Program-made: the position numbers and the translations under genes
The notes under the pieces: model-generated
Database searches by the model: none
What the model saw: the letters and a program-made list of their open reading frames with translations, nothing else
Told to the model about the DNA's origin: nothing
Shown here: piece by piece, positions 1-64,000 of the stretch
How the letters are laid out: each line of letters begins with the position of its first letter
Position numbering within the stretch: the first letter of the stretch is position 1
Assembly (NCBI GenBank): GCA_029263125.1
Contig: JAJCYD010000001.1
Coordinates: 1-64,000, forward strand
Length of the DNA: 64,000 bases
Source of the DNA: Solirubrobacteraceae bacterium
Lineage (GTDB): Bacteria > Actinomycetota > Thermoleophilia > Solirubrobacterales > Solirubrobacteraceae
Reading direction: 5' to 3'

Positions 1-206
1 GCGCAGCGCCCCGATCGCCGCTGCACCTCGCCCGGGCTCGGCTTCGCGACGACCGGCGCGCTACTCAAGCACCACGGTCAGACGGCTCAACGGTCCTCTC
101 GATCTCGACGGCGTGTTGCGATCACCGCGAGAACCCAAGGAACGCTCAACGGGACGCTGCGACGCGCGGCCGGCGCTACCCCTCCTGCCTCAACGAAGCA
201 GCGGCA

Positions 207-611
207 TCACCGAGCAGATACGAACCAGACGCACCCGTCGCGGTAGACGCTCACGCTCGTCTCAGGGCTCCCGTACTTGCGTGCATCGACGACCGCCTGT
301 CGGTAGCTGTTGACCGAGATTGCGGGCGTACCCCTGTCGTCGAGTTCCTCGGTCACGACTTCGTCAACGCGCAAGTCCTCGCCCGTGAAGGTGAGAAGCA
401 GGTGCTCGTCCAGTTCGACCAAGAGTCTGCTCGGGCGCTGAAGCGTCATCGTGAGCACGTATTGGTTCTCCATGGGGCGGCCGCCGTACCACCCGTCTGG
501 GAGCAGGAGGCCGACCGAGGTGCCGCGCTGAAAAAACTCCGAGAGTCGCGCGGTAAAGGTCACGACGTGAAGCCTAAGGCAGACTGCTGCTTGCGCCTGA
601 GGCTGTCGCAT
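207..611 (-). CDS. hypothetical protein (later internal start at MENQYVLT possible)
   Basis: Open frame with plausible composition (TLQRPSRLLVELDEHLLLTFTGEDLRVDEVV); no family recognised. Confidence 0.35.
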   Translation of the reverse strand: MRQPQAQAAVCLRLHVVTFTARLSEFFQRGTSVGLLLPDGWYGGRPMENQYVLTMTLQRPSRLLVELDEHLLLTFTGEDLRVDEVVTEELDDRGTPAISVNSYRQAVVDARKYGSPETSVSVYRDGCVWFVSAR

Positions 612-931
612 AAGTCCACGGCGGCCAGACGACTGTCGTTCCGAGACAACAAATCACTCTCGGTCCTCGTCCAGAAGGGCTGAGAACGCCTCAGATCAGA
701 TGGTGGGCGGCGCGCAGTTCGTCGTCGGCGACTTACGCGACAGCCTCGCCTGGAAGCGGCACTGCCCCATCTGCCTCGAAGCAGCAGCGGGTCGTTACCG
801 TGCTTCAAGATGCCGATCGCCCACCGCATGAACGACGCGATGCGACGACTGATGTCGCTGACCTCGCCTTCACCGGACCTTGCGCCGGGCCTCCAGAGCT
901 TTCTCGACTCCGGGTTCGTTGAGCATGACGG

Positions 932-1264
932 ATGTGTGTTTTGGCCTCCGCGGCCGATTCGTTGCCGGACGGTGATCTGCTCGACCAGACCGGACGCGAG
1001 GCTCTCGTCAACCACGTCCACATCGAGGATGAGCTAGCTCAAACCGACAGCTCGTTCGTGGCGGGTCAAGCCATGCGGTACACCCGCGGCCTCGCGGAGA
1101 ATCTCGCCTCTGCGTTCCCCGGCGACGGCTTCGACGTTGTCTTGGCCATCGGCGATTCGCCAGTCGTCCGCTTCTATCGACTCCGGGTCAACGAGCCGCC
1201 ATGGATCACAACAGATCTTGAGGCCTACAAGCATGAAGCGGTGCTCGTGCTCACGGTTGGGTGA
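932..1264 (+). CDS. hypothetical protein, possibly a fragment
   Basis: Soluble-protein-like sequence (GFDVVLAIGDSPVVRFYRLRVNEPPWITTDLEAYKHEAVLVLTVG); start uncertain, other frames also open. Confidence 0.3.
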   Translation: MCVLASAADSLPDGDLLDQTGREALVNHVHIEDELAQTDSSFVAGQAMRYTRGLAENLASAFPGDGFDVVLAIGDSPVVRFYRLRVNEPPWITTDLEAYKHEAVLVLTVG

Positions 1265-1352
1265 CTGCTGCTTTCGCCTGAACGGGGCGCTCTCGTCGAG
1301 CTTGACTTCGACGTCCGCAAGCCGGTGCACCGGGCCCCACCCGCCAGGACGT

Positions 1353-2279
1353 TCAACCGATGATCGCCGCCAGCTCGCGACGCAACTCGACGAAGTCCTC
1401 GCCGCGTGTGCCGCGACCGAGCAGCAGCGCCGCGAAGTCATAGATCGAGCCGCCGCGCCCGCAGCCAAAGCAATACCAGCCGCGCTGCGGATCCTCATAC
1501 ACATGCAGGCTCGGCGTCCGGTCCTCGTGAAACGGGCAGCGGACCTTGCCCGACCGACCGACCTGGGCTCCCGTCAGACGCTCTACATACTCGCGCGGGG
1601 AAACCGCCAAAAGCCGGTCGTCGCCCGCGGCTCGTGGCGACCAACGCCGCCGATCGGCGGCCTCGGGCTCGGTCGGTAGCGCGGGCAGCCGGCGATCGAG
1701 CTCAGCGACGTCAAGGCTGTGCTGCTCGTCCAGCGCGATCAGCCGCACGGCGGCTGGTCGCCCAGACTTCCAGTTGGTGCTGGCGGCCGGGCGCAAGATC
1801 CGCGCGGCGTCACACGATCGCGCGTCGGCGCCGAGCTCGAGCGCCAAGCGCCGGTTGAGCTGCTCGATGATGTCCAGGCCCACCGCGTCGCGCAACGCCC
1901 AATAGGCATGACGGTTCTGCCCGCTCCCCGACGCAACCTCGATCACCGGCCGCGGCCGAAACGCCGCGAGCGCCGCGACCGACTGGTCGCTGTCGCAATC
2001 GACCCACACCACGCTCGCGCGCGCGACGAGGTCATCGCGCCGCCCGCCGCGGCGCCGCCGCGGAACGACGCCGACGAACACATCCGTCGAGCGCGCGCGA
2101 CCGGCCACCTCATCGACAACACCCTCGATCTCCTCGACGCGACCAAACCACTGCCGCATCCCGGACGCCACCGAGTAGCGAACCTCTACCAGCGAGCCCG
2201 CAGGCGCCGACCGATACAGCGCCGCCAGAAACCGACGCGCCGCCGCCCGGTCGCGGACCGTGACTTCAGCGCTGGTCAT
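1353..2279 (-). CDS. plasmid-type DNA primase: RepB-like primase region plus C-terminal CHC2 zinc finger
   Basis: VVWVDCDSD and SGSGQNRHAYW primase-like motifs; C-terminal CPFHEDRTPSLHVYEDPQRGWYCFGCGRGG zinc finger. Confidence 0.8.
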   Translation of the reverse strand: MTSAEVTVRDRAAARRFLAALYRSAPAGSLVEVRYSVASGMRQWFGRVEEIEGVVDEVAGRARSTDVFVGVVPRRRRGGRRDDLVARASVVWVDCDSDQSVAALAAFRPRPVIEVASGSGQNRHAYWALRDAVGLDIIEQLNRRLALELGADARSCDAARILRPAASTNWKSGRPAAVRLIALDEQHSLDVAELDRRLPALPTEPEAADRRRWSPRAAGDDRLLAVSPREYVERLTGAQVGRSGKVRCPFHEDRTPSLHVYEDPQRGWYCFGCGRGGSIYDFAALLLGRGTRGEDFVELRRELAAIIG

Positions 2280-2932
2280 CGCCGGCCACCCGCGGCATCA
2301 CTTTCGGACTCGCTGGCGACATGTCGCCAGCACGGATCCGCCCGCCTGCAACCGCGCTGCAGCTGATCGCTACGGATAACCGCAGACTCGATCACGAGGT
2401 GCGCCGGCTTGCCTGCCAGCAGCCGTTTGACCGCCGGCAGGCCCTCGCTTCCGTCGACATCGATCCACAGCCAGTTGGAGTGGGAGACATGAGCCTTGCC
2501 GGCGCCGCGATCGGCTCGCATCGCGGGTCCCACGAAGACCTCCTCACCGGCGGCATCATGACCGGCCACCAACGCGAGCATCGACTCAAGCCAATCCATG
2601 CTTCCCTTGGCGCCCCTGGGCATGAAGTGCCCGGGGTCCTTACGGGTCGTGATCCGCAGCTTGCCGCGCACACGCCGTCCCGCCGCGATCTCGACGTAGC
2701 CGTCGCTGTCGGCATGCAGCAGCCCAAGCTGGATCGCGCGATGGCGCTCGGGAGCCAGCGGGCCTTCAAAGATGCTGCCATCCGGCCGCCGCACCTTCGC
2801 GCCAAGGCCGGGTAGCGCGCCGGGCACCTGCCCGGCCGCTCGTCGTGCTCGCCTGCCAGCGCGAGCTGGGCTGAAGGCCTCGCTCGATGCTGGCGGGGCG
2901 ATCGCATCCGTCGTCGCAGGGTTGGTCATCAT
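2276..2932 (-). CDS. primase-like protein, apparently truncated at its C-terminus
   Basis: NWLWIDVDGSEGLPAVKRLLAGKPAHLVIES resembles the primase motif of the next gene, then diverges; RBS AGGAGAACC before ATG at 2932; ATGA overlap with the primase gene. Confidence 0.5.
   Translation of the reverse strand: MMTNPATTDAIAPPASSEAFSPARAGRRARRAAGQVPGALPGLGAKVRRPDGSIFEGPLAPERHRAIQLGLLHADSDGYVEIAAGRRVRGKLRITTRKDPGHFMPRGAKGSMDWLESMLALVAGHDAAGEEVFVGPAMRADRGAGKAHVSHSNWLWIDVDGSEGLPAVKRLLAGKPAHLVIESAVIRSDQLQRGCRRADPCWRHVASESESDAAGGRR
2312..2331. repeat. 20-bp perfect palindrome GCTGGCGACATGTCGCCAGC
   Basis: Sequence equals its own reverse complement. Confidence 0.9.
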
Positions 2933-3778
2933 GGTTCTCCTGTTCTCGAGATGGTCACTACCAGCGCGGGGCGGCGGGAGACGCCCACCCACCCAGAGCA
3001 GGCGGGCGCACCTGTCGCGCGCTCAAGGAATCGACACGCATCACCCGCCTGTCGTCGTGAAAAGCGCCGTGACCCCCGGGCCGCTACTCGCTAAGGCCCC
3101 CTCCGGGCGGCAGGAGGATCGCTGCCGCGATGCCACCAGGACGTAAGGCCACCGTCCGTGCTGGCACGTACACCCGCGTGTCGATCCTGTGCGACAGCCG
3201 TATCCGGTGACGTCATCGCCGTTCTGACCGACGGAAGAGAGCGACGGATCGCCGTCGGTGTTTGCCTCCAGACGACGATGGCCCTTGGTCGCCGCCCCCG
3301 ATACCTACCTTCGGCACCGCGCTTGCGGTACCAGCCCGGCGCAGAGAGCGGCCCTTACACGCGGAAGGAGAAGCGCGACGGCGGGACTCGAACGTGGGTC
3401 CGATCCCCGCCGTCGAGGCGCGTCGTGGGAGCAGCGAAACTCTGTAGCCGGCCCGTAGGGCGCTCTGGCGCCGCGCTGCGAGAGGGGCATCCGCGCAAGG
3501 GCCATGAAGCCGGCCTCCGACCGTGACGCCCTTCTTCCGCATTAGGTCGGCCGCCGTGCCGAATGATCACTGCGTCTTGGTTTACGCGTTGGACCTCATG
3601 ACCGCCGACCACGAACGTCATCCGATGCTAGGTAGCCGGCTCGTCAAGGCCGTCGACCACCAGGCCGAGGAGGAGGCAGCGCAGCTGCCAGCCGAGACCT
3701 CGCCGCGGAGGTGCGCCAGATCCGCCGCGCCCTCGACGCGCTCCCGGCCCGTCAGATCGACGGGGCTCGCGCCTGACC

Positions 3779-6700
3779 TCAGGCTCCGTGGCAGACGAAC
3801 CCGGCCCACGCGCTCGGCGGGCCGAATTCGAGATCGACACCGGGGGCGCCGCGTGATGGCGCAGTTCTCGAACGCATCCGGCGTTCGAGAGCGGGGTACC
3901 GGGACGCAAACGCTGCGGCGTCTGCGCGCGTCGCCTGTCGAAGCCAGCGCTGTGCGTCCGCCAGAGCGTCGGCGGGTGTGGCGCCAACGCTCAGCCGCTC
4001 GTACATCTGTGTGATGAGCATGGCCGTCGCGAGATCGTCGACCGACCACATCGACGCGATCGTCGCGGCCGCACCGGCGAACAGCAGAGCAGCTCCGGCC
4101 GAGAAGGCCTCGTCTGCCTGATCCCCGATCTCCACGACACCGGTCTGGCAGGCGGACGCAACCGCGAGACGCGCTTGCAACGGTCCCAGGGCAGCTAGGT
4201 CGGCGCCGCTCATCGACGCATCGCTGAGGACGACGCCGTTCTGCGTGCCGTCGACCATGCCTCCGAACCCGTGGCAGGCTAGGTGGAGGACACTCGCCTC
4301 GGCCGCGTGCTGCCGGACGAAGGCGGTCGTCGCCTCGTCACCTTCGGCGATGACCGTGCGCTGGAAGAACGAGCCGATTGTCGCGACCTCGTCGCGAGTG
4401 TGGGCGAGGTCAGACGTGGGGTCAGCCACGGCGACAAGGCACGCGAACGTCGTCCGCTGTTCCGCTCGCCTGGCACACGCGGAGTGAACGCGAGCAGAAG
4501 GAGTGGCCGAGATCGTGAAACGGTCCAAGAGGCAGATCCCGTCATCCCAGCAGGCGGCCTGCAACGGGACCGTCGAGAGCGGCCCAGCGGCGATGACAGT
4601 CGCCCCGGTGGCGTCCAGCTCGTCCAAGACCTCGAAGACGTGCCGCGCGACGCGGGCACCGACCCACGGGAGCAACTGGTCCAGCGCCTCATCGAGGTCC
4701 GTGTCGTCGTCTTCGCCTGCGGCCGCGAAGATGTACGACGACGAGGCAGCGCGCTCCGCGGCAGCAGTGATGTCGTCTAGATCGAGGCTCTCGATCTGAT
4801 CGACGTCGATGCCGAAGAGGACTCGGTACACGACCTGCTGGCTGGTGACGGGGAGGCCGCGGTGTGCGACCGCGCCCCCATGGTCGACCACGATCAGGTC
4901 GGTGCCGTGTGGCGTCGGGTTCACGTAGATCACCGGGCGGTCCGGGGTTGCCGCTTCGGCGATGGATGCGACGGTCGCTCCAGCGGCGAACGACTCGAAT
5001 CCCGGGATCGACCGGATCTCGGCAAGCGCGTCGTCCAGCTGGTCGAGGCCGGCGGAGGTCAGCGGGGACGTCATCCCGGCCTGCACGCCTTGCCAACGCG
5101 CGAGAAGCTGCGGGGCGACGTGACGCAGCGCGGCGACCTCCGGATCTTCCTGCGCGAGCGCTCGCCGGAGCTCACGCATGCGGCTGTCCTCCAGCGTCGT
5201 GGCGGCCTCATCGAGCGCCCCCGCTTTGACGTAGGCGTGCGCTGCCCAGCGGTGCAGGTGCGTGAACTGCGCGCCGGTCGACAGCCGCCGCTCTTGGTCG
5301 AGGTCCGCCCCGGTCAACGTGTCGGCCGTCCGGATGGCGATGCGAAACCTCTCCGCGGCGCCCGCCCAATCGTCCCGATCAGACAGGATGGCGGCAAGGT
5401 TCTGCGCGGCGCGGACGGCCTCCAACGGCTGGCTGTGCGTGAGCGATTCGATCGCTCCGTCGTGCGCAGCGATCGCTGCGTCGTCTTCGTCGAGGTTCGC
5501 GAGAGCGACGCCCAGCCGATAGCCGGCTCGAGCCCGCAACTCCTCCGTTCGGCCGTCTGCGGCGAGAACCGCGTGCGCGAGGTCGCAGACGGCGCCCCAG
5601 TCCTCCGGCGTCGCATCGGCCGAGCCCACTGCGTCTTCGAAGCGCACGTACAGGAGATGGGCGTGTGCCTGCGCGAGGAGGCTCGCCGGGACGACGTCGG
5701 CGGCGTCGACGATTGCCTGGTAGCACGCGATGGCTTCTTCGCGTCGGGCAGTGTCGCCGTCGCCCGGGCGATCAAGCGCCGCGCCGAGAACGATCATCGA
5801 ATAAGCCCAGTCCTCGGCATCCCGGTCCAACGACCGGTACTCCAGCGCTGCCCCGCAGAGGGTCTCCGCGCGGCGGGCAAGGTGCTCACGATCGTTGCCC
5901 GGGACCTGCAGGATCGTCTGCGCGAGGTTCGTCTGCAACATGGCCGCGAGCCGCGGATCGTTGTCCATTTCAGCGAGCGCCTGCTCAAGCAGCTCGATGG
6001 CTCTGGCGAGATGGGATGCTCGGTCTCCGCCGACCGTACGCGCGTGCGCGACGGCGGCGTTCATCAGACGGCTTGGGCGCGCCGGGTCCTCCGCCGGCGT
6101 CAACTCGAGGGCAGCCTCGAAGTCGCGGATGGCAGCTCGGATCAGCGCGTCCTGAGGACCGGCGGAGTCGCTCCAGTTGGCCGAGGCGCGCGCATCGAGC
6201 GCCATCGCAGCAAGCTCGGGCGGCGCCGCGACCTGGTCCGCGAATCGCAACGCGTCCATGGCCGCCTGCCGTAGCGCGGGCGGGTCACCCGCGGCGTTCG
6301 CCATCGCCTCCACCACGGCGTCCCACGCCGCGGTGAGCTCGCTCGTCAGCCGCTCCGCTGCCGCCTGTTGCTGCTGCCACGCGCGGTCGACGTCTGCGCG
6401 CGCGGTCGTGACAAGGGCGATGCCAAGCTCGATGTGACGGTCGTCCTCCCCGGCCAGCTCGGCCTGCAACAGCGCCAGCGTCCGATCATCGAGGAGCTCG
6501 GGACGCTCCTGGAGGAGCTCGCGGAGCGCTGCCGGTGAGTCGGCCACGAGCGCGTGGCCGACCAGCTCGAGTCTCCGCGCGTCATCTCGCGCGTCGGCCA
6601 GGGCGCGGAGCCACTCGCCATAGCGTTGCAGCGAATCCGCGAGGTCCGGGTGATCTCGGAAGAGGCTCGTGACGACGGCGTCGGGATCGTCCACGTCGGA

Positions 6701-7069
6701 CTCCACGTCCCGATGCGCGGCGAGCACCGCAAGTGCGATGTCGCCGAACGTGGCGAACACCTCGGGCTCGTCCGAGAGCGCGCCGGCCTGCTGCATGAGC
6801 CATTCGAAGCGGCCCACCTGCACCTCGTCGTTGTCGACCGCGAGGATCCCGATCGGGGATTCGCCACCGACCACCACGAGCAGCGGCTCGTACCGGCACC
6901 CCGTGCCGCCGCACTCGCCGCACTGCAGACGCCAAGTGGTCGCGTGCGGGATGGCGGAGATGAGGTCGGGCCGCGACCTGGTGTCGATCACACCCCAGCC
7001 GGGTGCACGCGTGTCGTGGCCGGCATCGCAGCGCCACGTCAGCGTGACAAGGCGGGTGCGGTCGACCAT
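3779..7069 (-). CDS. CpXC-like N-terminus, TPR-like helical middle, C-terminal CHAT (caspase-like) protease
   Basis: N-terminal zinc-binding pattern ending WRLQCGECGGTGCRYEPL; long Ala/Leu-rich helical repeats; C-terminal VLHLACHGFGG and VASACQTG (His/Cys dyad), then WSVDDLATAMLITQMYERL typical of CHAT. Confidence 0.85.
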   Translation of the reverse strand: MVDRTRLVTLTWRCDAGHDTRAPGWGVIDTRSRPDLISAIPHATTWRLQCGECGGTGCRYEPLLVVVGGESPIGILAVDNDEVQVGRFEWLMQQAGALSDEPEVFATFGDIALAVLAAHRDVESDVDDPDAVVTSLFRDHPDLADSLQRYGEWLRALADARDDARRLELVGHALVADSPAALRELLQERPELLDDRTLALLQAELAGEDDRHIELGIALVTTARADVDRAWQQQQAAAERLTSELTAAWDAVVEAMANAAGDPPALRQAAMDALRFADQVAAPPELAAMALDARASANWSDSAGPQDALIRAAIRDFEAALELTPAEDPARPSRLMNAAVAHARTVGGDRASHLARAIELLEQALAEMDNDPRLAAMLQTNLAQTILQVPGNDREHLARRAETLCGAALEYRSLDRDAEDWAYSMIVLGAALDRPGDGDTARREEAIACYQAIVDAADVVPASLLAQAHAHLLYVRFEDAVGSADATPEDWGAVCDLAHAVLAADGRTEELRARAGYRLGVALANLDEDDAAIAAHDGAIESLTHSQPLEAVRAAQNLAAILSDRDDWAGAAERFRIAIRTADTLTGADLDQERRLSTGAQFTHLHRWAAHAYVKAGALDEAATTLEDSRMRELRRALAQEDPEVAALRHVAPQLLARWQGVQAGMTSPLTSAGLDQLDDALAEIRSIPGFESFAAGATVASIAEAATPDRPVIYVNPTPHGTDLIVVDHGGAVAHRGLPVTSQQVVYRVLFGIDVDQIESLDLDDITAAAERAASSSYIFAAAGEDDDTDLDEALDQLLPWVGARVARHVFEVLDELDATGATVIAAGPLSTVPLQAACWDDGICLLDRFTISATPSARVHSACARRAEQRTTFACLVAVADPTSDLAHTRDEVATIGSFFQRTVIAEGDEATTAFVRQHAAEASVLHLACHGFGGMVDGTQNGVVLSDASMSGADLAALGPLQARLAVASACQTGVVEIGDQADEAFSAGAALLFAGAAATIASMWSVDDLATAMLITQMYERLSVGATPADALADAQRWLRQATRADAAAFASRYPALERRMRSRTAPSRGAPGVDLEFGPPSAWAGFVCHGA

Positions 7070-7259
7070 CTGGTCGAGCGTACGGGTCCCGGCCGACGTC
7101 GCGCACGCGGTTGCTCCTAGGTGGCGACGCGGCCGTCCTCGCGGTCAAGGTAGCGCTCGGTGGGACCGCGTGGCCACCGATCGCGAGGCCTATGGCTCCG
7201 AGCTTTGGCTCGCCAGCACAACCTCGCGCCGGACGACGGGGACGTCTACATGCAGCTGT

Positions 7260-7475
7260 CTAGCCTTCAACGGTCAGCTCACCGGCGAAACGCCCCGCGC
7301 GCGTATCCCCAACCGTCCAAGGGGATGATCGACGCCGTGCTCGACGGGCGCAACGAGTACGCGCACGGCCGCGAGCGGGAGGTGCCTCCTGAGACTCGCG
7401 CGGTGGGTGATCGAGACCGTGGCGATCCTGCTCTTCGCGCTGCCCGGCGAGCACAAAACCCGGGGAGAATGGTGA
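7260..7475 (+). pseudogene. frameshifted HEPN-like C-terminal remnant
   Basis: Three frames together give ...GQLTGETPRARIPN / SKGMIDAVLDGRNEYAHGRE / LLRLARWVIETVAILLFALPGEH; RNEYAH fits the HEPN Rx4H pattern. Confidence 0.35.
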
Positions 7476-7506
7476 TGCGAGTCCCGAGGAGTAGAAGTCG
7501 CCGCTT

Positions 7507-9138
7507 CTGCTTTGCGCGGTGGCTGTCGCGCAAAGCGGGTCGTCCGGCGCGCCTAAGACGATGGGGGCATGCCCCAGAACTTCTTGTCGTGCGAGCGTGA
7601 GCAGGTCTTGTTGATGCCGCCGAGCCTGCGCGACTGGCTGCCGGAGAATCACCTGGCGTGGTTTGTGCTCGCGAGCGTCGATCAGCTCGATCTCGAGGCG
7701 TTCTACACGTCATATCGCTCGGATGGGCATGGGCGCGCGGCGCATGATCCGGCGATGATGGTCGCGTTGTTGGTGTACGCGTACGCGCGCGGGCAGCGGT
7801 CCTCCAGGGGGATCGAGCGGGCGTGCATCGAGGACATCGCGTTTCGGGTGATCGCGGCCAATCAGGTGCCCGATCACGCCACGATCGCAAGGTTTCGCCA
7901 GCGTCACGAGAACGCGATCGCGGCGCTCTTCAGCGGCGTGCTGGGGTTGTGCGCGCGGGCGGGGATGGTCGAGGTTGGGGTGATCGCGATCGACGGTACG
8001 AAGATGCACGCCAACGCCTCCCAGCACGCGACCCGGGATTACGACAGCATCGCCCGGCAGATCCTCGGTGAGGCCGACACGGTCGACCGTGAAGAGGACG
8101 AGCGCTACGGCCACAAGCGCGGCGATGAGCTGCCGCCCGAGCTCGCCTCGCGCGAGGGGCGCGACCGCTGGCTGCGTGGCGCCAAGCGCGATCTGGACGA
8201 GCGCCGCGCGGTGGAGGCCAGGCCGATTCCACATTCGCGTCAGGAGCGCTTGAAGGAGGGCAAGCGTCGCTTGGAGGAGGAGCTTGCGGTCGAATGCGCA
8301 GCAAACACGGCGTATGAGGACTACCGCACGACCGGCCGCCAGAAGAACGGCCGGCGCCTCGGCGCGCCACCCAAGCCCTACACGCCGCCCGCGACACCCG
8401 CCGGGAAGATCAACCTGACGGACCTCGATTCGCGCAACGTCAAGACGCGCGGCGGCTACATGCAGGGCTACAACGCCCAAGCCGCCGTGACGGCGAACCA
8501 GATCGTGATCGCCGCTGAGATCTTTGTCAGCTCACCGGATTTCGGGCTGCTCGGACCGGTTCTCGACGCCACGCTGAGCGAGCTTGAGGCGGTCGGTGTG
8601 ACCGACATCCCCGACGTGCTCGTCGCGGACACCGGCTACTGGCATCACGTCCAGATGCAGCAGATCGCCAACGACGGCATCCAGGTGCTCATCCCTCCCG
8701 ATGCCGGCAACCGCACGAGCCCCCGGCCCGGTTGGGACGGCGGGCGCTATGCGTTTATGCGTCGCGTTCTTGACACACAGCTCGGTGGCGATCTTTACCG
8801 CAAGCGCAAGGGCATGATCGAACCGGTCTTTGGCAACACCAAGTTCAACCGTGGCATCGATCGCTTCCAGCGCCGCGGCCGCTCGGCCGTGCGCTCAGAA
8901 TGGCGACTGATCACCGCCACCCACAACCTGCTGAAGCTCCACACCAACCAGCTGGCCATCGCAGCGCCCTGACAGACGCCAAGGCTCTCTCCGGGCTCAT
9001 CGGACGCCAGGTCGCGCTCCTCGCGGCCAGACCTCGGCCCGGATCGACTGCTTGACGCCGGCTCTGCCGCTCGAGCCCGCCAATCCAGGCCCGCACGCGC
9101 CACGGCGGGCTTTGCGCGACAGCCACCGCGAGAAGCAG
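7507..9138 (+). mobile_element. IS1182-family-like insertion sequence
   Basis: 30-bp terminal inverted repeats (7507-7536 and 9109-9138, 28/30 identical) flanking an intact transposase. Confidence 0.85.
7569..8972 (+). CDS. IS1182-like DDE transposase
   Basis: PPSLRDWLPENHLAWFV, GVIAIDGTKMHANAS, VADTGYWHH and RKGMIEPVFGNTKFNRGIDRFQRRG motifs. Confidence 0.9.
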   Translation: MPQNFLSCEREQVLLMPPSLRDWLPENHLAWFVLASVDQLDLEAFYTSYRSDGHGRAAHDPAMMVALLVYAYARGQRSSRGIERACIEDIAFRVIAANQVPDHATIARFRQRHENAIAALFSGVLGLCARAGMVEVGVIAIDGTKMHANASQHATRDYDSIARQILGEADTVDREEDERYGHKRGDELPPELASREGRDRWLRGAKRDLDERRAVEARPIPHSRQERLKEGKRRLEEELAVECAANTAYEDYRTTGRQKNGRRLGAPPKPYTPPATPAGKINLTDLDSRNVKTRGGYMQGYNAQAAVTANQIVIAAEIFVSSPDFGLLGPVLDATLSELEAVGVTDIPDVLVADTGYWHHVQMQQIANDGIQVLIPPDAGNRTSPRPGWDGGRYAFMRRVLDTQLGGDLYRKRKGMIEPVFGNTKFNRGIDRFQRRGRSAVRSEWRLITATHNLLKLHTNQLAIAAP

Positions 9139-9321
9139 CGCACTGGCGGCTCGAGCAAGGACGAACCTCCGCGGGCTCGATCTACGTCGGAGATTGCCAG
9201 CGCCGGCGGGCGCAAAGTAGCGTCCGCCGCGGCATCTCTCACATCGTCGCAATGGACGTGACCGGCCGCGGTGCTGGGTCCCAGAAGTCCGGCGACAGAT
9301 CTCACGCCCCCTCGGCTCTGC

Positions 9322-10137
9322 TCAAGGGCTGATCGAGCTCATGAGGCCAATACGGCACGGTCCCGGGGGCGGCAGCTCATCGATGCAGATTGCGTTCAAC
9401 CAGGCCGCCGCCTTTGGCTCTTGCCCGGGGACTGGTCGGCAGGTCTGGACTCGCTGAAAGACTTCGCCGACGGTGAAACCGACCTGCACGTCTCCGCCAA
9501 TGGTGGGCACATCACAGGCTTCGATCAAATGGCGGATGACGTTTAGTGGCGCTCGGGCCGCCGGAGCGCCCGGTTCATTGACGACGGCGATCTGCTCATG
9601 CAGATTTCCCGCTCGGCTGAGCTGGTCACCTGCGTAGAAGGCCGTGGTTAGATCGACGCGGCGCACGGCGAAACCTATCCGGTCACCCACGATGTCGGGG
9701 CGTAGCTCGAAGGCGACCAGCGTTCGTTCTGTGGGACAGAAGCCCCCCAGAACGAGCTGCACCTGCTTAGCAGCTAGCGGTCGGCGAACACCGAGACTAC
9801 GCACGTACTGGGTGCCTACCACGGCCGTAAACTGCGCGACGTCAGCGATTGAAGGGGGTTTGGCGATCCCGATTAGATTGCTTAGCAGGGGCAGCAAAGT
9901 GGCATGGACTTGCTGGTAGATGAGCGAGCCACCCACGCAGCCCAAGCCGAGCTTGCTCGCGTAATAGACATCGTCGAAGAACCCGCCGGCGGACGCGCGC
10001 CGACAAACGACCGGCACTTCGAAGATCTTCACGCCTTCGTCCAGTAGCACCCGCTCGTCGTCGCTCAGCCGGCTGTCGGATGCCATCCACAATCGCGGCT
10101 GATCCTCATCCGGCACCCATACGGCCAGCAGACTCAC
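9322..10137 (-). CDS. hypothetical; possible Ntn-hydrolase/proteasome-like fold
   Basis: N-terminus MSLLAVWVPDEDQPRLWMASDSRLSDD...GVKIFEV resembles proteasome-like proteins with an ASDSR motif; weak call. Confidence 0.45.
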   Translation of the reverse strand: MSLLAVWVPDEDQPRLWMASDSRLSDDERVLLDEGVKIFEVPVVCRRASAGGFFDDVYYASKLGLGCVGGSLIYQQVHATLLPLLSNLIGIAKPPSIADVAQFTAVVGTQYVRSLGVRRPLAAKQVQLVLGGFCPTERTLVAFELRPDIVGDRIGFAVRRVDLTTAFYAGDQLSRAGNLHEQIAVVNEPGAPAARAPLNVIRHLIEACDVPTIGGDVQVGFTVGEVFQRVQTCRPVPGQEPKAAAWLNAICIDELPPPGPCRIGLMSSISP

Positions 10138-10326
10138 GGGCCTAAGTTGACCACGACCGGGAGACGCTTACCAGGCATGTGCTCTCGCGATAGCCGATGA
10201 GCGCGTCAGGCGTCCCCCCTCGCCCTGGCCATCGGACAGGCAGCCGTCCGCAGATTTCGCCGGATGGTCTCGGCTCGCGGGCAGAGTTTCGCTTCTCGAC
10301 ACCGAGGTGCGACAACGGGAGGGGAC

Positions 10327-10351
10327 GGGCCGGGGCTGTGAGCCCCGGCCC
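10327..10351. terminator. hairpin GGGCCGGGGCT-gtg-AGCCCCGGCCC
   Basis: 11-bp perfect stem with 3-nt loop just past the HNH gene stop; no U-tract. Confidence 0.55.
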
Positions 10352-10384
10352 CGCCCGCGCTGGTCACCCAGTTCGTCAAGCGCG

Positions 10385-10777
10385 TCAGGCGCGCTTGCCG
10401 CTGATCTGTCTCAGCGCCCCGGCAAGCCCGAGGTGTCCGACGGCGTGCGCGGCCTCGGCGCGGTGACCCGCCTCCAGGTATGCCACGAGGTCAAGCTCGC
10501 CGTGGTCATAGCGCCGATGGCACGGCCGGCACAGCACCACGACGCACAGCGCGTCATCACAGCCGCCAAGGCTGCGCGGCACCAGATGCGCCGGATCGAT
10601 CCGCGTGGCGCTGTCGCACACAAGGCAGGAGCGGCCCGCGACCTTCGCGCGCTGCGCGGGCGAGGCGGGCGCGAACGGGCGCCGCTTGAGCGGGGTGCTG
10701 CGCTTCAGCGGGGTGCGCCGGTCAAGTGGCCGCCCGCGCCGCAGCGGCGTGCGCCGTCGGATGCGCGTGCGTCTCAT
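10385..10777 (-). CDS. HNH endonuclease-like protein
   Basis: CLVCDSATRIDPAHLVPRSLGGCDDALCVVVLCRPCHRRYDHGELDL. Confidence 0.8.
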   Translation of the reverse strand: MRRTRIRRRTPLRRGRPLDRRTPLKRSTPLKRRPFAPASPAQRAKVAGRSCLVCDSATRIDPAHLVPRSLGGCDDALCVVVLCRPCHRRYDHGELDLVAYLEAGHRAEAAHAVGHLGLAGALRQISGKRA

Positions 10778-11526
10778 GACGCCTGCGCGAGCTGCTCGCC
10801 CGCGGCGTTGGTTGTCGGCCAGTCCGCCAAGCGATATCCGACGCCCCAGACGTTGATGACGTAGCGGTCACCGTGAGCGCCGAGCTTGTGACGCAGTCGG
10901 CACGCGTGGGAGTCAAGCGTACGTGTCGAGCCCGTCGATCGGTGCCCCCATATCGTGCGCAGCAGCTCGCTCTTGGTGAAGACCCTGGTCGGCTCTGAGG
11001 CGAGGATCCGCAGCAGCGCGAACTCCTTGCGGCTGACGTGCACCTGCCGCCCGCGCACCGTGACCTGGCGCTGTGCGATGTCGATGCGCAGGTCGCCGAC
11101 CGCGATTACCGGAGTGCTGCGCGAGTGCATCTCCACGCGCGCCAGCAGCGCCTTGACGCGCGCGCGCAGCTCGGTGTAGCTGAAGGGCTTGAGGACGTAG
11201 TCGTCGGCGCCGGCGTCAAACGCGCGCACGGCGTCAAGCTCGCCGGGCACGCTGCCCAGCAGGATCAGCGCCAGCCGCGGATCGACGCCGCGTCCCGTTC
11301 CCGCACGCACGGTCGCTGCGAAGCTGCGCCCGCTGCCGCCGTTGACGTCGACGAGCGCCATGTCGGGCAGCGCGCTGGCGCACAGGCCGATCGCGCGCTG
11401 CAGGTCGGCGGTCTCATAGACGGTGTAGCCGTCGGCGGTCAGCTGGTCGGCAAGAAACGTACGGATCACGTCGTCCTCCTCGACGACGAGGATCGTCTGC
11501 GATGCGGTGTCGGTGTTGGTCTGCAT
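10774..11526 (-). CDS. OmpR/PhoB-type response regulator
   Basis: Receiver domain (ILVVEEDD, ALVDV, VLKPF) plus winged helix (SRKEFALLRILASEP...LDSHACRLRHKL...VWGVGYRL); start at MQTNTDTAS with a good RBS. Confidence 0.85.
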   Translation of the reverse strand: MQTNTDTASQTILVVEEDDVIRTFLADQLTADGYTVYETADLQRAIGLCASALPDMALVDVNGGSGRSFAATVRAGTGRGVDPRLALILLGSVPGELDAVRAFDAGADDYVLKPFSYTELRARVKALLARVEMHSRSTPVIAVGDLRIDIAQRQVTVRGRQVHVSRKEFALLRILASEPTRVFTKSELLRTIWGHRSTGSTRTLDSHACRLRHKLGAHGDRYVINVWGVGYRLADWPTTNAAGEQLAQAS

Positions 11527-11764
11527 GGTCGTGCTCCTCTGAAGTGCGGTGAAGCGCCCCGTTGGGGCCTTCACCGGTTGCTTGTGACCGGCCGCCGTGT
11601 GCGGCCGGTCAATGGGTGTGGCGGTGTGCGGCGCGCCTGTCAGCGCGGGCGATTGCTCGGCCGTGCTGCTCGCCTCGGCGCAGATCGCGCGCCGACGCGG
11701 CCGTGGCGGGTGACTGGTCGCCGTGCCGAGCTCAAGCGACATGACCTGCTGTCGCGGGCGGTGT

Positions 11765-12133
11765 TCAGGCTGCCCCCGGCGCGTCGATCTGCGCGGCGAG
11801 CGCAAGCGCGTCGCTGACGCCGATCAGCCCTTCACCGGCGGCCAGCCATGCGTCTTGTCGCCACTGCGCGGCCGTCGCGCAACTGACGCGAACGGGCTCC
11901 TTCGCCGCCGCGTGTGCGGGGTGCTCGCAATAGCTTGCGATCGAGCCGTCGCGTCGAGCCGCGATCCGCGCGATCGCCGCCGCGGTCGCCGGCGTCAGGC
12001 AGACCCAGACGTGCTCGTCATCGGTGGTGGGTGGTCGGTGTGTGCGCAGCAGCTCGACGAGCGCGGCGCTCAGCGGTCGTGGCGCGCGGCGCCAATGTCC
12101 GCGCGCGGATGCGATCGGCCTTGGGTTGCTCAT
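11765..12133 (-). CDS. hypothetical protein
   Basis: Open frame in the same co-oriented gene block. Confidence 0.4.
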   Translation of the reverse strand: MSNPRPIASARGHWRRAPRPLSAALVELLRTHRPPTTDDEHVWVCLTPATAAAIARIAARRDGSIASYCEHPAHAAAKEPVRVSCATAAQWRQDAWLAAGEGLIGVSDALALAAQIDAPGAA

Positions 12134-12146
12134 GGCGTGTCATCCG

Positions 12147-12623
12147 CTAGAGCAGCCCCGCGGCTGCGAGCTCGCGGCGCATCGCGCAGGCCTCCTCGTC
12201 GTCGTCGATCTGCATCCCGCGCAGGACGTCGTTGGTGACGTGCGCGGTGGCGACGACGCACATCTGGCGCTCGCGCTGCGCGCGGACACGCGGCGTCAGG
12301 CCACGCAGCCGCGGGCTTCGCCGGCGGTCGGCGACGGCGGCCGCGCGGTGCCTGGCCGCGCGCGCCTCATAGCCGGCCCACAGGCCTGGGTCGACGATCT
12401 GCTCGCCGCGCAACAACAGCTCGCGGCAGTGGGCGCTGAGCCGCGCGAGCGTCTCGGCCTGCAGTTCGGCGGCCTGGAGAGCGCTGATCTCGCCCGTGTC
12501 GGCGAGCCGGGCGATATCGCGCAACGCGGCGCGAGCGCGGCGCTCGGCCGCCTCGATCGCGATCGTCGTCGCGGTGACCTCGCCGTGGTCCTGCAGGTCA
12601 GGGGTAGCGGTGTTGGTGAGCAT
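12147..12623 (-). CDS. hypothetical coiled-coil-like protein
   Basis: Start MLTNTATPDLQDHGEV preceded by GAGGAGGG; charged helical composition. Confidence 0.5.
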   Translation of the reverse strand: MLTNTATPDLQDHGEVTATTIAIEAAERRARAALRDIARLADTGEISALQAAELQAETLARLSAHCRELLLRGEQIVDPGLWAGYEARAARHRAAAVADRRRSPRLRGLTPRVRAQRERQMCVVATAHVTNDVLRGMQIDDDEEACAMRRELAAAGLL

Positions 12624-12833
12624 GGTTGTGAGCCCTCCTCGGGGCGGTGATCGATCGGGTGCTATGGATCGGGGCACGGCGTGCGTGACCCCGCGACGCG
12701 GGCTCACGAGCACGTCGCGGGTTGGCGTCAGCCGGCTTGCTTCACCGGATGTCGCAGGGGGCGCGGCCGTCGTTCGCGGCCGCGTTTGAGAGAGGTGTCT
12801 GCGGGGCGACGCTGGCGTCGCCGTGGTGTCAGG

Positions 12834-13460
12834 TCAGCTCAGGCCGGCAGCGCGGCTTGTCGTGCCTGCTGCGCCGAAGCGACCCGTGCTGGATCGCGCA
12901 CCGGCACGCGGTTGGGTTTCGCCGGCGGCGTCCAGCGCGCGCAGCAGCCGCTTGGCGCGCGCGATCTGCTTGGCGGTGCTCGTCACGCTGACCGTCTCGT
13001 CTGCGGCGATCTCCTGGTAGCTGTGGCCGAGTGCTTGACGCAGCAGGAAGCGCCGCGGACGCGGCGGGATCTGCGCCACGAGATCAAGCCGCGCACGCTC
13101 GGCGGCGAGCTGCTCGACACCGGGCGCGGTCTGCTCGCGCTCGCCCAGTTCGCGCCTGAGCGCGGCCTCGCCAAGGAGCTCGTCGCGAGCTCGCCTGGCC
13201 TCCAGGCGCCAAGCCTCATGCACGGCGGTGCGCGTGACCCAGGCAAGCGCGCCGCAGGACGGCTCGTCCAGGTCGATCGAGGAGTGGGTGATGAGCTGCA
13301 TCCAGGCAAACGAGCAGGCATCCTCGATCGTCTGCGGCTCGGCCCGCGCCCGCCTCGCAACGCGCCGCTCAAGCTCGCGGGCGTGCTCGCGATGCATGAC
13401 GGCGATCTGGTCCAGGCGGGTGGCGGTGCTCTTCATCGGGTCCTGACGGTGGGTCTGCAT
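12834..13460 (-). CDS. sigma-70-like (ECF/plasmid sigma) protein
   Basis: Region-2-like EDACSFAWMQLITHSSIDLDEPSCGALAWVTRTAVHEAWRLEAR and region-4-like RRFLLRQALGHSYQEIAADETVSVTSTAKQIARAKRLL. Confidence 0.65.
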   Translation of the reverse strand: MQTHRQDPMKSTATRLDQIAVMHREHARELERRVARRARAEPQTIEDACSFAWMQLITHSSIDLDEPSCGALAWVTRTAVHEAWRLEARRARDELLGEAALRRELGEREQTAPGVEQLAAERARLDLVAQIPPRPRRFLLRQALGHSYQEIAADETVSVTSTAKQIARAKRLLRALDAAGETQPRAGARSSTGRFGAAGTTSRAAGLS

Positions 13461-13510
13461 GGCCTCTCCGTTGGTCGGGGTGCCGCGAGTCCGTCACGGC
13501 GCGGAACGAC

Positions 13511-13546
13511 GAGAGGCCCGCCCGCGACATCGCGGACGGGCCTCTC
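13511..13546. terminator. strong hairpin GAGAGGCCCG-C-CCGCG-ACAT-CGCGG-A-CGGGCCTCTC
   Basis: 10 bp plus 5 bp stem with one C/A mismatch, about 50 bp upstream of the sigma-like gene. Confidence 0.5.
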
Positions 13547-13830
13547 ATAGGTCCTGCTGTACGCGACCCCGCTTGGTGGCCGCGCTAGGTAAGACAGGTC
13601 GGGCGCCGACGTGCGCTCGTCATCGCTGCGATCGGCAGAACTCCCGCCACAGTCCAGGCAGTCACCGCGCCGTGGCCTCGCTCGCCGACGACGCCATCAC
13701 AGATGCCGCGTGAGGCGCTCGCGTCACCGCGGCGTCAGCGACGCACGATCAATGAGCCGGCGGCATGCATGGCCAGACTCACAGGTCCAACCGGCCGTTC
13801 CTGCTGACCAGACCGGCTTTGGACCGTCCG

Positions 13831-14031
13831 TCAGCGCTTGGGGATCGGCGGCACCCCAAGCTGCCGGCAGATCGCTCGCGCGACTCCAACACCGATCTCC
13901 CGATGACGCGGCAGAAACGACTTGGCACGCGACTCGGTGTGCTGCCACGCGTCATGGCCGCCACGGCCACGACCGGCAACCGGCTGCGCTCCATGCGAGC
14001 GCAACCAGCGCTCAAGCTCCGCGCGCTTCAC
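13831..14031 (-). CDS. hicA: HicA-family toxin
   Basis: 66 aa; RAELERWLRSHGAQPVAGRGRGGHDAWQH...LPRHREIGVGVARAICRQLGV; directly downstream of a HicB-like gene. Confidence 0.75.
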   Translation of the reverse strand: MKRAELERWLRSHGAQPVAGRGRGGHDAWQHTESRAKSFLPRHREIGVGVARAICRQLGVPPIPKR

Positions 14032-14040
14032 ACGCGCCCG

Positions 14041-14295
14041 TCAGGCGGCAGCGACGGTGACCTGAGCCACCGTCACGTCAGCGGAGAGCGGCAGCGCCTC
14101 CCCCTCGTCACGGCGCCAGGCCAGCGCAAGCTCAAGCGCCTCGACGACATTCCCCTTGGCCTCCTCATGCGTGCGGCCCTGACTAATCGCCTCGGGCACC
14201 TCAGCGACCTGCGCGCACACCCAGCCATCTTCACCGGGCGTCAGCACCACGGTGTAGGTGACCTGAACGTCATCGCTGATCATCGGATCCTCCAT
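14041..14295 (-). CDS. hicB: HicB-family antitoxin
   Basis: YTVVLTPGEDGWVCAQVAEVPEAISQGRTHEEAKGNVVEALELAL. Confidence 0.85.
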   Translation of the reverse strand: MEDPMISDDVQVTYTVVLTPGEDGWVCAQVAEVPEAISQGRTHEEAKGNVVEALELALAWRRDEGEALPLSADVTVAQVTVAAA

Positions 14296-14799
14296 CCGTC
14301 GTGGATTCTCGCATGCCGCATCCGAGCTGGCGAGTGGATGTCGCCTGACGTCAGCTGCCCTCGTCCTCAGACACGGCGCCCTCGTGGTGGTGGTCGTCGC
14401 CGTCGGCCTCCGATGCGCACCGACCTCGCGAGCGCTCCTCGAGCTCCCCGACCTTCGCGCTGTAGGACCGGGCCTCCGCGCTCAGCGCGCGCTGCAGCCG
14501 GACATGGCTGGCTGGCAGCACCCTCTTGGTCACCCGCTCGAACGCCTTGCGCGCGTTGTCCTTGTGCGAACGCGGCAGCACCGAGCCGCGACGCTGGTTG
14601 TTGGGCAGAACCAGCTGCGATGCGTAGTGCTGCGCGGCGAAGACGACCAGCACGCGGCCGTACAGTTCTCTTTTCTGCCCGATGAAGTCGAGACAACCAG
14701 CAGCACTGCTTCAATTGCGGCGGTGTCGTACTGCACCGACCTGCGGCACCTCCCCAATACTGCACGCGGAGACGCGGCACGAAAGAAACGAGCTGGACG

Positions 14800-15187
14800 A
14801 GGAGGCGGCACCCGCTCGAGGCTTGCCGAGGGCATGCTTCGGGGTGTGGTCGTGCTTCTCGGCGCGCCGCTGCAGCTCGACGTCGCCGTCGATCTCGAGG
14901 ATCCGAGTGCGCGTGCAGTAGCGCGAACGATCTGATGGTCGCGACGTGGCGGTTCCACGTCGCCGGCGACGCGTGATGCCAGCGCTGCTCAACGACCCGG
15001 CGAGGCCGGGGCCGGTCACCGGCCCATCGCCGAGCTCGTCCTCGACGACGGCGAGCGTCTGGCGGTACTTCGCGCGCGTCGTCGCCGCGAGGTCGGGCTG
15101 CGAGAGGAACGCGTCGATCGCAGCGCCCAGGTCGACGCCGGGTGTGGCGGCGAGGCGGAGGGCGGGCCGGCTGTGGGCGGTGCTCAC
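14800..15187 (-). pseudogene. degenerate tyrosine recombinase N-terminal region
   Basis: Segments in two frames: AIDAFLSQPDLAATTRAKYRQTLAVVEDELGDGPVTG / VVEQRWHHASPATWNRHVATIRSFA / CTRTRILEIDGDVELQRRAEKHDHTPKHAL; no catalytic domain follows. Confidence 0.55.
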
Positions 15188-15615
15188 GACCGCTGTCTAC
15201 AGCCCGATGTCCTCGCTCAGACCCCCGCGCTGGTCGAGTTCGCAGGAAACGTGTCGTCTTCGTGCACGAGCAACGTGGCGCGTCGGCGCTCGCGTCCCTG
15301 CGCCGCCTGGCGATCCGCCGGGCTCGGCCGGTCGAGTTCGCGGGAAATGGGCCCTTCCCCGCGAACCCGACAGCACTGGAATCGTCGACGGATGAGCGGT
15401 CGTACTCACGGCGCGCCGATCTCGTGCGAGCGTCAGCGCTCGCGGCCGGCAGGTGTTGGGCAACGATCCATGAGAAGGCTTGAGAACGGCCGCTCGGTGG
15501 GGGGTGCTGCCCGTGCGCTGACTTATCGCCAGGAAGCCGACGCCGAGAAGCGCGTCGCGCCGCCGTCGACTGGATGTCACGCAGTCTGAATCTGCTGAGA
15601 TTGCGGCGCCGTTGG

Positions 15616-16095
15616 TCAGCGCCGGCCACGGGACTCGACCCGGACGGCATCGCGGAGCTGCGCCGTTGAGATCCCGAGCGCGTCCAGCAGTTCCTTGGAC
15701 AGTGCGTCGGTGGTCTCAGTGATGGCCGCGAGCAGATGTCCGCAGTCGGCGTCGCGGTTCCCGGATCGCTCGGCGATAGCCGCGGTGAGTTGCAGCGCTT
15801 GCTTGAGCTGGGGGGTGACGACCATGCACTCGTACGCCTGCCGATCACATGGGCCGGGCAGCGCGCACGCGAGGATGTGCTCGAGCGTGATCCCCAGGTG
15901 GCCTAGCGCATCGGTGGCCGGTCGGCTGGGTGTGAGTAGGAGGCCGAGCAGTACGTGCTCACCGGCGACCGTGGTGTGCCCGAGCATCCGCGCTTGATCA
16001 GTGGCGCCGTGGAGTGCACGTAGCGCGTTTGGCGTCCATCGGCCCTGCCAGGTGCCGAGTTCGGTCGCGGTCCCGTCGTCGGGGCGGCATCGCAC
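15616..16095 (-). CDS. stand-alone Clp N-domain protein
   Basis: RWTPNALRALHGATDQARMLGHTTVAGEHVLLGLLL and CGHLLAAITETTDALSKELLDALGIS are the two ClpN half-repeats. Confidence 0.8.
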   Translation of the reverse strand: MRCRPDDGTATELGTWQGRWTPNALRALHGATDQARMLGHTTVAGEHVLLGLLLTPSRPATDALGHLGITLEHILACALPGPCDRQAYECMVVTPQLKQALQLTAAIAERSGNRDADCGHLLAAITETTDALSKELLDALGISTAQLRDAVRVESRGRR

Positions 16096-16150
16096 ATAGC
16101 AACGCTAACAGTTGGGGCCATCGCGATGCTTGTGCGGTTACCCTCGACCT

Positions 16151-16621
16151 GTGGCAAAGCGTTCATCGACAACATCTGTGGACCCGGCAACGGGTGACGA
16201 AGCGGCGTTTGAGGAGGCGTTCATCGCGTTTTTGCGGGCGCTGCGGCTCGCGCGGGCCAGAGCCGCCCGCGAGCCATCGTTCGCCGGGCTCTCGCTGGCC
16301 CAATATCAGCTTCTGGAGGCCGTCGATGCCGCCGGACATGACGGCAACGCGCGCGTTGCGGCTGTCGCGGGGGTCACGCAGCCGACGGTCACCCGCGCGC
16401 TGAGCGCACTCGAGCGGCGCGGTCTCATCCTCCGTGTCCCCGGCGATGATCGACGCTCCGTCCGGGTTACATTGACCGACGAGGGGCGGCGAGAGCTGGC
16501 GCAGAAGCGTGCCGTGGTTCGCGAGCGGCTACGTGGGCTTCATCGCTCGCTGGATGATGTCGAGCGCGTCCAGGCGGTCGCGTTGATGGGCCGACTGGCC
16601 GACCTTATCGAGACCCTGTAG
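16151..16621 (+). CDS. MarR-family transcriptional regulator
   Basis: LSLAQYQLLEAVDAAG...VAGVTQPTVTRALSALERRGLILRVPGDDRRSVRVTLTDEGRREL. Confidence 0.85.
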   Translation: MAKRSSTTSVDPATGDEAAFEEAFIAFLRALRLARARAAREPSFAGLSLAQYQLLEAVDAAGHDGNARVAAVAGVTQPTVTRALSALERRGLILRVPGDDRRSVRVTLTDEGRRELAQKRAVVRERLRGLHRSLDDVERVQAVALMGRLADLIETL

Positions 16622-16682
16622 TCCGTTCTTGCGGCGGAGGGATCGTACTCCAGGCCGCCTCCGACGGCCGGATGAACGGTGC

Positions 16683-16961
16683 TCAGGCTTCGCCGGCGCC
16701 TGCTGTCGCGGGAAACGTGGTGTCATCGATTCCGAGGCGTTGAAGCAGCCAGTGCACAGATCCACTGGTCCCGCAGATGTCCTCCCATCCGCCCAGGCGC
16801 TCGCCGAGCGTGGTTTCGTCGGGGAAGTGCGCGACCACGGTCACGCGTCCGCCGGGACGAACGCCGCCGAGGCGCTGCATGTACAGCTCGCCGGTGACCG
16901 GCAGCCATGCTGCCCGCCAGGCGGGTGGAGGGAACCCGTCGCCGAGCCACCAGTCGCCCAA
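16683..16961 (-). CDS. hypothetical protein
   Basis: 92-aa open frame with plausible composition. Confidence 0.35.
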   Translation of the reverse strand: MGDWWLGDGFPPPAWRAAWLPVTGELYMQRLGGVRPGGRVTVVAHFPDETTLGERLGGWEDICGTSGSVHWLLQRLGIDDTTFPATAGAGEA

Positions 16962-17141
16962 CTCGAGCTCGCTGCGCAGCTCGCGGCGGGGTCGTCTGCG
17001 ACGAACGCGCTCAGCGAGTCATGCGTCGTGGGCGTCATCGTAGGCGCCGGACCCAAGGGGTTCGCCAGTCGCGAGCTAGGGCACCGATGCCGGTTGCCGC
17101 GGTGCCGAGATGCGAGATCTCGCTGCACGGCCGCGACATGG

Positions 17142-18554
17142 TCACCCGCGTTCGGGGATGGGCAGGGGCGCACGTTCGCGCGAGCGGCGACTGGGGATCG
17201 CGAGCGCGAGCGCGAACGCGGCGGTCATCCCGAGCGCGGACATCACGAACGCGATCGTGAAGCCGGATTCTTCGGGCAGTCCGCCGGCGGCGATGTGCCC
17301 GGCGACGATGCTGGCGGCGATCTGTCCTCCGAGCGCCCCGCCGATCGTGCGCATGATCGTGTTCATGCCGGTCGCTACCCCGGTCTGGGTCTGGTCGACC
17401 GCCTCGACGATCAGGTTGGCCATCGCGGCGAACGAGAAGCCGATCCCGATCCCCAGCAACGTGACGCCGACGTAGATCATCCAGCGCTCGTCGTGCGCGA
17501 CCGCCAGCCAGACGAAGCTCGCCGCGGCGACCAGCGTTCCGAGCACGAGCGGCAGCTTGGATCCGAAGCGGCCGCCCAGCCAGCCGGCGAACGGCCCCGC
17601 GATCAGCATCACGGCGGCGGAGGGCAGCAAGAACAGCCCGGCCTGCGTTACGGTCGCATCGAATCCGAACCCGGCGCGAGACGGGATCTGCACGAACTGC
17701 GGGATCAGGATGAACGATCCGAACATGCCAAAGCCGACCAGTAGGCCGGTGAGGTTGGTCGTGAAGACCGCGCGACCGCGCATCATCTGCATGTCGACGA
17801 GCGGCTGCGCGACGCGGGTCTCGAAGATCACCCAGATCGACAGCAGGATCGCGGAGGCCGCAAACAACCCGATCACCCCCACGGAGTCCCAGCCCCAGGA
17901 GTTGCCCTCGCTGACGGCGACCAAAAGGGCGATCAGCCCTGCCGACAACAGGGCGGCGCCGCCCCAGTCGATCCTGGAGGGCGTCTTGACCGGGGACTCT
18001 GGGACGAACAGGTGCGTGGCGACGATCGCGATCACGACGACGACCAGGCCGAACCAGAACAGCCACTCGTAGGACAGGTTGTCGACGATCAGTCCGCTGA
18101 GCACGAGGCCGGCGCCGCCGCCGATGCCGAACGTGGCGCTGATCAGCCCGATGCCGGTCGCGACGCGCTCGGGCGGAAACTCGTCGCGGATGATCCCGAA
18201 CGACAGCGGGAAGATGGCGCCGCCGATGCCCTGGATGACACGCCCCGCGATCAGCAGCTCGATCGAGTGCGACAGCGCAGCGACGAGCGACCCGAGCGCG
18301 AACACGCACAGCGTCGCGACGAGCATGCGCTCCTTGCCGAAGATGTCGCCCAGCCGCCCGACGACGGGCGTCGCGACCGACGCGCTGAGCAGGTAACCCG
18401 TCAGCACGAACGTGACCGCCGTGGTAGAAGTCTGAAGCTCACGCTGGATCTCGGGCAGCGCGGGCGCAACGAGCGTCTGTGACAACGCGAACGCCAGCGC
18501 ACCCGTCACCAGGACGCCCAACGTGACGCCGTAGTGCTGGCGCGACTCAGCCAC
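17142..18554 (-). CDS. MFS efflux transporter
   Basis: Multiple TM segments; GRLGDIFGKERM and GRVIQGIGGAIFPLSFGIIRDEFPPERVATG; GTG start overlapping the MarR gene. Confidence 0.9.
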   Translation of the reverse strand: MAESRQHYGVTLGVLVTGALAFALSQTLVAPALPEIQRELQTSTTAVTFVLTGYLLSASVATPVVGRLGDIFGKERMLVATLCVFALGSLVAALSHSIELLIAGRVIQGIGGAIFPLSFGIIRDEFPPERVATGIGLISATFGIGGGAGLVLSGLIVDNLSYEWLFWFGLVVVVIAIVATHLFVPESPVKTPSRIDWGGAALLSAGLIALLVAVSEGNSWGWDSVGVIGLFAASAILLSIWVIFETRVAQPLVDMQMMRGRAVFTTNLTGLLVGFGMFGSFILIPQFVQIPSRAGFGFDATVTQAGLFLLPSAAVMLIAGPFAGWLGGRFGSKLPLVLGTLVAAASFVWLAVAHDERWMIYVGVTLLGIGIGFSFAAMANLIVEAVDQTQTGVATGMNTIMRTIGGALGGQIAASIVAGHIAAGGLPEESGFTIAFVMSALGMTAAFALALAIPSRRSRERAPLPIPERG

Positions 18555-18903
18555 GCCCGCTCCCGCGACGGATGAGCTCACAGATCCTGTCCTCAACGCC
18601 GGCCAGCCAATCGCGGCCGGCGTCGCTGATCGACACGATGCAGCGCCGCCGGTCGGCGGGATCCTCACGGCGGTCAGCGAGCCCGCGATTCACAAGCCGC
18701 TCGACGTCTCTGGAGGCCACCGACGCTGACACTCCCACGTGTTCGCCGAGGCCCTTGACCGACGTCGAGTCCAGGCCGCACAGCGCAACGAGGATCCGCA
18801 ACTCGGTGCCGATCATGCCGCTCGCATCCAAGGCCTGCAGCACGCTGCTGAGCACGGCCACAGGCTGGCGGGCGTCGTCGGTGATGGTCGTCACGACAGA
18901 CAT
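18547..18903 (-). CDS. MarR-family transcriptional regulator
   Basis: VKGLGEHVGVSASVASRDVERLVNRGLADRREDPADRRRCIVSISDAG. Confidence 0.8.
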   Translation of the reverse strand: MSVVTTITDDARQPVAVLSSVLQALDASGMIGTELRILVALCGLDSTSVKGLGEHVGVSASVASRDVERLVNRGLADRREDPADRRRCIVSISDAGRDWLAGVEDRICELIRRGSGRG

Positions 18904-19097
18904 GCGCCCGGTGCTTGAGGACCACGATCGCACCGGTGGACGGCAGACATTTACTTAGCATAGCCAACGATGCGCCATCGCTTCCCCTTGCGGGCGACGG
19001 ACTGGCGTGAGCTCGAGCGCCTCGGCCACCTCACCCTCCAACCGCTCCCGGAGGCCGCCTGACCCAAACGCTCCCGCACCACCCACGTCATTTTCGA

Positions 19098-19610
19098 TTA
19101 GCGCACCACCGCAGCGCCGACGCGCGCTGGTCGACCAGGCCGCGAGCGCGTCACGCGTCGCTTGCGCCGCGGCGCCGGCACGGTCAGGACGGGAACCGGG
19201 CAGCGGCGCGCGAGCCGCCGGGCAAATGCCGTCCTCCATGGCGCCCACCGCGCACTGGGCGGTGTGGCGATGACGACCAAGTCGTGGCCGCCGCGCGCGA
19301 TCTCGCGCACGATCGCAGCGGGCGTGCGCTCGGTCGGCATCACGGTCGTGATCGGCACGTCGCGAGGGACGGCCGTCACGGCATCGTCACGCAGCTGCAA
19401 GCACGCGCGCTGGGCGTCTGCCGCCAACTGGTCGAACGACACCGGCGCCGTGACGCCCAGCGACGCCGGGTACATGGTCCACGGCACGCGCGCGACCGGG
19501 CAGGCGATCGTCAGCCGCGCGCGCGCGGCAAGCGCGATGTCAGCGGCGTCCAGCAGCGCCAGGCGCGACCAGGCTTCGTGGTCGAGGACGACGAGGACGC
19601 TGCGATACAT
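19098..19610 (-). CDS. universal stress protein (UspA-like)
   Basis: MYRSVLVVLDHEAWSRLALLDAADIALAARARLTIACPV...GGHDLVVIATPP...RCPVPVLTVP. Confidence 0.75.
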   Translation of the reverse strand: MYRSVLVVLDHEAWSRLALLDAADIALAARARLTIACPVARVPWTMYPASLGVTAPVSFDQLAADAQRACLQLRDDAVTAVPRDVPITTVMPTERTPAAIVREIARGGHDLVVIATPPSARWAPWRTAFARRLARRCPVPVLTVPAPRRKRRVTRSRPGRPARVGAAVVR

Positions 19611-19616
19611 CGCCGC

Positions 19617-20273
19617 TCACCCCGCCCGCACCGCGGAGTCTGCGCGTCGCGCGTCGCTGTCAGCGCCCTGCAGGTGAGCGGCGACCTGGCGCAAGAACGT
19701 GTGGTGGGCGTCGCGAAAGCGCGCGTCGCCGACCTCAAGGCCCGTCATCAGCCGCGCCAGCTGCGGAAACGCGTGCGGGAACGTGGCGAGCGCGATCAGG
19801 CCGAGCAGCGCCTGCCCGGGATCAAGATCGCGATCCAGGCAACCGTCGTCCTGCAGGCCCCGCAGCCGCTCGGTGACAGCAGCGTACTGCGCACGCCGCT
19901 CCCCCTCACCGAGCGGCCGCGAGGCGTCCTGACCCAGCGCCTCCCACTTCAGCAGCCGCACCCACTTGGGGTCGTGCTGCGCTGTGTCGGCCCAGAACGG
20001 CAGCAGCTCCGCAAGCGTTTCGGGCGAATCGGCGAGCACGTCGGCGTGCTCAAACAGCTTGCGCCGCAGCACTTCCAAGAAGAGGTCCTGCTTGGAGCCG
20101 AAGTACGCGTAGAGCATCCGCTTGTTCACGCGCGCGCGCCCCGCGATCCCGGCCACCCGGGCGCCGGCGAACCCCTTCGCGGCGAACTCCTCGAGCGCCG
20201 CCGCAAGAATCCGGCGCCGAGTCCGTTCGGAGTCGCGGCGCGGTTTTGGCTGGCGATCGGCAGAAGTGCTCAT
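19617..20273 (-). CDS. TetR-family transcriptional regulator
   Basis: RRRILAAALEEFAAKGFAGARVAGIAGRARVNKRMLYAYFGSKQDLF. Confidence 0.9.
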   Translation of the reverse strand: MSTSADRQPKPRRDSERTRRRILAAALEEFAAKGFAGARVAGIAGRARVNKRMLYAYFGSKQDLFLEVLRRKLFEHADVLADSPETLAELLPFWADTAQHDPKWVRLLKWEALGQDASRPLGEGERRAQYAAVTERLRGLQDDGCLDRDLDPGQALLGLIALATFPHAFPQLARLMTGLEVGDARFRDAHHTFLRQVAAHLQGADSDARRADSAVRAG

Positions 20274-20303
20274 AACACGCTAAAGTAACCGTCCGGATAC
20301 TAC

Positions 20304-20858
20304 GTGATGTGGCCTTTGCACACAACCGACGAACCATGTCCCGTGTGGCCGATGACCCACTGGCGCACGACGAGCGCTGCCGATGGCAGCGAGCTCGTCG
20401 TCATCGAGCTCGTCCACGCCGCCGCCAAGCCCCGCCGCGGTGACGCTGTCGCGACTCGGCGCAATGTCGCGCCCGCGCGCGACGCCACCGCCGCGCAACA
20501 GGGCGCCCTGACCTGCTGTCCGTGGCCCTACCAGCAGCGACCCGAGCACGTACGCTCGATCGACGGCGCGGCGATCGTCGAATGGCTCGCCGGGCGGCGC
20601 ACACCGTTCGCGGCCGTCGTGTGGCTTGCCGATGGGCGCGTCGCAATCCTCGGGCCGATGCTGACCATCGGTCGCCCGGTACTCGTGCGCGACTGGGCGC
20701 GCGGCTGCGCGCGCAACGCGACAAGCGCGACCGAGCGCGCATGGTGGGAGGAGGTCGCCCGCTGCGCTCGCAACGCCGCCGCCTGGTCGCCGACACCGAT
20801 CGGCCGTCGCTTCAGCACCCCGCCGCGACGGCGCCCCTCGCCGCCCGGCGGACACTGA
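20304..20858 (+). CDS. hypothetical protein
   Basis: Divergent from the TetR gene; plausible composition; no family recognised. Confidence 0.35.
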   Translation: MMWPLHTTDEPCPVWPMTHWRTTSAADGSELVVIELVHAAAKPRRGDAVATRRNVAPARDATAAQQGALTCCPWPYQQRPEHVRSIDGAAIVEWLAGRRTPFAAVVWLADGRVAILGPMLTIGRPVLVRDWARGCARNATSATERAWWEEVARCARNAAAWSPTPIGRRFSTPPRRRPSPPGGH

Positions 20859-21188
20859 CCACACAGCCAGCCTGAAACCGATCACGCGCGCAGCCGAACC
20901 GCCCAAGCCGCGTGGGATTTCGCCTCGCCGTGGCGATGGCGACGACCTCGTGAGGAGCGCTTGGGGATCGTCGCGACGGGTGCCCCGTCCGTCCCTGCCG
21001 CCGCCCTGGGCAGCCGACGTCGGCGCGGGCTGCCACACGCCGAAGTGATGTCGTTAGTCCAGTCCGGCGGTCGCCGGAAGGGCGATGTCATAACGGGGCG
21101 AACATGCCACGGTGCGCGGGATCGCGTAGTCGGTGAGCTCGCCGACGAACGCGCGCGTCCTGATCTGTAACTGCGATCCGAGGTCGCC

Positions 21189-21491
21189 TTGGCGCGGCAG
21201 GGGGAATGGCGTGTGTCTCGCGCCGGCGAAGGAGCCTCGTCGTCATCGAGCGTGCCCACAGCCGATCTCACCCCGTCGCAAGCGACGCCGCTGGGGCTGA
21301 CCGCGCTGGGGGCGTGGCCGGTGCAGACTGGTGTCTTCATCACCTTGATCGGGGACGTCCTCGCGCTCTTCGGCTGGGGTCTGACCTACGGTCGCCGCAG
21401 ACGGCTGCCCTGGCCGCGCGCGGTCATGGTCGGTGTCATCAACGCGAGCTTCGGGCCGGTCATCGTCGCATTGAAGCTCCTCGTGCACTGA
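21189..21491 (+). CDS. small membrane protein
   Basis: Two hydrophobic segments (GVFITLIGDVLALFGWGLTYG; VMVGVINASFGPVIVALKLLV). Confidence 0.4.
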   Translation: MARQGEWRVSRAGEGASSSSSVPTADLTPSQATPLGLTALGAWPVQTGVFITLIGDVLALFGWGLTYGRRRRLPWPRAVMVGVINASFGPVIVALKLLVH

Positions 21492-21704
21492 CGAGCGTGG
21501 GCCTCGGCGCGCCCGGGCGTTCTGGCCCCACTGGTCCCCGGGGTGCTGGGGGGCAGCTCCTCGTCCTGATCGATGCCCTCGACAAGGTGGCCCCTCGAGC
21601 GACACGTTGGGCCGTACCCGGTCGGGCGACAGGGCAGCCACCACGCGCGGTCGCCGAGGCCGGCGGCGGGCGACCCGCGGCCCACCGAAGTCATCAAAGT
21701 CAGG

Positions 21705-23180
21705 TCATAGGTGGGCGAGTTGCGGCTCGCCGCGGTGGGCGGCCGAGAGCCGGCTACGGCTTGTGATGAGCGCGGTGCATACCACCGCCCCGCCGGCGAA
21801 GATCGCGGTTGCCCACCAGAACGCAGTCGTGTAGCCGTGGACGGCGGCCTGCGCGAGCAGCGCCGGGTCCTGCGCACGGCCCGCGAGATCGTTCGTCACG
21901 GTCGTGGCAGCCAGTGTGCTGAGCAGCGCGACGCCGATTGCGCCGCCGACCTGCTGTGTCGTGTTGACCATCGCCGACGCGACGCCGGCGTCGGCGTCCT
22001 CGACCCCGAAGGTTGCCGTTGCCATCGCGGAGCTGAACACGAGGCCCATGCCGGCGCCGACGATCAGTAGGCCCGGCAGGACGTGCGTGGCGTACTCGGT
22101 GTCGACGCCCACGCCGGTCAGCGCGAGCATGCCGGCGGCGGCGGCCAGCATTCCCGCGCCGACCAGCGGCCGCGGCCCGAGGCGCGGCAGGAGCAGTGTC
22201 GATCCCAGCGTGGCGCCGATGATGATCGTGAATGTCATCGGCAGGAACGCCAGCCCGGTCTGGACTGGCGTGAAGCCAAGGCTCTGCTGCAGGTAGTACG
22301 TCAAGAACAAGAACACGCCGAAGAGGCCGATGCCGGCGAGTCCCATCGCAAGCAGCGCGCCGCCGCGGTCGCGGTCGACGACGACGTGCAACGGCAGCAG
22401 CGGGTTGGGGCTGCGGCGCTGAATCGCCGCGAAGACGGCGAGCAGCACGACTCCCGCGACGAGCATGCCGACGGTGATCGCGTCTGACCAACCCTCGGTC
22501 TGGGCGTTCGCGAGCCCGTAGACGATCCCGAACAGGCCCGTTGTAGCGGTGACCGTGCCGGGGATGTCCAGCCGTGGCTTGACCACCGGCACCTCGTGAT
22601 GCAGCAGCGGTAGCGCCGCGAATGCCGCTGGGATCGCGATCACGAGGTTCACGTACAGACACCAGCGCCAGCTCAGGTACTCGGTCAGGACCCCGCCGAG
22701 CAACAGGCCGACGGCGGCGCCGCCAACGGCGACGGCGCCGTAGATCCCGAACGCCTTGGCGCGCTCATCGGGATCGGTGAACGTCGTTGTCAGCAGCGAC
22801 AGAGCGGCGGGTGCGAGCAGCGCGCCGAAGACGCCCTGCAATGCGCGAGCCGTGACGAGCAAGCCGAAGCTCTGCGCAGCGCCACCGAGCGCGCTCGCGA
22901 CCGCGAAGCCGAGCAGACCGACGATGAAGACGCGTTTGCGGCCGAAGAGGTCGCCGATGCGACCGCCGAGCAGCAGCAGGCTGCCGAACGCCAGCGCGTA
23001 TCCGTTGACGACCCACTGGCGCCCGTCGTCGCTGAACTCGAGCGCGGCCTGCGCGGACGGCAGCGCGACGTTCACGATCGTCGCGTCGAGGACGACCATG
23101 AGCTGCGCCACCCCGATCACCAGCAGGATCAGCCAGCGTCTGGCGTGATGCGGGTCGGGGTGGGGTTCGCTCACGGTCAT
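21705..23180 (-). CDS. MFS transporter, DHA2/EmrB-QacA-like
   Basis: LIGVAQLMVVLDATIVNVALPSAQAAL, GGRIGDLFGRKRVF and many TM segments. Confidence 0.9.
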   Translation of the reverse strand: MTVSEPHPDPHHARRWLILLVIGVAQLMVVLDATIVNVALPSAQAALEFSDDGRQWVVNGYALAFGSLLLLGGRIGDLFGRKRVFIVGLLGFAVASALGGAAQSFGLLVTARALQGVFGALLAPAALSLLTTTFTDPDERAKAFGIYGAVAVGGAAVGLLLGGVLTEYLSWRWCLYVNLVIAIPAAFAALPLLHHEVPVVKPRLDIPGTVTATTGLFGIVYGLANAQTEGWSDAITVGMLVAGVVLLAVFAAIQRRSPNPLLPLHVVVDRDRGGALLAMGLAGIGLFGVFLFLTYYLQQSLGFTPVQTGLAFLPMTFTIIIGATLGSTLLLPRLGPRPLVGAGMLAAAAGMLALTGVGVDTEYATHVLPGLLIVGAGMGLVFSSAMATATFGVEDADAGVASAMVNTTQQVGGAIGVALLSTLAATTVTNDLAGRAQDPALLAQAAVHGYTTAFWWATAIFAGGAVVCTALITSRSRLSAAHRGEPQLAHL

Positions 23181-23366
23181 GCGGCTCCTGCCTTTCGGGG
23201 TTGTCCGTCGACGCTCTGACTCCCGACGGACGTCGCGCCGGCTCGCCGGCGGCGACGGCAGCACGTGTGCTTTACATTCTCACGCCTCATCGTCTCGCAG
23301 ATGGACAGATGTGCCTCCGTCTGTAAACGGGGCGCCCGGCGATGGACTGGGAGTCGGCTGTTGCGT

Positions 23367-23855
23367 TCAGGCGTCGCGACCTCCGTTCGCTGCCCAGCGC
23401 GACCAGGCGTCGGGAAGTGGCTCACCGGATCGCTCGAAGTGCGCGAGGTCGACCGCGACGAACATCGCGCGTGCTTCTGCGATGAGTTGTCCGGCGTCTC
23501 GCGCCTCGCCTCGCAGGTAGACCTTGCGGCCGTCGATGCGCTCGCACCAGGCTTGCAGTTCTACGTCGCGTTGCAGCAGCAGCGGCGCTCGGAAGTCGAC
23601 GGTCAGCGTTGCGGTGACGGCGGGCCGTCCGACGATCAGCAGCACCGTTCCGAGCAGGTCGTCGAGCGCGGTCGCGACGGCACCGCCGTGGACGAATCCC
23701 GGGGCGCCCTCGTGACGTCGATCGAAGCGAACGCGGCCGTGCACGCGGTCCTCGAGGACTCGCATTCGCAGCCTGAGTCCGGCGGGGTTGTCGGGTCCGC
23801 AGCCCATGCAGTGCGGTTGGTGCGGAGGGACGGTGCCGTCGGGCAGCGGTTTCAC
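23367..23855 (-). CDS. PaaI-like hotdog thioesterase
   Basis: CMGCGPDNPAGLRLRM...FVHGGAVATALDDLLGTVLL...ATLTVDFRAPLLL. Confidence 0.8.
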   Translation of the reverse strand: MKPLPDGTVPPHQPHCMGCGPDNPAGLRLRMRVLEDRVHGRVRFDRRHEGAPGFVHGGAVATALDDLLGTVLLIVGRPAVTATLTVDFRAPLLLQRDVELQAWCERIDGRKVYLRGEARDAGQLIAEARAMFVAVDLAHFERSGEPLPDAWSRWAANGGRDA

Positions 23856-23872
23856 GGGTGTGCCTCGTCGCT

Positions 23873-26008
23873 TCAGGAGTGCCCGAAGCGGACGTTGGGG
23901 AGGATCCGGTCAAGCCAGGCCGGCAGCCACCATGCGGCCGCGCCGAGCAGTCTGAGCAGGACGGGCATCAGGACGAGCCGTACGAGCAGGGCGTCGATCA
24001 GGACCGCGACGCCGAGGATGACGCCCATCTCCTTCGGCGGGAGGGGGCCCGAGAGCGCGAACGTGAAGAACACGGCGACCATCACGGCGGCCGCGGCCGT
24101 GATGACGGGGCCCGAGACCGCGATGCCCTCGACCGTCGCCTCGCGAGCATCGGCCGTGCGGTCCCAGCGCTCCTTGGCCGATGCCAGCAAGAAGACCGTG
24201 TAGTCCATGCCGAGCGCGAAGAGCATCACAAAGAAGAAGATCGGCGCCCAGGCGCTCAGGTAGCCCTGCGACTCGAAGCCCAGCAGCCCAGACAGCGCGC
24301 CGTCTTGAAAGATCCATTTGCCGACGCCGAGGGACGCGAGTGTGGCAAGGACGTTCAGCAGCACGCCGGCGAGCGCGATCAGCGGAGCGCGTAGCGCGAC
24401 CAGCAACAGCACAAAGCCGAGCGTCAGGACGAGAATGACGACCTGTGGGGTGGCGTCGACGAGCGCCAGCTCGAGATCGTGATTCTCAGCGCTCAGCCCA
24501 CCGATCAGCGCGCCGCGCGGGAGCTCGTCGCGCAGACGGTCGATCGTCTGCCCGACGCTGTCGGCAGACGGCATGCCGCTGGGAAGCGCTTGCATCAGTA
24601 CCAGCCCACCACCTCCGGGCTGGATGGGGAGCAGATCGGCGATGCCCGGATCGTCGCGCAGCGTCGCCGCCAGTTCGCGGTGCGTGCTCGCGGGTGCGAC
24701 GATCTGCAGCACGGCCGCCGCGCCCGGACCGAAGCCGCGCTGCAGCTGCTCAAAGCCCTGGCGTGAGCTGTCGTGCTCGGGTGCGACGGCGATCGACGGC
24801 ATCCCGGTCTCGAGCTGCGTGACCGGCCATGAGAGCGCCGCGACCACGAACAGGCCCGTCAGGCCGAAGAGGATCGGGCGGTTCCAGGCGCGCTGCGCCC
24901 ACGCGGCCAGCCGCGGCGAGCGCTGCCCCCCGGGCTTGATCCAGGGCAGCGCGAGGCGGTTGACCCGGCCGCCGAGCGTGGCGAGCACGGCGGGCAGCAG
25001 CGTCAGCGATGCGACGAGCACGAAGCTGACCGCGAGGATGATGCCGGCGGCGGTCGTGCGAAACGCCGGGCTTGGGACCACCAGCACCGCCGACAGCGCG
25101 ATCAGCACTGTCAGCCCGGAGAACAGCACCGCCTTGCCGGCGGTGTCCATCGCCTGAGCGACCGCCTCGACGGGCGAGAGGCCCTCGTCGACATGGGCCT
25201 GGCGAAAGCGCGCGACGATGAACAGTGCGTAGTCGATGCCCAGCGCGAGCGCGAACATCAGCGCGAAGTTCATCGCCCAGATCGAGATGTCAAAGATCTG
25301 CCCGCCCAGTGCCAGCATCCCGGCGGCGCAGACGAGCCCGAGCACGGTCAGCATCAACGGCAATCCCGCCGCCACCAGCGAACCGAAGGCGAGCAACAAA
25401 ATCGCGAGCGTCACCGGCCACGAGATGATCTCCGACCTCAGCATCGCGGTCTTGTTGTCATGGTTGAAGTCAGACCACACGGCGGGCGCGCCCGTCAGGT
25501 CTGCGCGGACGGCTGCGCTCCCGGCAGCGGCGACGCGGCCCTTGAGATCGTCGGCGGCGCGACCCATGTCGTCGGGAGCTGCGTTCGCGCCGCCGACGAT
25601 CAGCGCGGTGCGGCCGTCCGGTGACAGGCCCGCGCCCGGGCGCGGCGCGATGATGTCGCCGACCCGCCGATCTGCGTCAAGCACTCGCTGCACACGGTCG
25701 ATCGTCAGCCGGAACGCGGGGTCATCGGCGGTGTGGGTCTGCGAGCTGACGACGACCTGCAGCGCATAGGCGCCCTGGCCGGCGAAGTGGCGATCGATCT
25801 GCTCGCGCGCCTCGACCGATTCAGAGCTGCTGACCTCCCATCCGGCGCCGGAGAGAGCGCGCTCGACCCGCGGCGCAAGGGCTCCCAGGCCGAGCGCCAC
25901 GACAAGCCAGGTGAGCACGACCACGCGGACATGCGTCGCCGCCCAGCGGCCCATGCCGCCCACGCGGCCGACGGCATCAACCGGCGCGAGATGAGCAACC
26001 GCACTCAC
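23873..26008 (-). CDS. MMPL-family RND transporter
   Basis: Two six-TM blocks; ALGIDYALFIVARFRQ and ALGMDYTVFLLASAKERW. Confidence 0.9.
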   Translation of the reverse strand: MSAVAHLAPVDAVGRVGGMGRWAATHVRVVVLTWLVVALGLGALAPRVERALSGAGWEVSSSESVEAREQIDRHFAGQGAYALQVVVSSQTHTADDPAFRLTIDRVQRVLDADRRVGDIIAPRPGAGLSPDGRTALIVGGANAAPDDMGRAADDLKGRVAAAGSAAVRADLTGAPAVWSDFNHDNKTAMLRSEIISWPVTLAILLLAFGSLVAAGLPLMLTVLGLVCAAGMLALGGQIFDISIWAMNFALMFALALGIDYALFIVARFRQAHVDEGLSPVEAVAQAMDTAGKAVLFSGLTVLIALSAVLVVPSPAFRTTAAGIILAVSFVLVASLTLLPAVLATLGGRVNRLALPWIKPGGQRSPRLAAWAQRAWNRPILFGLTGLFVVAALSWPVTQLETGMPSIAVAPEHDSSRQGFEQLQRGFGPGAAAVLQIVAPASTHRELAATLRDDPGIADLLPIQPGGGGLVLMQALPSGMPSADSVGQTIDRLRDELPRGALIGGLSAENHDLELALVDATPQVVILVLTLGFVLLLVALRAPLIALAGVLLNVLATLASLGVGKWIFQDGALSGLLGFESQGYLSAWAPIFFFVMLFALGMDYTVFLLASAKERWDRTADAREATVEGIAVSGPVITAAAAVMVAVFFTFALSGPLPPKEMGVILGVAVLIDALLVRLVLMPVLLRLLGAAAWWLPAWLDRILPNVRFGHS

Positions 26009-26167
26009 GATGTCTGCCCCGTTGTGTGGAGTGAATGCGCGTACGCGTCGGTCACAGGACGATCCCCCTGGTCGTGTGCTCTGGTTGCTGGTCGGCTTCG
26101 ACGTTCGCGCTTGCCCGCGGACCCCAGGCCGACGCGGGCACGCCTTTTGACATCAGGTTGCATTCTA

Positions 26168-26182
26168 GTCTAGTCTGTAGAC
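26168..26182. promoter_or_regulatory. candidate TetR operator GTCTA-N5-TAGAC
   Basis: Inverted repeat between the divergent MMPL and TetR genes. Confidence 0.4.
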
Positions 26183-26367
26183 AACTATAAGCGATCTGTA
26201 AAGGGGTTCGGGGTGGCGGGAGTTTGCGTGGTGCGGGTGGCGCGTCGTCGGCGCGACCGGGGATCGCTGGGATCGATGCGGCGACGTGCTCGATCGCCCG
26301 TGGCAACGAGCGGTGCTCGCTGCCTCGCCAGCGCGGGCACGGACATGGTCGGTCTCTCGGTGTCCGC

Positions 26368-27021
26368 GTGACAGACGTAGGCCAGCGTGCAGGTGCGGGC
26401 CGGGCGAGTTACGCCGAGCAGGCACGTGAGTTGCTGCACGAGCGACTGCTCGTCGCCGCCGACGACCTGCTCGCCGAGCGCGACTGGGCGACGATCACGA
26501 TGGCCGACATCGCCAAGGGCGCAGGCGTCAGCCGCCAGACGCTGTACAACGAGTTCGGCTCGCGGCCGGAGTTCGCACAGGCCTATGTGCTGCGCGAGGC
26601 CGCTCGTTTCGTCGGCATCGCCGAGCAGGCGATAACCGATCACGCTGGTGATCCTGAGGCAGCTCTGGCCGCAGCATTGACCGGGGCCTTGTCCGAGGCC
26701 GCCGACAACGCGCTCGTCCGAGCGATCCTCGCCGAAGAACCCACCGGCGGGCTGCTTGCGCTCGTCACGACGCAGGGCGCCCCGGTCATCGGAGCGGCCG
26801 TCGACCGCCTCGCCGCCCTCTTCGCGATGACATGGCCGGGCCTGCCCGAAAGGCAAGCGCGTGTCGCCGCCGATTGTGCGACTCGGCTGGCGATCAGCCA
26901 CGCGCTGTTGTCGGTGAGTTCCCCGGAACGCACCGGACCGGAGATCGCTTCGGTGATCGGGCCCTACCTGCAATCCCAGAGCGCTCCGGATATGGATATC
27001 GCTTGCGAGCGCCAGCAATGA
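26368..27021 (+). CDS. TetR-family transcriptional regulator
   Basis: TITMADIAKGAGVSRQTLYNEFGSRPEFAQAYVLREAARF. Confidence 0.9.
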   Translation: MTDVGQRAGAGRASYAEQARELLHERLLVAADDLLAERDWATITMADIAKGAGVSRQTLYNEFGSRPEFAQAYVLREAARFVGIAEQAITDHAGDPEAALAAALTGALSEAADNALVRAILAEEPTGGLLALVTTQGAPVIGAAVDRLAALFAMTWPGLPERQARVAADCATRLAISHALLSVSSPERTGPEIASVIGPYLQSQSAPDMDIACERQQ

Positions 27022-27071
27022 CCCACGCTCGGCGTCCACGCGGGCGCACTGCCAGAGGAGGAACGTTGCGA

Positions 27072-28037
27072 ATGAAGGCGTCAGTCAGCGCGCTGTCGGT
27101 GGCGCTTGTGGTCGCGATCGCGGGCTGCGGCGGCGATTCGCCGTCGGGTGGCACGTCATCGGGCAAGCAGGTCGGCGCGGCGAACGCGCCGGAGGCCAGA
27201 AAGCTGATCAAGCAGACATTTGGCGCCAACCCAAGAGCGAAATCGGGTCTGCTGAGCGGCAGGATCGATATCGCCATCAAGGGCGCGCCGTTGTTTCGCA
27301 AGGGCGTCGCGGTGACGATGAGCGGGCCGTTTCGCCAAGACAAAGGCCGCGACCCCGTGGGCAATTTCTCCGTCGGGCTTGAGCTGAAGGACAAGATCTA
27401 CGGTGCCGATCTGATCCTGATCGGCAACGAGGTGCTGATCGGCCTCGGGTCGACGGCGTACCTCGTTCCGGCGGACATCGGCGCCAACATGCGACGGCCG
27501 CTGCGCGGTGCCGACAACGCACTGACTGGGGTGCTCGGCGTCTTTCGGGTCAACCCGGACCGCTGGGCGAAGAACCCGCGGATCGTCGGCAACGAGAAGA
27601 TCGCCGGTGAGGACGTCGTCCACGCAAGCGCAGCGATCCATACCAACCGCTTCTTTTTGGACGTCGCGAAGCTCGTCAACATCCTGACATCGCTGCGCTT
27701 CACCGAGGTCGCAGGACTGCCGCTCGCGGTCGACGCCAAGGCACGAGCGGCGCTCTCCCGCTCGGTCACGTCCGCGACGGGCGATCTCTACAGCGGCGCC
27801 GAGGACCATGTCATGCGCCGCGCGGCGTTCAAGATGGCGATGAAGATGTCGGCCAAGGACCGCAAGATCCTCGGCGGCATCTCCAGCATCAAGGTCTCAG
27901 GCGACGTCACGACGATCGACGTCGGCTCGCCGACCCAGATCGAGGCACCGACGACGCGCGGTTCCTACGCCGAGCTGCAGGTTTCGCTGGACGCCCTCTC
28001 CGAAGCCGCGCAGCAGGAAGCCCAGGAGAGCCCGTGA
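27072..28037 (+). CDS. secreted LppX/LprAFG-like lipoprotein
   Basis: Lipobox-like signal peptide (LVVAIAGCGGD); position between TetR and ABC genes. Confidence 0.65.
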   Translation: MKASVSALSVALVVAIAGCGGDSPSGGTSSGKQVGAANAPEARKLIKQTFGANPRAKSGLLSGRIDIAIKGAPLFRKGVAVTMSGPFRQDKGRDPVGNFSVGLELKDKIYGADLILIGNEVLIGLGSTAYLVPADIGANMRRPLRGADNALTGVLGVFRVNPDRWAKNPRIVGNEKIAGEDVVHASAAIHTNRFFLDVAKLVNILTSLRFTEVAGLPLAVDAKARAALSRSVTSATGDLYSGAEDHVMRRAAFKMAMKMSAKDRKILGGISSIKVSGDVTTIDVGSPTQIEAPTTRGSYAELQVSLDALSEAAQQEAQESP

Positions 28038-28771
28038 TGCTTGCGCACACAGCAGCGCTCGCACCGTCTCTGACGGTGCAGGGCCTCAGCAAGAGCTTCG
28101 GTGAGCGCCGGGCGGTCCGCGACGTGAGCTTCGACGTCGCGCGCGGCGAGCTGCTCGCGGTCATCGGCCCCAACGGCGCCGGCAAGACGACGCTGCTGTC
28201 GATGCTCGCGGGGATCCTCGAGCCCGACACGGGCACCGTCGCGCAGCCAGACCGCACGACAGCCCGGATCGGCTGGGTGCCGCAGCAGACCGCCGTCTAC
28301 GGAAAGCTCACCGTCGCGCAGAACCTGCGGCTGTTCGCCAAGCTCGAGAAGGTCGCTGACGTCGACGCGACCGTGCGGCGCATGCTCGAGCAGACTGGCC
28401 TTGAACAGCGCGCGGATGACGAGCTGGGCAAGTTGTCGGGCGGAAACCGCCAGCGTGTGAACATCGCCGTCGGGCTGCTCGCCGACCCACCCGTACTGCT
28501 GCTCGACGAGCCCTCCGGGGCGCTTGACCCGCGCCAGCGCGAGCGACTGTGGGGATTCATCACGGCGCTGACCGACCGCGGCACCGCGGTCATCTTCTGC
28601 ACGCACGACATCGCCGAAGCCGAGCGCCACGCCCACCGCGTGCTCGTGCTCGCCGACGGCGAGGCCCTGTTCAACGGCACCGCCGCCGAGCTCAAGGCCG
28701 TCGCCGACGCAGACGAGGGGCACGACCTCGAGCAGGCCTTCGTCGGCTTCCTGCGCGAACGGGGCCACTGA
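28034..28771 (+). CDS. ABC transporter ATP-binding protein
   Basis: Walker A GPNGAGKTTLL, signature LSGGNRQRV, Walker B VLLLDEPS. Confidence 0.95.
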   Translation: MMLAHTAALAPSLTVQGLSKSFGERRAVRDVSFDVARGELLAVIGPNGAGKTTLLSMLAGILEPDTGTVAQPDRTTARIGWVPQQTAVYGKLTVAQNLRLFAKLEKVADVDATVRRMLEQTGLEQRADDELGKLSGGNRQRVNIAVGLLADPPVLLLDEPSGALDPRQRERLWGFITALTDRGTAVIFCTHDIAEAERHAHRVLVLADGEALFNGTAAELKAVADADEGHDLEQAFVGFLRERGH

Positions 28772-28772
28772 C

Positions 28773-30116
28773 ATGCGCTGGATGCTCCTCAAGGACCTGC
28801 AGATCCTGCGGCGCTCCAAGCTGCTCGTCGGGCTGCTGATCGTCTATCCCGTCGCGATCGCGCTGCTGATCGGCTTCGCGCTGTCAAGCGGACCCGAAAA
28901 GCCGCGCCTGGCGTTCCTCAGCCACATCCCCGAAGGCGGCCAGACGATCAAGCTCGTCGGCAAGAAAATCGACGTCAAGGTCTACACCGACGAACTGTTC
29001 AGGTCCGTTGACCGGATCGACGTCGAAAATCGCGCTCAGGTACTGGAGAAGGTGCGCTCCGGTGAGGCACTGGCAGGACTGATCCTTCCACCGGACTTCA
29101 CGACCAAGCTCTCAAACGGCGGCTTCAACTCCGCCAGCGTCGAGGTCGTCTACAACGGCGACGCGCTCAAACAGTCCTTCGTCCGCTCAACGGTCTCCTC
29201 CAAGCTCGCGCAAGCCGACGCCGCGCTCGCCCGCACGATCAACACGGTCGCCACCGACTACGTCGACATCTTCACCAACGGCGGGCACATCGACGTGCTC
29301 GGTACCGATCTGAACCTCATCGGCCTCAAGAAGACCAACACGCTGATCGATTCAGCGATCGCGATAGCCGACAAGCCACAGGTCTCGCGCAAACTCGCCC
29401 CCGTTCAGAACTTCGCGGAGCTCTCCGTCGCGAACATCGACCGCGTCAAGGATGTCCTGAACACCGTCGAACAGCCGGTCAAGGTCAACGAGACCGTGCT
29501 CAGCGGAAGTCGCGCGCCACTGGACACGTTCGCCGTCGCGCTGGCGGTCACGATCTCGCTGATGTTCGTCTGCGTCCTCCTCGCGTCCGGGCTGCTTGCT
29601 CTCGAACGCGAGGAGAACACGTTCTCCCGGCTCGCACGCGGCCTCATGCCCGGCGGCCGACTACTCGCAGGAAAGGTCATGCTCGCCGGCGGCTGCGCAG
29701 CAGTCGTCACCTTCGCGATGCTGCTCGGCATCAGCGCCTTCGTGCCACTGGATTTCGGGCGCGTCGGACTGTGGTTCGCCGCGATCGCCGTCAGCGCATT
29801 GGCGTTCGGTGCGCTCGGCGTCGCGATCGGCAGCCTCGCACGCGAGGTACGCGCAGCATCACTGCTCGCGCTCATGCTCGCGCTCCCGCTCGCGTTTCTC
29901 GCGCTCGTGCCCAGCGGCAGCGTGTCACCCGCGCTCTACGACGTCATTCGCGTCGTCTCCGCGATCTTCCCATTCAAACCCGCACTGGATGCGGTCAACG
30001 CTGCGATCAACGACACGACGCCCAGCCTGGGCGTGGCACTCGCCCACCTCGGCGCGCTGATCGTGATCTTCGGCGCCGCCGCGCGAGCCGGCCTGCGCCG
30101 CTTCGCGCTCGCCTGA
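28773..30116 (+). CDS. ABC-2 type permease
   Basis: N-terminal TM, large extracytoplasmic loop and C-terminal TM cluster; immediately follows the ATPase. Confidence 0.85.
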   Translation: MRWMLLKDLQILRRSKLLVGLLIVYPVAIALLIGFALSSGPEKPRLAFLSHIPEGGQTIKLVGKKIDVKVYTDELFRSVDRIDVENRAQVLEKVRSGEALAGLILPPDFTTKLSNGGFNSASVEVVYNGDALKQSFVRSTVSSKLAQADAALARTINTVATDYVDIFTNGGHIDVLGTDLNLIGLKKTNTLIDSAIAIADKPQVSRKLAPVQNFAELSVANIDRVKDVLNTVEQPVKVNETVLSGSRAPLDTFAVALAVTISLMFVCVLLASGLLALEREENTFSRLARGLMPGGRLLAGKVMLAGGCAAVVTFAMLLGISAFVPLDFGRVGLWFAAIAVSALAFGALGVAIGSLAREVRAASLLALMLALPLAFLALVPSGSVSPALYDVIRVVSAIFPFKPALDAVNAAINDTTPSLGVALAHLGALIVIFGAAARAGLRRFALA

Positions 30117-30319
30117 AACGCGCACGCTCGCTCTGGGGGGGTGACCGCGTCGCATTATGCCGCCGGGTCGTTGCTCCCACGCATCCAGTGAGGCCAACCA
30201 GGTCGCCCGGCTGCTCGATCTCGCGGCATTCTGACACTCGCGCGTCGCGTCGAGAGCGTCCGGCCCGCCCACCGATCCGCTTGCATCGGCGACGTCGGCA
30301 CGATGACTCCGTCCGTTCT

Positions 30320-30346
30320 CCGCAGGAAACGGGCTGTTTCCTGCGG
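30320..30346. repeat. perfect hairpin CCGCAGGAAAC-gggct-GTTTCCTGCGG
   Basis: 11-bp stem, 5-nt loop, no U-tract. Confidence 0.8.
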
Positions 30347-30574
30347 CGCCGCCAGCGCGATCAGGGCCTGGTCAGTCGTCGTCGGTCACGCCACCGCGCC
30401 CATGCGGCTCACGGTCGACATAGCAGAGGGCCCGAATGCCCGATACCACCATGGCGATTACCCCCGCCTTGGCTGGGCAACCAGCAACCGAACGACGCGG
30501 GCGTGTGCGACCGCTGGGCCGAAACGTCCCCGGCGTGGTCGCGCTTGGATGCCGCGGGCACGGGCGCGGGGCGG

Positions 30575-31789
30575 TCAGGCCGCGTCGGCGAGCACGGGCA
30601 CCCAGACTTCGGCGGGGCGGCCGCGTTCGGGTTGGCGGGTCTCGCGGCGCAGCCGGCCGGCATCTTCAAGGACTCCGAGGGCGCGCTCGATTTCGCGGCG
30701 TTTCTTGTTGCGGCTGAACATGTCAGATACCTCTGTGCGGGTGACTCCGGCGGAGCGTTCCTTGGCGGCGGCCCAGATCTCGTCGGCGGTCGGGTCGCCG
30801 AGCGTGTCGCCGAAGATCCATGTGGTCGAGGCGGCGCTGTAGCGCCAGACGGCCAGGCCGGCCTCGAGGTGCTCGAGGCCGATCGTGTCTGAATGGTCCA
30901 GCAGCGCGTAGATAAGCGCGAGGCGCACGACGTGCGCTTCGGCGCGAGCTGTGGCTGCACCGGCCAGGCCGGCCTGGCCGGCTGACAGGTCGGCGTAGAT
31001 CGCGATCCAGCGCTCGCGGGCAGCACGGTCGAGCGGTAGTTCGCGATGGGCGGCGGCGAAGCGCAGTGCCAGCCGCAGGGCGTCGCGGATCTCGGCCAGA
31101 TGGTCTCCGTCGAGGGCACTGCCGAAGGGCAAGAGCTTGGACCGATCGACGGCGATGAGCAGGAAGCGGTTGAGGAAGCCGTTGGCGAGCTCCGTGGCGG
31201 CGAGGTAGCGCAGCAGCTCGTCTTTGGTGATGTGTCCGACGATGCCGATGTGCGCGGCGGTGGCGCGCAGCGGGTTGTTGCGGACCATCGTCTGCAGGGC
31301 GTCGCCGTCCCAGGCTTGGCGCACGATCGGCGACAGCGTGTTTCCTTCGCGGGAGAGGACCTTGAGGACTTGAGCGAACTCCTGCTCGAGCACGAGCCGG
31401 CGCTTGTCGGCGGGCGCGTCGCTATCGGCTTGGTCGACGGGATCTCGGACTTGGGCGATGAGGCCCTCGCCGGAGCTGAGGCCGCTGGCGAGGCACCCCT
31501 GCACGAAGTCGGGGTCGGCCTCGGTGAGGATGCGGCGGACGTGGCCCCATGACGATCCTTTGCGGCCTTTGGCCGATGGGCCGACGAGGACGCAGAACTC
31601 GTTGGGGTAGTGGCGGTCGGCCTCGATCGCGTAGTGCGCGCCGCGTCCGCAGGCGGTGCCAAACGCAACGAGGAATTGGGCCAACAGCGCCATCGGGTGT
31701 GCCTCGGTGTGCGGCTCGGTACGCAGCACGAACTCGCCCGCCGGCCCGTGAAATGCCGCGTCGGCGGGCGCCGCCGGCCAGCTGGTCAC
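30575..31789 (-). CDS. DUF3987-like (primase-helicase-associated) protein
   Basis: NEFCVLVGPSAKGRKGSSWGHVRRIL (P-loop-like), EQEFAQVLKVLSREGNTLSPIVRQAWDG, HIGIVGHITKDELLRYL. Confidence 0.75.
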   Translation of the reverse strand: MTSWPAAPADAAFHGPAGEFVLRTEPHTEAHPMALLAQFLVAFGTACGRGAHYAIEADRHYPNEFCVLVGPSAKGRKGSSWGHVRRILTEADPDFVQGCLASGLSSGEGLIAQVRDPVDQADSDAPADKRRLVLEQEFAQVLKVLSREGNTLSPIVRQAWDGDALQTMVRNNPLRATAAHIGIVGHITKDELLRYLAATELANGFLNRFLLIAVDRSKLLPFGSALDGDHLAEIRDALRLALRFAAAHRELPLDRAARERWIAIYADLSAGQAGLAGAATARAEAHVVRLALIYALLDHSDTIGLEHLEAGLAVWRYSAASTTWIFGDTLGDPTADEIWAAAKERSAGVTRTEVSDMFSRNKKRREIERALGVLEDAGRLRRETRQPERGRPAEVWVPVLADAA

Positions 31790-32346
31790 TCGAATGCTCC
31801 TTCCCGGATACCCTGGCGCAGCGCGACGCGAAGGCCGTCGATCTCCTGGTCGCGCGTAAGGAGTTGGTCCTCGAGCTCGACGACGCGCCCCTCGAGCTCG
31901 GCGATCCGTTCGGTTTCAGGCTTGAATGCAAGCGCAGCGCCGGTGATCGCGGGTAGGTCCAGGGCGATTTCGCTACCCAGATGCTCGCCGAGCTTGCGCT
32001 CCAGCAGCTTGATGACCTGATCTTGGCGGCGCAGCTGAGCGGCGTGGTTGGCGACCTTGACGCGTAGCTGCGCGGCGGTTGCGTTGCTCGCCGCGACGGC
32101 GTGCGCCGCCTGCTGGTCATATGCGGCCGCGAGCTTCTGCTTGACATGTTCCTTGAGATCGCCGTGCTTGGGGTCGTTGATGAACTTGACGCTCACCCCC
32201 GCGCGCCGCGCCAGCGTCGTCCAATGAAACGCGACGCCCTGCTCGATCATCGCGTCAGCGGCGTGAAGCACCGCCGCGCGCTTCTGGCCGGAGATGACGC
32301 GGTGGTGCTGGGTGAGGTGGTCAGGCACCAGCGAGCGCGGGGTCAA
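31786..32346 (-). CDS. Tn554 TnpC-like DNA-binding coiled-coil protein (DUF6262-like)
   Basis: AADAMIEQGVAFHWTTLARRAGVSVKFINDP helix-turn-helix followed by a long coiled coil; sits after two tyrosine recombinases. Confidence 0.65.
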   Translation of the reverse strand: MTPRSLVPDHLTQHHRVISGQKRAAVLHAADAMIEQGVAFHWTTLARRAGVSVKFINDPKHGDLKEHVKQKLAAAYDQQAAHAVAASNATAAQLRVKVANHAAQLRRQDQVIKLLERKLGEHLGSEIALDLPAITGAALAFKPETERIAELEGRVVELEDQLLTRDQEIDGLRVALRQGIREGAFE

Positions 32347-34873
32347 ATGAGGGGCTGCTGTCGATCACGTTCAGCTGGAACGCAGCAGGCGTGAGGTCGC
32401 CGAGCTCACGACGGTCATTGGCCTGGCTTCCAAGGATGCGGTGCACCTCCTTGGCCTCCTCCCGGGGGAGGCCATCGATCTTCTGACGCATGCGACGGAT
32501 GAGGTACCTGACGCGCTCGATGTGCTCGTCGGATGGCATCGCGTCGCGCTTGGCCCAGTCAGCCAGCTCATCGGAGGCGGCGAGGATCCGCTCGCGCGCG
32601 GCGAGCAGGTCAGTGAGGTACTTCTCCAGCGCGGCGAGGTGCGTGAGGTCGGTACGGAAATGCTTGCAACCGATGCAGCGCATCCGGTATGGACAGGCCG
32701 AGCCGAGCGCTGCGACGTTCGACGGCTCAACACACGCCCCGTAAGGGATCGCGGTCGACCCGATCGCCATCCGTATGTCCTCGGACTCCGCGAACCGTTC
32801 GACGATCTGCGCGAGCTCGTTGCCCTCGGCGTCCCATTGCCAGCGGTGCTCGAGATCGACGGCCTGACGACGGCGCTCTTGGCGAATCCGGCAGTAGCCC
32901 TCCGTCGTCGCGAAGCTGCGGTGATCCATGATGTCCATCAGCAGATGCGGCGAGCAGCCCTTGTCAGCCAGCCGCTGAGCGTAGGAGTGCCGAAACGCGT
33001 AGGCATAGACGCGTCCGCGGTCATATGGCGTGCCGTCGCTGTCGAGCAGCTCGGGCAGCTGCCGCGACCATTCGCGAACGGCATGCGTGACGCGCGGTCC
33101 GCTCATCGGCACCGTGCCCGAGCGGTTGCGTGCCTGCTGCGGAAACAGCGGCAGCTTGCCGGCGCCAACGTCCGGAAAACGAGCCCGAGCACGTTCGGCG
33201 GCGCGCTTGATGATCAGCGCCTCGCGTGCATGTACCGGCAAGCGCTTGGAGCGCTTGGGTGTCTTCTCGGGCCGGTAGACGAGGACCGGCTGGCGGTCAA
33301 GCGTGCCGTCCTCACGGACACGTTCGTCCCACTGCAGACACGTCTCCTTCAAGTGGCAAATCTCGCTCGGGCGCCGCCCAGTGCGGATCAGCAGCTCGAC
33401 CGCATCTGCGACGTCCTGGTTTGCGATATCGACGAGGAGCGCGAGCGCGTTCTTGGACGCGAGCTGCTTGATCACCGAGTTGGGCAGGCTGCGGCCAACC
33501 TCGTCGTCGGGGTCGCGCTCCTCCGTGCGTGGACTGTCGCTTTCGTAGATCGCAAACGTGTCCGCGAGCCCATGCAGCGGGCCGTCAGGGGCGGTCAGTC
33601 CGCGGTCACGCGCGCGCCGCAGCAAGTGGCGCACCATCGTGATGCAATCGAGGTGCGTGGAGTTGGCCAGCTTGCCCGCCGATGCCTGCCCTGCGAGACG
33701 CATCAGAAACTGCTCGATGTCGCGGCGGCCGACGTTGGCGGGGTCCACGCCTCCGTCGTGTCGGATGCGCAGCGACTCGCTCAGGCGCCTCATCTGACAC
33801 AACGTGCTCCTCAGGTAGTGCACGTTTTTCACCGCGAGCGATTCGCGTGCCCAGTCGCGGTAGATCTCTCGCAACCACGGCTGCGTGAGCTGGCCGAGGT
33901 CGAGGTTCTGTCGCGCGCCATCGCGGCGCAGCAACCCCAACCGCCACACATCACGCGAGAGCTCCTCCTCGGGATCCAGCAGCGCCTGCTCGACAGACCA
34001 CTGGATGCGCTTGAGCAGAAGCCGCGCGATCGATGTCGAGGGTGGGCGCTTGTCGATCTCGAGCACTGAACGGACGCCCATCCGCGCCAGGTGGCCGACC
34101 AGGCACGTCAAGTCGCCCCACGCGTTGAATGCGAGCTCGCCGTGCAGGGCGTCCTGGACGCCGACGAGAAACTCCAGCCGCAGCCGCTCGGGCACCGAGG
34201 CGAGCACGAGAACTCGCCCGTCAACCGACACCGCTACGGGATGCTCGCGTCGCCATGTATCCCAGTCGGGCTTGCCCAACTGACGCCATCTGAACTGGCA
34301 CGCCACACATGACCGCGGTTGACGGTGGCTCGCAAGCCGGCCGCAGCGCTCACACGCACCGGCCGTTGGCCGCGGCTGTGCCGGCGGGCGTGGCGTGCGC
34401 CGGCCGTTGCGAGGCTGGCCCCCACGAATCCACTCCTCGACCGACGCCACCATCGAGCGCTTGAACGATCGAGCGCACAGCCGGCAGAGCTGGTGGGGTC
34501 CGTACGCCGGACGCTCGAACCCCGGCGCCCGGCATACCCGGCAGAGGACCTCGGCCTTGCGGCCCACGTCAACGCGGACGCGCGGCACCGTGACGAACTC
34601 CTCGAGCGTCATCTCGTTGGACCCGCGCCGCCGGCGCGACGTACAAGGCCCGCACAGGCCGCCGGCCTGCACAGCCACCGCAGAGCAATTGCGCACCACG
34701 CACTCCTTGAAGCCAAAGACCGGATGATCCGCCGACGGCGCGAACACCCGCCGATCGGGGTCATAGCCAACCTCGATCAGCGCCTCGAGGTCCACAGCGG
34801 CGCGCAAACGCGCGATCGTCGGGTCAAGCTCGACCGCGGAAAGCCGCGGAACACGAGCGACCTCAGCGAGCAT
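32321..34873 (-). CDS. large tyrosine recombinase, Tn554 TnpB-like
   Basis: ELLIRTGRRPSEICHLK...YAFRHSYAQRLADKGCSPHLLMDIMDHRSFATTEGYCRI (R...HxxR...H...Y); Cys-rich N-terminus; start at MLAEVARVP. Confidence 0.85.
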   Translation of the reverse strand: MLAEVARVPRLSAVELDPTIARLRAAVDLEALIEVGYDPDRRVFAPSADHPVFGFKECVVRNCSAVAVQAGGLCGPCTSRRRRGSNEMTLEEFVTVPRVRVDVGRKAEVLCRVCRAPGFERPAYGPHQLCRLCARSFKRSMVASVEEWIRGGQPRNGRRTPRPPAQPRPTAGACERCGRLASHRQPRSCVACQFRWRQLGKPDWDTWRREHPVAVSVDGRVLVLASVPERLRLEFLVGVQDALHGELAFNAWGDLTCLVGHLARMGVRSVLEIDKRPPSTSIARLLLKRIQWSVEQALLDPEEELSRDVWRLGLLRRDGARQNLDLGQLTQPWLREIYRDWARESLAVKNVHYLRSTLCQMRRLSESLRIRHDGGVDPANVGRRDIEQFLMRLAGQASAGKLANSTHLDCITMVRHLLRRARDRGLTAPDGPLHGLADTFAIYESDSPRTEERDPDDEVGRSLPNSVIKQLASKNALALLVDIANQDVADAVELLIRTGRRPSEICHLKETCLQWDERVREDGTLDRQPVLVYRPEKTPKRSKRLPVHAREALIIKRAAERARARFPDVGAGKLPLFPQQARNRSGTVPMSGPRVTHAVREWSRQLPELLDSDGTPYDRGRVYAYAFRHSYAQRLADKGCSPHLLMDIMDHRSFATTEGYCRIRQERRRQAVDLEHRWQWDAEGNELAQIVERFAESEDIRMAIGSTAIPYGACVEPSNVAALGSACPYRMRCIGCKHFRTDLTHLAALEKYLTDLLAARERILAASDELADWAKRDAMPSDEHIERVRYLIRRMRQKIDGLPREEAKEVHRILGSQANDRRELGDLTPAAFQLNVIDSSPSFDPALAGA

Positions 34874-36059
34874 CGGCGCCCGCCGCGTCGTCGAGCGCGA
34901 GCGTGTCGACATAGGCCGCGTCGATCGCGTCGCGCATCTTGTTCCACTCCGGATGCACGTAGCGCGCCGTCGTCGCCAGGTGCCGGTGACCGAGCAGATC
35001 CTTGACGACATCAAGCTCCGCAACGCCCGCCAACCCCGTCGCCCACGCGTGGCGCAGCATGTGCGGCGTCACCTTGCGCTCCAGCCGCGCACGCAGGCAG
35101 AGGTCCGACACGATCGAGTTGACCTGATCGACCCGAACCGGCCTGCCCATGTTCTCGCCCGCAACGTTCACGAGCACCGTCAGCGAGCCGTCCGCGGCCG
35201 GGATCCGTTCGCGCTCGTAGTGCCACCGGTCGGCGCAGAACACGGTGACCGCGTCGACCGGGACAATCCGGTCGCGACTGGACTTCGCCGACGAGCCCTG
35301 CTCGGTCGTACGGCGCCGCACGTGCAGGTGCGCGCCAGCCCGGGCGCAACCAAGCTCCCGGGAGTCGTGCATGAAATGCACGTCCTCCTCGAGCAGCAGA
35401 ACGGCCTCCCCGCGGCGCAGGCCGGCGTGGCGCATCAGGACGAGCAGCAACCGATCACGCCAGTTATGCGTGACCCCCATCAGGGCGTTGAACTCCTCCC
35501 GCGCGACCGGGTTGACATCGCCCTGCTCCTCGGCGCGCAACACATGGCGGGGACGCAGGGCAAAGCGCTGCGAGCGCCGCTCCGAGATGCCGAGATCGGG
35601 CAACTGGCCCATCACGAACAGCGCCGCGATCGCCTCCTCACCAACCAGACCGTGCGCGCGCGACGACTTGTACATCTCCCGCACCGACACGAGGATGTGG
35701 TTGATCCGCCCGTTCCCGCGGGGCTGCCCGACGCCGCGTCCAGGGCGAGTCACGATCTGGTTGCGCAGCACCAAGACGAAATCGTCCATGCGGCGCGCCG
35801 CCTCCATCAGGCCAAGTTGCCGCACGGCGCACCAGTCAAAGAAGACAGCGAGGTTGCCGGCGTACTTCTCGGTTGTGCCAAGCGCCCGCCCGCGGCTGTA
35901 GCGCAAATAGCGCAGATACGTGTCGGCCGCCGGGACGAGCTCGTAGTCGCCGTCACGCACGCTCCAGTACCCGAGATCCCCGGGGGGCCGCACGCGGATC
36001 GCGGCGCAGCCCGGCACAGGAACCGGCGAAGAGACGACCGTGAGCATGGTCGCGACCAT
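34863..36059 (-). CDS. tyrosine recombinase, Tn554 TnpA-like
   Basis: LLVLMRHAGLRRGEAVLL...VTPHMLRHAWATGLAGVAELDVVKDLLGHRHLATTARYVHPE. Confidence 0.9.
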   Translation of the reverse strand: MVATMLTVVSSPVPVPGCAAIRVRPPGDLGYWSVRDGDYELVPAADTYLRYLRYSRGRALGTTEKYAGNLAVFFDWCAVRQLGLMEAARRMDDFVLVLRNQIVTRPGRGVGQPRGNGRINHILVSVREMYKSSRAHGLVGEEAIAALFVMGQLPDLGISERRSQRFALRPRHVLRAEEQGDVNPVAREEFNALMGVTHNWRDRLLLVLMRHAGLRRGEAVLLLEEDVHFMHDSRELGCARAGAHLHVRRRTTEQGSSAKSSRDRIVPVDAVTVFCADRWHYERERIPAADGSLTVLVNVAGENMGRPVRVDQVNSIVSDLCLRARLERKVTPHMLRHAWATGLAGVAELDVVKDLLGHRHLATTARYVHPEWNKMRDAIDAAYVDTLALDDAAGADAR

Positions 36060-36112
36060 CCCAGACGGTTCGGACGGAACGGCGCACCAAAGAACCCGCA
36101 CCGCCACCGGCC

Positions 36113-37231
36113 TCACGCCAGGGCTAAGCACCGACCGGTGCGGCCCTGAGACCTACAGAAAAGCTCGCCCGCGGTCTTCGCCCCATCGACAAAGCGCCAC
36201 AGCCACTTGGCAGCGACATCGACATCGCCGTAGGCGACCTTCGTCCTGCCCGGCTTGCCGCTCTTGAGCGTCGGGGTCGTCGTCGTGCGGTGCTCGTCGA
36301 GCACGAGCCGCAGCCCGTTGGCGGCGATCGTCCGAGCGACGTGATCGCCGGTGCCGAGGTAGCTGCTGCTCTCGGGGCCGAGGAGTCCGAATGCGAACAC
36401 GCGGGCCACGTCCATGTCGTCGGGCGCGACCGCGGCGAGCTCGGTCAGCAGGGAGGCGCCGAGGTCGAGGTTCGTGCCGTGCGCCTGCCTGGTGAGCTCG
36501 CGCAGCGTGGCCCGGTGCTCGACGTCGAGCTCCTCGCGCGGCGTGCGCTCCCGCCGGCCTTCACCGGCTCGCTTCGATTTGGCCTTGTCGACCGCCCTCT
36601 CCCGCAGCTCTTCGACGGTGCGGACGATGGCCTGCTTGGCGAGCTCGCGAAACAGTGCACGATCGGTGATGATCGGCGCGCTGCCATCCAGTTCGATCAG
36701 CACACCACCGGCGCGGGCCTGGTCGACGTCCGAGGTATCGAAGCGGAACGTCGGCGGGCCGTAGGCATACTGCTCGACCAGCTTGTGCAGCTTCTCCGCC
36801 TCGGCGACGAGCGCTTCGGTCTTCTTGCCCAGCCGCAACGACTTCAGGTCGTTGGGGTGGACGGTGTTGAGGTACGCGCCGAACGTGTCCTTTGGGGCGT
36901 CGCGCAGCGCCTGCCCGATCGCCCATCCGGCGTTGTTGACGAGCTGCGACCCGGCGACGTTGCCGTCCGCGATCGTCGCGACGACCGCCCCGGCGATCTG
37001 CGGCGACACGTCAACGATTGCGAGCAGCGTGTCGATCGCACTGACGGGGATCTCGCCGGTGCCGACGAGCCGCTGGCCGGTGTCGGGCAGCTTGAGGATC
37101 TTCGCTCGCACCGTTGCGAGCTGGCGACTCCAGCCGAGCGCCTGCGCGGCGCCGTCGAGCGTGTAGCCCTCGTCGAGCATCGCCTGGACCGCCTTGGCCT
37201 CCTCCAGCGGCGTGAGCGCCTTGCGCGTGAC
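36113..37231 (-). pseudogene. parB: ParB-like protein, C-terminal part (5' end removed by RIT-like insertion; 3' end abuts the Tn554-like operon)
   Basis: VTRKALTPLEEAKAVQAMLDEGYTLDGAAQALGWSRQLATVRAKILKLP continues the N-terminal part at 41322-41612. Confidence 0.8.
37226..37231. repeat. left copy of 6-bp direct repeat CGTGAC (putative target-site duplication)
   Basis: Matches 41322-41327; ParB frame is restored with one copy. Confidence 0.8.
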
Positions 37232-37371
37232 TTATGCCGAGTGCGATGGCATGCCGACCTGGGCGTGAAAGGTCGCGCAAAGTGCGCGGTCGGCCGGGTG
37301 TGAGGTCTTCATAACCGCGGACCCCGGGCCGAGCTTTAGACCGAGATGGTCATCGGTCGAGAGGGAACATC

Positions 37372-38589
37372 GTGGTGAGGGAGCGGCCCTCGGTCGCTCG
37401 GGTGCTCGGGCCGCTTGGCCCGTACGCGTCGGGGTTTCGCTCGTGGCTGGCGCAGCGCGGGTATCGGCCGTCGTCGGTGGAGACCCAGGCGTTCTTGATG
37501 GGTCATCTGAGCCGCTGGATGACCGAGCGGGGGTTCGAGCCGTCGGCGTTGACGAGCGAGGTGGCCGAGCGCTATCAGCAGGTTCGTCGGCAGAGCCACT
37601 CGTCCTTGAGCGGAAGTCGTGGGCTGGAGCAGCTGCTGGCGTATCTGCGGGGCGTCGGCGTCGTGCCCGCGCCGGCCGCGCCGCGATCGCCGGCCGAGGC
37701 GGTCATCACTGCCTACCGCGAGTACCTCGCGCGAGAGCGCGGGCTGGTCGAGGGATCGGTCGTCCTGCGGGCCCGGGTCGCGCGGCTGTTTCTCGGCGAG
37801 ATGTCTGATCCGATCGAGGCTGCGCTGGCGCAGCTGCGCCCTGGCGATGTGACGCGGTTTGTCGTAGCGCAGTGCGGTGACGCTCGTCGCGGGACGGCGT
37901 GGGCGTCGACGCTGGTCAGCGGGCTGCGGTCGTTGCTGGTGTTCTTGCATGTCACGGGGAGAGTCCCGGTCCCGCTTGCGGCGGCTGTCCCGAGCGTCGC
38001 GGGCTGGCGGCTGAGCTCGTTGCCGCGCGGCTTGGATCGCGATCACGTCGACCGGATCATCAGCAGCTGCGACCGGCATGCCGCGGTCGGTCGGCGTGAT
38101 TACGCGATCTTGATGCTGCTCTCGCGTCTGGGGCTGCGCGCGTGCGAGATCGCCGCGCTGACGCTCGACGACGTCGATTGGCGCGCCGGGGAGCTGACGA
38201 TCCATGGCAAGGGTGCTCAGATCGATCGGCTCCCGCTTCCTCGTGAGGTCGGGCAGGCCGTCGTTGCGTCCTTGCGTGATCCGCGTCGGGCCGGTGAGTG
38301 TCGTGCGGTGTTCGTGCGCACGTTCGCCCCCGATGGAGCGTTGTCGGCGAAGGCGATCGGGTCGGTGCTGCGTGACGCGTGCGACCGCGCGAGGGTGCCG
38401 CGCGTCGGGACGCATCGGCTGCGCCACACCGTCGCGACCGAGCTGCTCGCTGCCGGCGCGCCGTTGACCGAGATCGCTCCGATTCTGCGGCACACGAACC
38501 TGTCGAGCACCGCGATCTACGCCAAGGTCGACCGCACGGCACTGCGAGCATTGGCGCGTCCGTGGCCGCTGGCGGGAGCCGGAACGTGA
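37372..38589 (+). CDS. tyrosine recombinase 1 of trio (RitA-like)
   Basis: LLSRLGLRACEIAALTLDDVDW...HRLRHTVATELLAAGAPLTEIAPILRHTNLSSTAIYAKVD. Confidence 0.9.
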   Translation: MVRERPSVARVLGPLGPYASGFRSWLAQRGYRPSSVETQAFLMGHLSRWMTERGFEPSALTSEVAERYQQVRRQSHSSLSGSRGLEQLLAYLRGVGVVPAPAAPRSPAEAVITAYREYLARERGLVEGSVVLRARVARLFLGEMSDPIEAALAQLRPGDVTRFVVAQCGDARRGTAWASTLVSGLRSLLVFLHVTGRVPVPLAAAVPSVAGWRLSSLPRGLDRDHVDRIISSCDRHAAVGRRDYAILMLLSRLGLRACEIAALTLDDVDWRAGELTIHGKGAQIDRLPLPREVGQAVVASLRDPRRAGECRAVFVRTFAPDGALSAKAIGSVLRDACDRARVPRVGTHRLRHTVATELLAAGAPLTEIAPILRHTNLSSTAIYAKVDRTALRALARPWPLAGAGT

Positions 38590-39536
38590 GCACGCTCGCC
38601 GCGGCAGCCGAGGATTACCTGCGCGTCCGGCGCGCACTGGGCTACAAACTCGATCGCCAGGGTCGCCAGCTGCTGGCGTTCATCGCCTACCTCGACGAGG
38701 CAGGTGCGACCACCGTCACGATCGAGCACGCGATCGCCTGGGCGACCCTCCCGGCCGGCACGACCAGCGGCTACTGGTCTGACCGGCTGTCGGTCGTACG
38801 GCAGTTCGCCCGCTATCTGCAGACCACCGATCCAGCATGTGAGGTGCCGGCCAAGCTGCTCTTGCCCTACCGCCGTGAGCGGCCGATTCCGTTCCTGTTC
38901 ACGCCGGCGGACACCGAGCGGGTAATGCGCGCCGCAGGACAGCTACGCGGCGAGCTGCATGCGGCGACGACGCAGACGCTGATCGGCCTGATGGCCGTGA
39001 CCGGAATCCGCGTCGGCGAGGCGATCGGCCTCGGCCGCGATGACGTCGACCGTCCCGGGCAGCTGATCCGGGTGATCGACGGCAAGTTCGCCAAGAGCCG
39101 CGAAGTCGCCGTCCACGAGACGACGATCGCCGCGCTCGACCGCTACACAGAGGTGCGCGACCGGATCTGTCCCAGCCCGCGGTGTGACGCGTTCTTCTTG
39201 TCGCGCAACGGGACCCGCCTGCTCTACCAGTGCGTGCGCCCGGTGTTCATGCGCCTCGTCGCTGCCTGCGGGCTCGAGGACCGCGCGCCCCAAAGTCGTC
39301 CGCGGCCGCACAGCCTGCGCCACAGCTTCGCGGTCAACACGCTGCGCGACTGGTACGCGGACGACGTCGACGTGCAGGCCCGGCTGCCGCTGCTGAGCAC
39401 CCACATGGGCCACGTCACCCCGGCCAGCACCTACTACTACCTCACGGCCGCCCCGGACCTGCTCGCCCTGGTGGCCACACGACTGGAGCCCAACCCGGAA
39501 AGGACCCGCTATGACCAGCCTGGCACCGACGCTTGA
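38586..39536 (+). CDS. tyrosine recombinase 2 of trio (RitB-like)
   Basis: MAVTGIRVGEAIGLGRDDVD...PHSLRHSFAVNTLRDWYADDVDVQARLPLLSTHMGHVTPASTYYYL; GTGA overlap with the preceding gene. Confidence 0.9.
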   Translation: MSTLAAAAEDYLRVRRALGYKLDRQGRQLLAFIAYLDEAGATTVTIEHAIAWATLPAGTTSGYWSDRLSVVRQFARYLQTTDPACEVPAKLLLPYRRERPIPFLFTPADTERVMRAAGQLRGELHAATTQTLIGLMAVTGIRVGEAIGLGRDDVDRPGQLIRVIDGKFAKSREVAVHETTIAALDRYTEVRDRICPSPRCDAFFLSRNGTRLLYQCVRPVFMRLVAACGLEDRAPQSRPRPHSLRHSFAVNTLRDWYADDVDVQARLPLLSTHMGHVTPASTYYYLTAAPDLLALVATRLEPNPERTRYDQPGTDA

Positions 39537-40500
39537 GGCGTACTTCACCGACCGGCTGATCCGCCAACGACGCGCCAGCCCGCACACGATCGCCAGCTAC
39601 CGCGACACGTTCCGACTCCTGTTCGCCTACATGCAGCGGACAACCGGGACGCCGCCATCGCGGCTACAGATCACCGACCTCGACGCGGCAACGATCGGCG
39701 CGTTTCTTCAGCACCTCGAGCAGGAGCGCCAGAACACCGCCCGCACCCGCAACATCCGGCTCGCCGCGATCCACTCCTTCTTTCACTACTGCGCGCTGCG
39801 CCACCCCGAGCACGCCGCCCTCATCCAACGCGTGCTCGCGATCCCGCGCAAACGCGCCGACAAACGCACCGTCACGTTCCTCACCCCGATCGAGACACAA
39901 GCGCTGCTCGACGCCCCCAACCGATCAACACGGGCCGGCCGCCGCGACCACGCGCTGCTGCTCACCGCCGTCCAGACCGGCCTGCGAATCTCCGAGCTGC
40001 TCGGCCTCACCCGCGCCGACACGCAGCTCGACACCGGCGCGCACGTCCGGACGATCGGCAAAGGCAGAAAGGAACGCGTCGCGCCGCTCACCAAGCAGAC
40101 CGTCGCGGTGCTCCGCGCCTGGCAGCGCGAAACCAGCGACCAACCCGCAAGCCCGCTGTTTCCCTCGCGCGACGGCGGCACGCTCACCCGCGACGCGATC
40201 GAGCGGCGCCTCGCCCAACACGTCACGACCGCGCAGCAGGCGTGCCCGTCGCTGCGATCCAAGCGGGTCACGATGCACACGATGCGTCATACCGCGGCGA
40301 TGAACCTGCTCGCCGCCGGCGTTGACACCTCCACGATCGCGCTCTGGCTCGGCCACGAGCAGGAACGCACCACGCACATCTACCTGCACGCCGACCTCGC
40401 GCTCAAGCAACGCACCCTGGACCGGATCACGCCTCCCGAGGGCCGCCCGGGACGGTACCGCGCACCCGACACTCTGCTCGCCTTCCTCGAGGGCCTATAG
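39511..40500 (+). CDS. tyrosine recombinase 3 of trio (RitC-like)
   Basis: AVQTGLRISELLGLTRADTQ...HTMRHTAAMNLLAAGVDTSTIALWLGHEQERTTHIYLHADL; overlaps the preceding gene. Confidence 0.9.
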   Translation: MTSLAPTLEAYFTDRLIRQRRASPHTIASYRDTFRLLFAYMQRTTGTPPSRLQITDLDAATIGAFLQHLEQERQNTARTRNIRLAAIHSFFHYCALRHPEHAALIQRVLAIPRKRADKRTVTFLTPIETQALLDAPNRSTRAGRRDHALLLTAVQTGLRISELLGLTRADTQLDTGAHVRTIGKGRKERVAPLTKQTVAVLRAWQRETSDQPASPLFPSRDGGTLTRDAIERRLAQHVTTAQQACPSLRSKRVTMHTMRHTAAMNLLAAGVDTSTIALWLGHEQERTTHIYLHADLALKQRTLDRITPPEGRPGRYRAPDTLLAFLEGL

Positions 40501-40641
40501 CCTGCCCGCGCGCCCAACCGGTGGGCGGCCGAACGCAAGCGCACTTGCGGGTAGCCAGCCGCAGGCTCGCGTTTCGTCGTTTCCGATCGGCTGGCGCGCA
40601 ACTGGCCGGGCGCTCGCTACCAGGCGGAAGCAGTAGTCGGG

Positions 40642-41016
40642 CTACTCGCCCTTGTAGGGCTGGTAATCCTCGAACTCCCAGACCATGAAGCGCTTGAGCT
40701 TCTCGGCGACCTCAGCCCACGTGTCGCCGTCCGTTGACCTCACGTACTGCCTCAGCGCGGCCTCTACAGCCTCCCACGAGAAGGCGGTGACAATCAGTGT
40801 CCCGCGCGACCAATACGGCCGCCCGTCGCGGTCTAGCCGCGCTGCGACGCCGCTCGGAGTACAGACCTCGAACGTGAACGTGTCGCCGCCGTCGGCGTCG
40901 ACGGGACCGATATCGGCGTACATGGCCACGCAGCAGTGTTCGGGGCGAGGGGGCAACGACTTCGCATCGATCAGGCCCAGGTCTTCGCTCCACAACCGCT
41001 TTACCTCAGCGCGCAC
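40642..41016 (-). CDS. Imm8-family-like immunity protein
   Basis: MRAEVKRLWSEDLGLIDAKSLPPRPEHCCVAMYADIGPVDADGGDTFTFEVCTPSGVAARLDRDGRPYWSRGTLIVTAFSWEAVEAALRQYV resembles the Imm8 pattern by eye. Confidence 0.7.
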   Translation of the reverse strand: MRAEVKRLWSEDLGLIDAKSLPPRPEHCCVAMYADIGPVDADGGDTFTFEVCTPSGVAARLDRDGRPYWSRGTLIVTAFSWEAVEAALRQYVRSTDGDTWAEVAEKLKRFMVWEFEDYQPYKGE

Positions 41017-41301
41017 GCCTTGGACGTTAGATCGTTACGCGCTGTCGCTTGGAGGCAGATGCAGTCGCCCGCCGATGACGCCGACGAGATGCCTACCGCT
41101 GACGAAGCACGAAGCGTGCCGCTGGCTGTCCGCTGGCGCGCTCGCTTGGAAGTCGAGCGGCAGCCCACCTTCAGCCAGGTCGTCCGCCGACCGCCTGGAT
41201 CCGTTCGGGTTCTTATGCCGACCTCGTCGCGGGGTTCACAACCGAGCAGTGGGGACTCGACTCGGACATCGGGCATGACGACGCTGTCGGCATAAGTCGC
41301 G

Positions 41302-41321
41302 TCATGCCGACGTCGGCATGA
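41302..41321. repeat. 20-bp perfect palindrome TCATGCCGACGTCGGCATGA at the right end of the RIT-like element
   Basis: Self reverse-complementary; directly abuts the CGTGAC repeat. Confidence 0.9.
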
Positions 41322-41612
41322 CGTGACGTTCTCGGCAGCCGCGTCGGCGCTCGAGCCCTCCGTGTCGCGGACGACGACGGGCGCGTCGGGTAGGTCGAGC
41401 TTGCGGCACGCAGCGAGGCGGTGGTGGCCGGCGACGAGCTCATAGCCAGCCTCGGTGGGTCGGACGATCAACGGGACGAGCAGACCGCGCAGCGCGATCG
41501 ACTGCGCGAGGCTGTCGACATGCGCCTCGTCGAGGTCGCGGACGTTGTCGCGCACGAGGATCTGGTCCAGCGCGAGACGCAGATCGCCGCTGGCAGGGGT
41601 ACTGATGGCCAT
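41322..41612 (-). pseudogene. parB: ParB-like protein, N-terminal part (interrupted)
   Basis: LALDQILVRDNVRDLDEAHVDSLAQSIALRGLLVPLIVRPTEAGYELVAGHHRLAACRKLDLPDAPVVVRDTEGSSADAAAENVT. Confidence 0.85.
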
Positions 41613-41632
41613 GATGGGCCTCCTTCTGGTTG

Positions 41633-41706
41633 TGGTAGAGCGGCGGTACCGTCCGCGCCGACATCTGGGGGTTGTTGGTGGAGCGGCGGCGGAACCGTCC
41701 GCGCGG
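41633..41706. repeat. two direct repeats, about GAGCGGCGG(nnn)ACCGTCCGCGC, upstream of parB
   Basis: gtggtagagcggcggtaccgtccgcgcc and ttggtggagcggcggcggaaccgtccgcgcgg, about 42 bp apart. Confidence 0.6.
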
Positions 41707-42268
41707 CGTCGGCGAGCACGAGCTCGCCGCCGACAGCTCAGGACGGCCCTACCGCGGCCCTTGCAAGCAGCCGTGGCTGACCGGCCGCGGGCCTCTCAAG
41801 TTCAGACGTCGCGTCTCCCCGACCAACCCCAGCCGCGCGACCGAACGCGATGCGCGGAACGGACGGCGGCGGCGAGGTGCGTGAGCCAGATCAGCCGAGA
41901 GGCGACGCTTCATGCGTCCACGGGGTCGCACAGACGCAAGCAGCCTCACGGACGCGGGCGGTCAACCGACGACGCGAATCGCGTGGGTGTGTTCGTGGCG
42001 TCCCAGCAGCGCCGCGAACGGAGCTGACGGCTCGAAGTCAAGACCGGACGTCGTAGTGAGGCGGGTGCTGCTGAACGGCGGGCTACTGCTCGGATCCGCG
42101 ACCACGCGGGGTGCCAGATGGGCACATGCAAGAAGAGACCACAGCGTGACCACCGGGCGCGCCGAGCGCAAGACCACCACCAGTGCCGATTCCTCTTCTG
42201 TCGACACACGGCGCACGCATCCAGACTGCCCAATCGCCCGTGTTCACGGGACAAATGCCCTCAGCGCG

Positions 42269-42350
42269 ATTGCCGATTGCTCCCCCCTTTCAGACCCTGA
42301 ATCGGCAACCAAATCGGCAACCGGAGGGGGAAACGGCAACGAAACGGCAC
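42269..42350. repeat. iteron-like cluster of AAWCGGCAAC repeats
   Basis: attgccgatt (inverted, 42269-42278), aatcggcaac (42300-42309), aatcggcaac (42312-42321), aaacggcaac (42331-42340), gaaacggcac (42341-42350). Confidence 0.6.
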
Positions 42351-42656
42351 CAAAAACGGGTTCCGGCACGGTTTCCGCGGCGCGAGCGGCGAGCACCCTG
42401 GTCGCCCACGTCGCGCTGTCGCGCCGTCCTGCACCGAAGCTCCTGGCCACCGAGCCGTGCGAAGGCGTGAATGTCGTGGGCTCCGGCAAGCCGGACAACG
42501 TTCAGCGGCGCGGCATCAGTCTCGGCAGTCCATCCGCTTGCGAAACTTGGATGGGGTGCCGAGCTTATGTTGGCGACTTCGTCCGCGGGGTGAGTGAACA
42601 AGCATATCGTATATCGCTAACGAATCCCTTGATGACTTACGATTGCGTGCGTAGAC

Positions 42657-43358
42657 TTGCGAGGCGTGATCGACACGGCGGCGACAGCAAGCTTGCTCGG
42701 CGACCCGACTCGGGTGCGGATCGTCGACGCGCTCACCGGCGGCCCGATGCGCACAGCGCAGCTCGCGGCCGTGACGGGCATGACGGCGGCGGCGTTGAGT
42801 CGGCATTTGGGTCTACTGCGTAAGGCGGAGATGGTTGCGCGCGTGGACGTCGCCGACGACGGACGCGGTCGTGCCTACCATCTGCGGCCGGCGGCGCTGG
42901 ATGCCCTCGCCGGGTGGTTGCGTTCCACCAGTTGGGCGGTCGAACTGGCGACGGGCTCCGCCCAGCCACAGACGCGTCAGCTGCTCGGTCGGATGGGCGG
43001 ATTCCTTGATGCCTTCGCCGCCTCCGACACCGCGTACTTCGAGCGCCACCTGCGCCCAGACGCCGTGTTGGTGTTTCCCGGCATGCCACGTCCGGTCGAC
43101 AAGCAGGGCTGCCTCGACTCGGTCGCATCTCACCCGCCGTATCGACGCCATCAGATTCTCACGGAGCCAATCGTTCGGCTGCTCGGAGCGGCGACCACCC
43201 TGATCACCGTCACCGCCGAGGTAGCCACCGCCGCCGATGACACCGTCCGCCCCACCTTCATCACCGCCGTCATGGACGAGGGCGACCCCTGGCAGCTGGC
43301 GCACTTGCAGTGGACCCCAGCCGCCCCGACTGCGAAGAAAGGAACCGTCGATGGTTGA
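42657..43358 (+). CDS. ArsR-family regulator fused to a SnoaL/NTF2-like domain
   Basis: LLGDPTRVRIVDALTGGPMRTAQLAAVTGMTAAALSRHLGLLRKAEMV; C-terminal FLDAFAASDTAYFERHLRPDAVLVFPG. Confidence 0.75.
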   Translation: MRGVIDTAATASLLGDPTRVRIVDALTGGPMRTAQLAAVTGMTAAALSRHLGLLRKAEMVARVDVADDGRGRAYHLRPAALDALAGWLRSTSWAVELATGSAQPQTRQLLGRMGGFLDAFAASDTAYFERHLRPDAVLVFPGMPRPVDKQGCLDSVASHPPYRRHQILTEPIVRLLGAATTLITVTAEVATAADDTVRPTFITAVMDEGDPWQLAHLQWTPAAPTAKKGTVDG

Positions 43359-44151
43359 CGTGCCCGACGCCGTATTCCCGATGCGCGTGGTTTCCTACGC
43401 GCGCGGGGACGACCTCGAAGCGTCACGGACGTTCTACACCGAGGTGCTCGGCTTCGAAGTGGCGATGCAAGACCCAGTGCTCGGGCTCACTTCACCGGCC
43501 AACCGCACCGCCCAAGTCCTCATCCCGCCCGCCGGATCCGAAGACCCCCAGCCACAGTTCGGGATCGACCTGGGCACCCCCGACGCCGTCGACGCGGCGC
43601 ACGCAGCAGCGCTCCAGCGCGGGCTGCGTATCGTCTACCCACTCCGCAACGAGCCATGGGGAGTGCGGCGCTTCTTCGTCGAGGATCCAGCCGGGACCAT
43701 CATCAACGTGCTCGCCCACACCGCAGACACAACACCCCGCATTCGGCCTCGCCTCGCCGTCGCCCACATTCAACCGCGCCTCGTCGTCGAGGACGTCGAC
43801 GCCGCCATCGCGTACTACGAGCGATACCTCGGAGCCCTACGAGGCCCTCGTCACGCCGAACCGTCGGGCTTTGTCGGGCACGCCGAGGTACGCATCGGCG
43901 AGAGCACGATCTCGCTCACGCAGGGTCACGACGACTACCGCCTCTACTCGCCCGAGTCCGCGACCAGCTCTCCGGTCCTGCTGACACTCACGGTCGCCAA
44001 CGCATCGGCGGTCGGTGCCGCGATGGTCCAAGGCGGCGCCACGGTCATCGTCTCCATCGAGGACCGCCCCTGGGGCAAACGCCAAGGCAGAATCAGAGAC
44101 CCGTTCGGCCACCTATGGCTCATCAGCCAAGACCTCTCTCCCGCGCCGTAA
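43351..44151 (+). CDS. two-domain glyoxalase/VOC protein
   Basis: SRTFYTEVLGFEVAM...FFVEDPAGTIINVLAH and AIAYYERYLGALRG...RIRDPFGHLWLIS. Confidence 0.85.
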   Translation: MVDVPDAVFPMRVVSYARGDDLEASRTFYTEVLGFEVAMQDPVLGLTSPANRTAQVLIPPAGSEDPQPQFGIDLGTPDAVDAAHAAALQRGLRIVYPLRNEPWGVRRFFVEDPAGTIINVLAHTADTTPRIRPRLAVAHIQPRLVVEDVDAAIAYYERYLGALRGPRHAEPSGFVGHAEVRIGESTISLTQGHDDYRLYSPESATSSPVLLTLTVANASAVGAAMVQGGATVIVSIEDRPWGKRQGRIRDPFGHLWLISQDLSPAP

Positions 44152-44227
44152 CGCGCCGCTGCATCGGGCGCACTCCGGCGCCGGACGGTCGTCACTCCCG
44201 TCGCAATGACCGAAGGCCAAGCGGGCA

Positions 44228-44261
44228 CTCCGTGATCGTCGAGGTGATGATGATCACGGAG
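44228..44261. terminator. hairpin CTCCGTGATC...GATCACGGAG between convergent genes
   Basis: 10-bp perfect inverted repeat between the VOC gene (+) and the secreted-protein gene (-). Confidence 0.55.
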
Positions 44262-44285
44262 CCCCGCGTGCTACGTCTGAGCGCT

Positions 44286-45110
44286 TCAGCAGGCCTTTGC
44301 GAACGGCAGGAACTTGGGGATCGGCAGTCCGCAGGGAACGGGCAGGTTGGTCGGGATCGGCAGGTTGCTGAGCATGCCGCCGGTCGTCCCTCCGGTGGGT
44401 GAGCCGTTGCCGAAGATCGACTGCAGGATGCCGGTCACCCGGGTGATCGCCATGTTGACCGGGCCCTGGGCGGGGGCGGGCAGCATGCCGACGATCTGCG
44501 TGAGCTGATTGACGCCCGTGAACATCGCGCCGCTGGCCAGCGTCAGCGCCTGCTGAAGCTGTGGCTGCACCGCGGGCGTGATCTCGCCGGAGTTCAGTGC
44601 CCCGGCGATGTTGACGACGCCGGTTGGGTTGCCGGAGATTGCGGCGATCGCCGTGGCGATGCCGGCCTGGGCCTGTGCGGGCAGCGTCGTGGCCAGCGAG
44701 GTGAGGCGTGCGATCGCCGTTTCGCGGCCGCGGAGGTTGTTGTTCAGTGCGGTGGCCATCGCGGCCTGTGCGTTGTCGCTGACCTCATCGACGAGCGCGG
44801 AGAGCACGAGGACGTTGTCGTTGCGCTGGTCGGCGACGAGGCGCAGGGCCTTGGCCTTCTTGGCGCGACCCTGTAGACGGCGTGCTTCGCGGGTTGCCGC
44901 TTGGGTCTGGCGGAGGTTTTGGACGATCGCGGCGGCCGCGTTGTCGTTGGCCTTGACGCGCTCGGCGACCATCGTGAGCGCCTGGTCGGCGTTGCGCACG
45001 TGCGCCTTGACGCTGCTGACGGACCGCTCGGAATGCGCGGACGCCATCGAGGGAGCGGCCAGGACGGCGACGGCGACAACGCCGCCCGCCATCTTCGTGA
45101 AGTGCTTCAT
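44286..45110 (-). CDS. secreted helical protein, paralogue of 46939-47919
   Basis: Signal peptide MKHFTKMAGGVVAVAVLAAPSMASA; VSSVKAHVRNADQAL and RGRETAIARLTSLATTLPAQAQAGIATAIAAISGN. Confidence 0.7.
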   Translation of the reverse strand: MKHFTKMAGGVVAVAVLAAPSMASAHSERSVSSVKAHVRNADQALTMVAERVKANDNAAAAIVQNLRQTQAATREARRLQGRAKKAKALRLVADQRNDNVLVLSALVDEVSDNAQAAMATALNNNLRGRETAIARLTSLATTLPAQAQAGIATAIAAISGNPTGVVNIAGALNSGEITPAVQPQLQQALTLASGAMFTGVNQLTQIVGMLPAPAQGPVNMAITRVTGILQSIFGNGSPTGGTTGGMLSNLPIPTNLPVPCGLPIPKFLPFAKAC

Positions 45111-45291
45111 GGTCGTGCCTTTCGGTAGCCGGGCTGCCTCGCAGGATGCGACGCCCCTGGTTTTGCGCCCCCGTCTCGCGGCGGGTTTGCCTTTGTCGAA
45201 GATCGTCTTTCGCTCTGACAACGAAGCCGGTTGGTCCGGGTAAGGGTCATCTGTCAAAACCTTTTGCGCGGGCTGCTGTTGCGCCGTGCGA

Positions 45292-46758
45292 TCAGCGCGG
45301 GCGCGGCGGTACGTCCGCGACCGGGGCGGCCGGTCCGACACGAGCATCGGCGGGCGCGGCGATCATCGGTGTGCCGGCGCTCTGCGCGGCGGGCGGCAGC
45401 GTGACTGGCGCGGCTTCGGACGCCGTGCCGCCGGCGGGGCGCGCCGGCGGCGCGTAGGCCGCAGCGGCCGGTGGCGCAGCGCTGTCGGACGGGCGGCGCG
45501 CTGTCGCGTCAGCGGCCACCTCGGGAACGGTCTCGCGGTCACCGACCGGCGCGGCGTCGGCTGCGGGCCGCGCTGGTCTGCCGGCCGCGGCCGGAGAGGG
45601 CGCAGAGTCCGACGGTCGCTGCGTCTGCGCCGCGGACTCGTTGCCAGCGCTCCGCGTCGCGCTGTCCTTCGGCGTCGGGTTGGTGCTGGCCGACTCGCGC
45701 GTGGCGCGTTGGCGATCGTGCTGGGCACGCGACCCGGGCGTGGCAGCGGTGCCGGGCGCCGCGGGCGCGGTCTGTTGGGTGATGCGTGGGCTGTCAGCGA
45801 GCTGTGCTGGTTCGTCCGGCGCGATGTACAGCGCGCCGCCGCCGGCGCTGACGGCGATGACCGCGACAGTCGCGACCTTGGTGGCCAGCGACGTGCCGCC
45901 GATGCTCGTCGCGCCGCCGCTAAGTGCGGCCAGCAGTCCGCCGCCACCGTGGCCGGCTCCGGTGCCGGCGCCGAGCAAGCCCTGCAGCATCGAGGCGGCC
46001 GCGGCAAGCGGGAGCGCGGGCGTGAGCACGGCGAGGTGAGCGGGGCGCTGGCGCAGCGCGGCCTCGAAGTCGCGGCAGCCCGCGCAGGTGCGCAGGTGTC
46101 CGCGGATCTTGAGGTTGCGCAGCGTGCGGCGATCGCCGTCAGACAGCGTGCGCCGGATGACGTCACAGTTCATCGCACGGCCCTCTTCCAAGGACTGCAG
46201 GGCGCAGCGCGCCTCGTAGACGCTCTGCTTGGCCGCTGTCGCAGTGAGCTGCAGCGCAGCCGAGATCTCGTCGAACTCCAACCCGGCGAGCTCGCGCATC
46301 AGCAGCGTGCCGCGCTGCTGCTCGGTCAACTCGCGCAGGTCGCTGGTCAGGTCGCGCAGGCGCTCGCGCGACTGGATGATCGTCTCGGCCCCCGGATCGC
46401 CGACATGGGCGGCCGCGTCGAGGTCGCTGTGGTCGCGGCGCGAGCGCAGCAGCGAGATCGACTCGTTGTGAGCGATTCGATACAGCCATGGCTTCAGCGC
46501 GATCGTGCGTGTCTCGCCGGGCAGTGCTCGCATCGCCTTGAGCATCGTGTTCTGCAGCGCGTCGGCGGCGTCGTGGCCGTTGCCGATGATCGACTGGCAG
46601 TAGCGATGCAGCGCCTGGTGATGGCGCTCGAAGATCACCGCGAACGCCGGCTGGCTGCCCTTCGCCGCCCAGCGCGCCAGGCGCTCGTCCGACAACGCGC
46701 GCAACGCCACGGCGGGCGGCGAGACGGTTGCGGCCGGTGAGGTGGTCAGCGCTTTCAT
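45292..46758 (-). CDS. ECF sigma factor with fused zinc-binding anti-sigma-like region, TM segment and Pro/Ala-rich tail
   Basis: FAVIFERHHQALHRYCQSIIGNGHDAADALQNTMLKAMRAL; LAGLEFDEISAALQLTATAAKQSVYEARCAL; HLRTCAGC; ATKVATVAVIAVSAGGGALYIA; about 170-residue low-complexity tail. Confidence 0.85.
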   Translation of the reverse strand: MKALTTSPAATVSPPAVALRALSDERLARWAAKGSQPAFAVIFERHHQALHRYCQSIIGNGHDAADALQNTMLKAMRALPGETRTIALKPWLYRIAHNESISLLRSRRDHSDLDAAAHVGDPGAETIIQSRERLRDLTSDLRELTEQQRGTLLMRELAGLEFDEISAALQLTATAAKQSVYEARCALQSLEEGRAMNCDVIRRTLSDGDRRTLRNLKIRGHLRTCAGCRDFEAALRQRPAHLAVLTPALPLAAAASMLQGLLGAGTGAGHGGGGLLAALSGGATSIGGTSLATKVATVAVIAVSAGGGALYIAPDEPAQLADSPRITQQTAPAAPGTAATPGSRAQHDRQRATRESASTNPTPKDSATRSAGNESAAQTQRPSDSAPSPAAAGRPARPAADAAPVGDRETVPEVAADATARRPSDSAAPPAAAAYAPPARPAGGTASEAAPVTLPPAAQSAGTPMIAAPADARVGPAAPVADVPPRPR

Positions 46759-46938
46759 ACACGTTCTATCGGCAACGCCGGGCGATCCCGTGAGTAAGGC
46801 GATAGCACCACAGCGACGGGAGCCGCTCATACATACGTCCAGATTTGTCGATGGGCCTTACGTAGCGCCAAACCCCGCGTTGCAGCATCGAACGGCCCAC
46901 ACGGGCAGCCGCCAACCCCCGCCGCAAGGAGCCACATC

Positions 46939-47919
46939 GTGTCATCTCATCTTCGTATCGGTGCCTGCGCACTGATCGCCACCGGTGCGCTGGCGCTCCC
47001 CGCGGGCGCCAACGCCGCCGACATCCAGACCGCCGTCAGCGCAGTACAGGCGCACACCGATCGCGCCGACGCGGCGCTTGATCGCGCCGTCTCGCTGTTT
47101 GGCAAGAACAGCGATCGTGCCGCTCGCAAGGCGTTTGCCACGAGCCGCAAGGAGATGGGGCTGGCCAAGGCCGCCGCCGCCAAGGCCCGTCGCCAGGCCA
47201 ACACCCCGACGGAGAACACCCAGGCCGCGCTCGCGCAGGCCATCGTGGGCGCCGAGCTGGGCGAGAACATCGAGAAGCTCGCCGCCGCGTTGCTGCCCGC
47301 CGACGGCGCCGATGAGAACAAGATCGCCGCGGCCGCACGCGCCGACACCCGCGGACGCGAGAAGGCGATCGCCATCCTCACCGCGCTGATGGGCCAGGTG
47401 CCCGAGCAGGCCAGGTTCGGCATCGCCCGCGCGATCGCCGCGCTCTCCCAGGACCGCGACGACGAAACACAGGCCACCGCCAAGGCGCTGGTCAGCAAGC
47501 ACGTCTCCTCCACGAACAAGCGCCGCATCGTCCAGGCTATCGAGGCCAGCGTCGACGGTCAGGCCACGGCTTCGGCAACGCTCGCTGCGCTGATCGCCAA
47601 CCCCAACATGCCCGCGCAGAGCAAGCCCGGCCTGCAGATCGCCTATGACGCCGTCACCGGCGAGCACGGCTCCGTCGCTGACATCCTCAGCCGCCTGTCG
47701 CCGCGGATGCCCGCGTTCGTACGGACCTTCGTCGAGCGCATCATCACGCAGGCGCGCACCGACGCTCAGGGCATGCGCGAAAACCACCCGACCGGCCCGC
47801 CCGCCGGCGTCCCCGGCGGCCCGACCGCCGGCCCCAACGGCGGCCCCAACGGCGGCCCCGGCGCCACGATCCCCGCCGGCCCGCTCGCCGGCAGCCAGTT
47901 CGGACCGCCGTCCGCATAA
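46939..47919 (+). CDS. secreted helical protein with Gly/Pro-rich C-terminus, paralogue of 44286-45110
   Basis: Signal peptide ending GANAAD; VSAVQAHTDRADAAL and RGREKAIAILTALMGQVPEQARFGIARAIAALSQD. Confidence 0.7.
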   Translation: MSSHLRIGACALIATGALALPAGANAADIQTAVSAVQAHTDRADAALDRAVSLFGKNSDRAARKAFATSRKEMGLAKAAAAKARRQANTPTENTQAALAQAIVGAELGENIEKLAAALLPADGADENKIAAAARADTRGREKAIAILTALMGQVPEQARFGIARAIAALSQDRDDETQATAKALVSKHVSSTNKRRIVQAIEASVDGQATASATLAALIANPNMPAQSKPGLQIAYDAVTGEHGSVADILSRLSPRMPAFVRTFVERIITQARTDAQGMRENHPTGPPAGVPGGPTAGPNGGPNGGPGATIPAGPLAGSQFGPPSA

Positions 47920-47950
47920 CCCAAGTTCAACAGACGCACCTCGACTCGAG

Positions 47951-47974
47951 GGGGCCGGGCACATGCCCGGCCCC
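47951..47974. terminator. hairpin GGGGCCGGGC-ACAT-GCCCGGCCCC
   Basis: 10-bp perfect stem shortly after the stop of the 46939-47919 gene. Confidence 0.6.
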
Positions 47975-48433
47975 TCCGCGTGTACGCCCGGCATGGGCGG
48001 CAGCTTGGGGGTGTGAGTCCGTGAAGGTGATGATCCCGACACAAGCCGAAGGCAACTGCATCGTCGTGAGGCGGGGTGGGAAGCCGATGACGTGATGGTC
48101 CAAGTCAGCACAGTGAGCGGGCGGGCCAGCGCGTCATGGCGAACATCACGCGGTTTGTTGAGAAGCGCCTGAAGCTGCGCGTCAACCGCGAGAAATCGCG
48201 GGTCGACCGTGCCACGAAACGAACCTTGGGTTCTCGCGGTGATCGCAACACGGGGCTGACGGGGAGCGCGCTGAGGGGTCGTCCGACGTTGGTGGTGGGG
48301 TGCGCGTCGGTCGGCGCGGAGGCGAGCCCGTAGGGCGAGCCGCAGCGGCGATCGACGCGAGCGCGTCGCCGACCCCCCCTCTGCGGGTGGGTTGGCGTCG
48401 CGGATCCTGCTACCGAGGTTCCCGGGGGTGTCG

Positions 48434-49589
48434 ATGGTCCGCTTCTCCAACGCGCAGGTCGCCGAGGCGATCCAGCCGTTCTGGGCTGCGCTACAGCGCG
48501 GCGAGTTCATCTCCGACGCGGCGCTGGAGGCCGGCACGTATCGCAAGCAGGGCACTCGCTGGGTGGCCGCGTGCGGCGGGGTGCGCCCGCGCCGCGGCCG
48601 CGGTCTGAAGGGCCGCTGCCTGTCCTTCTCAGAGCGCGAGGAGATCGCGCTGGCCCGCGCGCGCGGCGAGACGATCCGCGTGATCGCCCGACGCCTGGGC
48701 CGCGCGCCGTCAACGGTCTCACGCGAGCTCAGGCGCAACGCCGACCACGGCGGCAGCTACCGCGCGACGACCGCGCACGCGCTCGCCTACGAGCGCGTCG
48801 CGGCCCAAGCCGGCGAAGCTCGCGACGAACCTCGCGCTGCGCGAGCTCGTGCAGGACGATCTGACGCGGCGCTACTCGCCCGAGCAGATCGCCGGCCGGT
48901 TGCGCCGCCAGTTCCCCGACCAGCCGGAGATGTGGGTGTCCACGGAGACGATCTACCAGTCGCTGTACGTGCAGTCGCGCGGCGCGCTCAATCGCGAGCT
49001 GACCAAGCACTTGCGCACCGGCCGCGCGCTGCGCAAGCCCGGTCGCACGACCGGCCAGCGCAAGAACCGCATCCTCGACATGGTCAACATCGCCGAGCGG
49101 CCGGCCGAGGCCGACGACCGCGCGGTACCCGGCCACTGGGAAGGCGATCTTGTGATCGGCAAGCGCAACGCCACCGCGATCGGCACGCTCGTCGAGCGCA
49201 CGACCGGCTTCGCGATGCTCGTCGCATTGCCCGACGGCTACAAGCCCGAGCACGTCGCGCCCGCTCTGACCAAGAAGATCCAGACGCTGCCCGACGCGCT
49301 ACGCCGCTCGCTGACCTGGGACCAAGGCCCGGAGATGCGCGACTGGAAGCAGGTCCGCGTCGACGAGGGCATCGAAGTGTTCTTCTGCGACCCGCACGCA
49401 CCGTGGCAGCGCGGCTCCAACGAGAACACCAACGGGCTGCTGCGCCAGTACTTCCCCAAGGGCACCGACTTCAACTCGGTCACCGAAGCCCAGCTCGACG
49501 CCGTCGCCGACGAACTCAACGACCGGCCGCGCAAGCGCCTCGCCTTCGCCAAACCAATCGAAGAGATCTCAGAGCTGCTGTTGCAATGA
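48434..49589 (+). pseudogene. IS30-family transposase with an internal frameshift near 48800
   Basis: N-terminal HTH frame (SFSEREEIALARARGETIRVIARRLGRAPSTVSRELRRN) and C-terminal DDE frame (GHWEGDLVIGKRNATAIGTLVERTTGF...HAPWQRGSNENTNGLLRQYFPKG) lie in different frames. Confidence 0.8.
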
Positions 49590-49684
49590 CCGCCAGAATC
49601 CGCCGAACCTCAGTCGGGACAGCGCGGGTGTGGGGACGCTACGGCTCTGCTCGAGGCCGGACCCTCGGCTCTAAGGTCATCGTC

Positions 49685-50050
49685 GTGGACCACCTTCCGA
49701 AGCTGGTAGATGCGCTCCCGACGCTGGCCGCTGCGCTGCGGGACTCCTTGCTTCGCGAAGGAGACGCTGAGCTGGCGGCGCAGGTCGATGAGGTCCGCAT
49801 ACACGCCACCTGTGGATGCGACGAGGAGGGATGCCTTTCGGTGTACGTCGCCGCGGCTCGGGGAGCACCGTGCGGCGACACCTATCGCGTGGTGATGCCC
49901 GATGCGGTTGTCACGATCGGCGTCTGTGCCGAGCAAATCGAGTACATCGAGGACGGCGTGCTTCAAGAGGCTGACGACACCCCGGACCGGAGGCGTGAGT
50001 ACCGCGCTCTCGAGGGCACGGTGCCGACTCGCCTGCCGACCGACCTATGA
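49685..50050 (+). CDS. hypothetical protein
   Basis: VDHLPKLVDALPTLAAALRDSLLREGDAELAAQVDEVRIHATCGCDEEGCLSVYVAA; coherent composition, GTG start. Confidence 0.5.
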   Translation: MDHLPKLVDALPTLAAALRDSLLREGDAELAAQVDEVRIHATCGCDEEGCLSVYVAAARGAPCGDTYRVVMPDAVVTIGVCAEQIEYIEDGVLQEADDTPDRRREYRALEGTVPTRLPTDL

Positions 50051-50329
50051 GATCGCTGATCGTCCGGGATATGCGGCGACGCCGGTAGCCGGTCGTCGAC
50101 CGGAATGTGTGGAGGCACCGCACTGCCTCGGGCAGCGTCGCGGTGGGTGCGGTTCCGATAGAGCCGTCCGAAAGGAAGTCCCGGACCGGGACGTCATACG
50201 GGTTGCGTTCGCAGCTTGCCTGTCGGATTTCGGCCGACCGGCCATAATGCGGTCTTGGCTGACGCTGGAGGCCGCTTTTCGACGTGCTGGCGCTTTGCAG
50301 GCCGATCGCGGGCGCAAGGACGGCCGGCT

Positions 50330-53300
50330 CTAATGTCTGCCGCCGGCGGCGCTGGTGGGCTGCTTGGGCCACCATGCCTCGGGCAGCAGTGCTACTGCTT
50401 CGGCGTCACACGCGAGGGCGCCGTCTGGCGTCTCGGGGGGTACGGGCGCCATCCGCAGCGCGTATGCGTGGCCGCCGAGGATCCAGTCGATGCAGGTGAA
50501 GGCGGTGTGGGTGCGTCCGTAGTACTGGTAGGTCTGGCGGTCGTGGCCGCTGATTCCGACGCCGGCGGTCATGACGTCGTTGGCGCGGGCGAGCAGGCGC
50601 AGCGCGCTTCTGGGGGAGCTGGCGACGAAGACGACGAGCGGGCGGGCGGTCGCGAAGGTTCGGGTGCGTAGGCACCAGCCGGCGAGGAAGTGGTCATAGG
50701 CGATGAGCTTGTTGGTGTTGTAGGAGGCGTCGTCGGTGCGGTCGATCTCCAGGAGCATCGTCAGTGAGCGTCGTTGTCCTGCGAGGTGCCCGGTCATCTG
50801 GACGATGGCGTCTGGTTCGACGACACCTGAGGCGGCCGAGAGTGCTTCGCCGGTGACAGTCAAGCCGCAGCGGCCGGTGAGGTCTTCTAGGCGGATGCGT
50901 TTGTCGCGGCGGTCGTTGTGGGCCATGCCGACGTCCAAGCGGCCGCCGGGCATCATCGGTGTGCGCCAGACGGTCTTGACGTCCGTTCCGCCGAACTGGC
51001 GCAGCGCGCCGATGACGAGCTGCACGGCGAGGGTGTGCGCGACGGTGCTGCCGCGCCCTGGGGCGGGCAGGTTGCGGTCGGGTTTTAGGTAGTCGGGTGG
51101 TCGCTGGTCGCCGCGGAGCTTTTGGTGTTCGAGGCGTAGCCATTCGCGGCCGCGTGCGCTGACGGCGTAGACGGTCGCCGGCCGGCCGCCGCGGCGTTCA
51201 AGCGTCAGCGCGCTTGAGCTGATCAGGCCGCGGTCGTGCAGTCCTTCGCGCAGGAGCTGGCGCAGGCGGCGTTCCTTGGGTGGCTTGCTGATCAGCGCCG
51301 CCAGGCACGGTGCGGCGCTGAGCGGCAGCCTGGCGAGGGTCTCGAGGATCTGCTGCTCCTGCGTGCTGAGCGTGAGCGTCGTGAGGTCGGTCTGCCAGGC
51401 GGAGTCTGTGTGCTTTGCCAGCTCGCGGCGTCGTGCCGTGTTCGCGGCGGCCTTGGCGGCGGCTTCGATCTTGTCTTCGCTGCGGCCGTCGGCGCGTGCC
51501 TCAAGCGCCGCGGTCGATCGCGCCGCGCGCGCGGCTGCTTCGGCGTCTTTGATCGCTGCGTCGTCGGCGTTCTTCCATTCGCCCAATGCCGTGATCTGCT
51601 CGACGGAGGCCGCGTAGGCGACGGCGTCCGCGACGACGCCGGGCAGGGCAGGGAGGTCGTCGCGTGGGGCTGGACGTTCGGTCGGTCGCATCGCCCAGTC
51701 CAACAGCTCGATCGCCGTCGCGGCGGCCGGTGCTGGGCGTGGCGGGGTGCGTTCGATGCGGGCACCGCCAACGGCGACATCCCGCGCCTCGCGTTCGGGC
51801 GCCGGTGGCAACTCGGTCGCGTCTTCGTCGTGAGTCCGGCGGATGCTGCCCCATTCCCGTGCGGAAGCCTCGCTGGCAGGCTGCGGCGGGGTGCCGCGAC
51901 GTCCGATGGTGTCGCGCGCGACCTGCGCGGCCTCGTCGCGCTCGCGAACGGGCTGCCGCGGAGCGTCGGACGGCCCGCCGAGCCCTTCGGGGATCACGGG
52001 CGGTGCGTCGCGGCTGACCTCGGATGCCGGCGGGTCCCCGAGAACCTCGCGCATCTGTTCGTAGTGGATGTCGCGCCAGGTGGATGCGATCTGGTGCAGT
52101 GGTGTCATCGCGATCGAGCGGTGCGTGAAGACCGGTAGCGCGGTCGTGCCGCCCAGCGCGGTCGTCCCTCCCAATGCGGCGGAATATTGGCCGTTTGACA
52201 TGACGCGGGCGCTGGCGGTGTAGTCCTCAAGGGCCATCAGCGACGCCGGGTTGATCGACATGCGTGCCTGGCTGACGGGGTCCCCGCGGACCATCGAGTC
52301 ATGCACCGGCCGGCCGACCAGGCAGGCGGCCTCGGCGTCAGCGGGGTCGGCCATGCGAAAGTAGATCTTGGTCTGCAACAGGTTTGAGACGGCGTCCAGG
52401 ACGTACTGGTGGATGCCGCTGCTCTTGATCGACGCGCCGATCTGCGCGAGGTACTGCGTGGCGGCCGCGACGCAGAAGCCGGCCTCGCGGTGGCGGCTGA
52501 CCATCTGCATCAGCGTCTTGGTGATAACGGTGTGCGCCTCGTCGATCAGCAGGCTGACCCGGGGCCGGGTGGGTTCGGGCATGCTGATCTGGCGGTCGAG
52601 TTGCGCGTCGATCATGTGGACGAGGAAGTTGACGAGGATCGTCGGGCTGTCCTGACCGAGAATGTCGGTGCGGGGGTTGACGATCAGGATGTCGTGCGCC
52701 TCGATCACCGACCGCAACGACAACCGCGACGGATGGCCGACGAAGTCGCGGACCGCCGCGTGCGACGTCACCAGTGGGCCGAGCTTGTTGGCCGGTGGCT
52801 GCAGCCGGTCCTCCAAGCGAGCGAGGTTGTTGCGCGCAAGCGCGGGCAGCTCGTAGAGCAGCATCTCGGCGGCGTTTCGTAGCCCGGGGATCTGCTGGCA
52901 GGCGCGGCCGGCGGCCTGATGCCACGGGTTCGGCTTGGGGCCGGCGCGGCGGTCACCGGGGCTGGTCGCGAGCCGGTCGGTTGGCGCGAGCATCTTGTGC
53001 AGCACCTCAAAGGAGCCGCCGAACCCGTGCTGCTCGGGGTTCGTGGCGGCCTTGCGGTGACGTGCGTCGTGCTCAAACCAGGCGATCGCCATCGTGCCGA
53101 TGACCGAGCGTTCGATGATGTCCTGAGAGGACTGAAAGATCTGATCTTCAAAGAGGTCCATGAGCGCGTGGACGACCATCCCGGCGATCCGCACGAACTC
53201 ATTCGGCAGCTTCGCGAGCGTCCAGCCGGGCTCGACATGCAGCGGCGTCAGCCCAAACGCAGGGTCGGCGAGATCCAGGTACCACAGGCGTTTGGTACCG

Positions 53301-53620
53301 TCGCGCCAGAGCTGTGCGGAGTGGTCGAAGTAGCGCTTGGGCAGGTCGGGCGGGATCATCCGCAGCAGCCGCTCAGCCAGCGAGCCCTTCATGTCAAAGA
53401 CGATCGTCGCGGTGTTCGGGGAGAGCACGTCTCCCTCGACGAACTTCTGCAAGGTGGCGGTCTTCCCGGACCCTTGGCCGCCGGCGATGATCACGCCCTT
53501 GCGGCGATCCTCATGCGTCAGCGACCAACGCACCCGTGGCGGCGCGATCCCGATGTCGACCATCGGATCCGTGCGGCCCGCGGGCAGCATCGGGCGAGAC
53601 GCCTGGGTCGCGGTTGGCAT
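50330..53620 (-). CDS. VirD4/TraG-like conjugation coupling ATPase with a C-terminal replication-relaxation-like domain
   Basis: Walker A GGQGSGKT, Walker B VSLLIDEAH; C-terminal HTH-like region then HTLAVQLVIGAL...RRSLTMLLEIDRTDDASYNTNKLIAYDHFL. Confidence 0.8.
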   Translation of the reverse strand: MPTATQASRPMLPAGRTDPMVDIGIAPPRVRWSLTHEDRRKGVIIAGGQGSGKTATLQKFVEGDVLSPNTATIVFDMKGSLAERLLRMIPPDLPKRYFDHSAQLWRDGTKRLWYLDLADPAFGLTPLHVEPGWTLAKLPNEFVRIAGMVVHALMDLFEDQIFQSSQDIIERSVIGTMAIAWFEHDARHRKAATNPEQHGFGGSFEVLHKMLAPTDRLATSPGDRRAGPKPNPWHQAAGRACQQIPGLRNAAEMLLYELPALARNNLARLEDRLQPPANKLGPLVTSHAAVRDFVGHPSRLSLRSVIEAHDILIVNPRTDILGQDSPTILVNFLVHMIDAQLDRQISMPEPTRPRVSLLIDEAHTVITKTLMQMVSRHREAGFCVAAATQYLAQIGASIKSSGIHQYVLDAVSNLLQTKIYFRMADPADAEAACLVGRPVHDSMVRGDPVSQARMSINPASLMALEDYTASARVMSNGQYSAALGGTTALGGTTALPVFTHRSIAMTPLHQIASTWRDIHYEQMREVLGDPPASEVSRDAPPVIPEGLGGPSDAPRQPVRERDEAAQVARDTIGRRGTPPQPASEASAREWGSIRRTHDEDATELPPAPEREARDVAVGGARIERTPPRPAPAAATAIELLDWAMRPTERPAPRDDLPALPGVVADAVAYAASVEQITALGEWKNADDAAIKDAEAAARAARSTAALEARADGRSEDKIEAAAKAAANTARRRELAKHTDSAWQTDLTTLTLSTQEQQILETLARLPLSAAPCLAALISKPPKERRLRQLLREGLHDRGLISSSALTLERRGGRPATVYAVSARGREWLRLEHQKLRGDQRPPDYLKPDRNLPAPGRGSTVAHTLAVQLVIGALRQFGGTDVKTVWRTPMMPGGRLDVGMAHNDRRDKRIRLEDLTGRCGLTVTGEALSAASGVVEPDAIVQMTGHLAGQRRSLTMLLEIDRTDDASYNTNKLIAYDHFLAGWCLRTRTFATARPLVVFVASSPRSALRLLARANDVMTAGVGISGHDRQTYQYYGRTHTAFTCIDWILGGHAYALRMAPVPPETPDGALACDAEAVALLPEAWWPKQPTSAAGGRH

Positions 53621-54934
53621 CTATACCCCGTCTCCGACGATTTCGCCGACGAGAACCTCTTCGTCCTCCGCGGGCACCTCGATCGTCGTGCGGAACCCAC
53701 GCGCATGCTGTTCGGCAGTCGGGGGCATCGGTAGTCCGCGGTGCTGGCCGCGCGGGAGCGCGGCCGGGGCGGGCAGGTGCGGGACGGTGTTGCGCGCCAG
53801 CGGCAGGTCGTGCTCGCTGCCCAGCGACGGCAGCTCGATGAACAACCCGAGCTCACCGGTGAACCACAAGGTCGCGCCCGTCTGATCGGGCAGGATCGGT
53901 GGTGTGGCGCGTGGCCAGCGGCGGCGGTAGAGCTTCTGGCGGATGACCATCTGGCGCTCGACGAACGTGTTGACACCGCGCATCGATAACGCCGGGCTGA
54001 CCAGCAGCCGGCACACGGCCTGCAGATCCCCGTAGCGGCCGGGGTCGCTGCCCGGTCGCCGTTGGACGGCGGATTGCAGCTCGACGAAGCACAGCGCGCC
54101 GCCACCACTGCGCTGGGCCTCGACGACGTCGGCGCTGACCGCCGAATTCTGATGCTCGGTGCTCTCAGCCAGGCGTCGCAGCCGTCGGGCGGCGAGCGAA
54201 TCGACGGATTCATCGGCCGGCAACAGACACCACCGCACGCAACTGAGCAGGCCCTCGTTGCCGGCCTTCTGCTGCTGGCGGATCACGGTCGCCATCACCG
54301 AACGGGCGTTTGAATGATCGGGGCTTCCGCTCGACCCGCCGACCGGGAGCACCCAGTCGCGGGCCTTGCGCACCCGCAGCACATGCGCGGCCTCAAAGCG
54401 CGGTGCCTCAAAGCGCACCGGCTCCCCCGTCTCAAGGTCACTACGGACCGTCAGGTTGGGGTAGGCGCGGCGCAGCGCGGCCAGCGCCGGATCGAGGGTC
54501 TCGGGTTCACAGAGGACCATCAGCAGCGCGTTGCCGGTCTCCCCCGGTGTTGTCGGTGGGACGTGCCAGGACTCGATCGCAAGCCACGGCTGCCCGCCTG
54601 CCACGCGCTCGACGAGCGTTGAGCGCAGGGCTTGGACGAGTGCTTCTGCGGCTGCTGCGACCTCGTCGTGGGTGGCCTCGTCGGCCTGGCCGAGCACGAG
54701 CTGAAAGCGCACCATGTCGCGCCGCTTGCGTGCGCGCAGGCGCTGGACGACCATCACGACGACGAGGGTGAGCGCGATCACGCCGATCGCGGCGGCAGCG
54801 AGAACGTAGACGCGGATCTCAAGCCACATCTCCCGCAGCCCCTCGACGCCGGTCATCATCCCCGAGCCGACGACGAGCACCGTCAGAAACAGCACGCTGC
54901 CGACCAGGATCGCGATCGGGCGCCAAGCGATCAC
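53621..54934 (-). CDS. membrane-anchored T4SS-associated protein (partner of the coupling ATPase)
   Basis: Two N-terminal TM segments then a soluble region; directly upstream of the coupling ATPase; GTGA overlap with the preceding gene. Confidence 0.6.
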   Translation of the reverse strand: MIAWRPIAILVGSVLFLTVLVVGSGMMTGVEGLREMWLEIRVYVLAAAAIGVIALTLVVVMVVQRLRARKRRDMVRFQLVLGQADEATHDEVAAAAEALVQALRSTLVERVAGGQPWLAIESWHVPPTTPGETGNALLMVLCEPETLDPALAALRRAYPNLTVRSDLETGEPVRFEAPRFEAAHVLRVRKARDWVLPVGGSSGSPDHSNARSVMATVIRQQQKAGNEGLLSCVRWCLLPADESVDSLAARRLRRLAESTEHQNSAVSADVVEAQRSGGGALCFVELQSAVQRRPGSDPGRYGDLQAVCRLLVSPALSMRGVNTFVERQMVIRQKLYRRRWPRATPPILPDQTGATLWFTGELGLFIELPSLGSEHDLPLARNTVPHLPAPAALPRGQHRGLPMPPTAEQHARGFRTTIEVPAEDEEVLVGEIVGDGV

Positions 54935-55515
54935 GTCAACACAACCTCGACGACCGCCCCCACCGCGAGCACCACACAGGCAAACCTCAGCGCGTGCGCC
55001 AGCCGCTTGGACACGGCAGCCGAGTCGGTGCTGCGAAACGCGTGCCAGCCGGCCGCGCAGCACACGCCCAGCGCGCTGACCTCAAGGATCCACCAGGCCG
55101 CGGCGCTTGCAAGCCATCTGGGGTCAAGGCCGCCGACGAGGCCGATCACCAGGAGCGACCGTGTCACCGCGAGCGCGGCGACGCTGATCACGAGTCGTGC
55201 CCATCCGCGGCGGTCTCGCTTGGTGAGGCGGTGTGCGAAGACGCCCGCGAGGATCGGCAGGCAGCAGATCAGCAGGTTGTTGGCCCAGATCGAGATGACC
55301 GTCAGCACGCTCGCGTCGGTGCGCTGCTCATCGGCGATCAGCGACTGCCACGACCCGGGCGCCAGCACCCACACCACCAGCGCCGCCAGCAACACGGTCG
55401 CGATGGCGATTGCCGGTGCAATCGCGGAGGCGACCGTGAGGCGGCGGGCCGGGCGCGCCGCTGCCTGCCGGCTCAGTCCAGGTGCCTGCACAGCGCCTCC
55501 AGCCCCGACCGGCAC
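54931..55515 (-). CDS. multi-TM membrane protein of the T4SS cluster
   Basis: Several hydrophobic segments (SAIAPAIAIATVLLAALVVWVLA, LLICCLPILAGVF); embedded in the cluster. Confidence 0.6.
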   Translation of the reverse strand: MPVGAGGAVQAPGLSRQAAARPARRLTVASAIAPAIAIATVLLAALVVWVLAPGSWQSLIADEQRTDASVLTVISIWANNLLICCLPILAGVFAHRLTKRDRRGWARLVISVAALAVTRSLLVIGLVGGLDPRWLASAAAWWILEVSALGVCCAAGWHAFRSTDSAAVSKRLAHALRFACVVLAVGAVVEVVLT

Positions 55516-56432
55516 GCCCGCTCCCGTTCAGCCCACGAGCTCCGGGGGTCAAAGCGTGCGAGCCTTGCGACCGGGCAGCCGCGTGCCTCGCCGAGGCTTC
55601 GCAACGCGCGTGAGCCGACACGTTCACCGCCGGGCAGCCACGCGAGCACGAGCTCGCGCTCGGCGAGAACCTCGTGACTGAGCAACCGTCGGCGCGCGAC
55701 CTCGAGATCCTCGCAGCGCGCCGCCACGACCCACACGTGCAGGTCGCTGGCGGCCGCGTGGCGCGCGAGCAGCTCGTCGTCGGCGAGACCGAGGTCGATC
55801 GCGACGAGGCTGTGAGCGCCGCGTGCCGTGCGGACGAGCTTGTGCAGCGCGGTCCGTTGGGTCGCCGGATGTGCGCCTGCGAGCTCGTCGATCGCCGCGT
55901 CATCGACGCAGTCACGCACGAGCGCTGCGAGCTCATGGTCGGATGCGTCGCGCTGCACGCCGGTGGCTATTGTGGCGAGCAGCTTGCGAGCGGTCCGGTC
56001 AAGCGTGATCGCTGCCTGCGGCTCGTCGCTGATGACATGCACGCCATCGGCGCTCTCGGTGTAGGGACGGGCGAGGCGTCCCCCGGCGATCACGAGCTCG
56101 GCCGTGGTCTCGACAGAGGTCTGCGACCACGCGCCGGCGAGTCCTCCGAGTCCACCGCGAGTGCCGGCGGCGAGGTCGATCGCCACCGCCGGCCGGTCAC
56201 TCGCGCGGGTCACCGCGCCGCACGCAAGCAGCGCCACCGTCGACACGCCAGCCCCGCCCTGCACCCCGGCGAACGTCACGACCGCACCCGGCGCTGAACG
56301 CGCCACCGCACTGGAGCCCAGGCGGCTGGCCACGAGCTCGGAAGCGTTTCGCAGCGCCCGTCGCGTCGCCGCGGCGACGCGTGGGCGTGGCCCGTTGTCG
56401 CGCAGTGCGAGCGCGCGTGCGGCGGCGCTCAC
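55473..56432 (-). CDS. MinD/ParA-like P-loop ATPase
   Basis: VVTFAGVQGGAGVSTVALLACG deviant Walker A. Confidence 0.65.
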   Translation of the reverse strand: MSAAARALALRDNGPRPRVAAATRRALRNASELVASRLGSSAVARSAPGAVVTFAGVQGGAGVSTVALLACGAVTRASDRPAVAIDLAAGTRGGLGGLAGAWSQTSVETTAELVIAGGRLARPYTESADGVHVISDEPQAAITLDRTARKLLATIATGVQRDASDHELAALVRDCVDDAAIDELAGAHPATQRTALHKLVRTARGAHSLVAIDLGLADDELLARHAAASDLHVWVVAARCEDLEVARRRLLSHEVLAERELVLAWLPGGERVGSRALRSLGEARGCPVARLARFDPRSSWAERERACRSGLEALCRHLD

Positions 56433-59182
56433 TGGCCGGCGCCTTCCTCCACCTGCGGGATCCCCTCGCCGGCCAGCTGGGATAGCGCGGCCCAGATGTC
56501 GCCGTCGTGGTCGGCGATCGCGCGTTCGCGGCGCGGCACGTCGATCTGCGGCTCTGACGTCCAGGCCCAGTACTCGTGGGCGCCGAGGACCGCGCAGACG
56601 CGTCCGTCGCCGCGGGGGCCGTTCATGACGAGTGCTTCGGAGTAGCGGCCGGCGACCTTGCGCAATGACTTCAGCGAGTCGGTCATCTCGGGGCTGAGGT
56701 CAACGGTGTCGCGAACGAACGCGAGCATGCCCTTGTCGAGCTGATGAAAGATCCGGATCGACGCGTTGCGCAGGACCGCGTCGGCGTCTCCGTCGAAGTC
56801 CTCGGGGTCCTGGGAGACGACCATGAACGCCGCGCCGTATGCGCGGCCCTGGCGCGCCCACGTCTGCACCTCCCCCGCCAGCACCGGCACCTGCGCCCAC
56901 GACCAGCCCTCATCCAGTCCGACGATCGACCGGCCGTGAAAGACGGCGCCGTCGATCGGGTTGCTGCGCGCTTGGCGGTCAACGCGTTGCACCTCACGCC
57001 GCGTCCATTCCATGTTGGCCAGGACGAGCGCGATCAGGTTCTGTTCATCGACGCTGCGGTAGTCAAAGATCAACAACGGCGCGTCGGCAGGAAGCGATGT
57101 CTCGCGATCCCACATCGCCGCGTGCGTGCCGCCGGCGACGAACTCTGAGAGCTCGGAGATCAGGCAGCGCAGCGCGTCGAGCATCGCTCCGGGCTGGCCG
57201 TTGGTGTCTTCGTAGGTGGCGGAGGCGCGCATGAGTTCGACGAGCTCACCCTCGCGTGGCACCTTGCCGGTCCTTGCGCAGTGGCTGTAGGTGGTGCGGA
57301 TCGAGTCGGCGAGCACCTTGCGCTCGTGATTAGTCAGCTCGCGGCGAAGCAGCGTCTCGTGCAGGCGCAGCAGGAACTTGATCTTCGCGCTCGGCACGTT
57401 CGCGGGATCGGAGACGTCCCAGTGGTTGATGACCGTGCCGTCGTCGGCGCCCATGCGGATGACGCGTGCGCCGGGGATGAGGTCGGCGAGCAGCTCGTAG
57501 TGGCCGGCACGGTCATACAGGAAGCCGTGCGCACCCATCGCGACCATCTGCGCCACGAGCCGGTTCGCCGTCACGGTCTTGCCGACACCGGAGCGACCGG
57601 CGATGACGATCGTCGAGTTCGTCAGCGCACGGTCAAACGGGTTGAGGTACTGCACCTGCCCGGACACGGGCTCGATGAAGAGCGGGATCCCGCTCGGGCT
57701 GCCACACGTCGACCCGATCAACGGGAAGCTGTCGGCCGCGTGCTCGACACCCACCCTGAGCGTGCGATGCGCGACATCAGCGCCGAAGGGCAGCGTGGAG
57801 AGCCACAGCTGCTCCTGCAGCCGGTTGCCACGATCCAAAGAGCCGCCGCTGGTCGCACGCGACACCGTCTTCTGCGCCTTGTAGACGGCAGCGGCCAGGG
57901 CGTGCTTGTCGGGCCGGGGCCCGGGCGCCCGAAGGGCGAGGTAGACGCTCATGTCCGTCAGGTTCGCCAGCGGGTCCTGGGCCATCTGCTCGGCCAGCGC
58001 TGCGTGCGCCTGCGCCTGGGCGTTGGTGTTCGCATCGCTTCTCCCCTTGCGAGCCTCGCGCTCGATCTCCCGGGCAGCCTGGTGATGCAGCCGCTTGGCC
58101 TCATCGGCGATCGCGACACGATCCAGCCCATGCAGATGGACAGTCAGGGTGTAGGGGAGCGGCTGGTTCATCAGCTCAGCCATCCAGAACGTCCGCGTCA
58201 TCGACGGCGCACCCGTCAGATACAGCACCTGCACAAGGTCCTGCTCGATCTCAGCGTGATCGCTGTAACGACGAAAATCCAACGGGCTCCGCGCGACCAG
58301 GTCACGCAGCGCCAACGCCGCACGCTCAGCATCCTCACCCTCGATCGCGTCGTCAACGCGCGACAGGACCGGTGCCTCGCCATCGAGGGTCTCGGCGCGA
58401 TCCCAGCTGACCGACGTCGGATTCAGCCGCGAGCTCACATAGCGCAGCACGCCGGGGCCGTCGAGGATGCGGCCGGTGATGCCATCACGCGCGAGATGAC
58501 CGATCAGCTCAAACGCCCGCATCTCCGCCAGCTGCACGAGCTGCTGGTGATCACGCAACCGGCGCACCAACCCACGGCACGGCGGGCTGTAGGCGGCGGT
58601 TCTCCGCGACATCCGCGACCCCGGTAGCCCGACCGGGAGGACGTCGCGCCACGAGCGCTGGGCGTCGTCCTCGGGCCGGTAGCGCACCACGACGTACACC
58701 CGCTGACGCGGCGTAAAATCAGCGTCCACCGCGCCGCGTTGCACGCTCTCAAGCAACATCTGATGAAGCCCCCACCGTGCACGCTGCACCGGGTCAAGCT
58801 GCTGCGCTGCGTGCGGGCTGACGTTGCTGGGGCGAAAGCCGTAGACCTTCTCGACCTGCTCGTCGATGAACGCCATGTGCGTCATCGTCTTGACGCGGTC
58901 GCCCTCGACGATCAGCTGCAAGGACTGGCCGCGCTCCTGAAACGCCGCGATGTTGCGAAAGTTCAAAAACGTCGCGAGCCGCTCGTCGGCGGTCAGGGTC
59001 TGCAGGTTGCGCGGATAGCACGCGATGACATGGGAGAACGACCCGTCCTCAAGCACGATCGTCCCATCCGCACCGAGCCGACTGATCGGCAGCAGCGTCC
59101 CCGCTGCCAACGCCCGGACCGGCTCTGCGTCACGACTGCGACGGCGACGGAGGGTCGGTCTGATCGTGCTTGCGCCTTTCAT
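56429..59182 (-). CDS. VirB4-like T4SS ATPase
   Basis: STIVIAGRSGVGKTVTANRLVAQMVAMGAHGFLYDRAGHYELLADLI; FHGRSIVGLDEGWSWAQVPVLAGEVQTWARQGRAYGAAFMVVSQDPEDF. Confidence 0.9.
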   Translation of the reverse strand: MKGASTIRPTLRRRRSRDAEPVRALAAGTLLPISRLGADGTIVLEDGSFSHVIACYPRNLQTLTADERLATFLNFRNIAAFQERGQSLQLIVEGDRVKTMTHMAFIDEQVEKVYGFRPSNVSPHAAQQLDPVQRARWGLHQMLLESVQRGAVDADFTPRQRVYVVVRYRPEDDAQRSWRDVLPVGLPGSRMSRRTAAYSPPCRGLVRRLRDHQQLVQLAEMRAFELIGHLARDGITGRILDGPGVLRYVSSRLNPTSVSWDRAETLDGEAPVLSRVDDAIEGEDAERAALALRDLVARSPLDFRRYSDHAEIEQDLVQVLYLTGAPSMTRTFWMAELMNQPLPYTLTVHLHGLDRVAIADEAKRLHHQAAREIEREARKGRSDANTNAQAQAHAALAEQMAQDPLANLTDMSVYLALRAPGPRPDKHALAAAVYKAQKTVSRATSGGSLDRGNRLQEQLWLSTLPFGADVAHRTLRVGVEHAADSFPLIGSTCGSPSGIPLFIEPVSGQVQYLNPFDRALTNSTIVIAGRSGVGKTVTANRLVAQMVAMGAHGFLYDRAGHYELLADLIPGARVIRMGADDGTVINHWDVSDPANVPSAKIKFLLRLHETLLRRELTNHERKVLADSIRTTYSHCARTGKVPREGELVELMRASATYEDTNGQPGAMLDALRCLISELSEFVAGGTHAAMWDRETSLPADAPLLIFDYRSVDEQNLIALVLANMEWTRREVQRVDRQARSNPIDGAVFHGRSIVGLDEGWSWAQVPVLAGEVQTWARQGRAYGAAFMVVSQDPEDFDGDADAVLRNASIRIFHQLDKGMLAFVRDTVDLSPEMTDSLKSLRKVAGRYSEALVMNGPRGDGRVCAVLGAHEYWAWTSEPQIDVPRRERAIADHDGDIWAALSQLAGEGIPQVEEGAGQ

Positions 59183-59556
59183 TCGCCGAGCACCGCTCGC
59201 AGCTCACCGGACGTCGGAGCTCCCGCGGCAAGCAGGGCCTCGTCATCGGATAGGAGCTCGTAGCCGACCGCGCTGTCGCCCGCGCCGGGGTCATACACCC
59301 CGACCGCCCGCCGGTAAGCCAGCCAGGCGGTGATCTGGCCGTGCAACAGCTGGCCGGCGCGGTTGTCGATGATCATCGCCCCGACCGGCAGCAGGAACAC
59401 CGCCGCGAAGATCACGCCCATCGCCACGCTGGCGGCGGTGTAGGCGACGCCGACGGCCAGTAGCACGAGGATCGCGGCGGGCATCAGCTGCTCGTCGGTG
59501 AACAGGCCCTTGTGCAGCACGCGGCTGTTGACCTGATGGCGGATCGGATGCACCAT
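59179..59556 (-). CDS. PrgI/VirB3-like membrane protein
   Basis: Small two-TM protein directly upstream of VirB4, overlapping start/stop. Confidence 0.65.
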   Translation of the reverse strand: MVHPIRHQVNSRVLHKGLFTDEQLMPAAILVLLAVGVAYTAASVAMGVIFAAVFLLPVGAMIIDNRAGQLLHGQITAWLAYRRAVGVYDPGAGDSAVGYELLSDDEALLAAGAPTSGELRAVLGE

Positions 59557-61412
59557 CAGCGCCGCGCCCCGTCGTCATCGCCCTGTACCGGTTCGGTCCA
59601 GTCGCGCCGCAACTCCCGCTCCGTGTATTTGCCTTGAGTCTGTGCTGGGTGCGTCCTCGGGTCGGTCGGAGGATCGAGAGCGTCCAAGGCGGTCTGGTGG
59701 GAGCCCGCGCCGACCACCGCCGCGTGTTGCTGGCTCTCAGCGCGGAACGTGCTGCCGTCGGCCATGCCGGCGGCGATCCGCTCGCGGAAGTACACGTCGC
59801 CCTCGTCCCCGCCGGCGGCCTGCTGAAGGGCTCGGGCGCCCTGCGCGGCATCGCGCACGTGGGCACGTTCGTCGTCGCTGAGTTGATCAAGCGACGACGC
59901 GATTTGATTGGTGCTGACGGGTCCCTGTTCTGCGATCCGCGCTCGCGCGGCGTCGAAGTCCGGGGCTCCTGCCGGCAGCTGGCGCGGCGTGACATCCGGT
60001 TGGCGTTGCGGCCCGATCTCATGCGCTGTCCCATCGATGACTCCGGGATCCTGCGCCGCAGTAGCACTCGTGTCCTCGGTGGGAGCGTCGTCTGCGACCT
60101 CGCCGCCGACCGCCTCCACGGTCCTGCCGTGCGCCTGGCCGCCGGCACCCGCGGCAGCGAGGTCCATTCCCTCGCTGACGCCCGGGCCATCCCACGCGGC
60201 GCTCGCAGCGACCGCACTGTGGTACGGGGTGCCCTCATAGCGGGTGTTGTGCTCGGCGACCGCCTCAGCTCCGGGGAGCCCTTCGGACCCCGCAGCGAGC
60301 TTGCTCCACAACGCGGGGGCCGCCTTGTAGGCAAGGGCCGCCATAGCCAGTCGTGCGCCGGGGATGCTCAGGGGGGCGCCGAGCGGGGTCGCCATCTTGA
60401 TCAGTGCTCGGGTGACTCCGAAGACGACCAGACACGACGCGACGAAGATGCCGGGTCCGTTGATGACCGCCAGCGCAAACGCGCCGGCGCTCTTCGGCGC
60501 ATCCGTCACGAGGGTGCTGTTGACCGCCGCCCACGCTGCGAACACGGTCGCCCACGACAGCGGGATCACGATCAGCACGGAAAGGCTTCGCACGAGTGAG
60601 TTCAGCGCGACGCTTCCCAGCCCGGGAAACGCGCCGAGACCGAGCATCACCGGCCCGCCGAGATACAGCACCGCAAACGCGAACGTCACGACGTACTTCA
60701 ACAACAACAACGCGATGAAGAACATCGCCAACAGCACCAGCAGGATGACCAGCACGATCGGCGCCACCCCCGCCGCCGCCGCCACACCCGTGGTCGCTGC
60801 CCCGCCAGCGGCGCTGAGTCCGAACGTCTTGGTCAGCGCGTCATCGACGGCGCGGTCACTGAGCACGTAACCGCTGAACGCGTTCGCGACATCGACGCCG
60901 ATCGGCACCAGTGTGTGCCAGGACCCCATCAGCAACGCCAACCCGGCGACGCGCATCAACACGCCGCTGATCACGCTCGCCGAGCTTGCCGTACCGGCGA
61001 TCACGCCGCCGTAGCCCTGGATGACCGAAGACACCGCTCCGAGCACCATCAGCGCCGCACCGATGACGACCAGCGGCACGACCATCCGCTCAAGCCCACC
61101 ACCGAACACGAGGTCCACGCGCGTCAGAAACCGCATGACAAACGGGGTGATCGTGTCGCGCAACCCACCGAAGATCCAGTCGAGGATCGCCTTCACACCT
61201 TCGAGCACGACGCCGCCCGCGGCGCTAGTCACCTTGCCGCCAAACCAGCCCAGCGCCTTGCCACCAATCCCAAGCGCCGGACCCAGAAGCGGGATCGACG
61301 CGTCCGCATCCTGCGGAGTTGAGGCCGACACGGACAATCCGATGCCGGTCCCCAGCGCCACCAGACCGATCAGGCGCACGCCCTTGAAGCGTCGCGGCGT
61401 TCGCCGGTTCAC
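59556..61412 (-). CDS. VirB6/TrbL-like polytopic membrane protein
   Basis: Many TM segments (GLERMVVPLVVIGAALMVLGAV, VILLVLLAMFFIALLLLKYVVTFAFAVLYLGGPVMLG), soluble C-terminus. Confidence 0.75.
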   Translation of the reverse strand: MNRRTPRRFKGVRLIGLVALGTGIGLSVSASTPQDADASIPLLGPALGIGGKALGWFGGKVTSAAGGVVLEGVKAILDWIFGGLRDTITPFVMRFLTRVDLVFGGGLERMVVPLVVIGAALMVLGAVSSVIQGYGGVIAGTASSASVISGVLMRVAGLALLMGSWHTLVPIGVDVANAFSGYVLSDRAVDDALTKTFGLSAAGGAATTGVAAAAGVAPIVLVILLVLLAMFFIALLLLKYVVTFAFAVLYLGGPVMLGLGAFPGLGSVALNSLVRSLSVLIVIPLSWATVFAAWAAVNSTLVTDAPKSAGAFALAVINGPGIFVASCLVVFGVTRALIKMATPLGAPLSIPGARLAMAALAYKAAPALWSKLAAGSEGLPGAEAVAEHNTRYEGTPYHSAVAASAAWDGPGVSEGMDLAAAGAGGQAHGRTVEAVGGEVADDAPTEDTSATAAQDPGVIDGTAHEIGPQRQPDVTPRQLPAGAPDFDAARARIAEQGPVSTNQIASSLDQLSDDERAHVRDAAQGARALQQAAGGDEGDVYFRERIAAGMADGSTFRAESQQHAAVVGAGSHQTALDALDPPTDPRTHPAQTQGKYTERELRRDWTEPVQGDDDGARR

Positions 61413-61756
61413 AGGATCACCGCGAACATGACCAGCACGGCGACCAGGCCGTATGCACCGCCGACGATCATGTCGCTACCGCCGCGGTCTCCGCGCACCG
61501 CCTGCAGCGCACCAAGGCCGATCGTCACGATCCCCGTCAGGAACATCAGTGCGACCAGCGCGGTGAACAGCATGAACGCGCTGTCCTGATGGACGGGGTC
61601 CTTGAAGATCGCGCGGATGAACCCGCCGACATTCTCAAACGCACCCCGGCCAGCACGCACACTGATCTTGTTCGCAACCGCCTGCGCTGTCCCGCCGCTG
61701 ATCACGACAGCGACGAACGCGCCTGCTGCTGGCACGAGAGCTTGTGAGCGGTGCAT
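61409..61756 (-). CDS. small membrane protein, possible VirB2/pilin-like
   Basis: Signal-like N-terminus and two TM segments; position. Confidence 0.5.
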   Translation of the reverse strand: MHRSQALVPAAGAFVAVVISGGTAQAVANKISVRAGRGAFENVGGFIRAIFKDPVHQDSAFMLFTALVALMFLTGIVTIGLGALQAVRGDRGGSDMIVGGAYGLVAVLVMFAVIL

Positions 61757-61768
61757 GCCGTGGGCCGC

Positions 61769-62143
61769 CTACGCGAGGACCTGAAAGCCGACGATCGCGA
61801 TCACCAGCGCCGCGACCACGCTGAACGCCGTCTCCACACCGCCCCGCGCACCACGCAACCCCTGGATCAGACCGAAGACGAAGTAGATGATCGCCGCCAA
61901 GAACAGCAGCGCGAAGATCGCAACGATCGCGCTCAACACCGTCGACTGGCCCGCACCATCAGCCGGCCGAAGCACCGCGGTCGCAAGCGACTCCACATCA
62001 AACTTCAGCTCCTGACCACCGATCTTCGGCAGCCCGATCTGCTCCATCACCTTCCCCGCCACCGCGCTCAAGCTCCCACAGACGCCAAGCGACACCACGG
62101 CCACCAGCGCCACCAACCTGCCGATCGACTTGCCACTCGCCAT
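61769..62143 (-). CDS. small membrane protein, possible VirB2/pilin-like
   Basis: Signal-like N-terminus and two TM segments (VLSAIVAIFALLFLAAIIYFVFGLIQGLRG). Confidence 0.5.
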   Translation of the reverse strand: MASGKSIGRLVALVAVVSLGVCGSLSAVAGKVMEQIGLPKIGGQELKFDVESLATAVLRPADGAGQSTVLSAIVAIFALLFLAAIIYFVFGLIQGLRGARGGVETAFSVVAALVIAIVGFQVLA

Positions 62144-62370
62144 GGTCTCCGCTCCCGGATCGTTGGATTCGGTGACCTGTCGTTACGAGTCGCGCTCCGA
62201 CACCCCCACAGTTCACGGAGCTGCGGACGGCCGGGCGCACACACCCGACGAGCAAGCGATCTCCCTCAAGCCGGCGTCGCTTTCGCCGCGCGTCTTCATA
62301 CCCGAGACCCTGCATGGCGGCCGTCATGAACGCGTCGTGCCGCCAGCCGTCTTGTTGGCTTGATGCGGCC

Positions 62371-62988
62371 CTACTCGTCGGGGCGATCCACCACCGTGGA
62401 CGCCCTCGAGGCCGCCCAATCGGGATGCTGCTGATGTGCTCCCTCGTCGGGTCCGTACAGCTCTTCACGCGGAGCTGACCACTTCTCAAACTCGGTCATC
62501 CACGCCGCGCTGAGATACACGCCGGAGATCGGCTCCCATTCCGCCAACAGCCGATCAAGATCGCGCCCGTCCGCCGTCAGAACGTCATCCTCGGTGTCAA
62601 TCCAGCGCTGCATGTGTCCCCGCTCATCGCTGGGGCTGAAAACCACGACCTCGACGCTCGTGACCGCGCGCTCGCCCAGACAGCGTCGGACGTGGTCTCG
62701 ACACTCCCGCAACGTGTCCCACAGAGCGGGCTCCACGCGCGTCGCCTTGGGCCAGATGAGAAAGACCCCGGGTGGGCCAACGACGATCGCTCCGACATGC
62801 CAGCTCTCGATTCTGGCGGGGCCGGCGACGATCCATCGCTCGGGGCGCTCGCGGAGTCTCGCCAGCTGCTGGAGCATCCAGACTTGGCGATGTCCGAGTC
62901 GCTGCGCGTACTCCATGACCGACGCGAACGGCTCGACGGCGGGAGCGTCCCTCGGCGTTGTGACCTGGCGGTGTGCTGGCTGTGACAT
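62371..62988 (-). CDS. NERD-like (nuclease-related) domain protein
   Basis: HVGAIVVGPPGVFLIWPKATRVEPALWDTLRECRDHVRRCLG resembles the NERD core with the Lys kept. Confidence 0.5.
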   Translation of the reverse strand: MSQPAHRQVTTPRDAPAVEPFASVMEYAQRLGHRQVWMLQQLARLRERPERWIVAGPARIESWHVGAIVVGPPGVFLIWPKATRVEPALWDTLRECRDHVRRCLGERAVTSVEVVVFSPSDERGHMQRWIDTEDDVLTADGRDLDRLLAEWEPISGVYLSAAWMTEFEKWSAPREELYGPDEGAHQQHPDWAASRASTVVDRPDE

Positions 62989-63069
62989 TCGGACTCCGTC
63001 TCCCCGAGCAAGGATGCCATACGACCGGGCGGACAAATCCGCGCAACCCGCTCGCCGCAGCTCGTGTGC

Positions 63070-63501
63070 TCAGGGCTTGACCTTCAGTCGGTAGGCGCCC
63101 GAGCGATCACCGGTTCGCCGCAGCAGCGCCTCCCACGCGCTCACAGCTCGCCGGCGCCCCAATCCTCCCGCGTCGGCGACGATGATCGTGGTGCGAGCGT
63201 CCGCGGCCAACCCACCGATGAGAAAACGCACGCCGTGCAACGTGATCGGCAGCGCATTGAGCAGAGGGCGCCGATCAAACGCCCGTGCTTCATCGCGTTG
63301 ACGTCGAGCGTCGGGAGGATCCTGACGGTCAATCTGCCGCTCGCTGAGCCTCGGAGCAGCGACCGGTCGCAGCACGGGACCCCCGCCAGTCGTCGCCACC
63401 GCCCCAGGTTCGTCACTCGGGCCGCTGGCGAGCAAGTTCACGCCGATCAGGACGGCGGCGGCGAGCACGAGCGCGATGAGAAGCGCCTTCATTGCGATCA
63501 C
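63070..63501 (-). CDS. membrane-anchored hypothetical protein of the T4SS cluster
   Basis: N-terminal TM MIAMKALLIALVLAAAVLIGVNLLA. Confidence 0.5.
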   Translation of the reverse strand: MIAMKALLIALVLAAAVLIGVNLLASGPSDEPGAVATTGGGPVLRPVAAPRLSERQIDRQDPPDARRQRDEARAFDRRPLLNALPITLHGVRFLIGGLAADARTTIIVADAGGLGRRRAVSAWEALLRRTGDRSGAYRLKVKP

Positions 63502-63998
63502 GTCGGAGATGTCGGTGCGGCAATCGCGTAGATCGGCCGTCCGTCACACCCCGGGCCGCGCAGCCGCGCGGGATCGCTGCGAACCAGCCGGCAAGGCCCT
63601 TGGCGCGTGACACGGCTTGAATCCTGGTTGCCGCCGGTGACCATGAACGAGCCGTCCGCGTTCACGGTGTCCACGAGGTTGAGATGCACAGACGTGGTCG
63701 AGTTCTGCGGCCCGCTGCCATACATCAGCGCCGACCCCAACGGCGGCGTCTGCCCCTGCGGCCGCGAGCCGACCCCCTTGAACAGCGTTTGGTTCTTCTG
63801 GGCCCATGTGTAGTGATAGCCGGAGAACCAGCTGACGTCGATCGGCACGCCCGCCTCTCGCCACACGTTCGTCGAGAACCACGCACACCACGCCAGCCGC
63901 GTCGTCGAGGGCCGAAAGCCCTTGAACGTCTGACGGCGCGCGTCCTTGCCCAGATAGCGCCGCGCGATCTGGCCGATGCGCTCACCCGTCTCGCCCGA
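63498..63998 (-). CDS. CHAP-like peptidoglycan hydrolase (VirB1-type role), 5' end beyond the window
   Basis: Open frame to the window edge: SGETGERIGQIARRYLGKDARRQTFKGFRPSTTRLAWCAWFSTNVWREAGVPID...HLNLVDTVNADGSFMVTGGN. Confidence 0.65.
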   Translation of the reverse strand, partial: SGETGERIGQIARRYLGKDARRQTFKGFRPSTTRLAWCAWFSTNVWREAGVPIDVSWFSGYHYTWAQKNQTLFKGVGSRPQGQTPPLGSALMYGSGPQNSTTSVHLNLVDTVNADGSFMVTGGNQDSSRVTRQGPCRLVRSDPARLRGPGCDGRPIYAIAAPTSPT

Positions 63999-64000
63999 CA

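Follow-up and report, generated by a model that had tools for sequence, protein, structure and literature searches.

The window, a 64,000-nucleotide stretch of a Solirubrobacteraceae genome (contig JAJCYD010000001.1, positions 1 to 64,000), contains a parB gene that lies in three pieces (Table 1). Three tyrosine recombinase genes and a passenger gene separate the first piece from the second, and a 21.5-kb Tn554-like element separates the second from the third. An earlier note had read the recombinase genes as an RIT element inserted in parB and had taken the ParB sequence from 37231 onward as the C-terminal part. ParB sequence does resume at 37231, but 36113-37231 holds only the middle part of the gene, with the rest at 14426-14665. 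A domain search assigned ParB_N and HTH_ParB to separate parts of the split gene.

Table 1. Features of the interrupted parB gene and its two insertions (positions in the window)
Feature	Position	Strand	Remarks
parB C-terminal remainder	14426..14665	-	85% identical to parB DNA of the closest relative, G002
Tn554-like element in parB	14666..36161	-	21.5 kb
Third gene of Tn554-like element	31786-32346		
TnpB-like gene of Tn554-like element	32321-34873		
TnpA-like gene of Tn554-like element	34863-36131		
parB middle part (HTH_ParB)	36162..37231	-	cut again at about 36161
Outer 6-bp spacer, ritA side	37226..37231		CGTGAC; codons GTC ACG = Val-Thr of parB, minus strand
Left terminal repeat	37232..37257	+	half-site TTATGCCGA; 17 bp further in, half-site GCATGCCGA
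ritA, tyrosine recombinase	37372..38589	+	405 aa
ritB, tyrosine recombinase	38586..39536	+	316 aa; 4-bp overlap with ritA
ritC, tyrosine recombinase	39511..40500	+	329 aa; 26-bp overlap with ritB
Passenger gene, Imm8 immunity-protein family	40642..41016	-	PF15586, 7e-26; between ritC and right end
Right terminal repeat	41212..41295	-	outermost half-site TCGGCATAA at 41287-41295
Internal 6-bp spacer	41296..41301		GTCGCG; reverse complement CGCGAC; GTC GCG = Val-Ala in parB frame
20-bp dyad	41302..41321		TCATGCCGACGTCGGCATGA; two half-sites, back to back
Outer 6-bp spacer, ritC/dyad side	41322..41327		CGTGAC
parB N-terminal part (ParB_N)	41322..41612	-	

The Tn554 family consists of multi-recombinase transposons with a 6-bp exchange region. 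It differs from the window RIT in having a TnpA/TnpB/TnpC set and is represented here by the separate 21.5-kb insertion, whose cargo includes MFS, MmpL, TetR and ABC transporter genes.

The recombinase genes overlap on one strand, as the earlier note had described. A motif scan found the catalytic Arg, His-x-x-Arg, His and Tyr motifs in all three products, and in comparison with described RITs each of RitA, RitB and RitC had as its best match the protein of the same role in pHG1, pNGR234a and EbN1 plasmid 2 (identity to the pHG1 trio 38%, 37% and 56%, respectively). According to PMC8138268, RitA contains two core-binding domains and RitC has an additional helix at its C-terminus; read from the sequence alone, the window RitA has an N-terminal extension of about 113 aa before its XerD-like part and RitC has 38 aa beyond the catalytic tyrosine. 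Gene order, role-by-role homology, catalytic motifs and terminal half-sites thus support the RIT reading. Overlapping A-B-C genes with own-role homology, terminal inverted repeats, a palindrome and intragenic insertion are shared with published RITs (PMC3414803, PMC2864759). Unlike the usual RITs, the window copy carries the Imm8 passenger and its left and right repeats are less alike. The passenger makes the insert 4.09 kb long, compared with about 3.5 kb for the usual RIT without other genes, and the distance from ritC to the dyad is 804 bp versus 82-122 bp in 30 other loci; length describes the RIT family but does not define it. The insert encodes RitA, RitB, RitC and the Imm8 protein only, with no TnpC-, Srap- or GinD-type extra gene and no long TnpB-type recombinase. 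This copy was not seen elsewhere, while relatives such as those in Kibdelosporangium occur in several near-identical copies.

When the element was removed and one CGTGAC kept, the split parB gave an uninterrupted frame of 468 aa, which reads AAENVTRKALTPLEEAKAV across the junction. A search of related genomes for an uninterrupted gene yielded intact homologues in other genomes of the bacterial family. These matched residues about 7-456, across the junction, in a single open frame at 47-53% identity, and have EN-I-(A/T/L)-R at the insertion point. Their first spacer codon is ATC, not GTC, and they mostly encode Ile-Ala there. An empty site at the DNA level was not found for this exact parB, including in the closest relative (G002, about 86% identical DNA), where contig ends flank the junction, 42 bp short of it. 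The seamless frame and the intact homologues support insertion of the RIT into parB.

CGTGAC is present at both junctions, as noted earlier. At the right end the order is terminal repeat, GTCGCG, 20-bp dyad and CGTGAC, with both the inner 6-mer and the dyad inside the insert. Terminal inverted repeats (28-34 bp) and a palindrome at an end characterize RITs, and here half-sites and the dyad are present. The two terminal repeats match at 19 of 34 bases, compared with 27-34 in most other loci, and the window copy may therefore be decayed or recombinant. We considered the dyad as a part of the target, such as a REP-like site, and rejected this; it is absent from both the restored parB frame and an empty site on the Acidiphilium JZ-6 plasmid. 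The repeat had been taken for a target duplication. The repeat itself stands, but the data fit a spacer of site-specific strand exchange instead of the duplication of a simple insertion. The best reading of the sequence is that the 6 bp are a tyrosine-recombinase strand-exchange spacer, and that a second, internal spacer and the dyad travel with the element.

We surveyed the ends of related elements for the same arrangement. The general layout can be written target-X6-[E]-n6-P-O6-target; E stands for the element, X6 and O6 for the outer spacers, n6 for the inner spacer and P for the 20-bp dyad, which consists of two recombinase half-sites. Among 57 relatives with enough flanking sequence, a strict search found the dyad at an end in 43, two of which had it at both ends, and in 54 end regions the gap between it and the terminal repeat was exactly 6 bp. 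The remaining 14 were negative in the strict search; inspection suggests a variant dyad in a few of these, and several have no detectable terminal repeat. For 47 loci we compared the two outer 6-mers and the inner 6-mer in reverse complement, leaving one locus with 7-bp spacing (L135) out of the counts. At least one pair matched exactly in 37 loci and none in 10, whereas 5000 shuffles gave a mean of 2.34 and a maximum of 8. By pair, X6 equalled O6 in 23 loci, n6 equalled O6 in 20 and n6 equalled X6 in 20; with identical outer 6-mers in 23 of 47 loci, an exact 6-bp repeat is nothing unusual for the family, contrary to the earlier note. The repeat length was exactly 6 bp across loci. With one locus per genome an exact pair was found in 34 of 43, and when shuffling was confined to target-gene families there were 22 exact pairs versus 5.4 expected (maximum 15, 20000 shuffles). 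The pattern recurs in further genomes of the window's class and in named plasmids.

The recurrent targets are conserved codons in istB, ardC, serine and tyrosine recombinase, SRAP and parB genes, all genes of mobile elements or plasmids. We counted 32 insertions in five target families, and in all 32 the dyad kept to the same side of its target, with the element in both orientations. Outside the spacer the target half-site consensus is weak (CTG at -6 to -4) and unlike the element half-sites. Within the target gene, spacer differences fell at third positions of codons (62% versus 26%, Fisher p=8e-8, pairs within a locus not being independent), and spacer positions 5-6 are strongly conserved. 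Codon constraint in the target makes spacers alike, and the target, not recombination, may therefore account for part of the spacer similarity and for the conservation of positions 5-6.

Two Acidiphilium plasmids carry one RIT (100% identical over 3347 bp), inserted at the same ardC codons but facing opposite ways, and the JZ-6 plasmid, the third, has the empty site with a single GGGGCA. The layout is GGGGCA-E(+)-TGCCCC-P(CA)-CGGCCA in pACMV1 and GGGGCA-E(-)-TGGCCG-P(TG)-GGGGCA in pACRY01. The 32-bp n6-P-O6 block, also conserved, is turned round together with the element, and the inner and outer 6-mers are exchanged. The centre of the dyad is not palindromic and is inverted with the element, which shows that the block moves with it. 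We infer that both orientations follow from one circle, R-TGCCCC-dyad-CGGCCA-L, opened at either spacer; the predicted joint for pACRY01 is right end-TGCCCC-TTATGCCGACATCGGCATAA-CGGCCA-left end. In Kibdelosporangium seven near-identical RIT copies lie in serine-recombinase genes (restored target frame 468 aa), with outer and inner spacers swapped between copies. In-place inversion as their sole explanation was rejected in view of the dyad centre in the Acidiphilium pair.

From these layouts it appears probable that RITs form a circle joint with two alternative 6-bp addresses around the 20-bp dyad, the address used setting orientation and the unused one being kept as a record. RitA, RitB and RitC would cut and join at X6 and O6, releasing a circle with the joint (right end)-n6-P-m6-(left end), in which two crossover sites lie back to back, each with its own 6-bp address. 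Such a circle could integrate through either address wherever a target offers a 6-mer that matches or resembles it. The address used would fix the orientation of the element and the end that bears P, and P would face one side of the target in every case. Each outer spacer formed on integration could take donor or target sequence, and the unused spacer would stay inside the element as a record of its earlier address. For the window itself we consider it likely that an RIT entered parB by tyrosine-recombinase strand exchange over the 6-bp spacer, via such a two-address circle. Its addresses would be CGTGAC (Val-Thr of its own parB) and CGCGAC (Val-Ala, parB-like), and the parB-like inner 6-mer makes another parB gene the probable source of the element. 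Since intact homologues have ATC rather than GTC at the first codon, a former address in a parB homologue is suggestive only.

An unlikely alternative is that the dyad stays fixed beside the target while the element inverts in place via its inverted ends and the 6-mers are homogenised, with no two-site circle. The constant side of the dyad with the element in both orientations would fit this, as would an inner 6-mer equal to the outer 6-mer away from the dyad (7 of 47 loci) and the 6-mers shared in M. methanotrophicum (L130/L131) and Rhodobacteraceae AG16 (L119/L122), which are unlike a single two-site integration. However, when the two Acidiphilium plasmids are compared, inversion and exchange extend beyond the element to the dyad centre (CA/TG) and the 6-mer next to the host, and a flip in place would leave both unchanged relative to the host. 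Quite unlikely is a process like that of Tn554 or the strand-biased circularizing integrative elements (SEs), in which a circle copied out from one strand would carry the 6 bp of one flank and leave them at one fixed end. SEs use a 6-bp spacer and a circle with the donor 6 bp (PMC10214605), and the two junctions of the Tn554-like element in this parB differ in their 6-mers. The RIT loci differ in that nearly half (23 of 47) have identical outer 6-mers and the odd one lies on either side equally (7 and 7), so that no strand bias is visible; the insert also lacks a TnpC/Srap-type gene and contains the second spacer and the dyad. In conventional transposition the 6 bp would be a target-site duplication, produced when staggered cuts are filled in, and the inner 6-mer and dyad would be incidental parts of the element end. 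This would account for identical flanking 6-mers and single-copy empty sites (restored parB, JZ-6), but is very unlikely and strongly disfavoured: the element encodes only tyrosine recombinases; the outer 6-mers differ in half of the loci, an outcome not expected from gap filling; matches between the inner 6-mer and an outer one are far more frequent than chance; and the Acidiphilium pair swaps the two.

In Tn916-type elements the circle brings donor-derived spacer bases, the coupling sequences, to the next site. The Tn916 joint has a single spacer, whereas RITs appear to have two, joined by the dyad. SEs and GInts resemble RITs in having several tyrosine recombinases each, and the 6-bp spacer of SEs is their footprint; unlike the window RIT both have four genes, and in SEs the donor 6 bp remain at one fixed end (accessible parts of PMC10214605 and PMC5385486). 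Those parts describe no dyad or second spacer for either group. The RIT papers PMC3414803 and PMC2864759 refer to the palindrome, and neither the 6-bp spacers nor an exchange rule appear in them; an earlier description in Ricker et al. 2013 or Nielsen 2017 is possible. If true, a two-address attachment system would be one not described for any tyrosine-recombinase element in the accessible literature. RITs are widespread, and a 2023 comparison lists their target specificity, empty sites and movement as not tested (PMC10214605). From the end rules one can derive the exact ends of an element, its empty site and a predicted circle joint that PCR could test. The inner 6-mer can then be taken as the trace left by a previous insertion, and conserved codons emerge as recurrent targets.

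Nested RITs occur in the regions of pHG1 and pNGR234a. One pHG1 trio has the dyad without a clear terminal repeat, and the other trios on these plasmids have neither by the strict rule. RitC matched 412 of 72,556 plasmid records at 1e-60.

The window takes up the opening 64 kb of a contig of 73 kb. Its minus-strand parB gene is broken at the Val-Thr codons of ...AAENVTRKALTPLEEA..., and CGTGAC was found at both junctions, as the earlier note had read. When one CGTGAC copy is kept, a continuous 468-aa frame is obtained, in agreement with the seamless ParB frame proposed there. The expected uninterrupted parB also exists in relatives: homologues from further genomes in the family (G069, G018, G072, G007 and others) span the junction in a single open frame, with junction codons EN-I-(A/T/L)-R. 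Since intact homologues cross the junction in one frame, we found neither situation that speaks against this reading, a junction missing from relatives or ParB parts of different families. No DNA-level empty site of the exact window parB was found; in G002, the nearest relative, the contigs break off around the junction. Contig C288 (22,461 bp) of G153, a Solirubrobacterales MAG from the window genome's family, has the same junction sequences as RIT locus L072.

The arginine, H-x-x-R, histidine and tyrosine motifs are present in RitA, RitB and RitC. Comparison with described RITs, as had been suggested, placed each closest to the same-role protein in the pHG1, pNGR234a and EbN1 plasmid 2 trios; the window element is a further member of the RIT family. 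The distance from ritC to the dyad is 804 bp, versus 82-122 bp in 30 other loci, so the Imm8 passenger is unusual in the sample.

Features of the RIT element and its surroundings in the window
Feature	Coordinates	Remark
ORF	3779-7069	1096 aa, TPR/CHAT-like in appearance
Transposase-like ORF	7569-8972	by eye; around presumed conjugative region
Second insertion in parB	14666-36161
CGTGAC, left junction	37226-37231
RitA	37372-38589	phage-integrase-family protein
RitB	38586-39536	phage-integrase-family protein
RitC	39511-40500	phage-integrase-family protein
Imm8 gene	40642-41016	PF15586; passenger between ritC and right end
Right terminal repeat, last half-site TCGGCATAA	41287-41295
Inner 6-mer GTCGCG	41296-41301	right end, outside terminal repeat
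Dyad TCATGCCGA-CG-TCGGCATGA	41302-41321	right end; followed by CGTGAC and host
CGTGAC, right junction	41322-41327
Transposase-like ORF	48392-50050	by eye; around presumed conjugative region

The left end reads host, CGTGAC, TTATGCCGA, 8 bp, GCATGCCGA. RIT loci gathered from public genomes and viral contigs were searched for the window's end layout. Of the 57 elements with enough flank, 43 carry a 9-2-9 dyad (consensus YTATGCCGA) that is separated from the terminal repeat by 6 bp on its outer side. In 41 of these 43 it is found at a single end (ritC end 22, ritA end 19); loci L080 and L106 carry it at both. Among the remaining 14, a few have dyad variants, seen by eye, that the strict search missed, and several have no detectable terminal repeat.

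Three 6-mers were compared per locus: X6 outside the dyad-less end, n6 between element and dyad, and O6 outside the dyad. X6 equals O6 in 23/47 loci, rc(n6) equals O6 in 20/47 and rc(n6) equals X6 in 20/47 (locus-shuffle means 0.9, 0.8 and 0.7, respectively). At least one exact pair occurs in 37/47 loci (shuffle mean 2.3, maximum 8), or in 34/43 when one locus per genome is taken, and sequence identity ends after 6 bp. When shuffling was confined to target-gene families, 22 exact pairs were observed versus a mean of 5.4 and a maximum of 15; consequently, the agreement is a property of the individual insertion and is not explained by target family alone. Later-fetched loci of the window's class, six of them counted in the 47, and several plasmid RIT copies behave in the same way.

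Targets were located in restored frames, which place the insertion points at conserved codons in plasmid genes or in genes of other mobile elements; the genes were named by recognition of their motifs. The window's target is parB. The others we take, from the motifs given in brackets, to be IstB-like ATPases (Walker-B Asp), tyrosine recombinases (LRH box), serine recombinases (SEAELH), an ISAs1-like gene (TVK), a DUF3489-like protein (W-Q-x-H), ArdC (HELxH) and an SRAP-like protein (CNLY). On plasmids (L250, L252, L254-L256, L248), ardC is recurrently split at HELxH, and another RIT lies at the SRAP-like CNLY.

One explanation of the inner 6-mer is a mutated copy. Differences among the three 6-mers fall at 62% of third codon positions of the target versus 26% of the others, an excess that fits an origin of all three in homologous genes but would not be expected of such a copy. 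The window's one difference is non-synonymous (inner GTC GCG, Val-Ala, versus site GTC ACG, Val-Thr); in intact parB homologues the second residue is most often Ala (GCG) and the first is Ile. Judged by its sequence, the window's inner 6-mer is parB-like.

The Acidiphilium plasmids allow both orientations to be compared at one site. In the A. multivorum JZ-6 plasmid ardC is intact (...CATGAACT-GGGGCA-CGCCACAGG...). The occupied sites read ...GGGGCA-[E forward]-TGCCCC-TTATGCCGACATCGGCATAA-CGGCCA-CGCC... in pACMV1 and ...GGGGCA-[E reversed]-TGGCCG-TTATGCCGATGTCGGCATAA-GGGGCA-CGCC... in pACRY01, with E, the element, 100% identical over 3347 bp. A 32-bp block is unbroken in both and shifts from the element's right end to its left end. 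Simple in-place inversion would keep the dyad and the host-adjacent 6-mer unchanged, and both changed. A single circle R-TGCCCC-P(CA)-CGGCCA-L (written in the orientation of the element; R and L, element ends; P, dyad) would explain both plasmids, with CGGCCA as the opening point for pACMV1 and TGCCCC for pACRY01. Kibdelosporangium philippinense repeats this exchange, with the insertions in two recombinase genes that have diverged: at L083 GAAGCT is the outer and GGCCTC the inner 6-mer, and at L088 the reverse holds. The dyad is on a fixed side of the target in 32/32 insertions from five target families, with the element in both orientations.

The end layout, the 6-mer statistics and the relations between sequences are observed directly; from them we infer a circular intermediate carrying two crossover sites with a common dyad, either of which could be used for integration. 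At each new junction, strand exchange would combine bases of the donor with bases of the target, and the inner 6-mer would be a former address. The way in which addresses are shared within two genome pairs (M. methanotrophicum and Rhodobacteraceae AG16) is not explained by a single step; in-place inversion or homogenisation of both spacers therefore probably occurs as well. The three half-site types (dyad, outer terminal and inner terminal) offer a lead on why there are three recombinases. At spacer positions 5-6, X6 and O6 agree in 45/47 loci (33-36 at the first four positions), a pattern that may point to the side on which strand exchange begins or may reflect codon constraint only.

Homology to parB resumes at 14665 after 36162; the intervening segment is therefore another insertion, of ~21.5 kb, and G002 (~86% identical DNA) lacks it. 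Its right end encodes two tyrosine recombinases of the TnpA/TnpB type of Tn554, and it carries genes for transporters (two MFS, one MmpL and one ABC) and for a TetR regulator, a gene layout that suggests a Tn554-like element. Its junction 6-mers, read by eye, are unlike (GCGAGC and GAGAAC), as expected for the Tn554 family. With two insertions, parB is in three pieces and presumably inactive.

Terminal repeats and a palindrome are mentioned in the RIT literature (PMC3414803), and PMC10214605, a 2023 comparison, enters their target specificity, empty site and movement as untested. The 6-mer spacer rule may have been mentioned earlier, in the main 2013 RIT description. The window's genome also holds a remnant of a close RIT relative (L002/L055, G000:C35:129946-130996; 92% DNA identity in the ritC region) and additional RITs on G000:C14 and C6.
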